Origin: Amylostereum areolatum
Taxonomy: Eukaryota > Basidiomycota > Agaricomycetes > Russulales > Stereaceae
Assembly: GCA_012932865.1 (NCBI GenBank)
Contig: SAXG01000044.1
Coordinates: 310,001-374,000, forward strand
Reading direction: 5' to 3'
Length of the DNA stretch: 64,000 nt
Shown here: positions 1 through 64,000 of the stretch, piece by piece
Layout of the letters: every line of letters starts with the position of its first letter
Numbering within the stretch: the stretch's first letter is position 1
Made by a program: the position numbers and the translations under genes
Notes under the pieces: model-generated
The model's database searches: none
The model's input: only the letters and a program-made list of their open reading frames with translations
Told to the model about the DNA's origin: nothing

Positions 1-1
1 C

Positions 2-520
2 TTCGCTCAAAGTTACCCAGCGCCTCATAATCCATGGTGGTCGGTCTCCATCCACGGGCTCCCCCCGCCCCCGCCCCCACCCTTCCTCCCAGAAGCGCAC
101 CAATCCGGCCAGTCCAGCGCACTGCCGACGACCATCGATACCATCCGACGCCCCGACAGAGTCCCAGCACGACTCACCGCCCAGGGCGCACCACAAGCTA
201 CCATGAGGAGGGGCCCGTACAACGTGTACAATGCAGGGCCCACGTCGCTCGGACAGGTGTACCCTGCACTGCGCCTGGGGCGGGGAGCACGGCGCACGGG
301 CGCGATGTCCGGCAGCGATGCGGGGAGTCACACCACCAATCGTGGAGACCTGGCATGGTTCTGCGAGGGATGCAGCAGGGGGTTTAAGAGGAAAGCAACT
401 TACGAGAGACACATGAAGACGGCGGGGGCGCACTCTGAGGCGCAGTTTTGGTGTCCGGTGTGTTGGAAGGGGTTTACCAGGAAGGATGCTTTGATGAGGC
501 ATAGCAGGAAGTGCCTCTGA
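2..520 (+). CDS. C2H2 zinc-finger protein, 3' end only
   Basis: The reading frame is open from the left edge of the window to a TGA at 518-520, so the 5' end lies outside. The last ~172 residues are visible. They comprise a proline-rich low-complexity stretch (a run of seven prolines near position 60), then two zinc fingers at the C terminus. Finger 1 is C-x2-C-x12-H-x6-H. Finger 2 is C-x2-C-x12-H-x3-C, with Cys replacing the last His. A disordered body ending in a two-finger DNA-binding module is common in fungal transcription regulators, so a nuclear DNA-binding role is inferred. An internal ATG at 203 could be mistaken for the start. I favour the longer frame because it stays open and has the same Pro-rich composition. 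The target is unknown. Confidence 0.6.
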   Translation, partial: FAQSYPAPHNPWWSVSIHGLPPPPPPPFLPEAHQSGQSSALPTTIDTIRRPDRVPARLTAQGAPQATMRRGPYNVYNAGPTSLGQVYPALRLGRGARRTGAMSGSDAGSHTTNRGDLAWFCEGCSRGFKRKATYERHMKTAGAHSEAQFWCPVCWKGFTRKDALMRHSRKCL

Positions 521-1768
521 ATGTAGAGGGGTTCCGTGGTCCGTGGTCCGTCGATGTCTCCTGGTTTGTGACACCTTTCTCCCGCCCGTTCTCCCGGTTT
601 TCCGACTCGATCGTTAGTACAACTGTATAGGAATCCATCGTTTGTTTATATGAGGCGTCATTGGCCTCGTTTACTTGAGTATGAGTACGTTGGCGGAGCT
701 TGACGTGTCGACGGGAGGGAGGAAAGCGGTCGTAGAATCTATCATCGTGCGGGTCCTTATGATATACTCTGTGCATGCGGTGATGGAAATTTTCTTCGAC
801 GCGCGTGCGTTCCTTCGTCCAATATTCATATGCGACACCCGGGGAGTGGAAAACGCACGGGGCGAATGGCTGGGCTGACAAGCATCTGTACACGCTGTCA
901 ATGAAGGTTATTTGCGCAGTAAAGGAAATGAACGTTAGCATTCAGGATAACTGCGCATGTGCCGTACATACCCCAAACGTCAGAAACCACCGTGTTGGAC
1001 GCATAGCCCTGAAGCAAGCACGTCCGATCGAGAAGCGAACATGAAGCAGAGGGCTCCTCAGAACACACTGGCGGCCTCAACAGTCTCCTCTCTTTCTACA
1101 CGTTCGATACAAGTTTTAACCAAACTCGCATAGAGACGTGTAGAAACGGTGGAGTCCGTGGGGACTGCCAGTGGGCTTTGACGATGCACAACAGAAGGAC
1201 TGACAGTGATAGACTAGGAAGGTGTCAGCGCAGCAGCGATGTCATGGATGTGAGGCCTCGTGGTTTGAGTGACTGTTGGGTCAATTGTCTGGGTTGAGTT
1301 GCTGTCAGTGTCAAGAGTCGCAGTGATATGACGGGGAAAGGGACAATTGGTTGGAGACTCGCGTGGTCGTTCGAGATCAAGCAAGACGCGAAGCTCGTCC
1401 TAAATCGCGGTCCGGGTCCGTCTTGAACTTTCACAGCACGTGACGTTCGTAAATTCTCCAGTCAAGCTTCAACTGACGCACTGTGCAGCCTGAGTTGCAG
1501 GGCACCGTTGGTCCCGGTCAACTACTCAGTACTCAGCGCTCAGCTAAAATGACATGGTAAACTTGTGCTATACACAGTCAATACACAGTCAATGTCGGTC
1601 ACGCTAAGAATCACAAGGGAAAAGGTGATGCAAAACATGCAAGGAGATCAGAACAGCTTCCGTGCTCTACAATCCCACATAACCGTGATACGGAGACACA
1701 CCGGCCTTAGATAGTAGATACAACCACCATGTGTGCTGATACGAAAATGAAAATAGCACGGAAGAACC
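521..1768. other. Gene-less stretch
   Basis: About 1.25 kb between the zinc-finger gene and the convergent iron-transporter gene. It contains only short overlapping open frames with no recognisable motif and no consistent splice structure. It presumably holds the two 3' UTRs. I see nothing else in it. Confidence 0.5.
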
Positions 1769-2857
1769 TCACGCCTTGGGCTCCATGAGTGCGACGATGC
1801 CATACGCTGCACCCGCTGCAGCGCCACCAACAAGCAACGTGGATACCGCGCCCCATATGTAACCGCCAGCTCCTCCACCTGCGCCCGTGATACGTGCCTT
1901 TACCGCGCCGAAAATGAGAAGCACGATGCCGGTGAAGATGCAGGAGTATATGAGAGCAACGTGAGCTCGTGCGATGAAGAAGTAGGGGAGGAGGGGGATG
2001 AGACCGCCGAGTAGGTAGCCCATGCCGATGGTCAGCGCGGAGAGGTAAAGACGGCGAGTGGGGACCTCCTCTGCAGAAATGATTAAGTTAGGTTCAAGGT
2101 ACGAAGAAAGAGGGCGCACCGAGACCCTCGCCGAATTTGAGCAAGAAAGCGGTGACGCCAACGTCTTGACTCCACTTGAGAAGACCGCCAGATTCTTCGT
2201 CTTCGCTAGCACTTGCACTCGAGCTTGCCGTGCGAGAGATGGCATGCTCTCCCATTTCGACCTCCATCAAGTTGTGGGCGACCTGGCGCGAAACCTTTTC
2301 CTCGACGCCGACGGGTCCCAACACTGCATGTACCTCGCGTTCCATTTCTCCGTCGCAAGAGCGGAGGACGCGGGCATTTGTCTGACGGCGGAGGTAGCGG
2401 TAGTGGTCGCGTTCGGCTTGAGAGGCCAAGAAACCGCCGATGCCCATGGAGATCGCGCCAGCAATGAGCTCGGCAACGCCGCCCAGGACAACTAGTTTTG
2501 ACTCCCCAAGGGAGGAAAGGCCGGCGGTGAGGGCAAATGGGACGGTGAGACCGTCTGAGAGGCCGATGACGCTGCAGGAAGAATGTGAGTATAGGGGAAA
2601 GCTCAGGCTGAGGGGGCTTACATGTCACGGACGACGTCGGGATCGACGAGCTCGCGTTCATCGTCGCCCTTGAGCTCTTTGCAGCACACACCGTCGCGTT
2701 CTGATTGGTGTCGGGAGCATTTGGCGGGTAGAGGGGTTGGAACGGAAGGTTCGGCGGAGTCGCTGATAGCCCACACGGGAGGTTTATTGCCTGAGGGAGC
2801 AGCTTCTGAACGCGAAGGAAGACGAACAGATGCACCGTTAGGCTGTGGTGAAGACAT
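1769..2857 (-). CDS. CCC1: Vacuolar iron/manganese transporter, CCC1/VIT1 family
   Basis: Three exons (2622-2857, 2120-2571, 1769-2070) with introns of 50 and 49 nt give 329 residues, close to yeast Ccc1 (322). The N-terminal ~75 residues are polar and cytosolic. Exon 2 opens with the family signature VIGLSDGLTVPFALTAGLS (first membrane helix), then a small-residue helix and the charged stretch ASQAERDHYRYLRRQ characteristic of the VIT cytoplasmic metal-binding domain. Exon 3 carries the last three helices, rich in Gly/Ala, and ends MEPKA. Family members are H+ antiporters that load Fe2+/Mn2+ into the vacuole. The first in-frame ATG (2857) is taken as start; upstream frame continues without ATG. 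It is transcribed divergently from the LDB17-like gene across a 430-bp gap. Confidence 0.9.
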
Positions 2858-3287
2858 GATGAGAGGAGGAGAAAAGGTCGAGGTGTTGGCGGCGGCGGAA
2901 GAGAAAACGGGAGGATGGCCAGTCTCTGTCAACTGTCAACCAGTGAAAGCCACCGTCAACGTCATCACCGGGCCGGTGCACCCGATCGGTGTTCCGCCCG
3001 GCCTCAGGCTCGCCTCCGTCCTCCTCGACCTCGTTCTGCTCTGGCCGTGGGGGACGTGCAGAACGGTCCCGGACGACGAACGGCATATATACTCTTGCAG
3101 ATATCTGTCAGACAACGGTCTCGCACCCTCTCGATCTTCGCCGCGGAAACGTTGATCTATGTAAATACCCGTGGGAATATATTGTCTGGTTTTTCTCCTC
3201 CACAGCTCTCGCCGTCACTTCTCATCCTCGTATTCACGGTTTCGCCTTCACTTTGTCCGCTCCTCGCCACGCGCATGCACTTTTCCC
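2858..3287. promoter_or_regulatory. Divergent intergenic promoter region
   Basis: 430 bp between the CCC1 start (minus) and the LDB17-like start (plus). A TATA-like ATATATA lies near 3084-3091, and a pyrimidine-rich stretch sits just upstream of the plus-strand ATG, as is usual in fungal promoters. No operator could be identified. Confidence 0.4.
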
Positions 3288-5578
3288 ATGGACGCAATCA
3301 GCATAACCTATATCATCGACCACGCTCAACAGTTTTGGGCAGGCCAGTCAACAATAGCCTTTTGCCTTCTCATACCGTTAACCTGGTTCACCTTTCAGAA
3401 CTCGATGACATTCTTCGCATTCCCCCTAACGCCACACTCTCTTCCCTCGACTACTCTCTTAAGCGTTTCGTCTCCTTCTGCGCTTCGTACCATGGTCAGC
3501 TATTCTCCCGTGCTCGTTTCTCCTCGCACGTGGCGTCCGCTGACCATTCCTCGTCAGAACAATTCCTCCAAAGTCCTATGCAACTCGAGCATGCCTGCGA
3601 TCTCCTCCTCGTCTCAGAACTCTTTACCTTTCACTCCGAACGCATGTGCGTGATTCTCTCAGACGAAGCCATCTCTGTGCGTCGTCTGAATCCCGTCTTG
3701 CGTCCCACTGATCCGTTCCCCTTCAGGATACCGATCCTCATCACCAACTCATTCTCTATAATATCCTTCTCCTCCACGGCCGTCAAAACCCCAGCTTCTT
3801 CCGATCTTACAAACGATGGCAACCCATCTTTCCTATGTTAATGGATCACGTCCTCGTAGACATCGACCCTGACCTCGACGACACTTACTCCGGTCACTCC
3901 GCGGGATCCAGTTCTGACTGGAAGAGTCTCGCAATACCCATCGAAGCCAAGCTCCGCTCTCTTGCCGTTCGTCTGCTCTATGAAGCTTTAAGGGCGTCCA
4001 AACTTTCAATACAAGAACTCCGTGCGTTCTTGCGTCCAACTTTCCTTGCGACCGCTCACGCGTCCCTGCAGGTGTATCTGATGACCCTTTCATCGACCGC
4101 CTGTTCGATCTCGTAGAGCAGACTCGTGGTATGCAAGATGAGACGTTCAACTACTCCGTTATCAAGCTCCTGGTGAGTTTCACACAGGCGCTCATTCGGC
4201 TCGATGCTTACACCGGTACAGGTGGCGCTCAACGAACAGTTCATGGTCGCCGCCCTCAAACCCGGGCACGAACGAGCGACATCCGATGACACTGCCGCGA
4301 AAGGCGGCGACAACCGTATACTGCAAGTGCTCATGCGTCGCCTCAACACCTGCCAGACGTTCGGGGAAAACATGATCTTCATGCTCAACCGCGCAGGTGA
4401 GTATATGCTACGTATCTCCGAACGTTCGCTCACCGGTGACGTCCAGGTCGAAGCCCAGAAGATCTCGTTATGCAGCTTCTGGTGCTCAAGCTTCTTTACA
4501 TACTGTTTACGACAAAGAGCACGTGTGAATTCTTTTACACCAACGATCTATGCGTTCTCGTCGACGTTTTTCTCCGTGAACTGAACGACCTCGACGATGA
4601 TTCTGAATCGGTACGTCTAGCCCTCACCTTCTTCTTCGCATAGCTTGCCGACATCTAGCTCAGCTCCGTCACACGTATCTGCGTGTTCTCCACCCTCTAC
4701 TCACCAAGACCCAACTCCGTCAAATGCCGTACAAGCGTCCTCAGATCGTCCGGGCCCTTGAAAGCCTGATCGAACACCCCGAGATCCGCGATGTGTCCCC
4801 TACCACCAAGCGTCTCGTCGAACGATGTCTCGCGGGCGACTGGTGTGTCCAGCTGCGCAAAATCCACCTTCACCCCAAAGGCAAAGAACATCTCTCCGAC
4901 GAGGACCCTTCGCGCACAGCGAGCCCCAGCAACGACCGCGTCGCCCAACAACTTCTGTCACCCATTCTTCCCCACCAGAAGTCCAGCGCAACCGTGCAAC
5001 GCCAAGGCTCCCTCAAAGGCAGCCGTAGCGTCGAGAACCTCAATGTGCGTGCGAAAGCCCGCGGCGTCGATGCCCTCCGCAAGCCGGCCAACGACAGCAC
5101 ATCGAGCCTTCCTGGCGTTGCCGTCACGACAGCACCAACCAAGAAGCACCGCGAGCGCGGGGGGTCAGGCGCCGGCCCAGACAGCATGACCTACCGTGTC
5201 GAAGTTATAGCGGCGCACCGCGCCAACTCCCTCGGGACGGCTATCGACGGGTTGGTCTCTCCCTCTCACGCACACCCCGTCCCCACCAACATCACGTCCA
5301 AATCGGCACCGGATGTCACCCCCGTCGTCGAACCCATGTCGCCCTCCATGACGTCGGTGTCGTCCGCCGACTCGCGACGCTCGTCCGTCACTGCTACCTC
5401 GATGAGCGACGCGAGTTCGACACCGACGATGAAGAAGCCTCGTCGATCTGCCCCGCCGCCCCCGCCGAAACGCAGGAAGCCGCCCGCCGTTCCCGTCCCT
5501 ACCACAAACGACGGGGTCACGTTCACGACGATCGCCTCGTCCAAGTCGACCCCCACTGTCGCGCGTGCGAGGCCGTGA
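3288..5578 (+). CDS. LDB17: Ldb17/Dip1/SPIN90-family Arp2/3 activator (LRD domain)
   Basis: Seven exons (3288-3342, 3399-3676, 3727-4021, 4072-4172, 4222-4396, 4447-4610, 4664-5578) sum to 1983 nt, 660 residues, all phases consistent. The N-terminal two thirds match the SPIN90/Ldb17 leucine-rich domain: [23 protein letters not shown], a [16 protein letters not shown] stretch, [18 protein letters not shown], and [17 protein letters not shown]. Members of this family activate Arp2/3 without a pre-existing filament and seed actin at endocytic patches. The C-terminal ~270 residues are disordered and end in a polyproline/basic segment ([11 protein letters not shown]) suited to SH3 partners. Intron 1 must start GC (position 3343) to give WAELDD; the nearby GT at 3347 breaks frame. 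Exon positions are my own placement. Confidence 0.88.
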
Positions 5579-6168
5579 CGGGTGGGCGGCATTTTTTGCT
5601 CGTTCGGTTTCGCTCTTCTCTCCTTATCGTCCTCACATGTACCATACAGTACTCGTCCGCATCATACCATTTTCTTACCCACTTCGACCTTCTTCCCGCA
5701 TTACAATACATGGATATCGCTCAGGACAGCCTACAGCCCTGCTCGCATCGCTCCCTTACTTGTACCATCACCTGTACATAATACCTCGTCGACTTTCGAG
5801 GACGTCCGGTACGTCGTCGAGGGGGCGACCGGGAGTTTCTCCCGAAGTTTCCAGTACTCTATCAACATGTCGAATAGTGAGTGTGGAGCGTCTGCTTTAT
5901 ACCCCTGCGCTGTGCCCTGCTGCGTGGAATCGTCGGGCCCACATGAACGATGGTCTTTCGAGTCAGTGGTTGTACACAGGCGAGTCACGGCGATAACGAC
6001 TCCGGGAGCGACTCATGCGCCCTGCGGTTCCATCAGGAGGCTGGCCGTGTATAAAGATGCGGGAAACGGGTCCAGAAAGGCGCATCGACGAGGCGCGCTT
6101 TGTCGAGAAACACAGCGAGTGTCCGCCACATCCAGTTCACGCATCGCATCCTCATCCGATCCAGAAAT
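5579..6168. promoter_or_regulatory. Intergenic region with TATA box for the GNAT gene
   Basis: 590 bp holding the 3' UTR of the LDB17-like gene and the promoter of the acetyltransferase gene. A clear TATAAA at 6050-6055 lies about 115 bp upstream of the ATG at 6169. No other coding signal is convincing. Confidence 0.5.
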
Positions 6169-6777
6169 ATGTCGTCCACTACTAACCCCACCACCACCAA
6201 GACAGCTTCAATCTCCCTCCGCTCCCCCACGCTTCCCCTCGAACTCCGCCTCGCCATCCCCTCAGATGCCCTCGCCGTCCTCGACATCTTCACCAACCCG
6301 GTCAACACCGAGCACGACCCCGTCATCTCCGAATCCCCCACCTGGACGCTCGAAAAGGTGCAAGCCCGCATCGCGCAATGGACCGCCGAAGCCTCCGTCC
6401 CGCTGCCCGGGCGCGTGACGCTCGTCGCCGCGATCGAGGGCACGGTCGAGGGCGTCGGCGGGATGGGACACATCGCGACGGCGGCGGACGGGAAGCGGAC
6501 CGGGGATGCGGGCATCATGCTCAATAAGAGCGTGCGGAGGCGGGGATACGCGACGGAGGCGATGAGGCTCACGATCGCGTACGCGCTAGAGGAGATGGCG
6601 CTCGACGCGGTGACGGTGACGATGCTTGCGGAGAACGTGGGGATGGTGGCCGTGATGGACAGGATGGGCTGGGTAGGGGTTCGGGTTGAGGAGGGCGAGT
6701 TTGGGAAGCCGGAAATTATGTATAAGATTACGCCCGAGCAGTGGAAGGAGAGAAAGGCCAGGAAGGGCTCTGTGTAG
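6169..6777 (+). CDS. GNAT-family N-acetyltransferase
   Basis: A single intronless frame of 202 residues, starting at the first ATG after a TATA box. It fits the GNAT fold in order: an N-terminal strand followed by LRLAIPSDALAVLDIF, the motif D/A region LVAAIEGTVEGVGGMGHI, and a diverged acetyl-CoA pyrophosphate loop VRRRGYATEAM (Q/RxxGxG/A type). The loop is followed by a helix, then VTVTMLAENVGMVAVMDRMGWV, which resembles the RimJ-like 'N..S..v..k.GF' segment. It therefore resembles the RimJ/RimL-like subgroup that acetylates N termini or small amines. The substrate cannot be told from sequence. The gene lies between unrelated genes. Confidence 0.85.
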   Translation: MSSTTNPTTTKTASISLRSPTLPLELRLAIPSDALAVLDIFTNPVNTEHDPVISESPTWTLEKVQARIAQWTAEASVPLPGRVTLVAAIEGTVEGVGGMGHIATAADGKRTGDAGIMLNKSVRRRGYATEAMRLTIAYALEEMALDAVTVTMLAENVGMVAVMDRMGWVGVRVEEGEFGKPEIMYKITPEQWKERKARKGSV

Positions 6778-7103
6778 TACTTACGATGATCATCTGTACA
6801 TGCCCTCGCTTGAACATGATTTTCAGCCGTCAGTATGTCATAGAAATCTTATCTCGTTAGCCAAGCTGGCTCTGAAAATGCGATTCGACCTGTAGGGGGT
6901 CAAGGTGGAATGTTCTTCTCATCTTCAAAATGGTTGTGATGTGTTTCCTCCTTTAGGGCGGTGAGATAGCTGGCATGGGTAATAACTATTCGTTGATTAG
7001 ATTCAATGATAACCTACACCCCTTTCTCGAAGAGACGAGAAAACTCGGTACCCAAAGCAGAACGGGCAAAATCGCGAATATACGGCGTGAACGACGTACG
7101 AAC
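6778..7103. other. Convergent 3' regions
   Basis: 326 bp between the ends of two convergent genes. I see only presumptive 3' UTR sequence. Confidence 0.4.
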
Positions 7104-7984
7104 CTATCTCGCGCCCCACGGTAATCGCTCGATCTCCCCGGTGCCCCGAATGATAGCGACTAGTGCATCTTCCATCCAGTCTTCCCCGGTCCGCCACTCC
7201 CCCGCAAGCCCCCAACCCTGGACGGTAGCCACGGCATTCTCAAGCCGGCGATCCATCCCGAATCTCTCCCAAGTTTCGTCGTCGTCCACATCAACGTAAC
7301 CTTTCTGCAGATCCATGAGGTTGTAATGGACGAGCATCTCGAGGTCGGACTCGAGGCGGCCGCGAGCGGGATCGGATTTGGGGTAGGCAGTCATCATGCG
7401 GAGTATGGAGGCGTAGATGGCGGACACGCGGGGTGCGAGGAGAGAGTAGGGAGACCGGTCGTCAAGAAAGAGTTCGCGCGGAGAGAAGGCGGGAAATGAC
7501 AGAGGGAAGAGGTGTAGGTAGCGCACGCTTGAAGGGCGGGTGGATGGAGTGAGACGATAGAGACGGCCTTTCGTGTGGAAATCGCCTTCGGTTTTTGAAA
7601 GAATACGGTGTGGGGGGGAGATAGGCAAGCACATGTTCACGAGGAGGTCGGAGGCAGTGTCGAATTGGTCGTCAGCGACGACATAGGTGAAGTGCTGTGA
7701 ATGAGATGTAGGTGAGTGTGCGAACGATCGAGTCGAATACGTACCTTGGGAATGAGCGGGACATTCAACCGCCTAAATAGAGAGGTTCCCCATTCGATGA
7801 GTTCGATGCCAGCACTGGCGAGACGGCGGAGGGCGTGGTCGACGAGTACCTCCGGCGCCAGCTCTGGTGGCTCGGGAGAAGGCGTGCAAGATTTGTCGGG
7901 AGAGGGTGTGTAATATTTATCGGGCAGATGAAGGGTGTAGTACGTTGGTGGAGGCTCCATAGCGGTAATTGTCATTGTGGCCAT
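7104..7984 (-). CDS. Conserved protein of unknown function
   Basis: Two exons (7745-7984, 7104-7694) joined by a 50-nt GT-AG intron give about 276 residues. The first real ATGs are at 7984 and 7975; farther upstream the frame only has TTG. The N terminus is a Pro/Tyr-rich linker. It is followed by a segment with alternating hydrophobic pattern (LASAGIELIEWG, then HFTYVVADDQFDTASDLL) that resembles the substrate-handling half of nucleotidyltransferase-fold proteins. No catalytic Gly-Ser...Asp-x-Asp motif is present. The gene is head-to-head, 201 bp apart, with a gene (8186-9382) that does carry such a motif, so the pair may share a promoter and ancestry; that is inference. I do not recognise a named family. 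Confidence 0.6.
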
Positions 7985-8185
7985 CGTGGCGAGGGCGAGG
8001 GGAAGAAAGAGCAAAGTGTGCAGTGAGTAGGACAAGGATGGAGCCAACTTTTGTCCAGCTCGGAGTCAAGAGCATTGCCTCCTGCCGGGCGGACCATCGT
8101 TCTCCAAACACGCGCAAACAACTCCCCTCCCCCGCATCCCGGCCCGCTCCCTCTCTCCCAACTTACTTTTACATTGGCACCCACA

Positions 8186-9382
8186 ATGGCTCTCATATCC
8201 ATATCTTCGTCTTTTGAACACCACAAAGCAGCCGCTCGAGTCCTCTCGGAACGGTTTGTGCTTAAAATATCATGTGGTCTTCCACATTCATCGTGGTTCA
8301 CGCTACAGCCTGACGGAACTTGACTGCGACCATGCCTACATCGGCGGGTTCGCCTGGTCTCTGCTCGACAGCGTTAGGCCTACCGAGATATGTCCTGTCT
8401 ATTCACGCCACTCCTTCGCTTGTTGACGCTTTCTGGATCTACGATATCGACGTCCTTATTAGACCTAGGGAAGGCGTTAAGGTCATGGACCTTCGCGCCC
8501 GCATCGGAGAACTCGACATCCACTTTGCTCAACTTGGAGTCAAGTTCTATTTCATACAGGTCGGTCATCCTCTTCCTCAGTTATTCTAGATTCAGGACTG
8601 TTGCTTGCTGCTGCGAATGGAATAAAACTTGCGCGTCACGCGTTATACTCGAATTCAACAACACGCACTTCTAGCAACCTGATCCTACACAACCTGGCGA
8701 CGAGGCTGTGCGGAAAGGCAAAAACAACGTCGCCGTTGAGACTCTTCTTGCTGGAGAAATCGGTCTTCCCAAGGTGATAGAGCCCAAGTATACCGTGCCC
8801 GGCGAAGGTAAGACCTCACTCCCTTCGATTGTCCCGCCCGACCACGAGCTTGAGCTAGAAATCATCATCCTGCATCCTTGTATCCTCATCCTCACCAAAC
8901 TAAAACGGTGGTCGACTCAACGCACATCTACGTGGCCCAAGGCGCTGCGCAAGAACTTGACGGACCGCCAGGATATCAAGTACCTCATCCAATGGCTGGC
9001 GGAACACGACCTGAAGATCGAGTTCGACAGCTACATCGGCAAGTCGAAGCACGACCTCCTGCGCATGGTGGGCCTGTTCCATGACAGGCTGCTGGAACAT
9101 GAGGGCCCGCTGATGGAGACGTTGAGGCTTGTGATGTACCCGGACGACTGGGAGGCTATGACGGGCTTGCCGCCGATAGAGGAAGAGTCGCTGCTCCCAC
9201 CGACGGACGTAATCGAGGAGACGCGACGCGACGAAGACATGCAGTCCCGTAGCAGCGTGTCTCAGGAACCTGACCTCGACCGATTGCGTGGTGGAGACGC
9301 CCGTTCGCTCGGGTCCTCGGATACGTCGAATTGCCTGCGAGATGGGCAGAGAGAGGAGATAGTATGTAGTGGGGGCACGTGA
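8186..9382 (+). CDS. Nucleotidyltransferase-fold protein (MNT/AbiEii-like)
   Basis: Five exons are proposed (8186-8253, 8309-8387, 8443-8559, 8675-8807, 8859-9382), 306 residues. The core is AYIGGFAWSLL...RPTEDIDVLIRP, the Gly-Gly ... Asp-x-Asp pattern of the DNA polymerase beta superfamily. It is followed by KNNVAVETLLAGEIGLP, then HPCILILTKLKRW and a Leu-rich helix. The C-terminal ~70 residues are charged and disordered. Enzymes with this fold transfer nucleotides to small molecules, RNA or protein; the substrate here is unknown. The exon 2/3 junction only reproduces the DID motif if an AT-AC intron (8388-8442) is removed. A GT-AG alternative (8392-8468) keeps frame but deletes the catalytic aspartates. 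The intron 8560-8674 is placed less surely. Confidence 0.65.
8388..8442 (+). other. Putative AT-AC intron
   Basis: 55 nt, starting ATATGTCCTG and ending GATCTAC. Removal joins RPTE to DIDVLI in phase 0. A TTGAC branch-like motif lies about 20 nt before the 3' end. Its length equals that of neighbouring introns. Confidence 0.5.
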
Positions 9383-9900
9383 AAGCGGGTTAGATGGTAA
9401 CCAGCCCTGTACAAAGTGCATCTGCTCGCGCTCCTCCTGCAAACGCCCTGGTCTCCAAATACATGTGTACTCTTTTCTCGTGCATGCCCGAGCTTCGACT
9501 GATCACGTCGGTCTGGGACCACAACCGCCCGTCGTCGGCGACCCGGACGCGCTGAGAGCGAGGCGAGCCAATGCGAGAGCAGCACAAGACGCGTTCTGAT
9601 AGCGTCCGCCAACGCCGCGATGGCAACGACCAGGCCCTTCCCCGTCCAACGGAGTCCCCCTGGGAATTCATTATTCATTATGCATTACGGTCTATCCGCA
9701 GGTCCCTCTCATCTTTACCCCCCTCTCTCCCTTTCCCCTCTTCTGTCGCAGGTCCGCTCGTTCGCAGCCAGTCTGCAGTCCATTCTTTTCCTTTCCTTCG
9801 TTCTTTCTCCTCCGGCAGGATCCCCCGCCTTTCCTCACCACCCTCCAACTCTTTTCCAGGCGATGCTCTTTTGACTTCTTGCTATTTTCACCCTTGGTAA
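9383..9900. promoter_or_regulatory. Intergenic, pyrimidine-rich promoter region
   Basis: About 520 bp. From 9700 to 9870 the plus strand is dominated by C/T runs, typical of strong fungal promoters, directly upstream of the ATG at 9901. There is no gene in it that I can support. Confidence 0.4.
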
Positions 9901-12574
9901 ATGGACTCAGCTTGCCTTTCGCTGGTCCCTGTTCTTCGCTGTTTGGGTCTCACCAGACTCGAGAGTATCCTGCTTCTCATCCCTCCCGCCTTGGAGGTCG
10001 TCTTCTCTGTAGGGCTCGTGTTCGCAGGCAGAGGTCAAGGAAGGTGAGCCCCGTCTTTCTTGCTCAGATGTACAAGCCCTCTGCGGAGGATTGTCCGGAT
10101 TGGGAGGGGCCCTTGGTGCGAACTTGGCCTCCACCCTGGATCGGAACGTAGCCGGATGAGAGCATTGTGTACTTGGAACGGATGATCATCGATCAGCACG
10201 GAACCGTTGGCGGTCAACGAGTGTATGGAGGAATATACGTACTGATCTGTTCTCGGTCCCGTTACAGGAGACGATTCATCCTTGCCGCTGAAGGTCCAAT
10301 TTACCTGCTTCTTGCCGTCCTCGACATGCTCACGCATACCGCCTCCGCCTTCCGCACCTCCCTCTTTGCGTTCAAAGTTCTTGATATGGTCATCGGTGCG
10401 TCGCTATGCAAGCCATTCCGCTATTCAAATCCTCATCTCGCCTTTCAGCTGCCATGTCATTTCTGCCCATCATACTATTCACCTTCTTTCTCTACATCTT
10501 CAAACGCACGGAAGTGTTCCCCGCGTTCCCCAGACGGTTCAAGTTCGTGGCCAACTGCTTCGCTTTGGTTGTCATACCGTGCATCGCCATCGCGAACGAG
10601 ATCGGCTCTTTCGTTGGCAACACATACAGTACGTCAGACGTGTCCTTCTCGCCGTCCACGCCCACTTACACACAGTCAGCCGTCAAACAGTTTAATACCA
10701 TACCTCCAACCCCACCGCAGTTCGCGGTCGGGACCGACAATGACATGGTCAGAACGGCACGCACGTTTTTTAACAGTCTCGCTCTCGCTCTCATGGCCAC
10801 CTACGAACTCGTCACCTTCCTCATATTCTTCGTACGGCTGTCGTCCTCGCTCGTGGGCCAGCGTGACATCGAATCGCGCAATAATGTGCAGAACGAAACC
10901 TTCCTGTTCAAAGGGACGGGCTGGATCGCCCTCGGTATGACGGTCGCCACCGTCGAAAGCGTTATCGGCTTCGCCGAAGGCCAATTTGGCCTCTTCTTCA
11001 CAAGGAGACTGCTTCGCATGCTAGGGCGCGCATGTGTTATCATTGGCGTCGTCAAAGGGTGCGTCCTCTCACGTTGATTAGTCTACCCCTTTACTGACAA
11101 AAATCGTCGCTCGCACAGTCCGGATCGACATCTCCAGTTCGAAATGATGGAAGGTGAGAAACGCGGGAAGCGGACGACCACCCTTCGGATGAACATCTCA
11201 AATCCGCTGCTCATCGGCAGCAGCTCTCAACAACGCGAGTCCCGCCTCATCCCGATCAAGACCGCCAACGGCATGTCCAACCTTCCCGTGCGCTCGTCCA
11301 ATGGGGATATCATTGCGGCGTTTCCCAGCACCCCGGGCTTTCCAGGCGCATCGCAATCGCCATTCGTCCCGGGGATTCAGCAGCGCGTGACGGTCTCTAG
11401 GGGCAGAGGTCGAGCCCCGACTCTCATCCTGCGTCTGTCTGACATGGACCTCCCCAGCCCGGCCACCATGGTCGCCGAATACAAACGTCGGCCGTCCAGC
11501 TTCGAATTTCCCCGCGTAGCTGAGTCCGGCCGGGACACCCCCGCGTCGATGTATTCGTACACGCGCGACCGGACCTTGTCTGAGCCGCTCATTCCCCCCA
11601 TGCCTCCCATACCGTCCCCACCGCCCGCGGTGCCTTCCAAATTCCGCAACTCATTCCTCGGCCGCATTCCAGGGAGGCCCACCCTGCGCGTCCAACCGGA
11701 CGTCCCGCGCGCTGCGACCTTCAAGAGCCCGCTGTCTATGACGAGTCCCGAGAGCACGCAAAGTCCTGACCCACTCGAGGGTAGCCTCCTTCCGCGCCGC
11801 ACATCCTCGAAGCGCAAACCGGTCCCGCCTGTGCGCGCGTCGATGTACCTGCAACAGACGGACCATATGTCCCCGATCTCCCCTCCCGAACTCTCCGCGC
11901 GCCCGGCCGCCTTCCCCATCGCGCCCGACTCCGCAGGCCTTCCATGGCCACGCTCAGGTTCCACAGGCTCCTCCACCCGGCTCAGCCTCGCGCGAGACTC
12001 GCTCGTCCTGGCGTCACCCGCAGACAGCGTGCTGTCGGGTCAGTGGATTTCGTCGCAGCCGCGGAAGGCGCAGGTTCAGATGCAAAACATACCGCTGCCG
12101 CCTCACCCGAAGCTCTCGCCTGCGAGGGTGAGCCCCACGGAACCGCCTGGACAACTGCGGCGCCAACCGTCCGCGGGGGAGAAGGACGAACGACGTGTGA
12201 TCAGCACCAACACGCTCGACATCGACTGGATTTCGAACCCGGACATCGCGCACGAGAACGAGGAGGCGCTCAAGCGCGCGCGCACGAATAGTCCGGTCCG
12301 TCCGCCCGCCACCCGCCGTGGCACGTCGATGTCCCTCCTCGGTGTCGGGCACGCGCCACGGCGTCTCACTCCAACCCCGACGTCGGTCGCGTTCACGCGC
12401 ACGAGCGTGGCGGTAGAGCAGGGTGAGCTACCGACCTCGCCGCGGAGTGTCGTGAATGTGATGAGGAAGTCGAGTCGGTTCTCGGTCGGCGCGTCGACGC
12501 TTGCGAGGCAAGATTCGGGGGTGCTGGGCCCGGAGGACGCGGAGTATGTGCGGCGACAGTATGCGGGGCCTTGA
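9901..12574 (+). CDS. Seven-helix membrane protein with long disordered tail
   Basis: Clear exons are 10182-10222, 10268-10395, 10449-11058 and 11119-12574 (introns 45, 53 and 60 nt; phases agree). An upstream exon beginning ATG at 9901 encodes a first helix (ESILLLIPPALEVVFSVGLVF). A segment around 10068-10115 (KPSAEDCPDW) also looks coding, but I could not fix the first two junctions. About seven hydrophobic helices occupy the N-terminal ~300 residues. They are followed by ~480 residues rich in Ser, Pro and Arg with many SP/TP sites, presumably a cytosolic, phosphorylatable tail. The layout recalls fungal receptor-like proteins, but no receptor motif is recognisable. Function unknown. Confidence 0.7.
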
Positions 12575-12810
12575 GATTTTATGTAGGGAGGTGAACGAGA
12601 TGGACGTTCTAGTGGGTTCACTCAAGTGTCCTGTACTATAGTACTGTAATTTGTATCTTTTTCGACCTTTTTTTACTTGCCTCGGGTTGTGAAGGGTATG
12701 AAAGAAGATCTTTCACCCCGAAAACCTGTATTCCCTACAACCCCAACATACGAACTTGTTGACTCGTACTCTGCAGCTGGGCGCGGTGGCGGAACGCAGG
12801 CTTGTGAAGG

Positions 12811-14180
12811 TCATAGATCCGCGGTAATGTAGGAGGATGGCGATATATATAAAGATAGGGAATACAAAGACGTAACAAACGGGGCACGCGTCCAATGGTT
12901 AGTTCTATGTGTAGAAGTAAGAACGCCGGGCAGGATGAGAGATACGCGAACACTTGCCTCTGGTATCCGAAATATGGTGATCTCCTGTAAAAGAGAACGT
13001 GCTTCAGATTGCATGCGCAGGATACGGGAAACAAAACACGAACCTGTTGCTTGAAGTATCTCCGGTTCTCTTCGTCCACGAGCACCAAGTTCAAGTAGTA
13101 CCGCGTACTGAACTTCTTGTTGACATCTCGGAACGTTGGTGTAAGGTCGAATCCTCCAAGGAATAGCCGGATCGGTATCGTCTCCCCTGTGGCGAACGGT
13201 GTGAGTCGACGCCGCAAAAATACCGCGTTCAAGACAACGCACCTCGCACAGGTGCACCATCCATGATCTCGAACTTGGTAATGGTCTCGCTCTCGTTGTA
13301 TTGGTTTGGCGGCGAACCTGTCGTCTCGCGTCGTATGATTGAGAGTTCCATATGCTTGATCTTAATGCGGACGAGCAGGAAGTAAATCTTGCCCACGATG
13401 ACATCCTTCAGGTGGTACCTGCATTGCGCCAGACGTCAACCAAAAACATCCGAGTTTCGAGACAGGTTCGTACTTGGACTTATTATACTCAAATTCGATG
13501 TGCAGACTGTCCTCAATACCAACCTCCATCTTGATGGAGTTGTTACTGTCGGGGGGCATGCGGAATGAATGTACCCAGAGGTCCTTCTCTTTGTTGACCT
13601 CACCGATCCGTCGGGATATAGTCACCCTCATAAAATATCTGGACGTAGATGAGAGTTGGACGGTCACAGTCTGAACCGATAGGATAGCTACGCACCGTAG
13701 TTTCACGTTGATTCCCTGGTAGCTCTCGTATTGCTTCTCCACGTTCTTGAACAGGAAGTCGAATGTCTGTGCTTGCCTCATATCACCCGGCGCCGCTAGT
13801 TCTTGCGACAGTGACAGAAATTCATGGTGGTGTCCGCGGTCATAGAATAGCTCTAAGGTAACCAGTCTCAACATCGGCAGTCTACCTTGCGAACGTGTAT
13901 GACGCACCGATATTCCCAACAAACTCAACCTTGATACCATCGTGCGTCAGCTTCTTTCCATCTCGGACACGGATCGTAACCTGCCCTCGGGTGATGAGAA
14001 GTGTTCTCGCGAGTGAAATGAACCCGCACGCACCTGGCCGGAAACCGACTCTCCATCGTAGTACACAGGACATGATATGATACGGTCCTTTTCGCCCTTT
14101 GCGTCGACTTTCTTCCTTAGGTCCTCTCCCTCAAGTCGAATGTCGACATCGACAGGTTGTGCAAAGAAGTACGCGGCCAT
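12811..14180 (-). CDS. VPS26: VPS26, retromer subunit
   Basis: Multi-exon. It starts MAAYFFAQPVDVDIRLEGED at 14180 and contains an arrestin-like fold signature along its length: [103 protein letters not shown] and VNKKFSTRYYLNLVLVDEENRRYFKQQEI. VPS26 with VPS35 and VPS29 forms the cargo-recognition core of retromer, which retrieves receptors from endosomes to the Golgi or plasma membrane. The C terminus is uncertain: reading straight through gives a stop at 12811, while splicing a 48-nt intron extends the protein to about 12735. It is divergent from the DEAH helicase gene. Confidence 0.93.
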
Positions 14181-14507
14181 GTTGCCTTCTTCCCGCAGCT
14201 CGGCTTGCCGCTATATCCGCGACGAAAGGGAAAAAGTGGAAGCCTTGGTAAGTGCGACGCACGACGCCTCGAGTGTGACCTTCTGCTGAAATGTGAAGTG
14301 AAAGTAAGGGAAACGCTTCCGTATGAGTAACGGAGAGCGTATGTCGGAGAGGATGAGCACGGATGCGGCAAGCGGTGAGGCGCGCTCACGTCTCGGCAAG
14401 GCCCGTTCGACATTCGACAACTTTTCATCTCCCTCTTTCGTCTCATTCCCCTTCCGCAACACTTCCCTCCTCTCTTTTCACTGTCGACGTGCATATATGC
14501 GTCTGAT
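14181..14507. promoter_or_regulatory. Divergent intergenic region, VPS26/DEAH helicase
   Basis: 327 bp separating two start codons on opposite strands. Short pyrimidine-rich stretches precede the plus-strand ATG at 14508. No discrete regulatory site was identified. Confidence 0.35.
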
Positions 14508-16932
14508 ATGACCGTGATGAAGCATTCTAAAAAAGCAACCCAAATCCAAGAGCAGCGCGAGCAGTTGCCCATCGCAAAAGGCATGTTTACCTCTTGCGAC
14601 TTTCTCTGCAATTTTGTCCCAATACCCTTGCCCAGGAAAGGCGGCCATCATTCGAGAGATTGAGGAGAACGATGTCACTATTATTCTTGGAGAAACTGGG
14701 TCGGGAAAAACTACTCGTGAGGCCATCCATACCTATCCTTCGTCCGATTTACTGGACTGATATTCTCCGCAACAGAAATACCTCAGTACCTTCTAGAATG
14801 CGACTTTATTCGGGGCCAAATTGCATGCACGCAACCCCGTCGAGTTGCTGCAACTTCTCTCGCACACCGCGTTTCCGTCGAGCAAGAGCGGCCGCTTGGT
14901 TCCCTCGTTGGTTATTCCGTTCGGTTTGACGAACGTACGAGCTCCCAGACCAGGATCAAATATCTGACGGACGGAATGCTTGTGCGGGAGATGTTGGGAG
15001 ATCGGCTACTGGAGCGATACAGCGTTATCATCGTTGACGAGGCGCACGAACGGACATTGCGCACGGATGTGGTCCTAGCCAGTCTCAAAAATATCCTTCG
15101 GGAGCGGAACTCGCCAAGAGCTGTAGGTGGAAGCTCCGCTAGAAACCCTTTGAAGGTGGTGGTCATGTCGGCGACCCTTGATGCTGAAAAGTTCAGCAAG
15201 TTTTTCGACAAGTACGCTGCAACCCCTTTGCGTCACCGTGTTATATCTTACTGTTCCATTATAGCGCGAAGGTGCTCTATGTTAAGGGTCGTCAACATCC
15301 GGTTACAATATACCATACGTCGACCAGCCAGGCGGACTATGTCGACGCGGCACTACGGACATTTTTCCAGATTCACGTTGACAACCCCCCCGGCGATGTA
15401 CTTGTCTTCCTTCCCGGTAAATATCCTACTTGTCTGCGAAAAAACCTCCAAATTGATCATGTAGCCATCGAACGAAGGCCAGGACGACATCGAAACTTTG
15501 CAGGCCTCAATAGACAGTTACAGCCGACAACTCCCTCAAGACGCCCTTGGTGTCATTATCTGCCCATTATATTCGTCCCTCCCCAACGCGCAACAGTCGA
15601 AAATATTTGAGCCTACCCCGTCAGGTATGCGGAAGTGCATACTCGCCACCAACATTGCGGAAACGTCCATCACTGTCTCCGGCGTGAAGTACGTGATCGA
15701 CACTGGAAAACAAAAAGAAAAGCGCCGTTTAACGCGCGCCACGGGAGGAGGTCTGTACACGTATCAGAACTTTCGTTTCATGGCCCAACTCATGCGCTGA
15801 ACAGGGTTTGATACTTTATTGACAACGGATGTCACTCAGTCATCAGCGGTTCAACGCGCAGGACGTGCGGGACGTGAGGGACATGGATTTTGTTTTCGCC
15901 TGTACACCGAAAGCGCATTCAACTCCTTGCAGCTATCTGCCGAGCCTGAAATTCGAAGGAGCGAGCTCACATCGGCCATGCTGCAATTGAAATGCGTTGG
16001 ACAAGATCTGGAGACGCTGGAGTTCATGGATCCCCCAGATCCGGAATACAGTATGTAGTCCTTTCCCCAAGATGTCGCTTGCGTCTCATATTCCTTTATA
16101 GTTGGGGCAGCGCTTCGAACCCTCTTTATATTGTGTGCCCTTGACTCCTCCAAGGCGCTCACAAAACTCGGTCGCTCAATGGCTGCATTTCCTCTGGAGC
16201 CTATATATGCCGCCGCCGTCCTCGCCTCTGTGGAGAACAACTGTATTTCTGAAGTCATCGACATCGTCTCCATCATCTCAGCTTCCCCACTCTTCCCTGA
16301 TTCCGCTAATGTACGCGATGCGGCGAGCGAAGCCCGTGCTAAATTTCGTCATCCTTCTGGGGACCACCTCACCAAGCTGAATGTATTCCGGGCGTATGAG
16401 GAGATCCTTGCCAACAATCCGAATAAGGGACATGTCAAGGATTGGTGCAAACGGAACTTTGTGAACGTGCGGGCACTCAGCGAAGCCCTCGACATTCGCA
16501 AACAGCTCCGGCGTGTGTGCGATAACGCGAAGATTGACTGGAAGCCGTCGTGTGGTCAGGAGGAAGGCCCGGTGCTAAGGAGCATGGTCAGGGGCTTAGT
16601 GCTGCAAGCGGCATTGCTGCAGCCAGACGGGACGTATAAGCAGGCTATCGGCAGGACGGTGAGTTTGCTGTGTCACACATTTGATGACCTGTTCATCGTT
16701 ATGATGCGTCCAGGTCGTCAAAATACATCCATCGTCTTCCCTGTCCGACAAAAAGTACCCTGCTATAATATACGACGAATTAGTGAGTACATGCTTCGTA
16801 TGTTCTGTTCAGTAAACTCAACTTTTCTTGAAGATGTTCACAAGTCAGATCTACGCGCGAGGCGTATCTGCAGTGCCGAAGTCTTACCTTGCCACGGTCC
16901 CCATGCTTATAAGCTCCCGCTCGCAAAGTTAA
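14508..16932 (+). CDS. DEAH-box RNA helicase, DHR2/DHX33 type
   Basis: Nine exons (14508-14580, 14636-14716, 14776-15211, 15265-15416, 15478-15750, 15805-16050, 16102-16658, 16714-16782, 16834-16932) total 1986 nt, 661 residues, all in phase. Motifs in order: GETGSGKTTQ (I), TQPRRVAA (Ia), TDGMLVRE (Ib), DEAHER (II), SATL (III), FLPGQDDIE (IV), LATNIAETSIT (V), QRAGRAGRE (VI). Winged-helix/ratchet (HA2) and OB regions follow, ending with ARGVSAVPKSYL. The absence of a long N-terminal extension and the short OB end resemble yeast Dhr2 and human DHX33, which act in ribosome biogenesis; assignment within the DEAH group is by resemblance only. Intron 1 (14581-14635) starts GC. It ends 214 bp from the convergent VWA8 gene. 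Confidence 0.9.
14581..14635 (+). other. GC-AG intron in the DEAH helicase
   Basis: 55 nt. The 5' site is AAAAG|GCATGT and the 3' site is GCCCAG. The only nearby GT (14585) puts the Walker A exon out of frame, so a GC donor is required. Confidence 0.7.
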
Positions 16933-17146
16933 CCACACGTTCAGACCCTTTCCCCCTTCGATTTTGGATATACCGCTACCAGCGCGATATGGTAGTGCTA
17001 CGATAAGGAGTTGACCTAGTGCTTCGAATGCTCACTTCCGCGGCGAACACAACGCGGCCACTTCTACAAATCTGTCGCTGTACTGATCTGCCACCTAATA
17101 ATCATAATATCCCTACCAGATACATTGGGTTCGACACCTGAACGTC

Positions 17147-20100
17147 CTACTTTTCCATCATGGTGGATAAAATCCCTCTCAGCACCTTGGGGATGTCGGC
17201 TGTTTGCCCTACTCTAAATGCCCGCCCGGGAAAGTGTTTCGGAACCCTGTTGTGCACAAATTAACCAAAACCCATGACAAAATCAAGGCTATCAATTTAC
17301 CAACTAGCTTCGGCACCTTCACCAATGCAGATGAGCGCGGTCTTGACTTTTGGATGACGATTCATTGCCCGTTCGAGCTCCTCTGCAGTGATTCCATAGC
17401 GTGCAAAATTTGCGTCGGTGATAGCGATTACAAAGTGGTCGTCTGTGAAAAGAAGTCAGGTAAAACAGGCCTACAAACCCGAAAATTAGGCAGTACCCCC
17501 ATCAAATCTCGACACTTCAACAGCCGCCTTCTCAATGGCTTCCACTGCAAGCGAAAATGAGCCCGGGTAACAGAACAGGGATATGGCAGCTCTAACCTGT
17601 ATGATCCCCTGCGAAAGTGTATTGCGTGATCATCTCCATCTTCTGAGCTATCTTCCAGCGGTCCGATACCTCGGCGACAGATTCGCCAACTTGTACAAGA
17701 GGTATCTCTGGAGAGTCACCCGACTGTAGGGAGGAAGTTTAGGGCACTGATGGGTCGAGGAATCGATGACCGTACATGACCATACATCTGCGCAAACGAC
17801 ACTCAGTACCCAGTGCGACTCATTCACGGGGGAAGTCTTACATCCCAGGCGTATTTGTCTTTCCTTGATAAACGATTGAAACTCTCCATGATCATCACCG
17901 CTGCACAACCGTTGAATTCCATTGGTCTCCAACCCGAATAGTAGATGCTCACCAGTCTCCAAACTCCTCTGCAACCGGCCGTCATACTGGAAGCGATACC
18001 TAAAGGCGATATCAGCGGGGCATTCAGACCAGCAAAGGCGTTATCACACACATAGATCCGCTGACGTCGAAGACAAACCGGATGCGTTTAGGCCTGAGTA
18101 TGGTAAGTCAACAATCATCGTCCAAGAGACAGTTTGGAATATCTGACTTGATTTGCGGGCGGCCAAGTTCTGGTTTTGCCATACCGCGCCGCTTGTACAC
18201 CGTCGCCTCGCCAGTCAAGCCCTCCGCCAAACGACCATCATCTAACTCTCCGTCAGTCTGCCGCTTGACCCAGACACGCTCTTCCTCTTTCGCGGCCAGA
18301 TCTACAAGATATTGAAACGCCTGTATAAGAGGTGTATGGCTGAGAACGTACGTTCTAGGAGGTCGTGCAACTGGATAGTGTGTGCTTGGACGGCAGTCAG
18401 CAAGGAACCGTACCCCTTCGCATCCGCTGCGGACATATTTAGCTCCTCGAGGCGACGAGCAAGTTCTTGGCGGGCCATCTCTCGGGCCTGCTCTTTGACA
18501 GACTCTGGAACATCTTGCTTGAGTTTATCTGAAACCTGGTTGATGTCATGGCCCTTGAATAGGCGCATATATCCACCACGACCGCCGAGGCCTGCCGTGT
18601 CCCTTCCTCCTGTCTATTGATGCAGCCTTAGCAATTGCTGGTACGTTGAAGATAGCATCACCTACACCTCCTGCCCACGTATTTCCACCGGTGTGCGGAG
18701 CGTTGTTCGGATCTTCTTTACCGTACTTTGGCTTGGATAGGTCCGTTGCCTTCGGCTCAAACTTGAGGTCGAGAACCTTTGCACTCTCCCTACTAGCATC
18801 CAACCCGATGTTATGCACTCGGAGTCTAACACCAAGATACCAACGACAGTCAGCGCCATCACAAGGAAAGAAATGGGACAACGGTACCCGTGATGTTCGA
18901 GGACTGTAGCAAGCTTCTCCATCGTGTCAGGCTTATATACGTCAAAGTCGAATACATTCCGTAAGGTATTGTCGAGAGTGTCCGTTGGATACGCTCGCAT
19001 ATGGCGAACAATAGCAATGAGTTCTGAATGCCAGATCATGAGCACCAGCCGTGCTATACTCCCGAAAAACTCACCTCGCAGCGAGTACGGGTATGTAAGC
19101 GATCCGTCTTCATATCCCTTTCTCAAATCGTGGAAAGCACCAACCAGGCGTATGATCACATCTTCGTCTAGTTCCGGGGCCAGCTGAGAAAGCAAACGAT
19201 GTTCTGACTCGATGTCGGGATTTGTGACAGAATGACTGCGATACAAGCATTAAAAGAGAAGAGCAAAATATGCTCAAAAGGACCACCATACCAGCTGAAG
19301 TTATCCCCGAGCACTTGTAAGAAATGATTGCCAAGGAATGCTAGATAGGATGATGAGCATAAGTTTATAGCAGGTCCATGTGAGGACTAACGATATCCGG
19401 GTCTGTTGGCCAATAAGATCAGGCGGAAATCTGGATGGATTATAATATCGCCCTCCCGCTCCCGCCGACGGCGGACACGTCGCCCATCGGTCAAGGTGAG
19501 CTCGCCTTGCCCTGCCAACGACCGGAATATCGCAACGACGTGCTCGGGAGCCTTGTCGGCTTCATCAATGACAATGATACGCCCCAGGACGACAGCCCGA
19601 AGGAGAGGGGAATCTGTATAGCAAATGACACCGTTTTCTAGTGTTGTTTGGAACATGAGCTGGTTGACAGTTGTATCCCGGTGGAGCTGAATATATTCTC
19701 GCGGTCGTCGGAGTATCTGGAAGGCTGTTCGAAGGCCGATCGGTATAGGTGCAAACAGCATTACTCACTTGACACAACCTTCAAAGCAGAAGGCGGGGCT
19801 AGTTGTATAAAATCTCGCGGCGCACCACAGTGCAAGTGCTCACCTATCGATCAACTTGTTCTTGCCTACTCCCTGAATCCAAGGAGAAACATTGACAGAG
19901 AGACTACTTCGAGCAAAGCATGCATACCTGGTTTCCCAACAGGACAAGGTGTTCGCCCAACATCTCAAAATCAATTGCAAGATCGCGCAGTAGCCCTGTT
20001 TGCAGGCTATTATCAAAGAAGTGGTCCATGTGGGGGATGAATGACGCGACGCCCTCGCGATCCTTAGCTGCGTCGAAGTACGGGATGAACGTGTGCTCTC

Positions 20101-22601
20101 CCGCGCGCCTGTTCGTTGGGCTAGTTGGCTCCGGGAATAAGATTCCAGTTTCTTGAGCAATAAGTGAGGGATGGTACTACATAGGAAAGGTGTGAGCCCC
20201 TGAGCGTATGTCAAGGGTAGTGAAGTTTAGTACTTACAGGCGTCAGGACCGTCTTGATACCACTGTCTTCTAATAGAGTATCTAAATTCATCCTTTCCGT
20301 GGTGGGGAGGAATTCGGCCAGCAAGGTCCGACTTAACAGGGTGTGAAGATCATCGCCGAGAGGGTACTTGGCAAGACGGCGGCATATACGAACCAGCGCT
20401 CGTGTTCCGAGTTTACGGTTTTTGAGCATGTTGTCTGTTGACAAGCTAGCGCGGTATTTTTCGGCGAATGCCAACAGAGTATCTACCAGCTGCGTTGAGC
20501 AGCCAGTGTGGAGGAGAACGTCGCGTTCCTCGTGTGGTGCCATAGGAAGAGCCGGAACGGTGAAGAACATGTTTGCGTGCTCGTCAGTGAGCCAGTCACG
20601 TAGGGGGGCTGACTTCGAGGAAGTGCTGATCATCCGGAAAGACGCGTGTGTGGTCGAAAGGCCATCCTTGGACTGAGACGATGTCAGGTCAGTCGGAAGA
20701 AGACACAACCATGGACAAATACCTCATCCTCAGACATGGATGCCACAATGCGATTTCCCTCCCACAGCTCTAACTCCCTGTCCTGCGTCAAACGCGCCAG
20801 CGATCCTGCCGTCAGGCCCAGAACATCGAGCCCCGAAAGATGCACCAGACGACCTGCCCATGCTCCTTCGAGCAACGGACTAGATGCGCCCCATCAATAC
20901 ACAAATTCTTCAAAAGGACAAGCAAGTTACTCACCTAGGCTCCCAGCTTGTCGCACCTCCATTCTCGATCTTTCTTCGCATCACCAATTCCCGACCGCCG
21001 AGTTCCTTGTACAGATGAATCGATTCGCATTCATATCCGAGAACTGCACTAAATGCTCTGACAAGCAGGGATGTTGACGCAGATGCCGTGGACGGTAGCG
21101 CAGGAGGGACGTAAGAAATATCCCACCCAAGGGCATGCACTTGCAGGAAAGAGGTCAGCAGCCCTACGAAACGGGGCGTCGGCACCAAGTCTGCACTGGC
21201 GATGAGAGGAAAAGAGAGGAGAGCGTGGGGGCCGGCCGGGACATTGTGCTTCACGACCCCAGCAGAACTCTCGAATATCACGCGAGCTGTGTGCTCATCC
21301 ACCCTCGATATACTCGTGGCTCGGTATCCCATAAGCCCAATATCTTGCGGGTCATCGGCATCTGTACTTTGTGGAGCACCAAGGAGACCCAGCCCGGCCT
21401 CTTCTGTCCGGGAACTGAGCAGCGCCCATGCTTGAAACGGCGAGAACGCGAGTGCGGGATGCAGCGTCAACAGAAGGCGTGCAAGTTGTCCTGGAGTGAA
21501 CTTCGGGGGTGGGGGAAATGCGTCCACGAGGACACGAAGCTTGAGCAACGCTGTTTGTGGAAATGCAGGAAGTGAGGGCATAGCGACGGCATCAAGTGCA
21601 TGTTTTGTCTCGCTCGCATATTGTGTGGAGAGAATTAGGTCGCGCAGTTTGCTGTAGAGCAGCTCAGAAGGCGTCCCGGCTAGATTTGCGGGGCTCGACG
21701 AAGATTGGGCGATGGCAAGAAGGGATCCTGCAGGATCAACGAAGCGTGCTTGGAAGCGCGATCGGAAAGGGGGGTCGAGAGGAAAGCCGGTGTATGGCGG
21801 CACTGGCGCAGCAATGGCGATGACACGAAAGTTCTTGTGGGCGGGAATAAACACCTTTCCAGCCACTTCTCGGTCCGCAGAAGCCAGTAATGCATGTCGA
21901 TGAGGGTGAAGAATATGTGTACCATCGTCCAGATTCCTGCGGTACCATGAGCAAGGTCTCTAAGATTCAAGGGGCAAATGCATATCGAATACGCACATCT
22001 CTCTGTTCTCAAGGAGATTATTGAGGACCTGTATACAGTCAGCGCTAGAAGGATACTTGGGTTAAAGAAAGTTACGCACGGGCATAATTCCGCGTTCTGC
22101 TTTCTCGATGCCTTCGATGATGAGGACCCGGCCATACTTGACAGCGCGTACGGCAGCACTGTCCACATAAACAAGGTTGCCTCCAGCGCGTATCTCTCTT
22201 CCTTGCTTTAACTCGGTCTCTCCCACATCCCTGTGCAGCGCGATATGTTCATATTCCGCATTGATCATGCTAGATACCGGTCGCCGCCGATCAGAGAAAG
22301 GTCAAAAGACATATGCAAAAAAGCGTACGCACCTGCAGAAGGTCATAGCCAGTCGGCGGGCATATGGCCCCGGCTGCGATAACAAGAACACATCTTGTCC
22401 AAGTAGATATTTCTGCAGAATGAAATGCAAGTTTCGGAGGGTGAGGCTATCAGTGGTGTCAAGTAGTGCAGAATGAGGAAGTCTGGAAGGAGTTAAGGAT
22501 GCAGGCACGTCGTAGGTGATGTCTCCGAGCGTGAGCTGGCCGAGGGTTGACGGAGCTGGCGAGAGCTCGTGAAGAATACGGTCCAGTCGACGCTCTGCCA
22601 T
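17147..22601 (-). CDS. VWA8: VWA8, AAA+ ATPase with von Willebrand A domain
   Basis: Long multi-exon gene. The N-terminal AAA+ domain shows LLGQDVFLLSQPGPYARRLA, the DVGETELKQGREIRAGGNLVYVD stretch, VLIIEGIEKAERGIMPVLNNLLENREM and FRSRFQARFVDP. A second AAA+ module contains GVGKNKLIDR, LHRDTTVNQLM, RIIVIDEADKAPEHVV and FRLILLANRPGY. The C-terminal third has the glycine-rich linker (HTGGNTWAGG) and a VWA domain with MIDAS DVSGSMY, then FVIAITDANFARYGI. A final spliced exon ends with the stop at 17147. Human VWA8 is a mitochondrial ATPase; the same location is inferred. The ATG at 22601 leaves little N-terminal presequence, so an upstream exon encoding one may be missing. The gene is convergent with the helicase. 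Confidence 0.9.
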
Positions 22602-23149
22602 CTTATATGGCGCAAACGTATGCTTTGCGGCAGCATTCGAACGTCAACACACACGAGTACCGACCGCACTTTGAGAGAAAGCTCACTTGTGCCAAGGAAT
22701 TTTCCAACAGCTCGCAATGGCTTCGTGGACGTCTACGTAGGAAGGTAGCGAGTAAAGTACTCGAAGCCTGTAAACCGAGGATGATGGGTGGTACCAGAGG
22801 AGAATAGCGGGAAACATCGTCCTTGTCGTCGTCGCCGATGCCGAGATGCGGGGAAAGTATCACAAGCTTTTCTCTCAGCCGCTAATTCATAAGCCTCGAA
22901 ACTGGAATGTGAGATCTATCTCCATCATTTATATTCGTTCATCCAAAGACCGTAAATACAGGGTATCAAAACACTCCGACAAGGTCATAACGGTCCAGAA
23001 CAAGCACCTTCGTCCCGGTAAAGTAAATGCAAAAAGGTAAGGGATTATGCAGTTATATATTACATTGCAAACAAAGCACTGATGGTGATACACTCCCAGG
23101 AAAGAAAGCAGATATGGCACCCAAAGCAAAAGCGAGGAGATGACCCCCT
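22602..23149. other. Intergenic region upstream of VWA8
   Basis: 548 bp between the VWA8 start and the RTF1 stop (both minus strand). It should contain the VWA8 promoter and possibly a short 5' exon with a mitochondrial presequence, which I could not delimit. It also holds the RTF1 3' UTR. Confidence 0.35.
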
Positions 23150-25268
23150 TCAAAAGTCCCCGAGGTCAATCTCGATGGTTTCCAAAACGCTTGTCGTAAA
23201 GTCAACCTTGGCCCTTCCGGAGGTAGTCGTAGCGGTGAAAGGCAGAGGGGAGACAGACCGAGGAGTCGATGTCTGCGGAACAAGCAATGGAGTCCCGTTC
23301 CCATTCACGTTGGGCGTACCCGACCTGGATAAAGGGACATGTGAGCGACGAATATGGTCCCTCCGTTGGACTCAACAAACCTAGACTCGAACATCCGCGG
23401 AAGCGTCTTAAGACGAGCACTCGGATCTAAAGTAGGCGTTGCTGTACCACTTGCCGCGAGCCTGCGTTCCCGACGTTTACGCTCAGACTCCGCTTGCTCT
23501 GCTTTGCGGGTCGCCTCCATGTTTGCCTTCCGGTTGCGCTCGTTTACTTTGGCAAGAATGACACTTATATCGTTGGCATCCGTCGGTGCGGCAGCCCTGG
23601 GTTTATTTGCTTCGATTTCGGCCAGCTTCTTGTCGAGGGTTTTGATCAAGTCGGCATCACCTCGTTCAACGGCGAGTATGCGCGCCTGGGTGATCCGTGT
23701 CCTTTCGAGGATCCAGCTGCCCGACGATGCCTTGTTACCGCTTTGCAAGGCCCTCTTCCTTTGCAGCATATTGGTTATGTCGCTCTGGTAATCGCGGGCT
23801 CCATGAACAGCTGGAAATCATAAAGATAGATATAGGGACTGACCTCGGTCATAATCTGATTCTCCAGCTTCGTCATCTGGGTTCGCTTCTTCTCTACAGC
23901 ACTCTTCGTAGGTAACTTGACATGATCGGTTTCGCAGACCTTGACAAGGCGATCGAACTCGCGCTACATGGAGGATGAGTCAGCTTTCAATGTATCGGGA
24001 AACTTGCTAGCACCCACTTGGGTAACAGGTGAGTTCGACACCTTGTCCATAGGGAAAGTTTTTGCAGATTTGCCATGTTTCAAGTCAAACGCTTGGTTGA
24101 CAGTCTGATTGTTAACCTGGTATGGCTTAACCAGACTCGCAGCCAGACCTATTGTAGTGGTTAAACGACGGAACACGATGAGTGACAGCGACATACTTTG
24201 TATTTCACACAGCCGGTACACAGGTCGGTTGTCCTCGCTGCCGATTAAGTATCGCACCCAGGTCCCTAAGAAAACGATGAGCAAAAACCAGGTAGGTATA
24301 ATGGAACAGGAAGACTACCTTTAACGTAATCCTCAAACCATGGAGCCATGCAGTGCTTGGCAATCATGTCGCGACTCAACGAGATCGTCTGAAGATCATC
24401 TTGCGTGGCCGGGGGGTCGTCAGCAGCCGGCTTTGAGCCACTGTTCAACAATCTTCTCTCTCGCTCCTCCTCCTGCTCAAGCTTGCTAACCTGCCCGTCT
24501 TCCTCATCTTCGTCTTCAGTTCCCATATCCATTGGAGATGATGACCTCGCGCGTCCTGGAGAGTACCGCGACTTGATTTAGAGGGATGAGCTTGGAGTAG
24601 GATACGTGAAGACACCAACTCACTCGCTTGCCGTCGTCTTTCGCCCTCCGTTTTGCCTTCAACTCGTCCAACTTTCGCGACTTCTCCTTTGTTGCACCTC
24701 GAACAGCGTGTTGTCCTGTCATGCCACCACCCTTCAGACAGAGAAACAGCTATGAGAACAGCAAGATGCTTACGCTTCGCAGCCTTGGATACGCTGTCTT
24801 GATCCACACCTCCCTTCTGCGCTTGCAGCATCTGGGCCAAATTCCGCTTGTCCTGTATACGCTGCATCTCTTCTTGACGCTGAGCTAGGACTTCCTCGCG
24901 GTCAATTTCGGGCATGTCAAGTAGCCTGAAGGGTGGGTACATGAGTGAGTGAGAGGGGATTGAGGGGATGCGAGAAGGGGTACCGAAGACGGTCTGCCTC
25001 GTTGATATACTTGCCCTCCAATGGGTAAGGGTTTGTGTTGTCATCGCTTTCTTCTTCACTCTCAGGTCCATCGCCATCTGAGAAAGATCCCGTTACCCTG
25101 ATTCGTCAAAGAAAGGTAAGCAAAGCCGATGGGCAGTGAGGGAAAGACGTACTCAGCCTTGCGGCGTTTGGCCGTCTTTGACGAGCTCTGCTTTCTCTTG
25201 CGCTTCTTCTCGGTTGCACCCGCGAGCTCGAGGAGTTCATCGGAAAAGTCGCCTTCAGAGTCAGACAT
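23150..25268 (-). CDS. RTF1: RTF1, PAF1-complex subunit (Plus3 domain)
   Basis: Starts MSDSEGDFSDELLELAG at 25268 and ends EIDLGDF at 23150, with several short introns. The N terminus is acidic with a basic nuclear-localisation stretch (KKRKRKQ). A histone-modification region (YPLEGKYINEADRLRLLDMPEIDREEVLAQR) follows. The Plus3 domain runs from SLSRDMIAKHCMAPWFEDYV through TWVRYLIGSEDNRPVYRLCEI, YQVNNQTVNQAFDL and SNSPVT to EFDRLV. A long charged coiled-coil region (KTLDKKLAEIEA, VNERNRKANMEATRKAEQAE) comes after it. RTF1 tethers the PAF1 complex to elongating RNA polymerase II through Spt5 and stimulates H2B ubiquitylation. The gene lies 273 bp downstream of SOF1 on the same strand. Confidence 0.93.
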
Positions 25269-25541
25269 AGCCAGCGACGTCGATGGGAGTCGGGGGAAGA
25301 GGGTGCGTGGTGGCGGAATGCGAGGACGAGAAAGTTGACCGAAGCAGTGATCAGACTCTGCGCAATGTGGATATTCTCACGCCCCCGGCGGACCGGACCT
25401 CTCGTTCCGGCCGTTGCAGAAACAAAGCAGTCTCGACTTCCACCCAACGAATGGACAACCGATGGCGACAAGTATGTAGAACGCGTTTGAGAAAAACAAT
25501 GCAAAGGAAGAAGGCAGATGCCGATGGGGAACTTCCCAATT

Positions 25542-27267
25542 TTACGTCTGCTCTGTAAGGACAATTTTTTTTCTTTCCGCCTTGGGCTTGCTCTCGCCTG
25601 CCCTCGTATGTTTTCTTCTTCTCTCTTCCTTGACCCGTTGAGCCTCCAGCATGGTGCGCTTGAGCTCCCCCGCTTTGTATATAGGTTTTGGAACATGTCG
25701 GCTCCTGATAATATGTGAGTGACGACGAATGGATGTATTATTGGTGACATACCGCTGCACTTTGCCGACTTGGGCATCCATCTTCCATCGTTCTTTGAGA
25801 CTGTCGCGGTATTCAATGGCAGCACGCTCTCTCGCTGTAACGATTCCAAGTTTTTCTGATGCGTTCGCTTTCCATATTCGCACATTCCCATCGTCAGAAC
25901 CGCTCAGCACGAATCGTGCGTCGGCCGTGAACGCCGTGGACAAGACTCTGTCGTCCCAACATGCGTCAATGTGAGGGTGAAGTATATAAAGAAGGAAACG
26001 CACCTCTGCATGCGTTTGGTGTGATATATCTCGGGGTGTGTGCCGTGCCCTTCCTTCCAAATCCGCACTGACCGGTCCCATCCGCCACTGACAAATTCTG
26101 TTCCTGTTGGACTCCAATCGCAGCTCATGACCGCAGAGACGTGGCCCTTGTAGATCTGACTTGGTGTTGACAGCTTGCGGATGTCAAATGTGTAAAGATT
26201 GTGATCTTCAGATGCAAGGAGTATGACAGTGGGAAAGGTTGGGGACCACGAAAGGTCGTTGCTTGTCATCTAAGACGCAATCAGGACCATGTAGCACGAA
26301 AAGACAAGCAGCGGACCTGCATGACCACCCTACGCTCTGCCTTGCCTGTCCGGACATCGTACAGGGTGAATGTCCGATCGGAGCCAATGCTGGCGAGGAC
26401 GGATGATTCCGAAGGGTTGAAGTGAATTCCTGTGACCGTTTCTGCCGAGGTTGAAAAGGTAATATCCATAACGGGGGCGCTCCTGGATACAACATGGCAT
26501 CGTGAGTTTCTAACTCTCGTGACGAAGGAACTGCGGTCGTACTTTGTCTCGTCCCATATTTGGACCACGTTCGAAGCCGTTGCAAAGATAGGGTCGGACC
26601 AATGGTGTGCAATGGAACTTCAAGTACATCAGGATAAAACTCTATCTGCAGTGAAGGGCTAACATACTTGAAAGGAGACTTTCCAGGAAATACGGCAAGA
26701 GGTTTTGGCTGGAGAAGAAAACTTAAAACAGGAAAGACTAAGACGACGCAAAACGCACCTCGGACGGGCCCGCCCCAGGCGAACTCAATTCAGGCTGACT
26801 CCTCACATCCCACATCTTCACAGTTCGGTCTACACCACAGCTCAAAATCCTATCCTCATCTGCCCAACATAAGCCAGACAATTTTCCCTTGTGCGCCCCT
26901 GGGATTTTCGCGATATGCGTCCTTCTCGCGACGTTATGAAGGATGATCTCTACAGGCTGTGTTAGTTTTCATCCTCTAGTGTTTGAGCTCACATACCTCC
27001 ATCCCAACTCCCACTAGCGATATCCGTCACAGATTCCGGTCTCCGCGCAATGACTTCCACTGCGTCCACATGCCCCTCTAAACTCGCAATGAATGGCTTG
27101 GCGAACATACGTTCCATTTTGGCTGCATTTAGCGCGCGGGTTCGTTCGCGAGCCCTGGCGAACGGATGCATCAATGGATCAAGGTTGCGTTGTGTAGGTG
27201 TAGGGTCTCCTTTACGTGAAGGAAGATGCGCTGAGGGTGCATGTTGTAAGACGGATATTTTCTGCAT
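25542..27267 (-). CDS. SOF1: SOF1/DCAF13, WD40 protein of the SSU processome
   Basis: Starts MQKISVLQHAPSAHLPSRKG at 27267; the stop is at 25542. It begins with the short basic DCAF13 N terminus (RTRALNAAKMERMFAKPFIASLEGH). At least six WD repeats follow, including LSGLCWADEDRILSCGVDRTVKMWD, ILASIGSDRTFTLYD-like, LLASEDHNLYTFDIR, FVSGGWDRSVRIW and FVLSGSDDGNVRIWKA. It ends with the diagnostic Sof1-like domain: EKLGIVTARERAAIEYRDSL and HRHIPKPIYKA-like (seen as SRHVPKPIYKA), plus a lysine/arginine-rich tail. Sof1 works in the nucleolar small-subunit processome for 18S rRNA maturation. The neighbouring DEAH helicase may share that pathway, though the genes are 10 kb apart. Confidence 0.93.
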
Positions 27268-27995
27268 GGGGTTAGCATATTGTATTCAATATAGGGAGAT
27301 GAGCTGACCACCATGATTGTCGATGTTGTTGGCTCCAACGCCTAGCGGTGAAGACACAAGGCTTGCAGAGAAAGTCCAGAGCACCGAAAAGATGGAGGCA
27401 ACTAGAAGATGAAGGTGAAATAAGCGGGGTTTCGATATGAACCCCAAGTTAGGGTTGTCCTCGAGTTGTCTTCCGATCTTCCGCCCGGGCCAGTCGAACC
27501 ACCATCTCCATCAAGACGTCCTCACAGCGACTAAACATACCGCTTAGTCTCAAACAACGGATCGGTTGGTGCTACAAAAGGTACGTGCGATTTATGAAAT
27601 GTCCACGAATAACGGATATCTAGAGGGATGGAAAAATTACGTGCAGTACAAAGGGTCGTGCGTAAACGTAAAAAATGTGTCGCCGACAACAAACGCCAAA
27701 AATAACACACACACAGTCGCAGAAGAAATACAAGAGTCCATCCAGCCACAGCGATCCCTCTTCGGCCGCACTCGTCTTCTTCCACAACTGAGGCGGTGCC
27801 AGTGCGTGCCCAGTGCCCGTCGAGAACAATGCGGATGCTCGAGAGAGTACAAGGTGTCGATCGATGCGGGCACACAGCGACAACGAATCACCTCGTCGGG
27901 CAACCACCGCGCTGGGCACCGTCGCGTATAAAACCCGTACCATCGAACCCCGTTGGTCTTCATCAGCCCACCTCACTCCTTTCCTCGCCGTCAAC
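27268..27995. other. Intergenic region SOF1/C2H2 gene
   Basis: 728 bp on which only antisense and shadow frames are open. It should contain the SOF1 promoter and the 3' UTR of the C2H2 gene. No discrete signal is identified. Confidence 0.35.
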
Positions 27996-30056
27996 CTAGT
28001 TGGCTGACCCTTCCCCCAGTCGAACGTACAAGTCGGGGTCTCCATGCTTGTCCGCACAATGGCGTTTTGCGCTTTCCTCGCGAGTGCTTTGCATCCGGCA
28101 ACCCTCGATGGGGCATATCCACCTGACGACCGCGATGTCGCTCTCCTCGCGGTACGTGCCGTGCGCGCGTCCCCCTTTGGTTTTGATATGTCGCACCAAG
28201 TCCACGCTCCTGCTGTATGTTTTACCGCAAACGGGACACGGTGGCTTCCCGTTGTTGCTCTCGTTCGTTGGAGGGTCGGTTGCTCCTGCTCTTGCTCGAC
28301 CAACCCCTCGATAAGACTTCCTTGGAAAGTGTACTGCTCGAGGTCCTCTTCCTGCTCGCTTTCTAATGATCTTACGGTGTGGAAGGTATGAGCGCCCGCA
28401 GGGGCCCAACCCAGATTCGACGCAGAGCCGCCGTGCTCTACGATCGAAGAGCCCTCAAGGGGCATTTGGTGGTACGACGTTCTCGCTACAGGCTGCACAT
28501 CGACCTCTTGATATCGGCACGGTCCTTGTCCTGCCACTTGGTCCCGCAGGTCCAAATCCACGGCCGCTCGCTTCGTAGGGCGCAGTTCCTCTTCGTCTTC
28601 CAATGGACGAGAACGTTTCGGCGGGTGTATGGATAGCAGAGACGAGGGGCGGGAGATGGGGTTTGCGGCCGCTGCCATCTGCTCGGCAGCCAGAGGTTCT
28701 CCCTCGTCATCACCCAAACGTGCCAGATTCAGAAGGCGCTGATGCTGGAAAGGGGGTTGTGTTGGGGGATAGAAGCCCGGCATTGCCGACGGGTGCGAGG
28801 CGGGCAGGTGTAGCGACTGGACCGTCGGCGCCTGATGGACCAACGAGGTCTGCGTCGACCAGTGCAGTGCACCCCGGGACAGGGTCAACGGGGTGCCGTC
28901 TTGGCCCCGCCCGCGGGATGCAGACATGACGGTGGAATTTGGGATGCGAATCCGCGGGTGGAATCCTGGACGGTGTGCGGTCCGCTTGTGCGGTTGTGCA
29001 ACCTCGGTGTGTCCGTTGTCCTCGAGAGCTCTCTTCCTTCCCATGCTCAAGGACGGCGTCAATAAGCCCAAGTACCCCCCAAAGCCGAAGTATCCTACGT
29101 TTGCCCCTTCCTGGGCATGTAGAGCGGCACTTTGAGGTACCTGGTGTATGGCTGCGTTATACTCAGCAGAGTTGTTGGAGGAAGAGAAGCCAGCGGTAGG
29201 GGATGGGGTGACGAGACAGTTTTTTCCGAGGTAACTGGGATTGGTATCCATATAGTGGCTGGAAACCCACCTTAGGCTGTCTCCCTGTAGTGTGTCCTCT
29301 TGATGAGGTGTTGCATGTTCCAGGTCCAGGACAGGGCGTTCACTTTGTATCCCACAGCCTGCGATATGCACATCTTGCGGTTGCCACACATCGGCGAGGT
29401 TAGAAAGCCTCGTTTTGAAAAATGTTTCATCAGCCTGGGCAATTGTGGACTTTCCATCACGACGGCCAGACTCAGAAGGAATGTGAGGGGGGGTAGATGA
29501 AAAGGCAGATGAGGTTGACGAGGGGGATGACAGAGGTCCGATTAGAAGGGGGTTCCGGGGACTGCAGTTGGAAGGATAGTGGTCTGGTGGAGGGGAGTCG
29601 GGAGGAGGGTAGTCGGGAGGGGGATAGTATTGCGGGATGCTAGATGAAGTCGCCACAGGTGGAGTCGCAGATGGTAAGAGATCGTCGAAGAGGCTGCCGT
29701 GATTATCCAACAGTATAGATTCAAAGTTGGGGAAGACGTCCTCTCGTGGAGGCTTGTACTATGGAGCACACGAGTCAGCAGCGTTCATTAACTGCAAACG
29801 CGAATAAGCTCACTGTCAAGCCATCATGAGGAAGACTCGGGGATTTTTTTGCGACCTCATACAAAGGAGGGATCGAACCGAAACTTGGTGACTGAGGGTA
29901 TAGGAGAGGGACTGGTTGCATGACGTGCAGCGTGGTTGGCTGTGGTTGGGGAGGGCGTAAACAATAAGAGGAGTTATTGTCGAGTTTCGGGGGGGATGGA
30001 AAAGTACGATAGTGGGGAAGCTTCTCCGTCGATCTGCTCTTATGTAGACTATCCAT
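27996..30056 (-). CDS. C2H2 zinc-finger protein with disordered N terminus
   Basis: Exon 1 is 29814-30056 (ATG at 30056). A 55-nt intron (29759-29813) leads into a long exon of Pro/Ser/Gln/His-rich sequence (repeated PPPD units near the start; basic stretch PPKRSRPLEDEEELRPTKRA). The end (to the stop at 27996) carries two fingers: CPVCGKTYSRSVDLVRHIK, and a second, CPIEGC...H...H, typical of DNA-binding proteins. Between about 28250 and 28400 the coding frame changes, so another small intron or a frameshift must lie there. A GTAAG donor exists near 28377, but no acceptor gives perfect phase. Probable transcription factor; target unknown. Its C-terminal two-finger design is like that of the protein at 2-520. 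Confidence 0.7.
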
Positions 30057-30967
30057 GCGCCATTGTTCTTCTGGTTGTGATGGGGCGAGCGCCTCGTGTA
30101 CGCACCAAAGGACAAAGTAAAACGCACGGCCGTGTATATGTCCGACCGTACGCGCCCTAACGACCTTAGGAAAGTGTCATGGCTTGCCACTGAGCTGACG
30201 TTGCTTCGCCGGCCGAAAGTTCGCGACTAATCGAGAAGTCGGGGACCTACTGCTCGTCTCCGTGACACGCTTTGACGGACCACGAGGCGTCAGCGAGAAT
30301 GATGAAACATATGGAGGAAGGATTGTTTATTCCATGAGATTGTCCGCGAGCTCCTTGAGTGCACATATCTGAACAGTGGCAAAGATGTCCGGGATAAAGC
30401 CAAGAGACGTGTCTTGATTTTCCTCATCTGGACGACGCGATTAGTCACATGGGCCTCACACCGACTCCGAGTCTGAGGCAATTTGCCACCGGCGCCGGAG
30501 AGGTTGAAAGAACGCTGGTAAAGTTGGCGCCCACGAATGTATGCCAAGACGTGATGAAGACATTTCGCACCAACGTGTCCCCCCCGACGTTGTTTAGGAG
30601 CTTTTCCTCCCGACTCCGAGTCCCGAGTGTTACTAGTAGCCTGAGGTTGGACCGAGAGCCATAGAAAATGCTAAGTAGTAGTAGTAGAGTAAGTACATCG
30701 ACACAGAACTGCAATAAGAGACAACAGAGATGCCTTTCATGTACACTTCCGTGGGCTGAGGGAGTCGCCAGCCCTACTTCGGAAGCGCGTTGTGCTTGCG
30801 GCGAAATCATCCATATAAACGAGTGTTTTATGAATCTGGAACGATGAACAAAATCTCGGGGTATAGTAGGAAGACAATGTCCTGAGAGGTGATACTTGAA
30901 GAGATATACTACGATGTCAACTCGACAGAGACAATGACCCAGACGAACTTCAACTCAACGTCTCAGA
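30057..30967. other. Gene-less stretch
   Basis: 911 bp between two minus-strand genes. Only short frames without motif; a TAG-triplet microsatellite-like patch lies at about 30675-30690. It should contain the promoter of the C2H2 gene and a 3' UTR. Nothing else supported. Confidence 0.4.
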
Positions 30968-32819
30968 TCAAGGCAATCCAGCTGGACCGGACGAGTACAG
31001 CACCTCCTGGTCCGCATGCCCAGAGGCACTACCATTGAGCCATGCCTCCACCTTGATCGCTGAATTGGATATATCGACCGACGAGAGCACCGGGAACGCC
31101 TTATGTCTCGAGGGTTGCGACTCGCCGAGCCAATCGACCACCGCCTGGGAGAATTCGTCTGGAAACTCGAAGTCGAGAGGTTCGGGTGCACGTGCGATCT
31201 TGGCGCATGGTGCAAGAGAGACCAAAGGTGTTTGAGGACTCATAGAAGTAGGCGAGGATTCCGAGGACGACCCCGACGAGTATGACCAGGCGCTGGGGCG
31301 CAATTTCAAAAGCATGGGCCTATGTGGATTTGACACTCGTGCCGGTGCTGGAGGGGGGGCGAATTTCGGAGGAGATGAGGCGACATGGGTGAATTGCACT
31401 GGAGAGGAAAGCATCGGAGCAAAACCACGAGGAAAGGGAGAGGGTGTTGCATATATGAAACTTGACGCAGAGACCGGAGCTGGCTTTAGGACCGGGATAT
31501 ACGGTGGCACGGGGAGGAATGGTCCCGCGTCTGGATTGAGATACGGCGCACCCCTGAATACACCTATTGTCCCGGGTATCACGCCAGTGACATTGTCGAC
31601 TTCGTTACTGTTGCCCGGGGTAGCAACGCGAGTGCGGACAGAGGCCCCTGCGGTTGAACAACATGGGTCGTCACACGCTTCTGTGGTTCGCGGTGAGCTG
31701 AGTGTGCGCTTTGTCGTTGTTTCCTCGGATGGTTCGTCTGAAGCGATTGCACGATGTGGCACGTCCGATTGCATAACAAAGGCCTTCCTGGTCGCCACAG
31801 AGGTTCCGTCATTTCCAGCAGGAGAGTGCTCCAAGCAAGAATCACAAGAGGCCATGGAAGGTAATTCGCATGGGGAGAACCATCCGACAAGAGGGTTGAC
31901 TGGAAAAGAGCGCAGTGCCAGTGATGGTGCAAAGGGCTCCGCCGCGGGATTCATGGTCGAAACCAGTACAGAGGCATTGATGAAAGAAGCAGGACCGTCC
32001 GTGATGGCAGCGTCAGCGTTTGAGGCGACTTTCGACGGAGAGCCACTACTAGAGAGTTGAGGCGAGGGGACGTTTTCTTCGGTGACCGCGAGTGTATCGT
32101 CTTCGTCTTGTTGTGCAACTGGTGTACTGTCCTTCTCGATAGAAACATCTGTCATCAGAGGGCCAGCAGATCCAAGGACAAGCGATTCAGTCTCAGAGGC
32201 GAGAGCGAGGATACCACCGTCGTTGTAACCGCCAGGCATGAAGAATTCCGGAAGGACCATGGTAGGGATGTCGTTGAGGGCACACATGTATGCGTATTCA
32301 AAAACGGAAATACCAACGCCCAGAGATGCAAAGGCGAGGGTTTTGGCGGCGGGAGGGGCGGCGAGTAGGAGTTCCTGCCGAGCTTGTTTGAAGATCTTGA
32401 GGATACAACGTTGGATCAGTTGTAGAGAATGCACCTGGAATCGCTTCTAGGTAAGCATGGATCATTAGAACGGGTATGTTGATTTGGCATACCAGAACGA
32501 TGCCCGCCGGGTACAGAGTACGACCAACGACGCTCTGAAGCAAAAGGAGGATGTGCGTGGCGGCGTGAAGGTTCATCAACGGCGAGATCGCCGGGAAGAG
32601 GGTAGATGGGCGGTCGGTAGTAAGGGAACGAGTGAATGACAGTGATAAAGGAGTGAACGACCCAGATAGTGCTTTCGGGCGGGAGTAGAGTGAGGAAGAG
32701 GGCTGTCTATTGCCTGACAGTCCTCGTAATAGAGTGTTGGATGCTCGGCGTGAAGCAAGTTCGACTGGGAGCCTCTTAATCACTAAACCTCCATATTTCC
32801 CACGACCCCTTTGTATCAT
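30968..32819 (-). CDS. Unknown protein, hydrophobic N terminus and disordered body
   Basis: Two exons (32493-32819, 30968-32434) with a 58-nt GT-AG intron. The first in-frame ATG is 32819, but the ATG at 32576 begins a more protein-like stretch (MNLHAATHILLLLQSVVGRT) and may be the real start. After the junction comes a mixed helix (IQRCILKIFKQARQELLLA, AKTLAFASLGVGISVFEYAYM). About 400 residues rich in Ser, Pro, Ala and Glu follow, and a conserved-looking acidic/aromatic end (PLDFEFPDEFSQAVVDWLGE). The hydrophobic segments could be one or two membrane helices or a buried domain. No family recognised; neighbours give no clue. Confidence 0.55.
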
Positions 32820-33018
32820 TTGCAACGTACTGTGGCGCCAATATCATATACACAGGGTACAACATAGCTGCAGCAGGATTCGTTCGAACGCTATACCCGA
32901 CTCCTTGCTAGTTCCGGTACAAATCGAGGTCGTATCAAATCTTCGGCAGCACATCCCAAGCATATTCACTCGTGGCCTTTTCTTCTTCGTCCCCTTCACT
33001 TACGACCCCCAAGACCAT

Positions 33019-34569
<1,551 letters not shown>

Positions 34570-35062
34570 GGCTCAGGCTAGGATGCTGGGGAGGAGTGAA
34601 GGGCGATGAGAAAACACGTTATCGACGGCGGGCTATATATACAAATCGCTTTATAACTGCTTGTAACTTACAAACATACGTCATGAGACCAGAACCCACA
34701 CCGTGCGTGGCGGCCGTGGATCGCTGAGAAGACAGCTGCTCTGATTCCATGTAAGTAATTGTAGCGATTTTCATCCATTGAGTGGGTCAGGGCTATTTTC
34801 GGTTTAACCTCTGTCAGCCCACTTCTGCTGAATAGAAAGCAGGCCTGCTGGGCACACACCGACACAATGGCATTGGCAATTTAGCACCAGCACGACTTGA
34901 GGTGAGAAGTTGGGAATAAAGAGATAGAATGCGTCGTCCCAATCAGCTTGGGGTCATCATAGCCATACAGGGGTAGGCTGAGAGGGATGCATGCGACGAA
35001 AAGCAAGGGAAAGTCACTAGCCCCAGAGCTATCATAGCACACTATCTGTAATTTCTCAGAAA
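34570..35062. other. Intergenic region before the tRNA gene
   Basis: 493 bp. A TATATATA lies at about 34633-34640 in the likely promoter of the reductase gene. No further feature seen. Confidence 0.35.
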
Positions 35063-35150
35063 GCCCACTTAGCTCAGTAGTAGAGCGCGCCACTCGTATG
35101 GTCACGTGACTGACATGGTGAGGTCGATCGTTCAATTCGGTCAGTGGGCA
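35063..35150 (+). tRNA. tRNA-Thr(CGT) with 16-nt intron
   Basis: All arms fold. The acceptor GCCCACT/AGTGGGC is perfect, with discriminator A. The D stem is GCTC/GAGC. The anticodon stem CGCCA/TGGTG has one G-T pair. The T stem GATCG/CGGTC has one T-G pair. The anticodon CGT (35095-35097) reads ACG (Thr). A 16-nt intron (35099-35114, containing the palindrome GTCACGTGAC) sits one base 3' of the anticodon, the standard place for nuclear tRNA introns. A T5 run at 35153-35157 is a Pol III terminator. The D loop reads AGTAGTA where AGTGGTA is usual, so one of the two conserved loop guanines is changed. Confidence 0.9.
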
Positions 35151-35291
35151 CCTTTTTGTCTCTATCATTTTGATAGAGAAAGAGCTTAGAGAGCTATGAG
35201 TCTACGACCGACGAGTCACGACCGTAAGTCGTGACAATTTGGAATTTTACAAGAAAGAGCTTGCACTGAGACAGTGAGAAGTATACGAGTT
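35121..35291 (+). repeat. Left direct repeat (tRNA 3' part plus flank)
   Basis: The last 30 bp of the tRNA gene match 52671-52700 at 29 of 30 positions. Similarity continues downstream in blocks: TTTTGATAGAGAAAG, AGAGCTTAGA, ATTTGGAA, AGCTTGCAC, GAGACAG and AGAAGTATAC. Two perfect inverted repeats lie in the left copy: arms CTCTATCA/TGATAGAG just after the tRNA terminator, and arms GTCACGAC/GTCGTGAC at 35215-35235. Confidence 0.8.
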
Positions 35292-35376
35292 TGTAAAATG
35301 GAAAACGGTCATGTGATGCGCATACATGGACGCGTCAAGACGGCCGCGACGTGTTTCACTTTCGGACCCGTTCAAC

Positions 35377-35834
35377 ATGCCTGCCGACGAGTCCAGCACC
35401 AACGAAAACAGCGCACCTGTCGACGTCACCTCAGCGGAGACCCCCAAGGTGACAAGGAAGATCCGGAGCGACAAGGGGGTCACCCGGCCAAAGCAACCTA
35501 CTACCCTGTCTCATCTGTGCCGTTTCCTTTTCTGCCTTGCCCCGTCTGATGTTTTGATGTTAGGTCCAAAGAGGTGATCGAATCACTCGCCATAGCAGCT
35601 GATCGCGCCCTCTTTGTGTCCATCGAGGCAGACATGTATATCATGGCAGCGAAGAAAGAAATCCTCCGTCTCGAACTCAAGACGAAAAGCCTGGACTACG
35701 CTATAATACGAGCTGCAAAGCGCACAGCGCAACTAAACTACGAAACCCAGGTTGGACGCATCAGGGAGTTGGAGATGAAGCGCGAGCAGGCGCAGGAGCA
35801 GAGAGAGGATCAGGGTATGGTGGTGGACAATTAG
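35377..35834 (+). CDS. Small coiled-coil protein of the recombinase island
   Basis: Two exons (35377-35507, 35564-35834) with a 56-nt intron, about 133 residues. The N terminus is polar and disordered (MPADESSTNENSAPVD). The second exon is a continuous amphipathic helix (SLAIAADRALFVSIEADMYIMAAKKEILRLELKTKSLDYAI and onward to QEQREDQGMVVDN), with heptad spacing of Leu/Ile/Ala expected for a coiled coil. The stop lies 15 bp from the convergent stop of the recombinase gene. Function unknown. Its position between the tRNA repeat and the recombinase suggests it belongs to the element. Confidence 0.6.
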
Positions 35835-38511
35835 TGCGCATGTATGCATCTACATAGTGAAGGGGAGTCCGTCATCATCGCTCTCCACAATGTCCTCCAC
35901 ACCATCGTCAGCATCGCCAATCGTCACAACCGTCCTGAGGGATTCCCACTCGCGGCGCGTTACCGGAGTGTCGTTCAGACGCTGACCCACCAGGGTGGCA
36001 AGACGACCTTGCCATTGCACGATGTTTTCTCCCACTCCAGGACTGATGTCAAGGCCGACCTGGGGAAGATATCAGCACGGGGAAGCGACGACCAAGGGCT
36101 TGACTTACTTGTCGGCCGTCCTCCACAATCGTGGGCAGGGGTATGCCCGTCACCAGCGGTAGTGACAAGGCTAGGGAAGGCTGTTGTCTAGGGGCCGGCT
36201 GCTTGCGCGGGTGTTTGATATCCTTTGCTAGTTTAGAGGATGAAGGCACACCGGTGGCAAGCGGGAGGGTGTCGAACGAGGGTACACCGTCGTCAAGCGC
36301 TATGGCAGACGAGGAAGCAACGTTGTCCGGAGCATCTTCGCGAGGGGTATCGTGGTAGTACTTCAAGTAGACGCGTCGGTACCGATACTCAAGCTCAGCA
36401 TGGTCGTCGTGCTTGGAGCAGTCTTTCAAGAGGTGGTCGGTGAGGTCTTCAATGTTTGAAAATGTGCTGGGGGAAGGTCAGCAGCTGGGTGAGGCGTGAA
36501 AAGGGTGATACGCACATGTTATCGACAGGACACTCGAACCCATCTTCCGTGGCATCGTCGAGGAGTTTGCGCCACGGTGCATGCCTGAGCCTGACAGACA
36601 GTTAGCAAGTAAAAGAACAGAACCGCAAGCACATACATATGACGTTCGAGATGAGACCACACTTTGACGGGGTTGAACGAGCATTCGGGGCAGACCCACA
36701 AGTTTTCTCGCTGAGAGACGATCAGTAAGCGGAAGGAGTAGCAACGAGGACGTTACCTTGTACATGCGCTCACGTAGGCGTTGCTTCTCCAACGGCGCAA
36801 CGAGATACCTCCAGAATGCAAGACGGAGCTCGTCCATGGGGACGTGCATAAACTCGCTGTCCGACGGGTCGTCTATGCGGGGCCGAAAATCGATGGTGTT
36901 CTGGACGAAAGCTTCCTCGGAGGACTTGGATGCGGCACGGTCTGTACCTCCGAGTTCTTTGGTGGACTTTTTAATTTCGTCGCAGAGCTGCTTACTGAGC
37001 TCTTTGAGGACCGGAGTGCGAACAATCGAGGACGAGAGCAGAACAGCAGCTTGAACGGCCGAGGACACCTCGCCCTCGACGTCCTGGGGGGGTTCCGTTT
37101 CGCACGAGGAGAGGTAGATTTTGGTGGCCTGATGAAAGGCTGTCCAGGCCTCGACATCTTCCTCGGAGGATGGGGGGTCGGGGGGTTGCACATCTGCCAA
37201 ACGATCGGTACGAGGAGGAACGGAGATGTGCGTGTCACGTACTAGCAACATAGGGGACTTGTTTGGTGGGAAACTCGACATCAGGCATCCCGTCAGAAGT
37301 GTCCGCGACAACCTTGGGGGCGGATTCGCGGGCGGCGACGGCCGCGGAAAGGAGAGGGACCGCACCCCTCAGACTAGCGATGACAGTGTTTTTGTCCTTG
37401 GTCGTCGCGGCCTTGCGAGCAAGCGCGTCTTCGTAAGTTCGTTCCGCCTTGTCGCTCGTGCGGTATTTTCTCCTCAGATGGCGCCTCTGCTTGGTCTCTT
37501 CGGCGCATAACGCGATGAGCTTGATGCGAGCCTGGACGCCACGAGCATTAGCCAACGTCATGAAAGGGTCCGTCCACGCACCTCGCCTGCGCGGATGCGA
37601 ACATCTTTCTCGTCCTCGTTCAGATCATCCACTTCGATATCACCGTCCGAGTCCAGCGTGCAGCGGTAGAGGGGCGCAGTCACCGTGGCAAGCTTGGCCT
37701 CGTCCTCGAGCATGTCGACGACAGGGTCATCGGTGAGCAGAGGGATATTCTCGGCCTGCGACGGGGTTACGAAATGGATATCCTGCCTTTTGAGGAGGAT
37801 TGGAACGGTGGACTGTTTGAAGCCAGCTCGTCCGAACTCGGATGGAGACAAGTTGTGGCCGGATCCTATCGAGCGGAAAAAGGTGAAGAAATGGGCGCCT
37901 ACCACCGCGACACGGGCCCGGAGGTCGACCAAGATGGGGATGCACTGAACATGGTGGTCAGCTAGATCAAAGAGGAGAGGAAGGACACGAACCTCGATCT
38001 CGTCCAGCTGTTCCGAGGACAGGGCGATGCGCCGTTTGGCTGGACGCTCTGGTGCAGGGGCATCCGCTTGTTCTTCTTGTTGTGCGAGCATCTTGCGACC
38101 GAGGAGAGCCATGACGGCGGCGGAGCTGCGTTCGTGCACATGTTGCCCGGCCTACAAAGAAACAATAAGCGGAGACAAGGACATCCGGGGATGTTCTCAC
38201 TTGAAAGGCGCGGATGTCCTCAGGGTCCAACTCTCCCAGTCGAATCGCGGAGACATCAAAGTTTGCGGTGGACCTAGAATAATAGCGACTCAAGGTTTTG
38301 AACTGACCTTCGGAGTGACCGAGGATGGCCGCGGCCCAGCCCTGGCCCTTGACGAGCGAGTACTGTAGGCAAAATCATGAGTGGATGAGAAATAATGAAG
38401 GGTGGAAAACCAACGTAGTTGCCGGTCTCGCGACGGAGAGCGTACAATCCGGACTTGGGGAGGCCGGCGTTGACGGCGATGGCGGAGATGGATTGGTAAA
38501 GAGTTTGGGTG

Positions 38512-38516
38512 AGCGC
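38512..38516. repeat. Target-site duplication AGCGC, left
   Basis: AGCGC immediately precedes the TG of the 5' LTR and recurs after the CA of the 3' LTR at 48765-48769. Confidence 0.95.
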
Positions 38517-39056
38517 TGTTACAACTTGTCCAAGGTACTCCAGTTTCCATTTCCTTACTAGGAAGGACGTTGCTAAACGACGGGTTACGACGGTGCCCCA
38601 GTTCGTAACCGTCTCAACCACACAACGACGACAGTGCCACAGATCGTCACCGTCTCAACAGCAGTGCCACAGATCGTCACCGTCTCAACGGCATAGCCCC
38701 GACGGTGCCACAGTCTCGTTCCCGTAGATACTCGATACGACCGTTGCTCGATGTACATATATTTACTCGACCTCCTTTCTTATAAAAGGAGGCCCATCGA
38801 ACGAGCCATTCCCCAGCTCGTTCTCTTTGTAAATACAGGACTGTTCTAATAAGAACCTCCTCCTCTAAACGCTAAAGAGAATCCCAAGCAAACTAAGTTG
38901 ATAAGCTCGCCTAAGTCTTCCGTGAAGACTTACTGCTTCGCTTATCGACCTTCACCTTCGTATAACCGAGACGTCTGGATCACCTGATCCCACCTCTCAC
39001 GCGTAAGAGTACTGTAGCCTGAGCCGCTTGTCACGTGATAAGGACCGTCCTTAACA
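38517..39056 (+). repeat. 5' LTR of element 1
   Basis: 540 bp, TGTTACAACTTG...CCTTAACA. Contains TATAAAA at about 38781 and an internal imperfect tandem repeat of a ~28-bp unit (GTGCCACAGATCGTCACCG core) at about 38632-38690. Confidence 0.95.
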
Positions 39057-39135
39057 CTAGAACGAGCTCTCCTCTACACTAGCTCACCCTACAGTTTGGC
39101 GCAGAGCGTCAAACGAAACACCCACCACGGAGTCA
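39057..39135 (+). other. Leader of element 1, possible primer-binding site
   Basis: 79 nt between the LTR and the first conserved-looking Gag residues. TGGCGCAGAGCG at 39097-39108 has the TGG start of a tRNA-primed site, but is 40 nt from the LTR, farther than usual. The gag frame is already open throughout this leader, with no ATG. Confidence 0.35.
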
Positions 39136-41187
39136 GTGGAACAACCCGCTGAAAAAAGACCATCAGATTTTGAGATCCCTCAACTCCAATCAAACTGCAG
39201 TCGAGACTTCCCTAACGGAAACGAAGATCATCGCTGGACATTTGACCCCTATCATCTCCTTTTTTACTACGACGGAACCCTCGTCGCGAAAGAAAGCAAA
39301 GGGACATACGCGTACCAGTGGAACCCACCCATATACAGATACAACCTTCCCCCAGCAGCAGAATACTTCAAAGATAGATCCAAAAGAGAAAAGGAAGACG
39401 GAAGCTACGACAATTCACATTGGAAGCGCCCAGATTATTCAAGACCTCATATCGGGCCCCTCTCATCAGAAGAACTCTGGAAACACCCGGACGCACAGAA
39501 AGTCGAAGAGAAGCCTTACACCGGGAATATTAAGGACTACTGGGAATTTGATCCCGATACCGACACAACCGATACGACAACCGAACCACAGAACCCTCAA
39601 ACCGAACTCCAGCATCCTCAAGAACCCGCAACAACTACACAGCCTCCAGAGGAAACCGCGCCAGAACCTAAGAGAACTGTATCAAACCCCCAAGTTAAGT
39701 CCGATTCCGGAGGAAGTCGAGAAGGCAGCCCATCGAGCGCAGCAGAAACGGAAGGACATACAGAGAAATCAACAAGATCTCCATCAGTTAAATCAGACGA
39801 AGATATCTTCGGAACCAGAAGAGGAAGACAAGGAAATCTATTCGGAAGACCAGAGAACGTCACAACAATGGGAGACACCGCCACCTCGATACCCAACCCC
39901 GCCACCGCACTTGGCAATGTCCCCCCTGGAGAGACTAATGTACCGCGCCAGACGCCTGCAACTCCAACACCAGCCGATCCCGCAAAACCGAGACATGAGA
40001 CTCGATTCTCCCTAGGATTTGGCACGACCGAACCAATAAGATGGAGACCGCCACAATCACCATCACCACCGCCTTCCGACCGATCGATCGAAGACAAGAA
40101 AGGAAAAGAAGTCCAGGACTACGTTTTCGGAAGAGGAGCAACCGCAGATCTTCCGAAAGGATCAAAGTATCCACCAGGGAATTCCCCACCGGGAGGAACA
40201 GGAACAATTGGATCAAAGCCCGACGACAAGGACAAAGGATTCAAGTTAAACGCATTAGGAGTATATGACGGAAGGGATCGGGCAAAAGCAGCAAAGTTCG
40301 TAGAACAATGCGTACTTCGCTTCATAGAATTCCCCAACGCATATGCTGCCAACATGCGTAAGATAACCTTCGTGCTCTCACATCTCACCGATGGGCCTGC
40401 CCTTCACTGGGCGTCCCTTTTAATAAGCAAAATCGATAAGATACGAGATCGCGGCCTAGATCCAGAAGCGTACCTTCCATGGACGGTGTTCCGCGACCAC
40501 TTCTTAGAGACCTTTGGAGAAATAGACCCCGGAAGGGACGCTAGATTCAACATACAGCGCCTGGAACAAGGCACTATGGACACCAAAGATTACATCACGA
40601 TCTTCAGAGACTATGCTATGGAAGCTGGTTACGATCATAAAGCATTGATCGACCAATTCAAGAGAGGACTGCGCAACGATATCGTGGTCGAGATCCTCAA
40701 GAGAGATCACATCTCGAACGATATTGAAGAATGGTATGAACTCGCATTGCGCATCGATAATAACTGGCGAGAAGCTCAAGCATTCCAACGGCATTATACA
40801 AGACCAATGAACCCAACGAGCGACCTCACCCTCCTATACAAGAAACCACAGGCGTACGTTCCATTCCGAAAAGGAAACGGAAACAAAGGAAACGTTACCA
40901 CCGCCAGAGCCGCTCAGACCGGAAACAACGGCCGAAACTTCAGACGCCTTACCCCACAAGAACGTACCGAACTCCAGAAATCAGGATCATGCTTCTATTG
41001 CCGGAAGCCAGGACACATCTCCAGGAACTGCCCAGAGAAACGTACCCAAACAACGATCAATGCACGAACAGCGAATCTAACAGAGGAAGAATCCCCGATT
41101 GATCAGATCACCAAGCTTGTGAACAAGATGGACAGTGAAACGTTCGCACGCACTGCCAACATGTTCAAAGACAATCAGGGTTTTTGA
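39136..41187 (+). CDS. gag: Gag of element 1
   Basis: About 683 codons from GTG 39136; the frame is open upstream but the first ATG is at 39868 (residue ~245). Order: an unusual aromatic N-terminal segment (WTFDPYHLLFYYDGTLVA), a long Pro/Glu/Thr-rich linker, then the capsid-like retrotransposon gag domain from about residue 375 (YDGRDRAKAAKFVEQ, FRDHFLETFGEIDPG, FKRGLRNDIVVEIL). A CCHC zinc knuckle CFYCRKPGHISRNC follows near residue 618. It packages RNA into cytoplasmic particles. The stop overlaps a slippery heptamer that leads into pol. How translation starts is unclear: a non-AUG start or a spliced leader would be needed for the N-terminal part. Confidence 0.9.
   Translation: MEQPAEKRPSDFEIPQLQSNCSRDFPNGNEDHRWTFDPYHLLFYYDGTLVAKESKGTYAYQWNPPIYRYNLPPAAEYFKDRSKREKEDGSYDNSHWKRPDYSRPHIGPLSSEELWKHPDAQKVEEKPYTGNIKDYWEFDPDTDTTDTTTEPQNPQTELQHPQEPATTTQPPEETAPEPKRTVSNPQVKSDSGGSREGSPSSAAETEGHTEKSTRSPSVKSDEDIFGTRRGRQGNLFGRPENVTTMGDTATSIPNPATALGNVPPGETNVPRQTPATPTPADPAKPRHETRFSLGFGTTEPIRWRPPQSPSPPPSDRSIEDKKGKEVQDYVFGRGATADLPKGSKYPPGNSPPGGTGTIGSKPDDKDKGFKLNALGVYDGRDRAKAAKFVEQCVLRFIEFPNAYAANMRKITFVLSHLTDGPALHWASLLISKIDKIRDRGLDPEAYLPWTVFRDHFLETFGEIDPGRDARFNIQRLEQGTMDTKDYITIFRDYAMEAGYDHKALIDQFKRGLRNDIVVEILKRDHISNDIEEWYELALRIDNNWREAQAFQRHYTRPMNPTSDLTLLYKKPQAYVPFRKGNGNKGNVTTARAAQTGNNGRNFRRLTPQERTELQKSGSCFYCRKPGHISRNCPEKRTQTTINARTANLTEEESPIDQITKLVNKMDSETFARTANMFKDNQGF
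41178..41184 (+). promoter_or_regulatory. -1 frameshift site GGGTTTT at the gag stop
   Basis: Gag reads CAG GGT TTT TGA. G-GGT-TTT is a legal X-XXY-YYZ heptamer, and after a -1 slip the next codon is TTG at 41184, the first codon of the pol frame. Confidence 0.7.
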
Positions 41188-44100
41188 ATCGTCCTTCAAC
41201 CGCGGCTGTTGAAAGGACACAGACAATGAACTTTTCAAGTCGATCTTCTGTACAGGATACAGAAGATGACGTAAATAGAACAGTGTATATAAGGTCATAC
41301 CAAGACGGAGCAACACACGCTCCATCAATTCATATACCTGTTATGTTTCATGGAAAGTTCCGTAAAGCCGCAGCAAAAGCGCTATTGGACAGCGGAGCAA
41401 GCAGCACTCTGATCCATCCAGATTTTGTACGAAAACACAAGATGAATCTGATCCAGCTTAAGAAACCGATACCGATATACAACGTCGACGGATCTCGAAA
41501 CACTCTGGGAGAGATCAAACAGAAGGTATACCTTCCAATGACGATGGAAGGAATCAACGGAGAAATTCACCGCGAAAGCCTAGGACTATTCGTCACAGCC
41601 CTAGGAGGAGACGAAGTAATCTTAGGAACCCCTTGGCTTAAAAAACACAACCCTAGCATCGATTGGAGAAAGAGACAGATTACACTACAGACATGTCCAG
41701 GTACGTGCTCCACCACGAGTAAAACAATGATCGTCCAAGGAAAAGACGAACCCTTCCTACCATCATTCGAAGAACAGAAGATCAACCATCACGCAACGAT
41801 AGAAGAACAAGAAGACCCCGAATTCAACTCCGATCTCGCCGATATCAGGATAGTCAGAACGTTCCATGGAAAGACTGACGTAGAAACAATGCCGATTGCA
41901 GAAGAAACAAACGAACCCGGTATTTGGATAACAGCAAGAGCAACCAAGGCACAAGAACTCGCAGAAAGAGCGGCCATAGGAGAGAAGAAGAAGACACTCG
42001 ATGAGATGATTCCGTCTAGTTACAAACAGTATCAGAAGGTATTCGAAAAGAAAGCGTCGGAACGCTTTCCAATCAGCAGACCTTGGGATCACGCGATAGA
42101 CCTGACTGAAGGATGGAAACCTCGGAATTGTAAAGTGTACCCAATGACGGTACCGGAACGGAAGGAACTGGACACATTCATAGATGAACATCTACGAAAA
42201 GGGTACATCCGAGAATCAAAATCAGAGATATCATCACCCTTCTTCTTTATCAAGAAGAAAGATGGATCTCTTCGACCAGTACAGGACTATCGCTATCTTA
42301 ACTCGATCACGGTCAAAAATGAATACCCGATACCACTCATCTCAGATCTCATCGACAAATTAAAGGGCGCTAAGATCTTCTCAAAGCTCGATCTCCGATG
42401 GGGATACAACAATGTTCGGATCAAAGAAGGAGATCAATGGAAAGCTGTGTTCAAAACAAACAGAGGCCTTTTCGAACCAATGGTAATGTTCTTCGGACTA
42501 ACCAACTCACCCGCAACATTCCAAGCAATGATGAACGCACTGTTCAAAGAATTAATAGACACCGGAAAAGTGGTGGTCTATATGGATGACATACTGATAT
42601 TTACAGAAACACTCGACGAACATAGGAAACTGATGAAAGAAGCCCTCCAACTTCTAGAACGGAACGATCTATTCCTGAAACCAGAGAAGTGCTTCTTCGA
42701 ACGACCATCGATCGAATACCTAGGCGTGATAATCACGCACAACAAGGTACAGATGGACCCGGTCAAAGTCCAAGGGCTAGCAGAATGGCCCACACCGAGG
42801 AAAGTAAAAGAAGTCCAATCATTCCTCGGATTTGGAAATTTCTATCGACGCTTCATCAAAGACTATTCTAAGATCGCCAGACCCCTATTCCAGCTCACAA
42901 AGAAAGACCACGAATGGAACTGGACGACCGAATGTGAACGTACCTTCGAAAGACTAAAACGAGAATTCACGTCGTCCCCAATCTTAATCATGCCCGATGA
43001 AAACAAACCATTCCGCATAGAGAGTGACGCCTCCGATTTCGCGTACGGAGCTATACTATCGCAGCCAGATGAGATCGAAAGATGGCATCCGGTCGCGTAC
43101 CTATCCAAATCACTGTCACCCGCGGAACAAAATTACGAGATATACGACAAAGAACTCTTAGGAGTAGTGAAAGCCTTAGAACACTGGCGACACTATCTAG
43201 AAGGAGCGAACCACAAAGTCGAAATCTGGACAGATCATAAAAATCTAGAATATTTCACAACAGCGCAGAAACTCAATCGACGGCAAGCACGATGGAGCTT
43301 ATATCTGTCCCGTTTCGACTACACCTTGGTGCACAAACCAGGAAGTACAAACAAGGCAGATGGACTTTCTAGAAGACCAGATCATAAGGAAGACATTCCA
43401 GACAACGACGACCGCATCCTGCTTCACCCTTCGGTTTTCAGGGCTAGAGCCACCGGAAGAGGAACAGTCGAAGCAGTCGGAGACAAAGAACTTCTCAAAG
43501 AACTAAGAAACTTCTCACACCTAGATGATGAAGTTTGGACAGCGTTAGATACGATCAAAAGATCGGGACCACGCACCCTCACAAAAGGAATCGAAGATTG
43601 GAACTTCGAGAACGATCTGATCATCAGAAAAGGAAAGATCTATGTGCCACAGAATCTCGAACTTCGACGCATGATCCTAAAATCGCATCATGATCTGGAA
43701 ACGATTGGACATCCAGGCGAAATGAAAACTCTGGAGCTGGTACAAAGAAACTTTTGGTGGCCAAAGATGATTTCCTTCGTAAAAGGTTATGTTCAAGGAT
43801 GTCCCGTATGCCAGTCAACAAAAAATGTCACGCATCCGGCAAAACATCCATTACAACCCACGGAAATACCAGAACGACCATGGGAAACAATCACATCAGA
43901 TTTTATTACAGACCTTCCGATCTCCAACGGATTCGATTCGATCAACGTAGTCGTCGACAGGTTCACCAAAACCGCAGTATTCACGCCGTGCCTAAAGACG
44001 ATCAACGCAGAAGAAACAGCTGATCTTCTGATCGACAATGTTTACAGACGATTTGGACTATGGAAAAGAATGATATCGGACAGAGGCCCTCAATTCGCAT

Positions 44101-45071
44101 CCAAAGTATTCCAATCCATCTGCGAAAGCCTCGGAGTTATCTCGTCGCTCAGTACAGCGTATCATCCCCAAACGGATGGCGAAACAGAAAGAGTGAATCA
44201 AGAATTAGAACAATATCTTCGAGCATTCTGCAACGGAGATCAAACGAATTGGGCAAGACTTCTACCAAAAGCAGAATTTGCACACAATATAAGACAACAT
44301 TCAGCTACGAAAACTTCCCCATTTGAACTCCTACACGGGTATCAACCAGTTTTTAACCCGGCAATACCAACCGATCCGCGAATACCGACAGCCGAAGAAA
44401 GAATAAAGAACTTTAAGGACGCATGGGACAACGCAGAAGCGAGTCTGGAAATAGCTGCCAAATTAATGAAAATGCAGCACGATCAAACGACCACACTGCG
44501 AGACCAACTCAAACAGGGTGACCAAGTATGGTTAGATGGGAAAAATCTTAACACGGTATACCCGAAAACTAAACTAGCACCAAAACGATTTGGCCCATTC
44601 AAAATCGAAAAAGTAATAGGACCAGTAACCTATCGCTTAGAACTACCGGCGAAATGGAAAATACATCCGGTATTCCACGCGGCACTATTAATTCCGTTCA
44701 AAGAAACAGAACAATATGGAGAAGCTTACGAAAAACCGCCCCCGGAACTAGTAAACGACGAAGAACTCTATGAACTGGAAACGATAATAGCCTCGAAACT
44801 AGACAAACGATATTCCGAACCATTACATTATTTCGTAAAATGGAAAGGCTACCCAGATTCCGGTAACACATGGGAACCAGCATCTAATCTCGAAGGATCA
44901 AAAGATGCGATCACAGAGTTCCACCGGAATAATCCCAAGGCACCGAAGTTACCACCACAGCCAATCAAAGATACCAACACAGAAACCACTGATCGTGACG
45001 AAACTGAAGCAACGCAGCAAGAAAGAAGGCCACCGAGACGAAAGAAACGCAAGACGAAAGTAAGACAGTAG
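41184..45071 (+). CDS. pol: Pol of element 1: protease, RT, RNase H, integrase, chromodomain
   Basis: 1295 codons uninterrupted. Protease DSGASSTLIHP near residue 68. Reverse transcriptase VQDYRYLNSITVKN and KLDLRWGYNNVRI, with active site YMDD near residue 466. RNase H with DASDFAYGAILSQ, YDKELLGVVKALEHWRHYL and DHKNLEYF. Integrase zinc domain H-H-C-C (SHHDL...GCPVCQ, residues ~836-877). The DD35E core has VVVDRFTK, SDRGPQF and QELEQYLR, all catalytic acidic residues present. A C-terminal chromodomain, HYFVKWKGYPDSGNTWEP, lies near residue 1225. Expressed by -1 frameshifting from gag (first codon TTG; first ATG at 41226). The chromodomain presumably directs integration to modified chromatin. 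Confidence 0.97.
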   Translation: MNRPSTAAVERTQTMNFSSRSSVQDTEDDVNRTVYIRSYQDGATHAPSIHIPVMFHGKFRKAAAKALLDSGASSTLIHPDFVRKHKMNLIQLKKPIPIYNVDGSRNTLGEIKQKVYLPMTMEGINGEIHRESLGLFVTALGGDEVILGTPWLKKHNPSIDWRKRQITLQTCPGTCSTTSKTMIVQGKDEPFLPSFEEQKINHHATIEEQEDPEFNSDLADIRIVRTFHGKTDVETMPIAEETNEPGIWITARATKAQELAERAAIGEKKKTLDEMIPSSYKQYQKVFEKKASERFPISRPWDHAIDLTEGWKPRNCKVYPMTVPERKELDTFIDEHLRKGYIRESKSEISSPFFFIKKKDGSLRPVQDYRYLNSITVKNEYPIPLISDLIDKLKGAKIFSKLDLRWGYNNVRIKEGDQWKAVFKTNRGLFEPMVMFFGLTNSPATFQAMMNALFKELIDTGKVVVYMDDILIFTETLDEHRKLMKEALQLLERNDLFLKPEKCFFERPSIEYLGVIITHNKVQMDPVKVQGLAEWPTPRKVKEVQSFLGFGNFYRRFIKDYSKIARPLFQLTKKDHEWNWTTECERTFERLKREFTSSPILIMPDENKPFRIESDASDFAYGAILSQPDEIERWHPVAYLSKSLSPAEQNYEIYDKELLGVVKALEHWRHYLEGANHKVEIWTDHKNLEYFTTAQKLNRRQARWSLYLSRFDYTLVHKPGSTNKADGLSRRPDHKEDIPDNDDRILLHPSVFRARATGRGTVEAVGDKELLKELRNFSHLDDEVWTALDTIKRSGPRTLTKGIEDWNFENDLIIRKGKIYVPQNLELRRMILKSHHDLETIGHPGEMKTLELVQRNFWWPKMISFVKGYVQGCPVCQSTKNVTHPAKHPLQPTEIPERPWETITSDFITDLPISNGFDSINVVVDRFTKTAVFTPCLKTINAEETADLLIDNVYRRFGLWKRMISDRGPQFASKVFQSICESLGVISSLSTAYHPQTDGETERVNQELEQYLRAFCNGDQTNWARLLPKAEFAHNIRQHSATKTSPFELLHGYQPVFNPAIPTDPRIPTAEERIKNFKDAWDNAEASLEIAAKLMKMQHDQTTTLRDQLKQGDQVWLDGKNLNTVYPKTKLAPKRFGPFKIEKVIGPVTYRLELPAKWKIHPVFHAALLIPFKETEQYGEAYEKPPPELVNDEELYELETIIASKLDKRYSEPLHYFVKWKGYPDSGNTWEPASNLEGSKDAITEFHRNNPKAPKLPPQPIKDTNTETTDRDETEATQQERRPPRRKKRKTKVRQ

Positions 45072-45214
45072 TGAGACTCAACGGCATTCAGGCGAATGCA
45101 CTGCCAACAAAGGGGGGATAAAAACCCTACAGGTTCAACAAGACAGATCACCAATGTCCACCACCCCAAACGCAACCAGCATCTCCTCTACCAATCAGAC
45201 CGCCTCACCCAACA

Positions 45215-47150
45215 ATGTCGAACGCATCCGCCTCGTCTGCAACAAAGCACACCACACCCAACAGGAACGCACTCTCTGTGGAGACTGCTTCATCGCTCGA
45301 TCGGCAGCAATCTTCGCAATTAAGTCAGTACCTCCTCCGTCTAGGTCAGGACCAGACGGAAGAACAGGGGGTAAGCCGATTGGAAGCACACAGAAGAACC
45401 CTAACTGAAGCACCCGAATTCCTCACAGGTGCTAACGCAATCCCCGTGGCCCGGAGCCACGGAAGCCCCAACACCCGAATCCCTTATACTCGAGAATCAA
45501 ATAGCCCACATGATAGTCGGAGTAGGAATCGAGCAGGCCAGACAGAGGATCGACGACCTCAGGAGGGAGTCGGCCGACGTCCAGGGCATCCTGAAGGACC
45601 ACAACAAGATGCTCGACGAAGAACTCCACCAACTGGACCTGAGGTACCTGACGCTCTCGACCGAGATGGAGGAACGAGAGGTCAAACTTCTTCGACGATT
45701 CCGGAAGCTAGCGCAACAGCTGTACTCAACGTCGCAGAGCTCCGGAGATTCCTTACTGAAGTCGGACTACGAGTCAACTGGCTCAACTGGGAAAGACACA
45801 CCTTCCGCGCAGCCTACGAAGGAGAAATCCTCCGAAGACGAATGGAAACTACCGGAGTTCCCCATATGTCGTCACGCGAAGGCCCCGACATTGACCTCAT
45901 CTTCCATGGACATCACATCTCCCCGGGCTATACTGTTCGACCCGATCCCATCGCATCCGCCCTCACCAGACCCCCGTTCCTTCCTAACGCCCCTCCACGA
46001 CCCGTCACCGCCCCCACGCCAACAGGATCCTTACCCATCCCCGGCATCACCCAGATCAACCCCGTCCAGCCTCCCGTCGCTAGAAACGGATTACCCGGAG
46101 AGCAGTTCGGACAGCCCCTGCCAAGAGAGATATCCAGACAGCCCATGGCTCCCCCAGAGCCCAGACAACAGACCAGCGATCCGCGACCAATACCTGGGAC
46201 ATCTCCTCGGCTGCCCACAATGCCTAGACCGCCAACTCCATTCCCGCTATCTGCTAGCGACGCTCCCATGCCGTGGCACGGAAACCCCGCTCCCTATCCC
46301 TCATTCCTCCGCCCGCACCCTGACCACGCTCGAGATCCCGTCACCCAGGATCCCCGAATCACCGCACAGCGACGTAAACATGATTCTGCCGAGCCCGACG
46401 GAAGACCATTCAAGCGGATCAGAGAGTTCGGACTCCCCGATGCATCGGGTGAGGGAGAACTTCAAGGAACTCAAGAAGATAGTCGATCGGATGATGGAAG
46501 ATCGTGCTCGCCGGAGACAGGAACTCAACCTAACGGACGAGTCGGACAGTTCAGCGGACGAATCGGACAGCTCGACGGACAAATCGGAGAAGGACGACAG
46601 GGAGAAGGAAGAAACGGCCGAGAATCCCTCGGACCAGTGGAACAACGAACCGACCACGTGGACGCAAGAGGAGTGGGACGCAATTCCCTCGAAGCCGCGG
46701 AAACGCTGCTGGAAATGCGGCAAGCGAGGCCATCTCCGCCGAGATTGCCCCCGTCGCAAGAACGCTCCCCCTCACTTCCCCCAATCTCGGTCCTGCTATC
46801 CCCTCCGACCACAGACTCCTCTTCCTCACCCTCGCCCGGACCGTCCGGATATCAGTTACGGTCCAGGAACACTGATGTTCCACCCCCACCTCCGACGTAC
46901 CGACGCTACCGCCCGCGCTCACAGACAGCTTCTGGGATTCCTCACGCGACGCAAGAGCCTGACGCACGAAGCCGCCCAACACGCCACTGAGCAGTGGCTG
47001 TATTGGGAGGACGCAATGCTCCGCACTCAGCGAGAACCCCCCTCGCGCTTCAATCACTCCTGGCGCGTCGACGACCTCTTCTGGAAGGAAGAAGATTGGG
47101 ACTTGCAGGAAGCGGAAGAGTCGAAGGATCACTGGCCGGAACCCTGGTAA
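45215..47150 (+). CDS. Accessory coiled-coil/zinc-knuckle protein of element 1 (spliced)
   Basis: ATG at 45215. Exon 1 (45215-45370) joins exon 2 (45429-47150) across a 58-nt intron, phase 0, about 625 residues. The second part has a long heptad coiled coil (QARQRIDDLRRESADVQG, LRYLTLSTEMEEREVKLLRRF), a Pro/Ser-rich middle, an acidic stretch (DESDSSADESDSS), a CCHC knuckle CWKCGKRGHLRRDC near residue 475, and a Trp/acidic end. A second Gag-like RNA-binding protein is a fair guess. If the intron is retained, exon 1 instead continues in another frame for 591 residues to 46990, giving a low-complexity protein without motifs. Located between pol and the 3' LTR, where env sits in retroviruses, but nothing here is envelope-like. 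Confidence 0.6.
45371..45428 (+). other. Predicted intron in the accessory gene
   Basis: 58 nt: donor GGGG|GTAAGC, branch-like CCCTAACTG, acceptor CCTCACAG. Spliced versus retained forms lead into two different long open frames. Confidence 0.6.
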
Positions 47151-47533
47151 GCGTACGGACGAACTCTCACCCATCATACGCACTCGGACTATTTCTCCCG
47201 TCATCCCGCCTTTACGATTTCTCCTTACGATACTCCTCGGACTGATCACGGACTGCGCCCTCATTCGCACGCATATTTTCCTCGGACTTCTCTACTATAC
47301 CGGTTTCTATCGCTATGAGGAAGGCGAAACGCTTGATACTCTCTCCGCGACGCGCCGGACGCGTCGCCTGCTTACGACTCAGTTTTGATTATGTACGAAT
47401 CCTCGCTTACGATTGACGGCAATGATTACATCATTGCCCCTCTAAATCGCAAGCATAAAAGGAAAACCACAAGACGACAACATGCTCAGACATCGTCTAA
47501 CAAACCCACTCGCACCACCCAAACCAACCAAAC
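47151..47533 (+). other. Spacer in the accessory block of element 1
   Basis: 383 bp with only short frames; a TATA-like CATAAAAGG at about 47454 precedes the next ORF. An 18-residue start (MYESSLTIDGNDYIIAPL) near 47391 looks protein-like but could not be extended with confidence. Confidence 0.3.
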
Positions 47534-47917
47534 ATGTCGTCTACTCTCGCCTCCTCTTCGCGCAACCTCTCCACCACCGACTGCACCCCTCCTACCACTC
47601 CTCCTCCTTCGCCCGTCCTCTCGCGCACTCCCACGCCCGACCCACAAGACGAGGAACTCCTTCGTCATCTCAAACGAGTCACAGAACTCCTAAACCGTCC
47701 GGACGTCGCTCGCGCCATGAAGAGGCCGAGAAGCCCAGACGAAGAAGCCATGCAGGAGTCGAAGGGAAGATGCGGCATCAAGGGACTCTTCCGAAAACGC
47801 GGGCCTCGGTTCAAGAGCCCGGATCACGCGACGACGGCGAGGATAGGACATCGGCTAGGGGCTACTACGATAGATGAGGAGGACCTGAAAGTAGTAGAGG
47901 CGTTGTTAAAGCGATAG
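47534..47917 (+). CDS. Small basic protein of element 1
   Basis: 127 residues from ATG 47534. The N terminus is rich in Ser, Thr and Pro. The middle is an amphipathic helix (EELLRHLKRVTELLNRPDV) followed by a nuclear-localisation-like AMKRPRSPDEE. The C terminus is basic, with a final helix (EEDLKVVEALLKR). A competing frame (47482-47877) overlaps it but is low-complexity. No family recognised. Retained uninterrupted in a recently inserted element, hence probably functional. Confidence 0.5.
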   Translation: MSSTLASSSRNLSTTDCTPPTTPPPSPVLSRTPTPDPQDEELLRHLKRVTELLNRPDVARAMKRPRSPDEEAMQESKGRCGIKGLFRKRGPRFKSPDHATTARIGHRLGATTIDEEDLKVVEALLKR

Positions 47918-47934
47918 AATAGAATTCTATCGCT
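47910..47934 (+). repeat. 11-bp inverted repeat over the stop codon
   Basis: Arms AGCGATAGAAT and ATTCTATCGCT, spacer AGA; covers the TAG of the small basic ORF. Could be a terminator-like or protein-binding palindrome. Confidence 0.7.
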
Positions 47935-47950
47935 GAGGTCCGAACAAAAG

Positions 47951-47959
47951 ATATAAAAG
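47951..47959 (+). promoter_or_regulatory. TATA box upstream of the membrane-protein ORF
   Basis: ATATAAAAG lies 36 nt before the ATG at 47995 and just after the inverted repeat, so the last ORF may have its own transcript. Confidence 0.45.
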
Positions 47960-47994
47960 AGCGAACATTAGAAAGCGATAGACCCAGAAGCACA

Positions 47995-48435
47995 ATGCAA
48001 TCAACACAATCACCAGATCTCGCGATTTTCGATACGCCCACCCCACGCTGGCTCATCCCCATCATCAGCATCATCGTAGGACTCACGATCCTCACCTTCG
48101 TCGCATCGACTATATTCCTTCTCCAATGGCGAAGAACGAACGATCGACAACACGTTCAAGACATCCCTCTAGAACCTCTTCGATTCAGGAATCTACAGGA
48201 CGTAGATTCTAGAGAGGGGGATAGTGTTACAACTTGTCCAAGGTACTCCAGTTTCCATTTCCTTACTAGGAAGGACGTTGCTAAACGACGGGTTACGACG
48301 GTGCCCCAGTTCGTAACCGTCTCAACCACACAACGACGACAGTGCCACAGATCGTCACCGTCTCAACAGCAGTGCCACAGATCGTCACCGTCTCAACGGC
48401 ATAGCCCCGACGGTGCCACAGTCTCGTTCCCGTAG
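47995..48435 (+). CDS. Single-pass membrane protein of element 1
   Basis: 146 codons from ATG 47995. Residues ~19-45 form one strong membrane helix (WLIPIISIIVGLTILTFV...IFLLQW) followed by a basic stop-transfer stretch (RRTNDRQH), giving a short N-terminal outside or lumenal part and a cytosolic tail. The frame crosses the polypurine tract and runs ~70 codons into the 3' LTR, so its C-terminal half is LTR-encoded. It lacks a signal peptide, cysteines and a fusion peptide and is far smaller than an envelope protein. A role in membrane association of particles is only a guess. Confidence 0.55.
   Translation: MQSTQSPDLAIFDTPTPRWLIPIISIIVGLTILTFVASTIFLLQWRRTNDRQHVQDIPLEPLRFRNLQDVDSREGDSVTTCPRYSSFHFLTRKDVAKRRVTTVPQFVTVSTTQRRQCHRSSPSQQQCHRSSPSQRHSPDGATVSFP
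48211..48224 (+). other. Polypurine tract of element 1
   Basis: AGAGAGGGGGATAG directly before the TG of the 3' LTR, where plus-strand DNA synthesis is primed. Confidence 0.85.
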
Positions 48436-48764
48436 ATACTCGATACGACCGTTGCTCGATGTACATATATTTACTCGACCTCCTTTCTTATAAAAGGAGG
48501 CCCATCGAACGAGCCATTCCCCAGCTCGTTCTCTTTGTAAATACAGGACTGTTCTAATAAGAACCTCCTCCTCTAAACGCTAAAGAGAATCCCAAGCAAA
48601 CTAAGTTGATAAGCTCGCCTAAGTCTTCCGTGAAGACTTACTGCTTCGCTTATCGACCTTCACCTTCGTATAACCGAGACGTCTGGATCACCTGATCCCA
48701 CCTCTCACGCGTAAGAGTACTGTAGCCTGAGCCGCTTGTCACGTGATAAGGACCGTCCTTAACA
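48225..48764 (+). repeat. 3' LTR of element 1
   Basis: 540 bp; by eye the same as 38517-39056 base for base, including the internal tandem repeat. Confidence 0.95.
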
Positions 48765-48769
48765 AGCGC
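48765..48769. repeat. Target-site duplication AGCGC, right
   Basis: Partner of 38512-38516. Confidence 0.95.
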
Positions 48770-50654
48770 CGGCTCGTCGACGAGGGCGGTTCCACCGTTG
48801 TTGACGGAAAGAAAACTGTTGGACGATCAGCGGCTGGTTCGGTTCACGGCAGAGGGGACGCACAAGGCCTGCTCCATCATCTCCGGAACGACCTCAAGGG
48901 ACGCGCGGTCGTCCTCCCAGAGAGTGTCAACGGTCTGAAAAAGTGTTAGGGAGGGCAAACATACGGGGGAAAAAACGCACGACGCCTTTGCCGAACGCAC
49001 CGCGCTCGACCATGTAGAGGACGATCCACGTCGACGGTTCAAACGGGAGGTTGTGGGATAGCTGGGTAGGTGCAAAGACGAAATCCTGGTCCTTTGCTGA
49101 AATGCTGTCGGCGAACCCCTGCAAGGCGCGTGAGCGGGAGGACACGGCCGGCGTCGACGAACTTTACCTTCCAGTGTTCAAACTTGACCGTGACGGTGTA
49201 CGCGAGCTTGTCGATGCGTTCGACTTGGACGTCCTTGAATTTGAGGTACTAGGAAACGTGAGCGGAGGGAGCGCAGGGGAGGGAGGCGACATACTCTCCC
49301 CTCATCCCGGTAGCCTTCGCTCGAGGCGCCGAGGGAGCCAGGCCGAGCGCCCGTCATGAAGCCGAATATGATGGCCGCGCACGTTTGGAGTTTGACAAGC
49401 CTACCCGATTCTTCCGAGGAGGCGAGAGCTTGCTGCAACAAGAGATGGACCTCCCATCGGCCAAAGTAGTGGACGGGCTCGCGGTTGCGGGAGAGGTGAA
49501 ATTCCTTGATGACTACACAAAGTTAGACGGAGAACGGGGCGGTGTGATAAATAGCCCACTGTCGTGAACCTCCGCCACGAGATCTTTGTAAAGGTTGAAG
49601 CGGGTAAGGAGGATGACGCCGGCGAGTTCATCCGAGTCGTTATCGTGGCAGTACATCACGATACAATTGACGAACCCGATCATCCAGTCGTTGAGCGTGG
49701 TCGCTTTGACGTGCTTGGAGAACCGACCGGGTGTTCCAAGGAACTGGGAACGTCAGCGGGGGGGTTAAATAACTGCGAACAGGCGATGTAGACGCACGCG
49801 GGAGCGGAGGTAGGCACGGGCGTAGGTCTGGATGATGCTACGCTTCCAGGTGTCTTTCTTGGGAATGCCCATGAGGAAGAGAAAGGTGTAATAGTGTTCG
49901 ACGTTGGCGAGGTGATGTTTGAGGGTGAACTCGTTGACGAATTCTTTGCTGAGGAGGGACTTTGAGAGGATCTCGTCGAAGATCTCCTTCGAGGCGTCCT
50001 TGCCGATGGCATGCCTGAGGTTAGTCATGAGCCTTTCGGCCTTTTTACCGTCGCCGAACTTGACATCAGGTGCGCCCTTGAAGACGCGGGGAGCGTGGAG
50101 ATCTTCCTGGGGGAGAACAAAGGGAGCATCGGGGACTTTGTCGACGGTGGGGGCCGGAGGGCGAGACGGGAGCAGTGGGGCGGGGGCCTGAGGCTACAGA
50201 GAGAGGTGAACGAGGGGGACGAGCGAGCGAGAAGATACGTACGCGGGCCAAGTTGGTGTATTTGGTGCGGTCGGAGGGCCCGGCGAGCGAGGCGTTGGTG
50301 GTGCTCGGATGCTCAGCATTGACGGCGGAACGGATGGAGGTTGTGATGTTTCTTCCAATGCTGGCGGCACCTCTGCCAATACTGGCGGCACCTCTGCCGA
50401 CGGTGGCGGCACCTCTGCCTAGCCGGGAGAGATACGCCTGCGAGAAAATGTAAGTGGAGGACCGAACGGGGGGGGACAGGGACGCACGCTGGGACTTTTC
50501 CTCTTGACACTGGACATGGGCAGACAGGACGTTCATTCACGAGGCTTTTAAGGCGAGCTGAGAGGATCGTCGCCCGAAATTCCGGGGGTTCGGCCAAAGT
50601 CACGTTACTGCGCTGGGCCAACGGCACAGTGCAGTCACGTGGTGTTTATTGCAA

Positions 50655-51843
50655 TTAAGCTACATGGTACAGTGGGCGCTGGCTGCGGAAGAACGAGATG
50701 AGGTACAAGCGAAAGAGAGCGCCACCGAGCTGGCAGCCGAGGGAGAGAGTGGCGGCAACGGTGGGGGCGTACAAGGCGACGCGGGCTTGGGAGAGGACAG
50801 GGGTCATGTCCCGTTCGAGTACGACGAGCAGGGTGCGAAAGGTGGCGGAGTAGCACGTACAGTTGTCCGCGTTGAAGGTCGGGTCAAGGAGAAGGGCGGG
50901 ACCGACGGTGTCGTAGAGGAGAGCGAGGCGGCAGCGGACACGTTGAAGATCGACGTGTTCTTGGTCAAAATTGGCTCGGGTGCGGACGTACAGGGGGTTG
51001 CGAGCGCGGTCGTGGAAGGGGAGATCGCGGAGGGAGGACCAGACGTCCTGCTGCTCGATCCAAAGGGCAAACTGCGCGTCACGAAGGCTCGTGCGCCAGG
51101 CTTTCCCGCCGGGACCGGAAGACCTCTCGGAGTAGTCCTGATGATAGCGGAGGAGCTCGCAGGCGGCGAACACGTCGGAGACCCAGCGACTGCCGGTGGG
51201 GTCGCCGGAGCGAACAAGCGTGGGCCGGTGGAGGAGACGTTGGTCGATGTCCATCGCGTCGATCTCAAAGGAGTGCGTGCACCGGGAGGAGACCGCGTGG
51301 AGATGAGTCGCGGGGGCAAAGCGGGGCTGCCAGCATGATGAGGAGGGTAGGAGCGAGGATGATGGCTCACTTACCCAAAGAACGCCGACGGCTGGGTGCG
51401 CAGACCCACGAAAAGCGTGCCGGAGGAATGCATCCTCGTACAGCGCGTGGGTGAGCGGGGGGAAACCGTCGATGACGAGGTCGGCGAGTTCGTCGGTAGA
51501 AACAGGCCCAGACGCCGAGTCGAGCGCCAGCTCGTGGAAACGCGCTAAAGCGCGAGCGAGCGTGCGGGGAACGGCGGGTTCCTGGGATAATCAGAGGGCG
51601 GATGTATGCGCGGAGAAAAGGACGTACGGGAGTGGGGGTGCGTTCGTCGGGCTCTTCTTGCTCGGGTGGGAGGGGGACGAGTTTAAGAACGGCGAGAAGC
51701 CGATCGCGAACGGTTTGACGACTTTTGCGAGAGGCGGGGGAGGCGGGGGGCTCCGTGTCCTCGTAGTGGGCGAGGAGGCGGTCGCAAAACGCGACCACGT
51801 GCGCGTCGTCCAGAGGCCCGTCGCTGGGCCAGAGGGAGGACAT
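50655..51843 (-). CDS. Unknown companion gene of the recombinase
   Basis: Three exons (51628-51843, 51375-51581, 50655-51326) with introns of 46 and 48 nt, 364 residues, every exon a multiple of three. It starts MSSLWPSDGPLDDAHVVAF. The second and third exons look globular and mostly helical (LARALARFHELALDSASG, RWVSDVFAACELLRYHQDY, LRDAQFALWIEQQDVWSSL). The C-terminal ~70 residues are hydrophobic (SATFRTLLVVLERDM, APTVAATLSLGCQLGGALFRLYLISFF), perhaps two membrane helices. No family recognised. It ends 118 bp upstream of the recombinase start on the same strand, so the two are likely one transcriptional neighbourhood. Confidence 0.65.
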
Positions 51844-51917
51844 GATGGGAGGAGGAGAACCGGGAACGGGGTCCTCGGGGGGGAAGGCATGGAGCTGTCA
51901 AGGTATGAATGGGGACC

Positions 51918-51964
51918 ACGTGTATCCGAAAGCTGATTGCGGTGGGCGAACGCCCGTTTGGAGG
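51918..51964. repeat. Direct repeat copy 1 with GGGCG/CGCCC palindrome
   Basis: Matches 52007-52046 apart from a 7-bp insertion between GCTG and GTGGGCG. Lies 75 bp upstream of the companion gene start on the minus strand. Confidence 0.75.
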
Positions 51965-52006
51965 TGTGTGGTGGAGTGTCTGACTTTACAGACCCCAAGA
52001 TGGCCG

Positions 52007-52046
52007 ACGTGTATCCGAAGCTGGTGGGCGAACGCCCGTTTGGAGG
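52007..52046. repeat. Direct repeat copy 2 with GGGCG/CGCCC palindrome
   Basis: Partner of 51918-51964. Confidence 0.75.
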
Positions 52047-52670
52047 GTTTGTCGTGTGCTGTGGAGGGTCCTTCCTGAATTTGCAGGACTTGAAATGGGG
52101 AATTTCGCGGATCGGGTGCAACGAGGAAGACCTATCGGAGCGTTTCACATCCATGGGCGAGGCTACTTGAGGAGAGAGAGCCTGTCGTTTGCCGAGAATC
52201 GTCGTGGCGTAGGCGGCCGACGGATTGAAATAGTGGCCGTCGCCGTTTGAAGGGACATGCCCTGGGGCGTGTATTGTGGAGGGCAAACCGAGGCGTGCGT
52301 CGAAACAGTCGGGAAATAGGGAAGGAAACGCCGCGGGAGGAGCGGGTGCCGAGCGTGGGCTCTGGTGAACGGGGTGGATGATGAATGGGGGGGGAGGGTC
52401 ATTGGTTGAGGTGGCCACGGGTCGCGCGGGAGAAGGGGCAGACAGTGGAAGCGGCGAGCTTCGGTAACGGCGATGGAGACAGCGCCGACGACGGCGTGGA
52501 CGCGAGAACAGCGGCGAACTGGGAGAGGCAGGCTCGGTGAGAAAAACAAACGGCCCGATAAGGAAACAAGGGTGCCGGTCCGTGTCTAGTCTCCCGTCGC
52601 TGACCTAACCGGAAGATAGTCGTTCTTGTCCAAAGCTCGACCGAGCGGATTGAACACTCTCCTGGGATAG

Positions 52671-52830
52671 AGGTCGATCGTTCAATCCGGTCAGTGGGCA
52701 CCCTTTTGTTACTTCATTTTGATAGAGAAAGTTGAGAGAAAGAGCTTAGAATTTGGAACTTTACAGGAAAAAGCTTGCACAGGCACTGAGAGTCTGAGAG
52801 TTGAGACAGCGAGAACTTAGAAGTATACAT
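52671..52830 (+). repeat. Right direct repeat (partial tRNA-Thr 3' part plus flank)
   Basis: 30 bp equal to the tRNA variable loop, T arm and acceptor 3' strand (29/30 match to 35121-35150) with discriminator A and a T4 run after it, followed by ~130 bp of gapped similarity to 35151-35291. No convincing 5' half precedes it, so no functional tRNA is encoded. The one difference gives the more usual T-loop C. Confidence 0.8.
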
Positions 52831-52912
52831 TACCAGCGAGTTCGTCGGGAAAACGGCCTGGCGCTGATTTGCCCATGTAGTTGTTATGAGATCACGTGAA
52901 TATTGTAGCGGA

Positions 52913-53395
52913 TGTCAGCAACAGTCTATCTGCGATGCAGGTTCAGGACGTCGCGACGAGGTACAAGGCGAGGAGAGACGAGGATAGGATCGAGGGGGGC
53001 AAGTGATAAACGAAGGTGTGGACCTTCCCCTGCAGTACTTAGGGAGGATCCCCCAGGTAGCCGGAGAATAGAAAAGGTTGAGATGACCCCTCCTCATAGA
53101 TTGGTGAGCCCTTATATACATGAGGATAAGGACCCAAACGAAGACAAACAAAGCCGGAGTAGGAGTGGGTCAGGACGGACTACGAAGTGGGTACCACGGA
53201 GTACGAAGTGGGTCACAGCACGAGGCGAGGTAAGTATGACTCCATGGTCTAGATCATGACCGAGGAAGCCGAGAAGTCCGGTATGCCCGAAGGGCCGGAC
53301 GCAAGGCGGAGCCGATGCGAAGTCCGATGCGAGGTCCGATGGTAAACTATAGTAAAGTAAGGTCCGATGTATATATTTAGGAGGCGTTCATGACA
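52913..53395 (-). mobile_element. Solo LTR (Ty3/Gypsy), minus strand
   Basis: 483 bp reading TGTCATGAACGCC...GTTGCTGACA on the minus strand, flanked by a perfect 5-bp duplication GCGGA (52908-52912 and 53396-53400). It contains TATATAAGG on that strand. It begins and ends like the LTR of element 2 (TGTCATGAACGG...GTTGCTGACA) but differs in between, so it is a related family. No internal region remains. Confidence 0.88.
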
Positions 53396-53675
53396 GCGGA
53401 TTACATGGCATTATATTATCTTACGAGTCCAAGTCAGGCTGATGGAAGTTGACATTGCATTATACTAGGACCAGATAATTCCAACACATTATATTGTCAT
53501 CTCTGGCCCAGAGGGGGTTTACAACTCAAGGTAATTATGTTGTGCGTTGGCCATCCCAGTGGAAGTGGCCCAAGTGCTCAGAATTACGCGCACGATGTGG
53601 CATCGCTAAGTAGAATCGACCTCTGACGGCACACCACAATCTACCACAATACACAATACACAATACAGAATCAAA

Positions 53676-54860
53676 TTAGTTGAGAAGGGCTAAGGACTCG
53701 TTAAGGCGTTGTAGCATGCTAGTATAGTATTCTCGATGTTCCGCTGCAGAAAGCTCTTTGACCGACCGCCCGCCCAGATCCGCCCATTGGAACAGTGAGC
53801 CAGCCGACCACGCTGTGAATGAGTACCTGAATCCTTGGCCATGGAGTGCGGTGTTGAAATGTTGGAGAGCGGATGATGGAATAAAGATCGGGCATCCTGC
53901 AACAACTTCGAACTCCAGACCAAGTTCTGGAAGAACAACCCTGCAGCTGGTCTTCGAATTGAAAGTACCGAAGGGCACGATGACGCAAAGCCCGGCGCCA
54001 AGGTTGAGGAAATCGGTGTGGTTGTTGCATATCACAGTCCCGGTGTTGAATGCAAAGCCTGCAAATGGATAGAACAGGGCCTCCACGCCTTGACAGCGTG
54101 TGGCAATGAAGCGGCAAACCGTGCAGTAGCGTGCGTACAACTCGGGCCATTCGCGTCGTAGTACACCTGCTAAAGTATTAAAGCTTGCATTTAGACAGCC
54201 ATGGGTCGGGCGTACCTTCGATGGCCAAGCGGAGAGGCTCTAGCATACGCCTAATTAATATGAGAATGTGTCGATGTTTGTGAGCGTAACGGGAGAGTGC
54301 TGGACGCTGTTGTAGGAGGAATCGCTTAAGCTCTAAAGCTGCGTTTAGGAAAGAACGACGCACCATCATAGACCCACGCGTAAGGGAGAATAGGCGTGTG
54401 GCAAAGTCCCCGCGAAGATTCTTCTTGAAGTTCACAGGTAGGGACTCAACTACCTGACGCGCGGAGAGAAGGAGGCCGTTGGACAGCGCGAAGGTAAAGC
54501 CTCGCCTGAAGTCAGCCTCGCTGCAGCGGAAGCTAAGCTTCCGGCCCTCTGCGTCCAGAACCTCAATACTCTCGCTAGCAAAGCAACCCTTGGTTAGCCA
54601 AGCTCACCGACCGATGATAAAGCCACCCACTCTACATTGAAGACCACGACTACGCGCCTTGGAGTCCGTCCGGTGCTAGCAGGGCTCGAATATCGCTTTC
54701 CCGTGTAGGGGCTTTTTCGTGGAACGGCCTTACCGTTTTGGTTATGCTTGAGGTGCGTCGCGAGGTTAAACGGCCGCTTGATGGTGCGTCTTGACATTTG
54801 CGTATCCGTAAGCGTAATGGTCGGAGGAGCGGGAGTCGCACTGGCAGGAGGCTGGGGCAT
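53676..54860 (-). CDS. TET/JBP-like 2-oxoglutarate/Fe(II) dioxygenase
   Basis: The last exon (53676 to ~54170) holds the catalytic core: FAFNTGTVICNNHTDFLN with the metal-binding H-x-D, VIPFGTF, VVLPELGLEFEVVAGCPIFIPS, ALQHFN (distal His), and GFRYSFTAWSAGSLFQW with the Arg that holds 2-oxoglutarate. The preceding exon (FRCSEADFRRGFTFALSNGLL through LEPLRLAIE) joins it in phase across a short intron. An N-terminal part from ATG 54860 (Pro-rich, then KRPFNLATHLKHNQNGK) is likely, but the junction near 54600 is unresolved. Basidiomycetes have large expansions of such proteins, many riding on KDZ transposons; known members oxidise 5-methylcytosine. No KDZ transposase is in the window. Confidence 0.7.
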
Positions 54861-55442
54861 TGGAGTTGTCGGGGTAACACGGGATGGGGTGTGTAGAGCG
54901 CGAGCGTTACGCTAGCGGGAGGTTGGAGCGTCTGAGTCGTCGGGAGAGGATGTATAGGGCGCGAGCGTTGCACTCACCGTCCAAGGAGCGACGTTGGGGT
55001 GATTAACACGTAGTGCGTGAGCGTTGCGCTCAGCGAGAGGTTACTGGGGCGTCCGAGTCGTCGGGACAGCCCGGGAGGTGCGTTGGGCGCGAGTGTGTGC
55101 GAGGAGAGACCCGAGATGGAAGGAGAGCTCGACGGAGTCGAGTTACTGGTCTCGAAGAACCAGGTCTTGTCGTCCCGAGTCAGAGACGAAACGGCTTACT
55201 TTGTCCGGCCCGCTTGCCGCTCTTGTCACATGACTGTTTTGCGAGCGCAACCCGAGCAATTCATATTTTGGACGTCCGAGTCACCGCGTCCTCCGCTCGT
55301 CCCTCTCCGCCATGCACCACCCTTTCCGCGCACGAGCACAAGGACGAGCACCAGCGCGAAATTCTCACGCACCGTGGTCAGGACCGACCGTCCTCCGCTC
55401 GCACCCGCTCGCTTTTCAATTGTCCGAGCCAGAAGGCAATGG
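54861..55442. other. Gene-less stretch with diverged short repeats
   Basis: About 580 bp. Three or four diverged copies of a unit built around GCGCGAGCGTTGC and GAGTCGTCGGGA occur between 54895 and 55100. Open frames across it have no motif. Confidence 0.4.
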
Positions 55443-55690
55443 GCTCGTCCCGAACGTCGTCGAACAAACCGTGCGTCGACCCCCACTTTCACGCTTATTA
55501 ATTGTCGCTATATATATATATATGCATTATTCGCACAGATCCGCGACGCCGACTCGACCCTCATCATTGCCCAGCTGCTCCTCCTCGAAGCCGATCCCCA
55601 CCGTCATATCAACTCCCCTCGCGGGAGCGTCGCTGCCGGCAGCTTGCCATCTACGACACAGTGAACGCGCCCTCGTCCATTGTCTCCCCG
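55443..55690 (+). pseudogene. Degraded ClpP protease fragment
   Basis: Pieces of mitochondrial ClpP are recognisable in order but in different frames: LVPNVVEQT (expected N terminus of the mature protein), then DADSTLIIAQLLLLEADP, then INSPRGSVAAG (family INSPGGSV, one Gly changed to Arg), then LAIYDTVN in another frame after a small indel. The region carrying the catalytic Ser is not found. A (TA)n run at 55509-55523 interrupts it. Non-functional. Confidence 0.6.
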
Positions 55691-56108
55691 TTTCGACGAC
55701 TAGCGAGGTAGGTTCGAGCCTGACGGTGCTGCCCGAGACGATGTCCCTGCTGATACGCACGTTCCTCCTTCAGCCTCGTGGCCAATGCCAAATTCGTCGT
55801 GCCCATTGTCTGGCACGTCATCAAGGCGGACTCGAGCACTGGTGCCGTCTTGTACGCCTACCCATTCCCTCGCGTGTTCTGAGTGGTATTGCTGATTTTG
55901 AATCTATGTGCGCTGCAGCTCCTTCCAGGTGGCGTTGCAGATCAGCGTGCTAAACAGCCGCTACCCAGGCGCCGGTCTCTCGTTCAAGCTCCAGAGACTA
56001 CGTAACAAAGGCCTGTTCGACAACGTCGATGTTGAGAAGTAAGCCCTCTCACCGACTCGTTCCCTCGTGTAAATTCCAACGATCCGGACAATCTCGTCCC
56101 TTTGTTAG
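55691..56108 (+). other. Unidentified coding remnants
   Basis: Two protein-like segments in plus frames (AKFVVPIVWHVIKADSSTG at about 55790 and SSFQVALQISVLNSRYPGAG at about 55920), separated by stops or an intron. I recognise no family. They may be fragments like the ClpP and CK2 pieces on either side. Confidence 0.3.
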
Positions 56109-56324
56109 GTCTTCGAAGTCGTGAACATCGGCAACAACGAGAAGTGCATTATCAAGGTTTGAAACCCGTGAAGAAGAAGAAGATCAAGTGCGAGATTAAA
56201 ATGTTGCAAAGCCTCGCTGGCGGGCCGAACATCGTTGCGCTCTTGGATGTCGTCCGAAACCCATTGTCGAAGATCCTTAACCTGATCACAGCACAACGTC
56301 GATTTCAAGGTGTTATACCCGCGC

Positions 56325-56781
56325 TGTCATGAACGGTCTATAATTTTCTTTTTACTTTACATCGGTTACACGCTTTAGGACTTATCGACTTATCACCGGT
56401 CCGGCTCCACCTTGGCCCGGACCCGGCTCATCTATATCCCGCCCGGACCCACGTGACTCATCTCGGTCCGGGTCTGACTCCTTTCTCTTGACTCATGCTG
56501 TACGATACTGACTCATGCTGTGCTCTTTTACATACGACTGCTTACTTATACTTGGTCTGCTTACTGATCGCCGTGTATTGGTTGCTTACCTAAGTCTCTC
56601 TCCTCTTGTGTATATAAGGCTCACTCTCGCTGTACATATTCCTTATCTCGAGCTAGTCAATTCTACCGACTTTGCTTGCTTTCCCTCGTCTGTCGCCGTG
56701 TCTGATCGGCTCCCCTCTGTCGTCCTCTTCCTCTGTCAGCTTTGTCGTAACTTGGTGTTGTCGCACTAGTCGTTGCTGACA
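56325..56781 (+). repeat. 5' LTR of element 2
   Basis: 457 bp, TGTCATGAACGG...GTTGCTGACA, with TATATAAGG at about 56611. The sequence AC(T)GACTCATGCTGT occurs twice within it. Confidence 0.95.
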
Positions 56782-57252
56782 TAAGCTCGAGATCTGTTTA
56801 CTCTTGCACCACCCTACGACCGTCCCTACGTACTGTAGCGTAGTAATAGTAGTACCCGTCTGGTACTGACCTTGTTCTTCCCCCGTGCCGCCCTAGACCG
56901 TTGCCCCCAGAGTACGCGGCTCGTTACCCTGACATTGTGGTCGTGCGCACGTATACCGGTGCCGGCTTGACGTTTCCTCGAAACGTTACACCTACTCGAG
57001 ACTCTCCAATACCAGGAGTTGAAAGCTCAGAGGTGACAGTAGAAGATGCACCTTTGGTGTAGGAAACGAGTAAAAGCGGCGAAAGGAAAGCGGTTTAGGA
57101 AGTCTTTGGGCTCGTGTCCCCTAGACGAAGAGACAGCCAACAGGTCGAGAAGACTGAGGCAGACCGTCTTGCGATCTCATAACAGAACCACCTTCCCTCG
57201 ACAAAATCTTCCCTTGCCGCACAGAGTAACCATTTCGACTGGGGGCTCGTGC
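56782..57252 (+). other. Leader of element 2
   Basis: 471 nt between the LTR and the ATG at 57253. No clear primer-binding site adjoins the LTR. A longer frame begins at ATG 57046, but its first ~70 residues are basic and low in structure. Confidence 0.35.
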
Positions 57253-57654
57253 ATGGAAGATTGGCGCTCGCAAGTACAAGAATTCATCCCCATCAGCCAC
57301 GACGCTATCATCTCCCTCATCAACGAATCTAAAGACCCTTGGGCCTGGCACAATTGGAAGGTCGCCCTCGGCGTAGAAGAACTTGAAGACTCCATCATAG
57401 ACATCCACTTCTATCGCCTCAAAATAAGCGAACAAGGAAACGGAAACCTCTACGTCTACTCCTGCCCATACGTCACCTACCGCTACAAACTCGAGCAACC
57501 CCCAAAATCCTTCTACGCGCCCAACGAGAAAATACCAGTGGACACTCGACACACCCACCGCCTCCTTACACCAGGCAACACCCCCAGCCCCACACCAGAG
57601 CCAGAGGTCATCGACCTCACCCAGCCAGAGGTCATCGACCTCACCCACTTATAA
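57253..57654 (+). CDS. Upstream protein of element 2 with tandem SUMO-interacting motifs
   Basis: 134 codons from ATG 57253 (or 203 from 57046). A folded-looking part (MEDWRSQVQEFIPISHDAII, DPWAWHNWKVALGVEELEDS, IIDIHFYRLKISEQG) is followed by a Pro/Thr linker, then PEVIDLTQPEVIDLTHL and a TAA at 57652. V-I-D-L-T is a textbook SUMO-interacting motif; the two copies come from an exact 24-bp tandem duplication. The frame reopens directly after the TAA and runs without a stop into gag, so readthrough could make a longer Gag. Alternatively the TAA is a recent mutation. No family is recognised for the N-terminal part. Confidence 0.6.
   Translation: MEDWRSQVQEFIPISHDAIISLINESKDPWAWHNWKVALGVEELEDSIIDIHFYRLKISEQGNGNLYVYSCPYVTYRYKLEQPPKSFYAPNEKIPVDTRHTHRLLTPGNTPSPTPEPEVIDLTQPEVIDLTHL
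57600..57647 (+). repeat. 24-bp tandem duplication encoding the SUMO-interacting motifs
   Basis: Two identical 24-bp units (57600-57623 and 57624-57647), in frame, each coding for PEVIDLT plus one residue. Confidence 0.9.
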
Positions 57655-57960
57655 ACAATTCCCTCGTTCGGACTCAACGGCTCCGACTCCAGTTCTGACT
57701 CCGACACCGACGTTGAAGACGAAAACTGCTACATATATCCCCTCCCTCTAGGCTTCACTGAACAAGGAAACGACTTCTTTGTCCAACTCGGAGACACCAC
57801 TGTCGAAGTCGCCTTTGTAGCAACCCAAACAAGTGGCATCAGTTGGTACTTCGCCAACGAAAGCCAAGACGACCTCACTGAAGCCGACTTCAACCTCATC
57901 GCCGCCTCTGCCCTACCGCCTGTCACCGACGAAGACTTCTCCGACCTCGACGAACCAATC

Positions 57961-59217
57961 ATGGCTGCCCAGTGGATCCGCACCGACCCCCAACCCCCTC
58001 TCCCCGCCGAACTTGCCAACTGCACCGAAATCGGTGGAACATGGAACATTGTCATCGGCCAAACTGGCTCTCCCATCCAACACATGAATAACGGCACCGA
58101 CGATGCCTGGCTCATGGAAGTAAATGGCCAATGGGTTGCCATCCCTGCCGTGCTTGTTGCTGCCCTCAACCTGCCACCCCCCACCGTCAATGTCACGGCC
58201 CCCCCCATCACCGTCAACCCCCCTGCGGTCACTGTTAGTGCCCCAGCCGCCGCCGCCGCCAGACCCCCCCGAAAGAAAGTCCACGCGAAAACTCCTGAAG
58301 GCTTCTCTGGGAAACGAGAGGACTTCAATGACTGGATGCGGTCGTGCGAGGAATACATGCGAGCCGCTGAGGATGACCTCGTGACGGACAAGGACAAAGT
58401 CCTCTTCATTCTCACCTACATGACGGGGGAGGCAGCACGCACCTGGAAGGCCGAGTATGAGGATGCACACTTGGCCAATGGAGCCATGGTCGCCTGGGTG
58501 GACTTCCACAAAGCACTCAAAGGGGCCTTCACCGACGTCAATGAGCAGCACCGTGCCGCAGTCGAACTGGACGGGTTCAAGCAGACGAAGGGTACCACTG
58601 CCCATGAATACTTCGCCAAGTTCGAGCAACTCGCAAGGAAGGCAGGATACTCCACGGCGCAGGACCCTATCCACCTCATGCAGCTGCTCAAACACAACGT
58701 CTACTATCGGACCATCGACTCCATCTACGACAGCGGTCATGTTCCTCAGAAATATGAGGACCTCAAAGAGCGCATCATCCTGATCGACGGTCTGCGACAG
58801 GAGCGGGAGGACCTTAAGACCCAGCGCAGTGGACCCGTGCAGAACCAAAAACCCAAAGGACAAGGATCGTCCAATGGGCAACAAGGGGGGCAGGTCCCAT
58901 GGCGCCGTGATGGAACCGGCACGGTGCACGGTGGCAAAGGCCAGCCGATGGACGTCAACCGTGTCGACATCAAGGGGCGATGCTTCCGCTGCGGACAGAA
59001 TGGCCACCAGGTGCGGGACTGCAGGGTGGACGTGAAGAACATCCGAGACATGTGGGGGAGGGACCGGTACACGGAACCACCAAAGCGAGAGGCTCGAGCA
59101 CAGACGTTCGAGACGCCCACCGCCTGGGCTAGGAGCCTGTCGGCCAAAGATCGGAAAAGCGTGATGGACGCGCTTCAAGCTCAGCCGAAGGTGGAGGAGA
59201 AGAAGGAGGGTTTTTGA
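57961..59217 (+). CDS. gag: Gag of element 2
   Basis: 418 codons from ATG 57961; the same frame is open back to 57655, with an acidic Ser/Asp-rich stretch (SDSSSDSDTDVEDE) and YIYPLPLGFTEQGNDFFVQL, so translation may begin earlier. The capsid-like gag domain runs from about residue 105 (TPEGFSGKREDFNDWMRS, FILTYMTGEAARTW, VDFHKALKGAFTDVN, FEQLARKAGY). A basic linker leads to the zinc knuckle CFRCGQNGHQVRDC near residue 341. It ends in the slippery GGT TTT TGA. Confidence 0.93.
   Translation: MAAQWIRTDPQPPLPAELANCTEIGGTWNIVIGQTGSPIQHMNNGTDDAWLMEVNGQWVAIPAVLVAALNLPPPTVNVTAPPITVNPPAVTVSAPAAAAARPPRKKVHAKTPEGFSGKREDFNDWMRSCEEYMRAAEDDLVTDKDKVLFILTYMTGEAARTWKAEYEDAHLANGAMVAWVDFHKALKGAFTDVNEQHRAAVELDGFKQTKGTTAHEYFAKFEQLARKAGYSTAQDPIHLMQLLKHNVYYRTIDSIYDSGHVPQKYEDLKERIILIDGLRQEREDLKTQRSGPVQNQKPKGQGSSNGQQGGQVPWRRDGTGTVHGGKGQPMDVNRVDIKGRCFRCGQNGHQVRDCRVDVKNIRDMWGRDRYTEPPKREARAQTFETPTAWARSLSAKDRKSVMDALQAQPKVEEKKEGF
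59208..59214 (+). promoter_or_regulatory. -1 frameshift site GGGTTTT at the gag stop
   Basis: Gag reads GAG GGT TTT TGA; a -1 slip on G-GGT-TTT continues with TTG at 59214, the first codon of pol. Same ten bases GGGTTTTTGA as in element 1. Confidence 0.7.
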
Positions 59218-62200
59218 GGGGGCTGACGATGTACACGGCATCTGAAGCCCAAGTTTCTGTCTCTCGCTCATCTGGTTTTGTGGCGCCTCGGTGGCCTGGT
59301 TCTCGTTTACATATGCACATTGTTGATTCGGACTGTACTACTACAGGGGATATCCCCATTATGACTTCTCTTACGGACTCTATCGGTACGGGCACGCGTC
59401 CCATTGTTATTTTAGATACTCAGGCTTCGATTTGTGAGCCTTCGGCTTTGGATATGGCTCCGGTTTCGGCTTCAGTTTTGGATATGGCTTTGGATACGGA
59501 CTCGGTTTTGGATATGGACCCTGTGAAGTCAGGGACAACGCCGTGCGATGGAAGGGGCACGGCGCCCAAATCATGTTATATGGCACCTGGAACGGCTCAA
59601 TGGACACTTCGTCGCTTAAGGGAAGACAAACCCGAAAGTGCGATTGCAATCCTTCGCATCTGGACACACCACCGACGCCGTGATGAGGCTACTTATGAAG
59701 CCATCAAGGAAATAACTGGCATGGGAGACGAGTTAGCATGTCAAGCTCTACTAGAGCTCGCCACTCCTATGCAGTTCATACGCTCCTCCAGCGCCAAGGA
59801 ACAAACGGTCATTCCCACACAACTGGTGGTAGATTCCAAGCGCATTGTCAAAGCTCTCGCACTCCTGGACAGTGGTTGCACTGGCTCATGTATCAACACG
59901 AAGTTTGTGCAGGAAAATCACATCCCCACGCGACGGACTGCTCGCCCAATCCCAGTACGAAATGCAGACGGCACTCTCAACACAGGAGGTCCCATCACGG
60001 AATATGTCACACTTCGCCTAAATATTCAAGACCATGAAGAAAACATTGACCTGGCGGTCTCCAATCTAGGAGATACGGACCTTTTCATTGGACATGAGTG
60101 GCTAAAGAAGCACAACCCTCACATCGACTGGAAATCCGGGTCAATTGAATTCGACCGATGCCCTATCAGCTGCTCTCATCCCCCTCCCCTCCTCAATATC
60201 GATGATGATGAAGAGGAGGAGGAAGAGCCAGTCCACATGGAAAAGGATGAGCAGCTGTTTGCCTTCGACTGGGATGGCTACAAAGCGACATACCACATCC
60301 GGACCCATGCATCGGAAATTGCAATTGAAGAGCACGCTAAGAAAAAGGAACAGACCTTCTCTGAGCGAGTCCCAACGGCGTACCACGAATTCAAGGACAT
60401 CTTTGACAAAGACGACTTCGACAAGCTCCCTGAGCGACGCCCATGGGACCACGCCATTGAGCTCACTCCTAACTTCAAACCGGTCGATTGCAAAGTTTAC
60501 CCCCTCACATTGGACGAGCAGAAGCAACTGGATGCCTTTTTGGAAGAGAACCTGAGATCTGGCCGGATCCAACCGTCCAAATCACCCATGGCCTCCCCAT
60601 TCTTCTTCATCAAGAAAAAAGATGGCTCGCTACGTCCTGTGCAGGACTATCGAAAGCTCAATGAGATGACAATAAAGAACCGTTACCCGCTCCCGCTCAT
60701 CCAAGAGTTGGTTGACAAACTTAAAGGAGCACGGCACTTTACCAAGCTCGATGTCCGATGGGGGTACAACAATGTTCGGATTAAAGAAGGGGACGAGTGG
60801 AAAGCTGCATTCCGCACAAACAAAGGTCTCTACGAGCCTACGGTCATGTTCTTTGGACTCACCAACTCCCCGTCTACGTTCCAAGCCATGATGAATGACC
60901 TGTTCAAAGACTTGATCCATCAAGGAGTCGTGGTCGTCTATTTGGACGACATCCTCATCTTCACACATACGCTAGAAGAACATCGTCGGATAGTCAAGGA
61001 GGTCCTTCGGATCCTGCGAGAAAACAAACTCTATCTGAAGCCAGAAAAGTGCGAGTTTGAGAAGGCAGAAATCGAATACCTGGGCATGATTGTCGGCGGA
61101 GGAAGGGTTCGCATGGATCCAGCAAAGGTCGCGGCAATCACCAATTGGCCAGCCCCCAAAACAAAGAAACAACTTCAATCGTTTTTGGGCTTTTGCAACT
61201 TCTACCGTCGCTTTATCAAGGACTTCAGCGGCATTGCTCACCCAATGACTAAACTCACTGGGAAGACGGAATGGGTCTGGGACACCCCACAGCAGGAGGC
61301 TTTTGAGGAACTCAAGCGACGTATAACATTGCAGCCAGTTCTAGCAATCCCTACAGACGATGGGCAGTTCCGTGTTGAGGCGGACTCCTCTGACTATGCC
61401 ACGGGCGCGGTACTTTCGCAACAACAGGACAATGGCAAATGGCACCCGGTCGCCTTCCTCTCAAAGTCCCTCAGCGAAGCTGAGAGGAACTATGAGATTT
61501 ATGACAAGGAATTACTGGCTATCATGACGGCGCTAGAGGAATGGAGACAATACCTCATGGGGGCACGACAGGAGTTTGAAATCTGGTCGGATCATCGCAA
61601 TCTCACGTACTTCCGCAAGGCGCAGAAGCTAAATCGGAGACAAGCACGATGGTTAACGGAGCTACAAGAGTATCATTGTACGCTACTCCACAAGCCTGGC
61701 AAAACAATGGGTAAACCCGATGCTATTTCCCGACTAGCGGGCCTTGAGAAGGGGGAGAAAGACAATGAAAACATTGTCCTCCTGAAACCAGAACTCTTTC
61801 GCGCCCTCAACCATGCAGGAATTATAACCAATGGACCTGACAATGTCTTCATTGAGCGGATTCAGGAGGCTACCTTGCTCCGAGACCATGCAGTAGAACG
61901 CGCCTTAGCACTCAAAGTGAAGGGATGGCTGGAACACGCAGATGGAACAATCACCTGGCAACACAGACTCTATGTCCCAAGAGACAAAGGACTCCGTGCA
62001 GACATCATCCAAGCTCATCATGACGGCCCGCTTGTCGGTCATCCAGGACGATACAAGACCCATGAGCTCATCACGCGCAACTACTGGTGGCCTGCCATTA
62101 GAGACGATGTCCGGAAATATGTTGAAGGATGTGAAACCTGCCAACGTACCAAGATTAGACATGATCGTATTGCTGCTCCACTCCACCCACACGACCCGCC

Positions 62201-63389
62201 ACAAGCGCCTTGGGAGCATGTATCCATCGACTTTGTCATGCCGCTCCCAGTCTCGGATGGAAAAGACGCCATCTGCAATGTGAACTGCATGAGTACCAAG
62301 CAGGTTGTATTCTGGGCCACGACCAAAGACCTAACGGAGGACGAACTCGCCTTCGAGTACCTACGCGAGGTGGTCCCCCATCATGGAATTCCTAGAAAGA
62401 TCGTCAGCGACCGTGGCAGCGTATTTGTCTCCAAATTCACCACGGCATTGTTCCAACTGTTAGGCATTGAAGGGAACCCGTCCACGGCGTATCACCCTCA
62501 GACGGACGGACAGACCGAACGCTCCAACATGACCATGGAAAACTACCTCCGCATCTTCGTCAATCAACGACAGGACAATTGGACACGTTACCTCCCACTT
62601 GCCATGACTGCGCTCAACAACATGGTCCATAGTTCGATTGGGATGTCTCCCAACTTTGCCAACTATGGTCGGGAACTCTACCTGGGGACAAACCCTCGAC
62701 GTGAAACAGACAACCCATCGGCAAACGAGTTTGCACAACGCATGCGAGACATCTATGAGGAAGCCCGCTCTGCGCTAAAGGCAGCACAGGACGATCAAAA
62801 GCGCTTTTACGATCGCAAGAAGGACGAACCAATAGATTACAAAATTGGCGACTTCGTCTGGCTGGAAGCCAAGACCAGAGATGGCCAAACCGTAATCAAA
62901 ACGGCACGTCCTATGCAAAAGCTAGATGACAAGCGCTTTGGTCCTTTCGAAATCCTGGAGAAAGTCGGAGCATCGGCTTACAAGCTTCGCCTCCCTACAT
63001 CCTGGTCACGAAAACATCCGGTCTTCAACGAGTCCCTCCTATCTCCACACAACGGTCCCGCCTTTGACAATCAGAAAGCACCTACACCTCCACCGCCAGA
63101 GTTAGTCCAAGGAGAGGAAGTCTATGAGGTCGAAAAGATTATAGACTCCAAGAAGGTTGGTCGCGGCTTCAAGTACCTCGTCAAATGGAAAGGCTACCCA
63201 GACAATGACAATACTTGGGAGCCTCTCACCAATCTCCAGAATGCCAAGAAACACATTGACGACTTCCACCGTGAACATCCGGGTGCCCCGAAACCTGCAC
63301 GCCTTAATCGCTGGAAACTCCTGTCGGAGGAAGAAACTGGATCTGATTACGACGAGGACGTCGAATCTAAGGAAGGGGTGATGTCATGA
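59214..63389 (+). CDS. pol: Pol of element 2: protease, RT, RNase H, integrase (first Asp missing), chromodomain
   Basis: 1391 codons. An N-terminal ~190-residue extension has repeated LDMAPVSASVLDMA-like units. Protease DSGCTGSCINT near residue 219. Reverse transcriptase YLDD near residue 576. RNase H with DSSDYATGAVLSQ and DHRNLTYF. Integrase zinc domain HHDGPLVGHPGRY...GCETCQ. In the catalytic core the segment that should read like VVDRLTK is NVNCMSTK, so Cys stands where the first catalytic Asp belongs (residue ~1025). SDRGSVF and MENYLR, with the other two, are present. Chromodomain FKYLVKWKGYPDNDNTWEP near residue 1320. The stop is inside the 3' LTR. Confidence 0.95.
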   Translation: MRGLTMYTASEAQVSVSRSSGFVAPRWPGSRLHMHIVDSDCTTTGDIPIMTSLTDSIGTGTRPIVILDTQASICEPSALDMAPVSASVLDMALDTDSVLDMDPVKSGTTPCDGRGTAPKSCYMAPGTAQWTLRRLREDKPESAIAILRIWTHHRRRDEATYEAIKEITGMGDELACQALLELATPMQFIRSSSAKEQTVIPTQLVVDSKRIVKALALLDSGCTGSCINTKFVQENHIPTRRTARPIPVRNADGTLNTGGPITEYVTLRLNIQDHEENIDLAVSNLGDTDLFIGHEWLKKHNPHIDWKSGSIEFDRCPISCSHPPPLLNIDDDEEEEEEPVHMEKDEQLFAFDWDGYKATYHIRTHASEIAIEEHAKKKEQTFSERVPTAYHEFKDIFDKDDFDKLPERRPWDHAIELTPNFKPVDCKVYPLTLDEQKQLDAFLEENLRSGRIQPSKSPMASPFFFIKKKDGSLRPVQDYRKLNEMTIKNRYPLPLIQELVDKLKGARHFTKLDVRWGYNNVRIKEGDEWKAAFRTNKGLYEPTVMFFGLTNSPSTFQAMMNDLFKDLIHQGVVVVYLDDILIFTHTLEEHRRIVKEVLRILRENKLYLKPEKCEFEKAEIEYLGMIVGGGRVRMDPAKVAAITNWPAPKTKKQLQSFLGFCNFYRRFIKDFSGIAHPMTKLTGKTEWVWDTPQQEAFEELKRRITLQPVLAIPTDDGQFRVEADSSDYATGAVLSQQQDNGKWHPVAFLSKSLSEAERNYEIYDKELLAIMTALEEWRQYLMGARQEFEIWSDHRNLTYFRKAQKLNRRQARWLTELQEYHCTLLHKPGKTMGKPDAISRLAGLEKGEKDNENIVLLKPELFRALNHAGIITNGPDNVFIERIQEATLLRDHAVERALALKVKGWLEHADGTITWQHRLYVPRDKGLRADIIQAHHDGPLVGHPGRYKTHELITRNYWWPAIRDDVRKYVEGCETCQRTKIRHDRIAAPLHPHDPPQAPWEHVSIDFVMPLPVSDGKDAICNVNCMSTKQVVFWATTKDLTEDELAFEYLREVVPHHGIPRKIVSDRGSVFVSKFTTALFQLLGIEGNPSTAYHPQTDGQTERSNMTMENYLRIFVNQRQDNWTRYLPLAMTALNNMVHSSIGMSPNFANYGRELYLGTNPRRETDNPSANEFAQRMRDIYEEARSALKAAQDDQKRFYDRKKDEPIDYKIGDFVWLEAKTRDGQTVIKTARPMQKLDDKRFGPFEILEKVGASAYKLRLPTSWSRKHPVFNESLLSPHNGPAFDNQKAPTPPPPELVQGEEVYEVEKIIDSKKVGRGFKYLVKWKGYPDNDNTWEPLTNLQNAKKHIDDFHREHPGAPKPARLNRWKLLSEEETGSDYDEDVESKEGVMS
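63369..63381 (+). other. Polypurine tract of element 2
   Basis: AAGGAAGGGGTGA directly before the TG of the 3' LTR and still inside the pol frame. Confidence 0.8.
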
Positions 63390-63838
63390 ACGGTCTATAA
63401 TTTTCTTTTTACTTTACATCGGTTACACGCTTTAGGACTTATCGACTTATCACCGGTCCGGCTCCACCTTGGCCCGGACCCGGCTCATCTATATCCCGCC
63501 CGGACCCACGTGACTCATCTCGGTCCGGGTCTGACTCCTTTCTCTTGACTCATGCTGTACGATACTGACTCATGCTGTGCTCTTTTACATACGACTGCTT
63601 ACTTATACTTGGTCTGCTTACTGATCGCCGTGTATTGGTTGCTTACCTAAGTCTCTCTCCTCTTGTGTATATAAGGCTCACTCTCGCTGTACATATTCCT
63701 TATCTCGAGCTAGTCAATTCTACCGACTTTGCTTGCTTTCCCTCGTCTGTCGCCGTGTCTGATCGGCTCCCCTCTGTCGTCCTCTTCCTCTGTCAGCTTT
63801 GTCGTAACTTGGTGTTGTCGCACTAGTCGTTGCTGACA
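63382..63838 (+). repeat. 3' LTR of element 2
   Basis: 457 bp, same as 56325-56781 by eye. Its first 8 bases also encode the last codons and the stop of pol. Confidence 0.95.
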
Positions 63839-64000
63839 CGCGCTTTTCCGACCTTGATGTTAGATTTTACATGCTGGAGCTGTTGAAGGTGCGTGACCGT
63901 ACTGATGCTATCCTTTCTCCGCTCAAATGTCGTAGGCATTAAATCTCTGCCATTCCAAGGGGATTATGCACCGGGATGTGAAACCTCACAATGTCATGAC

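Follow-up and report, generated by a model that had tools for sequence, protein, structure and literature searches.

A compact tyrosine-recombinase element of Amylostereum areolatum that probably inserts inside tRNA genes

Genes and boundaries of the island

The window analysed here is a 64,000-nt stretch of the Amylostereum areolatum assembly GCA_012932865.1 (contig SAXG01000044.1, from 310,001 to 374,000), and it hosts an island lying between two copies of a tRNA 3' part. The sequence-only reading of this DNA had described an intron-containing tRNA-Thr(CGT) at 35063-35150, a second copy of its 3' end at 52671-52700 (29/30), about 130 bp of gapped flank similarity and, between the copies, genes for a tyrosine recombinase (YR), a companion protein and a small coiled-coil protein, amounting to about 7.3 kb once an LTR element is subtracted; all of these were borne out. 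The tRNA gene (35063..35150, + strand) starts at 35063 and contains a 16-nt intron; by sequence its 3' end is the discriminator A at 35150, and ARAGORN places the end at 35152. The second copy agrees at 30/31 bases (35120-35150 versus 52670-52700), and the flank similarity extends over about 140 bp, with a local score of 93.5, whereas 200 shuffles reached no more than 47.9. Without the LTR retroelement the island measures about 7.27 kb and holds three genes, in the order tRNA (+), small coiled-coil gene (+), YR (-), companion (-), tRNA 3' part (+).

The YR gene (~50536-35850, - strand) has many small introns and is interrupted by the LTR retroelement at 38517-48764; each piece was analysed separately. 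That the gene is real is shown by six exon pieces, which match two hypothetical proteins of Amylostereum chailletii at 40-74% identity, and by a second locus in this genome, matched by most of the exons. For Starship captains PMC12506042 gives the pattern R...YxxR...Y, and the motifs were compared with the residues that it lists for the captain of Sanctuary. This active-site pattern is present in the window, P0001 and P0002 as G[AV]RPGS, LYALRR and RYYSR/RHYSR/RFYSR; in the window, the R of TGARPGS lies at ~49.34 kb, the YxxR of LYALRRE at ~38.44 kb and the Y of RYYSR at ~38.28 kb. A C-terminal zinc-finger-like motif was also noted by eye. No Pfam match was obtained for the model of the homolog on contig C45 (E up to 1), for four pieces from the window, or for P0001 and P0002 (E up to 10), and neither Pfam, PDB sequence search nor profile comparison placed the window-type YR securely in a family. 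A match to transcription factor IIIA (E 0.15) was taken as chance, and two AlphaFold models were unusable (mean pLDDT 31.0 and 43.2). At E up to 0.01, relatives of the YR comprised two proteins, from A. chailletii alone, among 7994 scored candidates; the protein searches scored only candidates sharing exact words, and absence in other taxa is weak evidence.

The companion gene (50655..51843, - strand, putative start) belongs to no Pfam family and separates the YR from the right edge, both in the window and on C45. Its relatives show 54% and 49% identity on C45 (two pieces) and 27-47% on C104/C177 (pieces). A single-sequence protein search with the companion gave no match at E up to 0.01, and a search with the C104-type companion gave one protein at that threshold, from A. 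chailletii (7997 scored candidates). The small coiled-coil gene (35377..35834, + strand, putative start) apparently has two exons; its relatives at C45:813814-814089 and C161:143684-143941 each adjoin a YR gene, as it does itself, so that the pair is found at 3/3 loci of the window YR type. The small proteins of the window and C45 align with a score of 79, compared to at most 33 in 1000 shuffles.

Two later insertions, both foreign to the element, complicate the locus. An LTR retroelement (38517..48764, + strand) lies inside a YR exon, flanked by the target-site duplication AGCGC at 38512-38516 and 48765-48769; it looks Gypsy-like by eye and is young, its LTRs being identical at 540/540 positions. 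Because it breaks the gene, this copy of the YR cannot be active as it stands. The true right flank is hidden by a Plavaka-type DNA transposon, whose left part occupies 52843..56325 (+ strand). The sister contig C118 was considered as the host right flank and rejected: its match from 52843 onward is the start of the Plavaka-type transposon inside a MITE-like repeat, where the C118 copy forms an 18.7-kb insert.

The left element end consists of the tRNA 3' part and about 140 bp (35120..35290, + strand), and recurs with gaps at the right boundary (52670..52842, + strand), where the tRNA-Thr 3' part at 52670-52700 is followed by 142 bp akin to the sequence after 35150. Contig C97 carries a left flank ~99% identical to that of the window and an intact, islandless tRNA-Thr, followed by unrelated sequence. 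The 5' exon of the window tRNA-Thr equals that of C97, the host form; from the intron onward the two genes differ. As both the intron and the 3' exon depart from C97, this left attachment site appears to be element-derived. The right copy is likewise element-like, because both copies differ from that of C97 and related sequence trails both; 52670-52842 therefore probably represents not the host's own tRNA 3' part but the left end of another element in tandem, which was probably cut by the Plavaka-type transposon at 52843. The proposed search for an empty site was answered on the left side, by C97; no complete empty site was seen. Neither of the outcomes named beforehand as refuting, empty sites with both tRNA copies or YR relatives with ends unrelated to tRNA, was seen.

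Related loci in the same genome

The same genome contains two further loci with a window-type YR (C45 and C161) and a more distant relative (C104/C177). The suggested look for other islands flanked by tRNA 3' copies found tRNA-Val on C45, tRNA-Glu on C104/C177 and a tRNA 3' end on C161. Two loci show the gene order given above, and a third shows the left half of it. Whether the companion always travels with the recombinase had been asked as well: it is present at 2/3 loci of the window YR type, and none was found on C161.

On C45 a tRNA-Val(AAC) gene is split after base 44, with its parts 27,082 bp apart. Joined, the parts reproduce 74/74 bases of the intact paralog at C161:1073214-1073296, and ARAGORN recognises the gene once joined, but neither of the parts as they now stand. 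On the left side the element-supplied 3' end is a poor replacement, which still scores 37.6 bits with Rfam, and the exact stretch common to both ends is short (CTCAGTTC). The island measures 27 kb, part of the surplus being a non-LTR retroelement; no second copy or allele of its flanks was found in the assembly. A split tRNA-Leu (C45 844392-845554), earlier taken as the island boundary, was replaced by the tRNA-Val pair, which is closer and correctly oriented.

On C161 a tRNA 3' end with T arm, acceptor and TTTT, which we take to be that of tRNA-Tyr, was found at 144246(-), within a stretch of 120 bases picked beforehand because the spacing of the two other loci pointed to it. As a control, the T-arm+TTTT detector gave 2 matches in 314,170 strand-bases at 32 other loci, one of them the tRNA-Thr of C97, and 1 in 92,200 in the window outside the island. 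The genome tRNA list rests on 63 scored candidates out of 1434 and could not serve to exclude tRNAs anywhere.

At C104 three tRNA-Glu 3' parts lie just outside the companion (T arms at 49260, 49930 and 50096, +), and C177 has one; the two contigs agree at 99.3%, with C104 holding an extra 629 bp between two 41-bp copies. No tRNA was found in C104:40001-46400. Among the 12 rows of the tRNA-Glu search, 7 are intact genes, 3 are partial copies on C104/C177 and the other 2 are on C56 and C101. The C104 YR is of the DUF3435 kind (Pfam, 43.2 bits) and has the opposite orientation relative to its companion; a profile comparison with the window-type YR was not significant (probability 0.24%, E 0.25). 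No companion was found with 3/5 DUF3435 YRs (C150, C124 and C1), and these were not counted as support; C1 does have an intact tRNA-Glu at a distance of 6.1 kb, but the YR lies on the 5' side of that tRNA. C158, with a weak companion fragment containing a stop, was not counted either.

Interpretation and alternative explanations

The island is, with a probability that we put at roughly 0.87, one member of a compact YR transposon family that inserts inside tRNA genes. The earlier idea of a basidiomycete YR element integrated via a tRNA 3' part thus gains support from the C45, C104/C177 and C161 loci and from C97, and three of its details need adjusting. One is the origin of the right copy, treated above. 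The exchange point is more than the T arm and acceptor: on C45 it lies near base 44/45, and the window difference from C97 begins at the intron. The gene is left complete on one side in the window, but ARAGORN no longer calls the left tRNA of C45.

An insertion near tRNA genes by Pol III tethering, with no site-specific recombination and the tRNA pieces as by-products, would follow the example of Ty1/Ty3 and dictyostelid retrotransposons, for which such tethering to tRNA genes as landmarks is well described in the portion of PMC5006619 consulted. It is very improbable here: on C45 the break falls within the tRNA gene, whose parts rejoin without loss, and the divergence of the window tRNA-Thr from C97 sets in at the intron rather than beyond the gene. 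Slightly less probable still is that both copies arose by ectopic recombination of tRNA-Thr paralogs or by segmental duplication, beside a YR present by chance. Such events would suit the rearranged, transposon-rich state of the region in C97, C118 and C172, but they do not fit C45, which repeats the layout with a different tRNA, or the tRNA 3' end at its expected place on C161. That the island should count as a true Starship, one that lives in a basidiomycete and targets a tRNA in place of 5S rDNA, is a matter of classification compatible with the main reading, and we consider it unlikely. The captain-like YxxR...Y pattern, the DUF3435 match of the C104 YR, the Starships reported in Tremella fuciformis and the insertion of Osiris (Enterprise family) Starships into 5S rDNA, a Pol III gene (excerpts of PMC12506042 and PMC12153272), speak for it; the size of ~7 kb with no recognised cargo, the companion between edge and YR, and the missing DUF3435 match of the window-type YR speak against it.

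In the tRNA-inserting family that we favour, the YR, as candidate catalyst, would recombine an attachment site of the element, resembling a tRNA 3' part, with a chromosomal tRNA gene, possibly through a circular intermediate. The host 3' part would be displaced to the far end and an element copy, faithful or poor, would substitute for it. Tandem arrays would arise if a further element then used the rebuilt site as its target, which would account for the element-like right copy in the window. The companion and small protein may have roles in the process. We lean, less firmly, towards a broader proposal: a eukaryotic family with tRNA genes as true recombination sites, in which a captain-like YR swaps the 3' part for the element's copy and the members shift between tRNAs for various amino acids and form tandem stacks, with the companion and small proteins helping to fit the YR to its target, and with an origin independent of prokaryotic islands.

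If this is true, the use of tRNA genes as attachment sites, as practised by bacterial islands, evolved in fungi too, and captain-like recombinases extend to small elements in Basidiomycota. Several tRNAs used by one enzyme family would offer natural tests of the way in which a YR selects a target and switches to another, and a tRNA-specific eukaryotic recombinase could become a tool for defined-site integration.

Comparison with known systems

Ty1/Ty3 and dictyostelid elements insert near tRNA genes, not into them, and use other enzymes; the tRNA landmark is common to them and the island, whereas the site (near versus inside the gene) and the enzymes differ. CryptonF elements are, like the island, fungal YR DNA transposons without terminal inverted repeats. 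According to the part of PMC3212892 used here, Cryptons have terminal direct repeats of 4-6 bp, in contrast to the tRNA repeat of ~31 bp in the window and 41 bp on C104, and fungal and oomycete CryptonF encode GCR1_C, a domain that the Pfam search did not detect in P0001 or P0002 (E up to 10); the main text of that paper contains the word 'tRNA' 0 times.

With Osiris Starships the island shares a fungal YR with the R...YxxR...Y pattern and a Pol III gene as insertion site. It differs in its small size with three genes rather than large size with cargo, its tRNA target, the element-borne 3' part, the position of the companion, and a YR that, unlike that of C104, does not match DUF3435. Among the titles and abstract beginnings listed by searches of open-licence literature, no fungal YR element in tRNA genes was described.

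Bacterial and archaeal tRNA-integrating islands and phages combine a YR, a tRNA 3' attachment site, a replacement 3' end and tandem arrays. The likeness to these, drawn by mechanism, extends to the first three features and probably to the tandem arrays: C45 has the split tRNA with its 3' part at the far end, and a replacement 3' end is found both in the window, where tRNA-Thr is complete with an intron and 3' part unlike those of C97, and in poor form on C45. The eukaryotic host, the intron-rich captain-like YR and the other accessory genes set the island apart. It is best filed as a variant fungal YR transposon that operates like the prokaryotic tRNA-integrating islands.

The island at tRNA-Thr and a probable locus without it

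The island is bounded on the left by a tRNA-Thr gene (35063-35150) and on the right by a repeat of its 3' part (52670-52700), which differs from the left copy at 1 of 31 positions; the second copy that the sequence-only reading had reported beyond the island was thus borne out. Between the two lie the small coiled-coil gene, the tyrosine recombinase (YR) gene and the companion gene. One YR exon is interrupted at 38517-48764 by a young LTR element (TSD AGCGC) whose LTRs agree at 540/540 bases. Among named proteins, the nearest matches are hypothetical proteins from Amylostereum chailletii (Russulales), one of which is 95% identical, over the searched region, to the YR model from contig C45.

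Some loci of the assembly (57 Mb, 182 contigs) are present twice at ~99% identity, so that both haplotypes seem to be at least partly assembled. Contig C97 carries an intact tRNA-Thr and a left flank aligning at 99.0% with window 33520-35157, the match extending leftward as far as 27840. Divergence begins inside the tRNA gene, at the intron: the 5' exon is common to both, the intron and 3' part differ, and beyond the gene C97 continues into other sequence. C97 looks like the state without the island, the comparison with the window covering the left side only. The sequence following its tRNA was also found on contig C172 (96.8%), up to 67 bp before the tRNA; there (C172:20660, locus L055), another transposon-like sequence containing TAGTGTTGCACAAA replaces the C97-like sequence, possibly a rearrangement or a transposon at the same tRNA locus.

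The right junction

From 52843 onward the window matches contig C118. As a host right flank this match was rejected, the C118 counterpart being an 18.7-kb insert inside a MITE-like repeat, with a Plavaka transposase match and bordered by an apparent GGCTGGCC duplication (judged by eye). Two features of the window copy of this Plavaka-type transposon (52843-64000) are absent from the C118 copy: a solo LTR at ~52914-53394, and an insert of 7.5 kb at 56326-63835, where the alignment overlaps by 9 bp.

Just before 52843 stands the tRNA 3' part, together with 142 bp resembling the left end of the element itself (score 93.5; maximum 47.9 in 200 shuffles). When the two tRNA 3' parts were compared with that of C97 over 32 bases, the left copy had 5 differences and the right copy 4. 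As neither equals the C97 3' part, and the 142 bp are related to the element's left end, our reading is that a second element, in tandem, probably has its left end at 52670-52842. Conceivably, the change happened instead in the 3' part of C97. If the tandem reading holds, the host's own tRNA-Thr 3' part would lie outside the contig.

Split tRNA genes and co-occurrence at other loci

Contig C45 was matched in both the YR search (pieces from 818237 down to 814372) and the companion search (840390 down to 839130); the ~20 kb between them include a non-LTR retroelement with reverse transcriptase and endonuclease matches. Its small gene (813847-814089) matched at 29% identity (E 0.02), and the window and C45 small proteins aligned with a score of 79 (maximum 33 in 1000 shuffles). 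On the left, the locus is bounded by a tRNA-Val-like gene (813495-813564; Rfam 37.6 bits) whose bases 1-44 equal intact tRNA-Val, the remainder being a poor copy, and the right boundary (840621-840650) holds exactly the 30 missing bases. Joined, the two parts equal a C161 paralog at 74/74 bases and were called by ARAGORN as tRNA-Val(AAC); each part as present in the genome was uncalled. Elsewhere on C45 (844392-845554; L041, L042), a tRNA-Leu gene is split within its intron by ~1.07 kb, with a GTGGGATTTGRACCC-like repeat, resembling the T arm in reverse complement, on both sides; perhaps this is another, smaller tRNA-entering element.

Contig C161 was matched in the YR search, and 3.3 kb there contain most of the YR; its small-gene relative (143684-143941, minus strand) shares 59% identity with the C45 portion of the query. 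At the other two loci, 250 and ~415 bp separate the small-gene match from the tRNA end; by this spacing, a tRNA 3' end was expected on the minus strand at ~144190-144356. The 120 bases at 144180-144299 contain a T arm GCTGGTTCGAGACCGGC, the acceptor TCGAAGG, A and then TTTT, with the 3' end, which we take to be that of tRNA-Tyr, at 144246 (minus strand). An Rfam search of this 120-base stretch, which comprises the 3' portion only, gave no tRNA. A T-arm-plus-TTTT detector gave 2 matches, one being the C97 tRNA-Thr, in 32 control loci (314,170 strand-bases; 307,992 without L005, which overlaps L055), and 1 in 92,200 strand-bases of the window outside the island; from these rates, ~0.001 chance matches are expected per 120-base stretch of one strand.

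Loci with window-type YRs, the kind found in these three islands, number at least three (one single-exon search). All three loci have the small gene, with a tRNA or tRNA 3' end on its side. The companion is present at two of the three, the companion search having given no match on C161; a tRNA 3' part lies on the companion side at both loci examined, the window and C45. The companion search returned 8 rows on 5 contigs, 4 of which have a YR within ~23 kb. The match on C158 is a weak fragment for which no YR was found; 3.4 kb from it (C158:41001-43200, L068, positions 131-204 and 370-443) are two inverted tRNA-like genes with similar flanks.

A DUF3435 YR search gave 5 rows, two of them with a companion relative (27-47% identity in pieces) less than 5 kb away: C104 and C177, possibly alleles (99.3% identity over 2.9 kb). 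Directly outside the companion, C104 has three tRNA-Glu 3' parts (T arms at 49260, 49930 and 50096, plus strand; the third with one base missing) and C177 one, intact tRNA-Glu genes being present elsewhere in the genome. C104 has 629 bp extra between two 41-bp copies, and the tandem 3' parts (C104:49241-50200 vs C177:148-313) have a 167-bp repeat unit whose copy number differs between the two contigs. Gaining or losing sequence at a repeated attachment site would be expected to produce such a difference. A search of C104:40001-46400 gave no tRNA. On C1 (2075350-2082070), a DUF3435 YR lies 6.1 kb from an intact tRNA-Glu, on its 5' side, and the acceptor ends of that tRNA have changed together.

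The enzyme, a proposed mechanism and known elements

No Pfam family was matched by the window-type YR. Its motifs, R (G[AV]RPGS), YxxR (LYALR) and Y (RYYSR, RHYSR, RFYSR), agree with the Sanctuary captain residues given in the consulted part of PMC12506042, where a tyrosine stands in place of Cre's histidine. A profile comparison with the C104 DUF3435 YR was not significant, yet aligned the R motif. By motif we call the enzyme captain-like, a candidate member of that class. The companion model is mainly helical, at low confidence.

The layout, the split and the replacement of the tRNA 3' part were observed. Most likely, the YR would pair a tRNA 3'-like core carried by the element with a chromosomal tRNA gene and exchange strands inside the common core, near base 44/45 on C45 and, in the window, at a point between 5' exon and T arm, leaving a tRNA with the element's 3' end. 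Survival of the tRNA would depend on the quality of the element's copy, good in the window and poor on C45. Catalysis, a circular form, tandem insertion and roles for the companion and small protein are what we infer.

In the consulted portions of open-licence papers, no fungal YR element situated within tRNA genes was found to be described. As far as the excerpts of these sources go, Cryptons have 4-6 bp repeats (PMC3212892), Starships are reported from Tremella fuciformis (PMC13066641), and Osiris Starships insert into 5S rDNA (PMC12153272).
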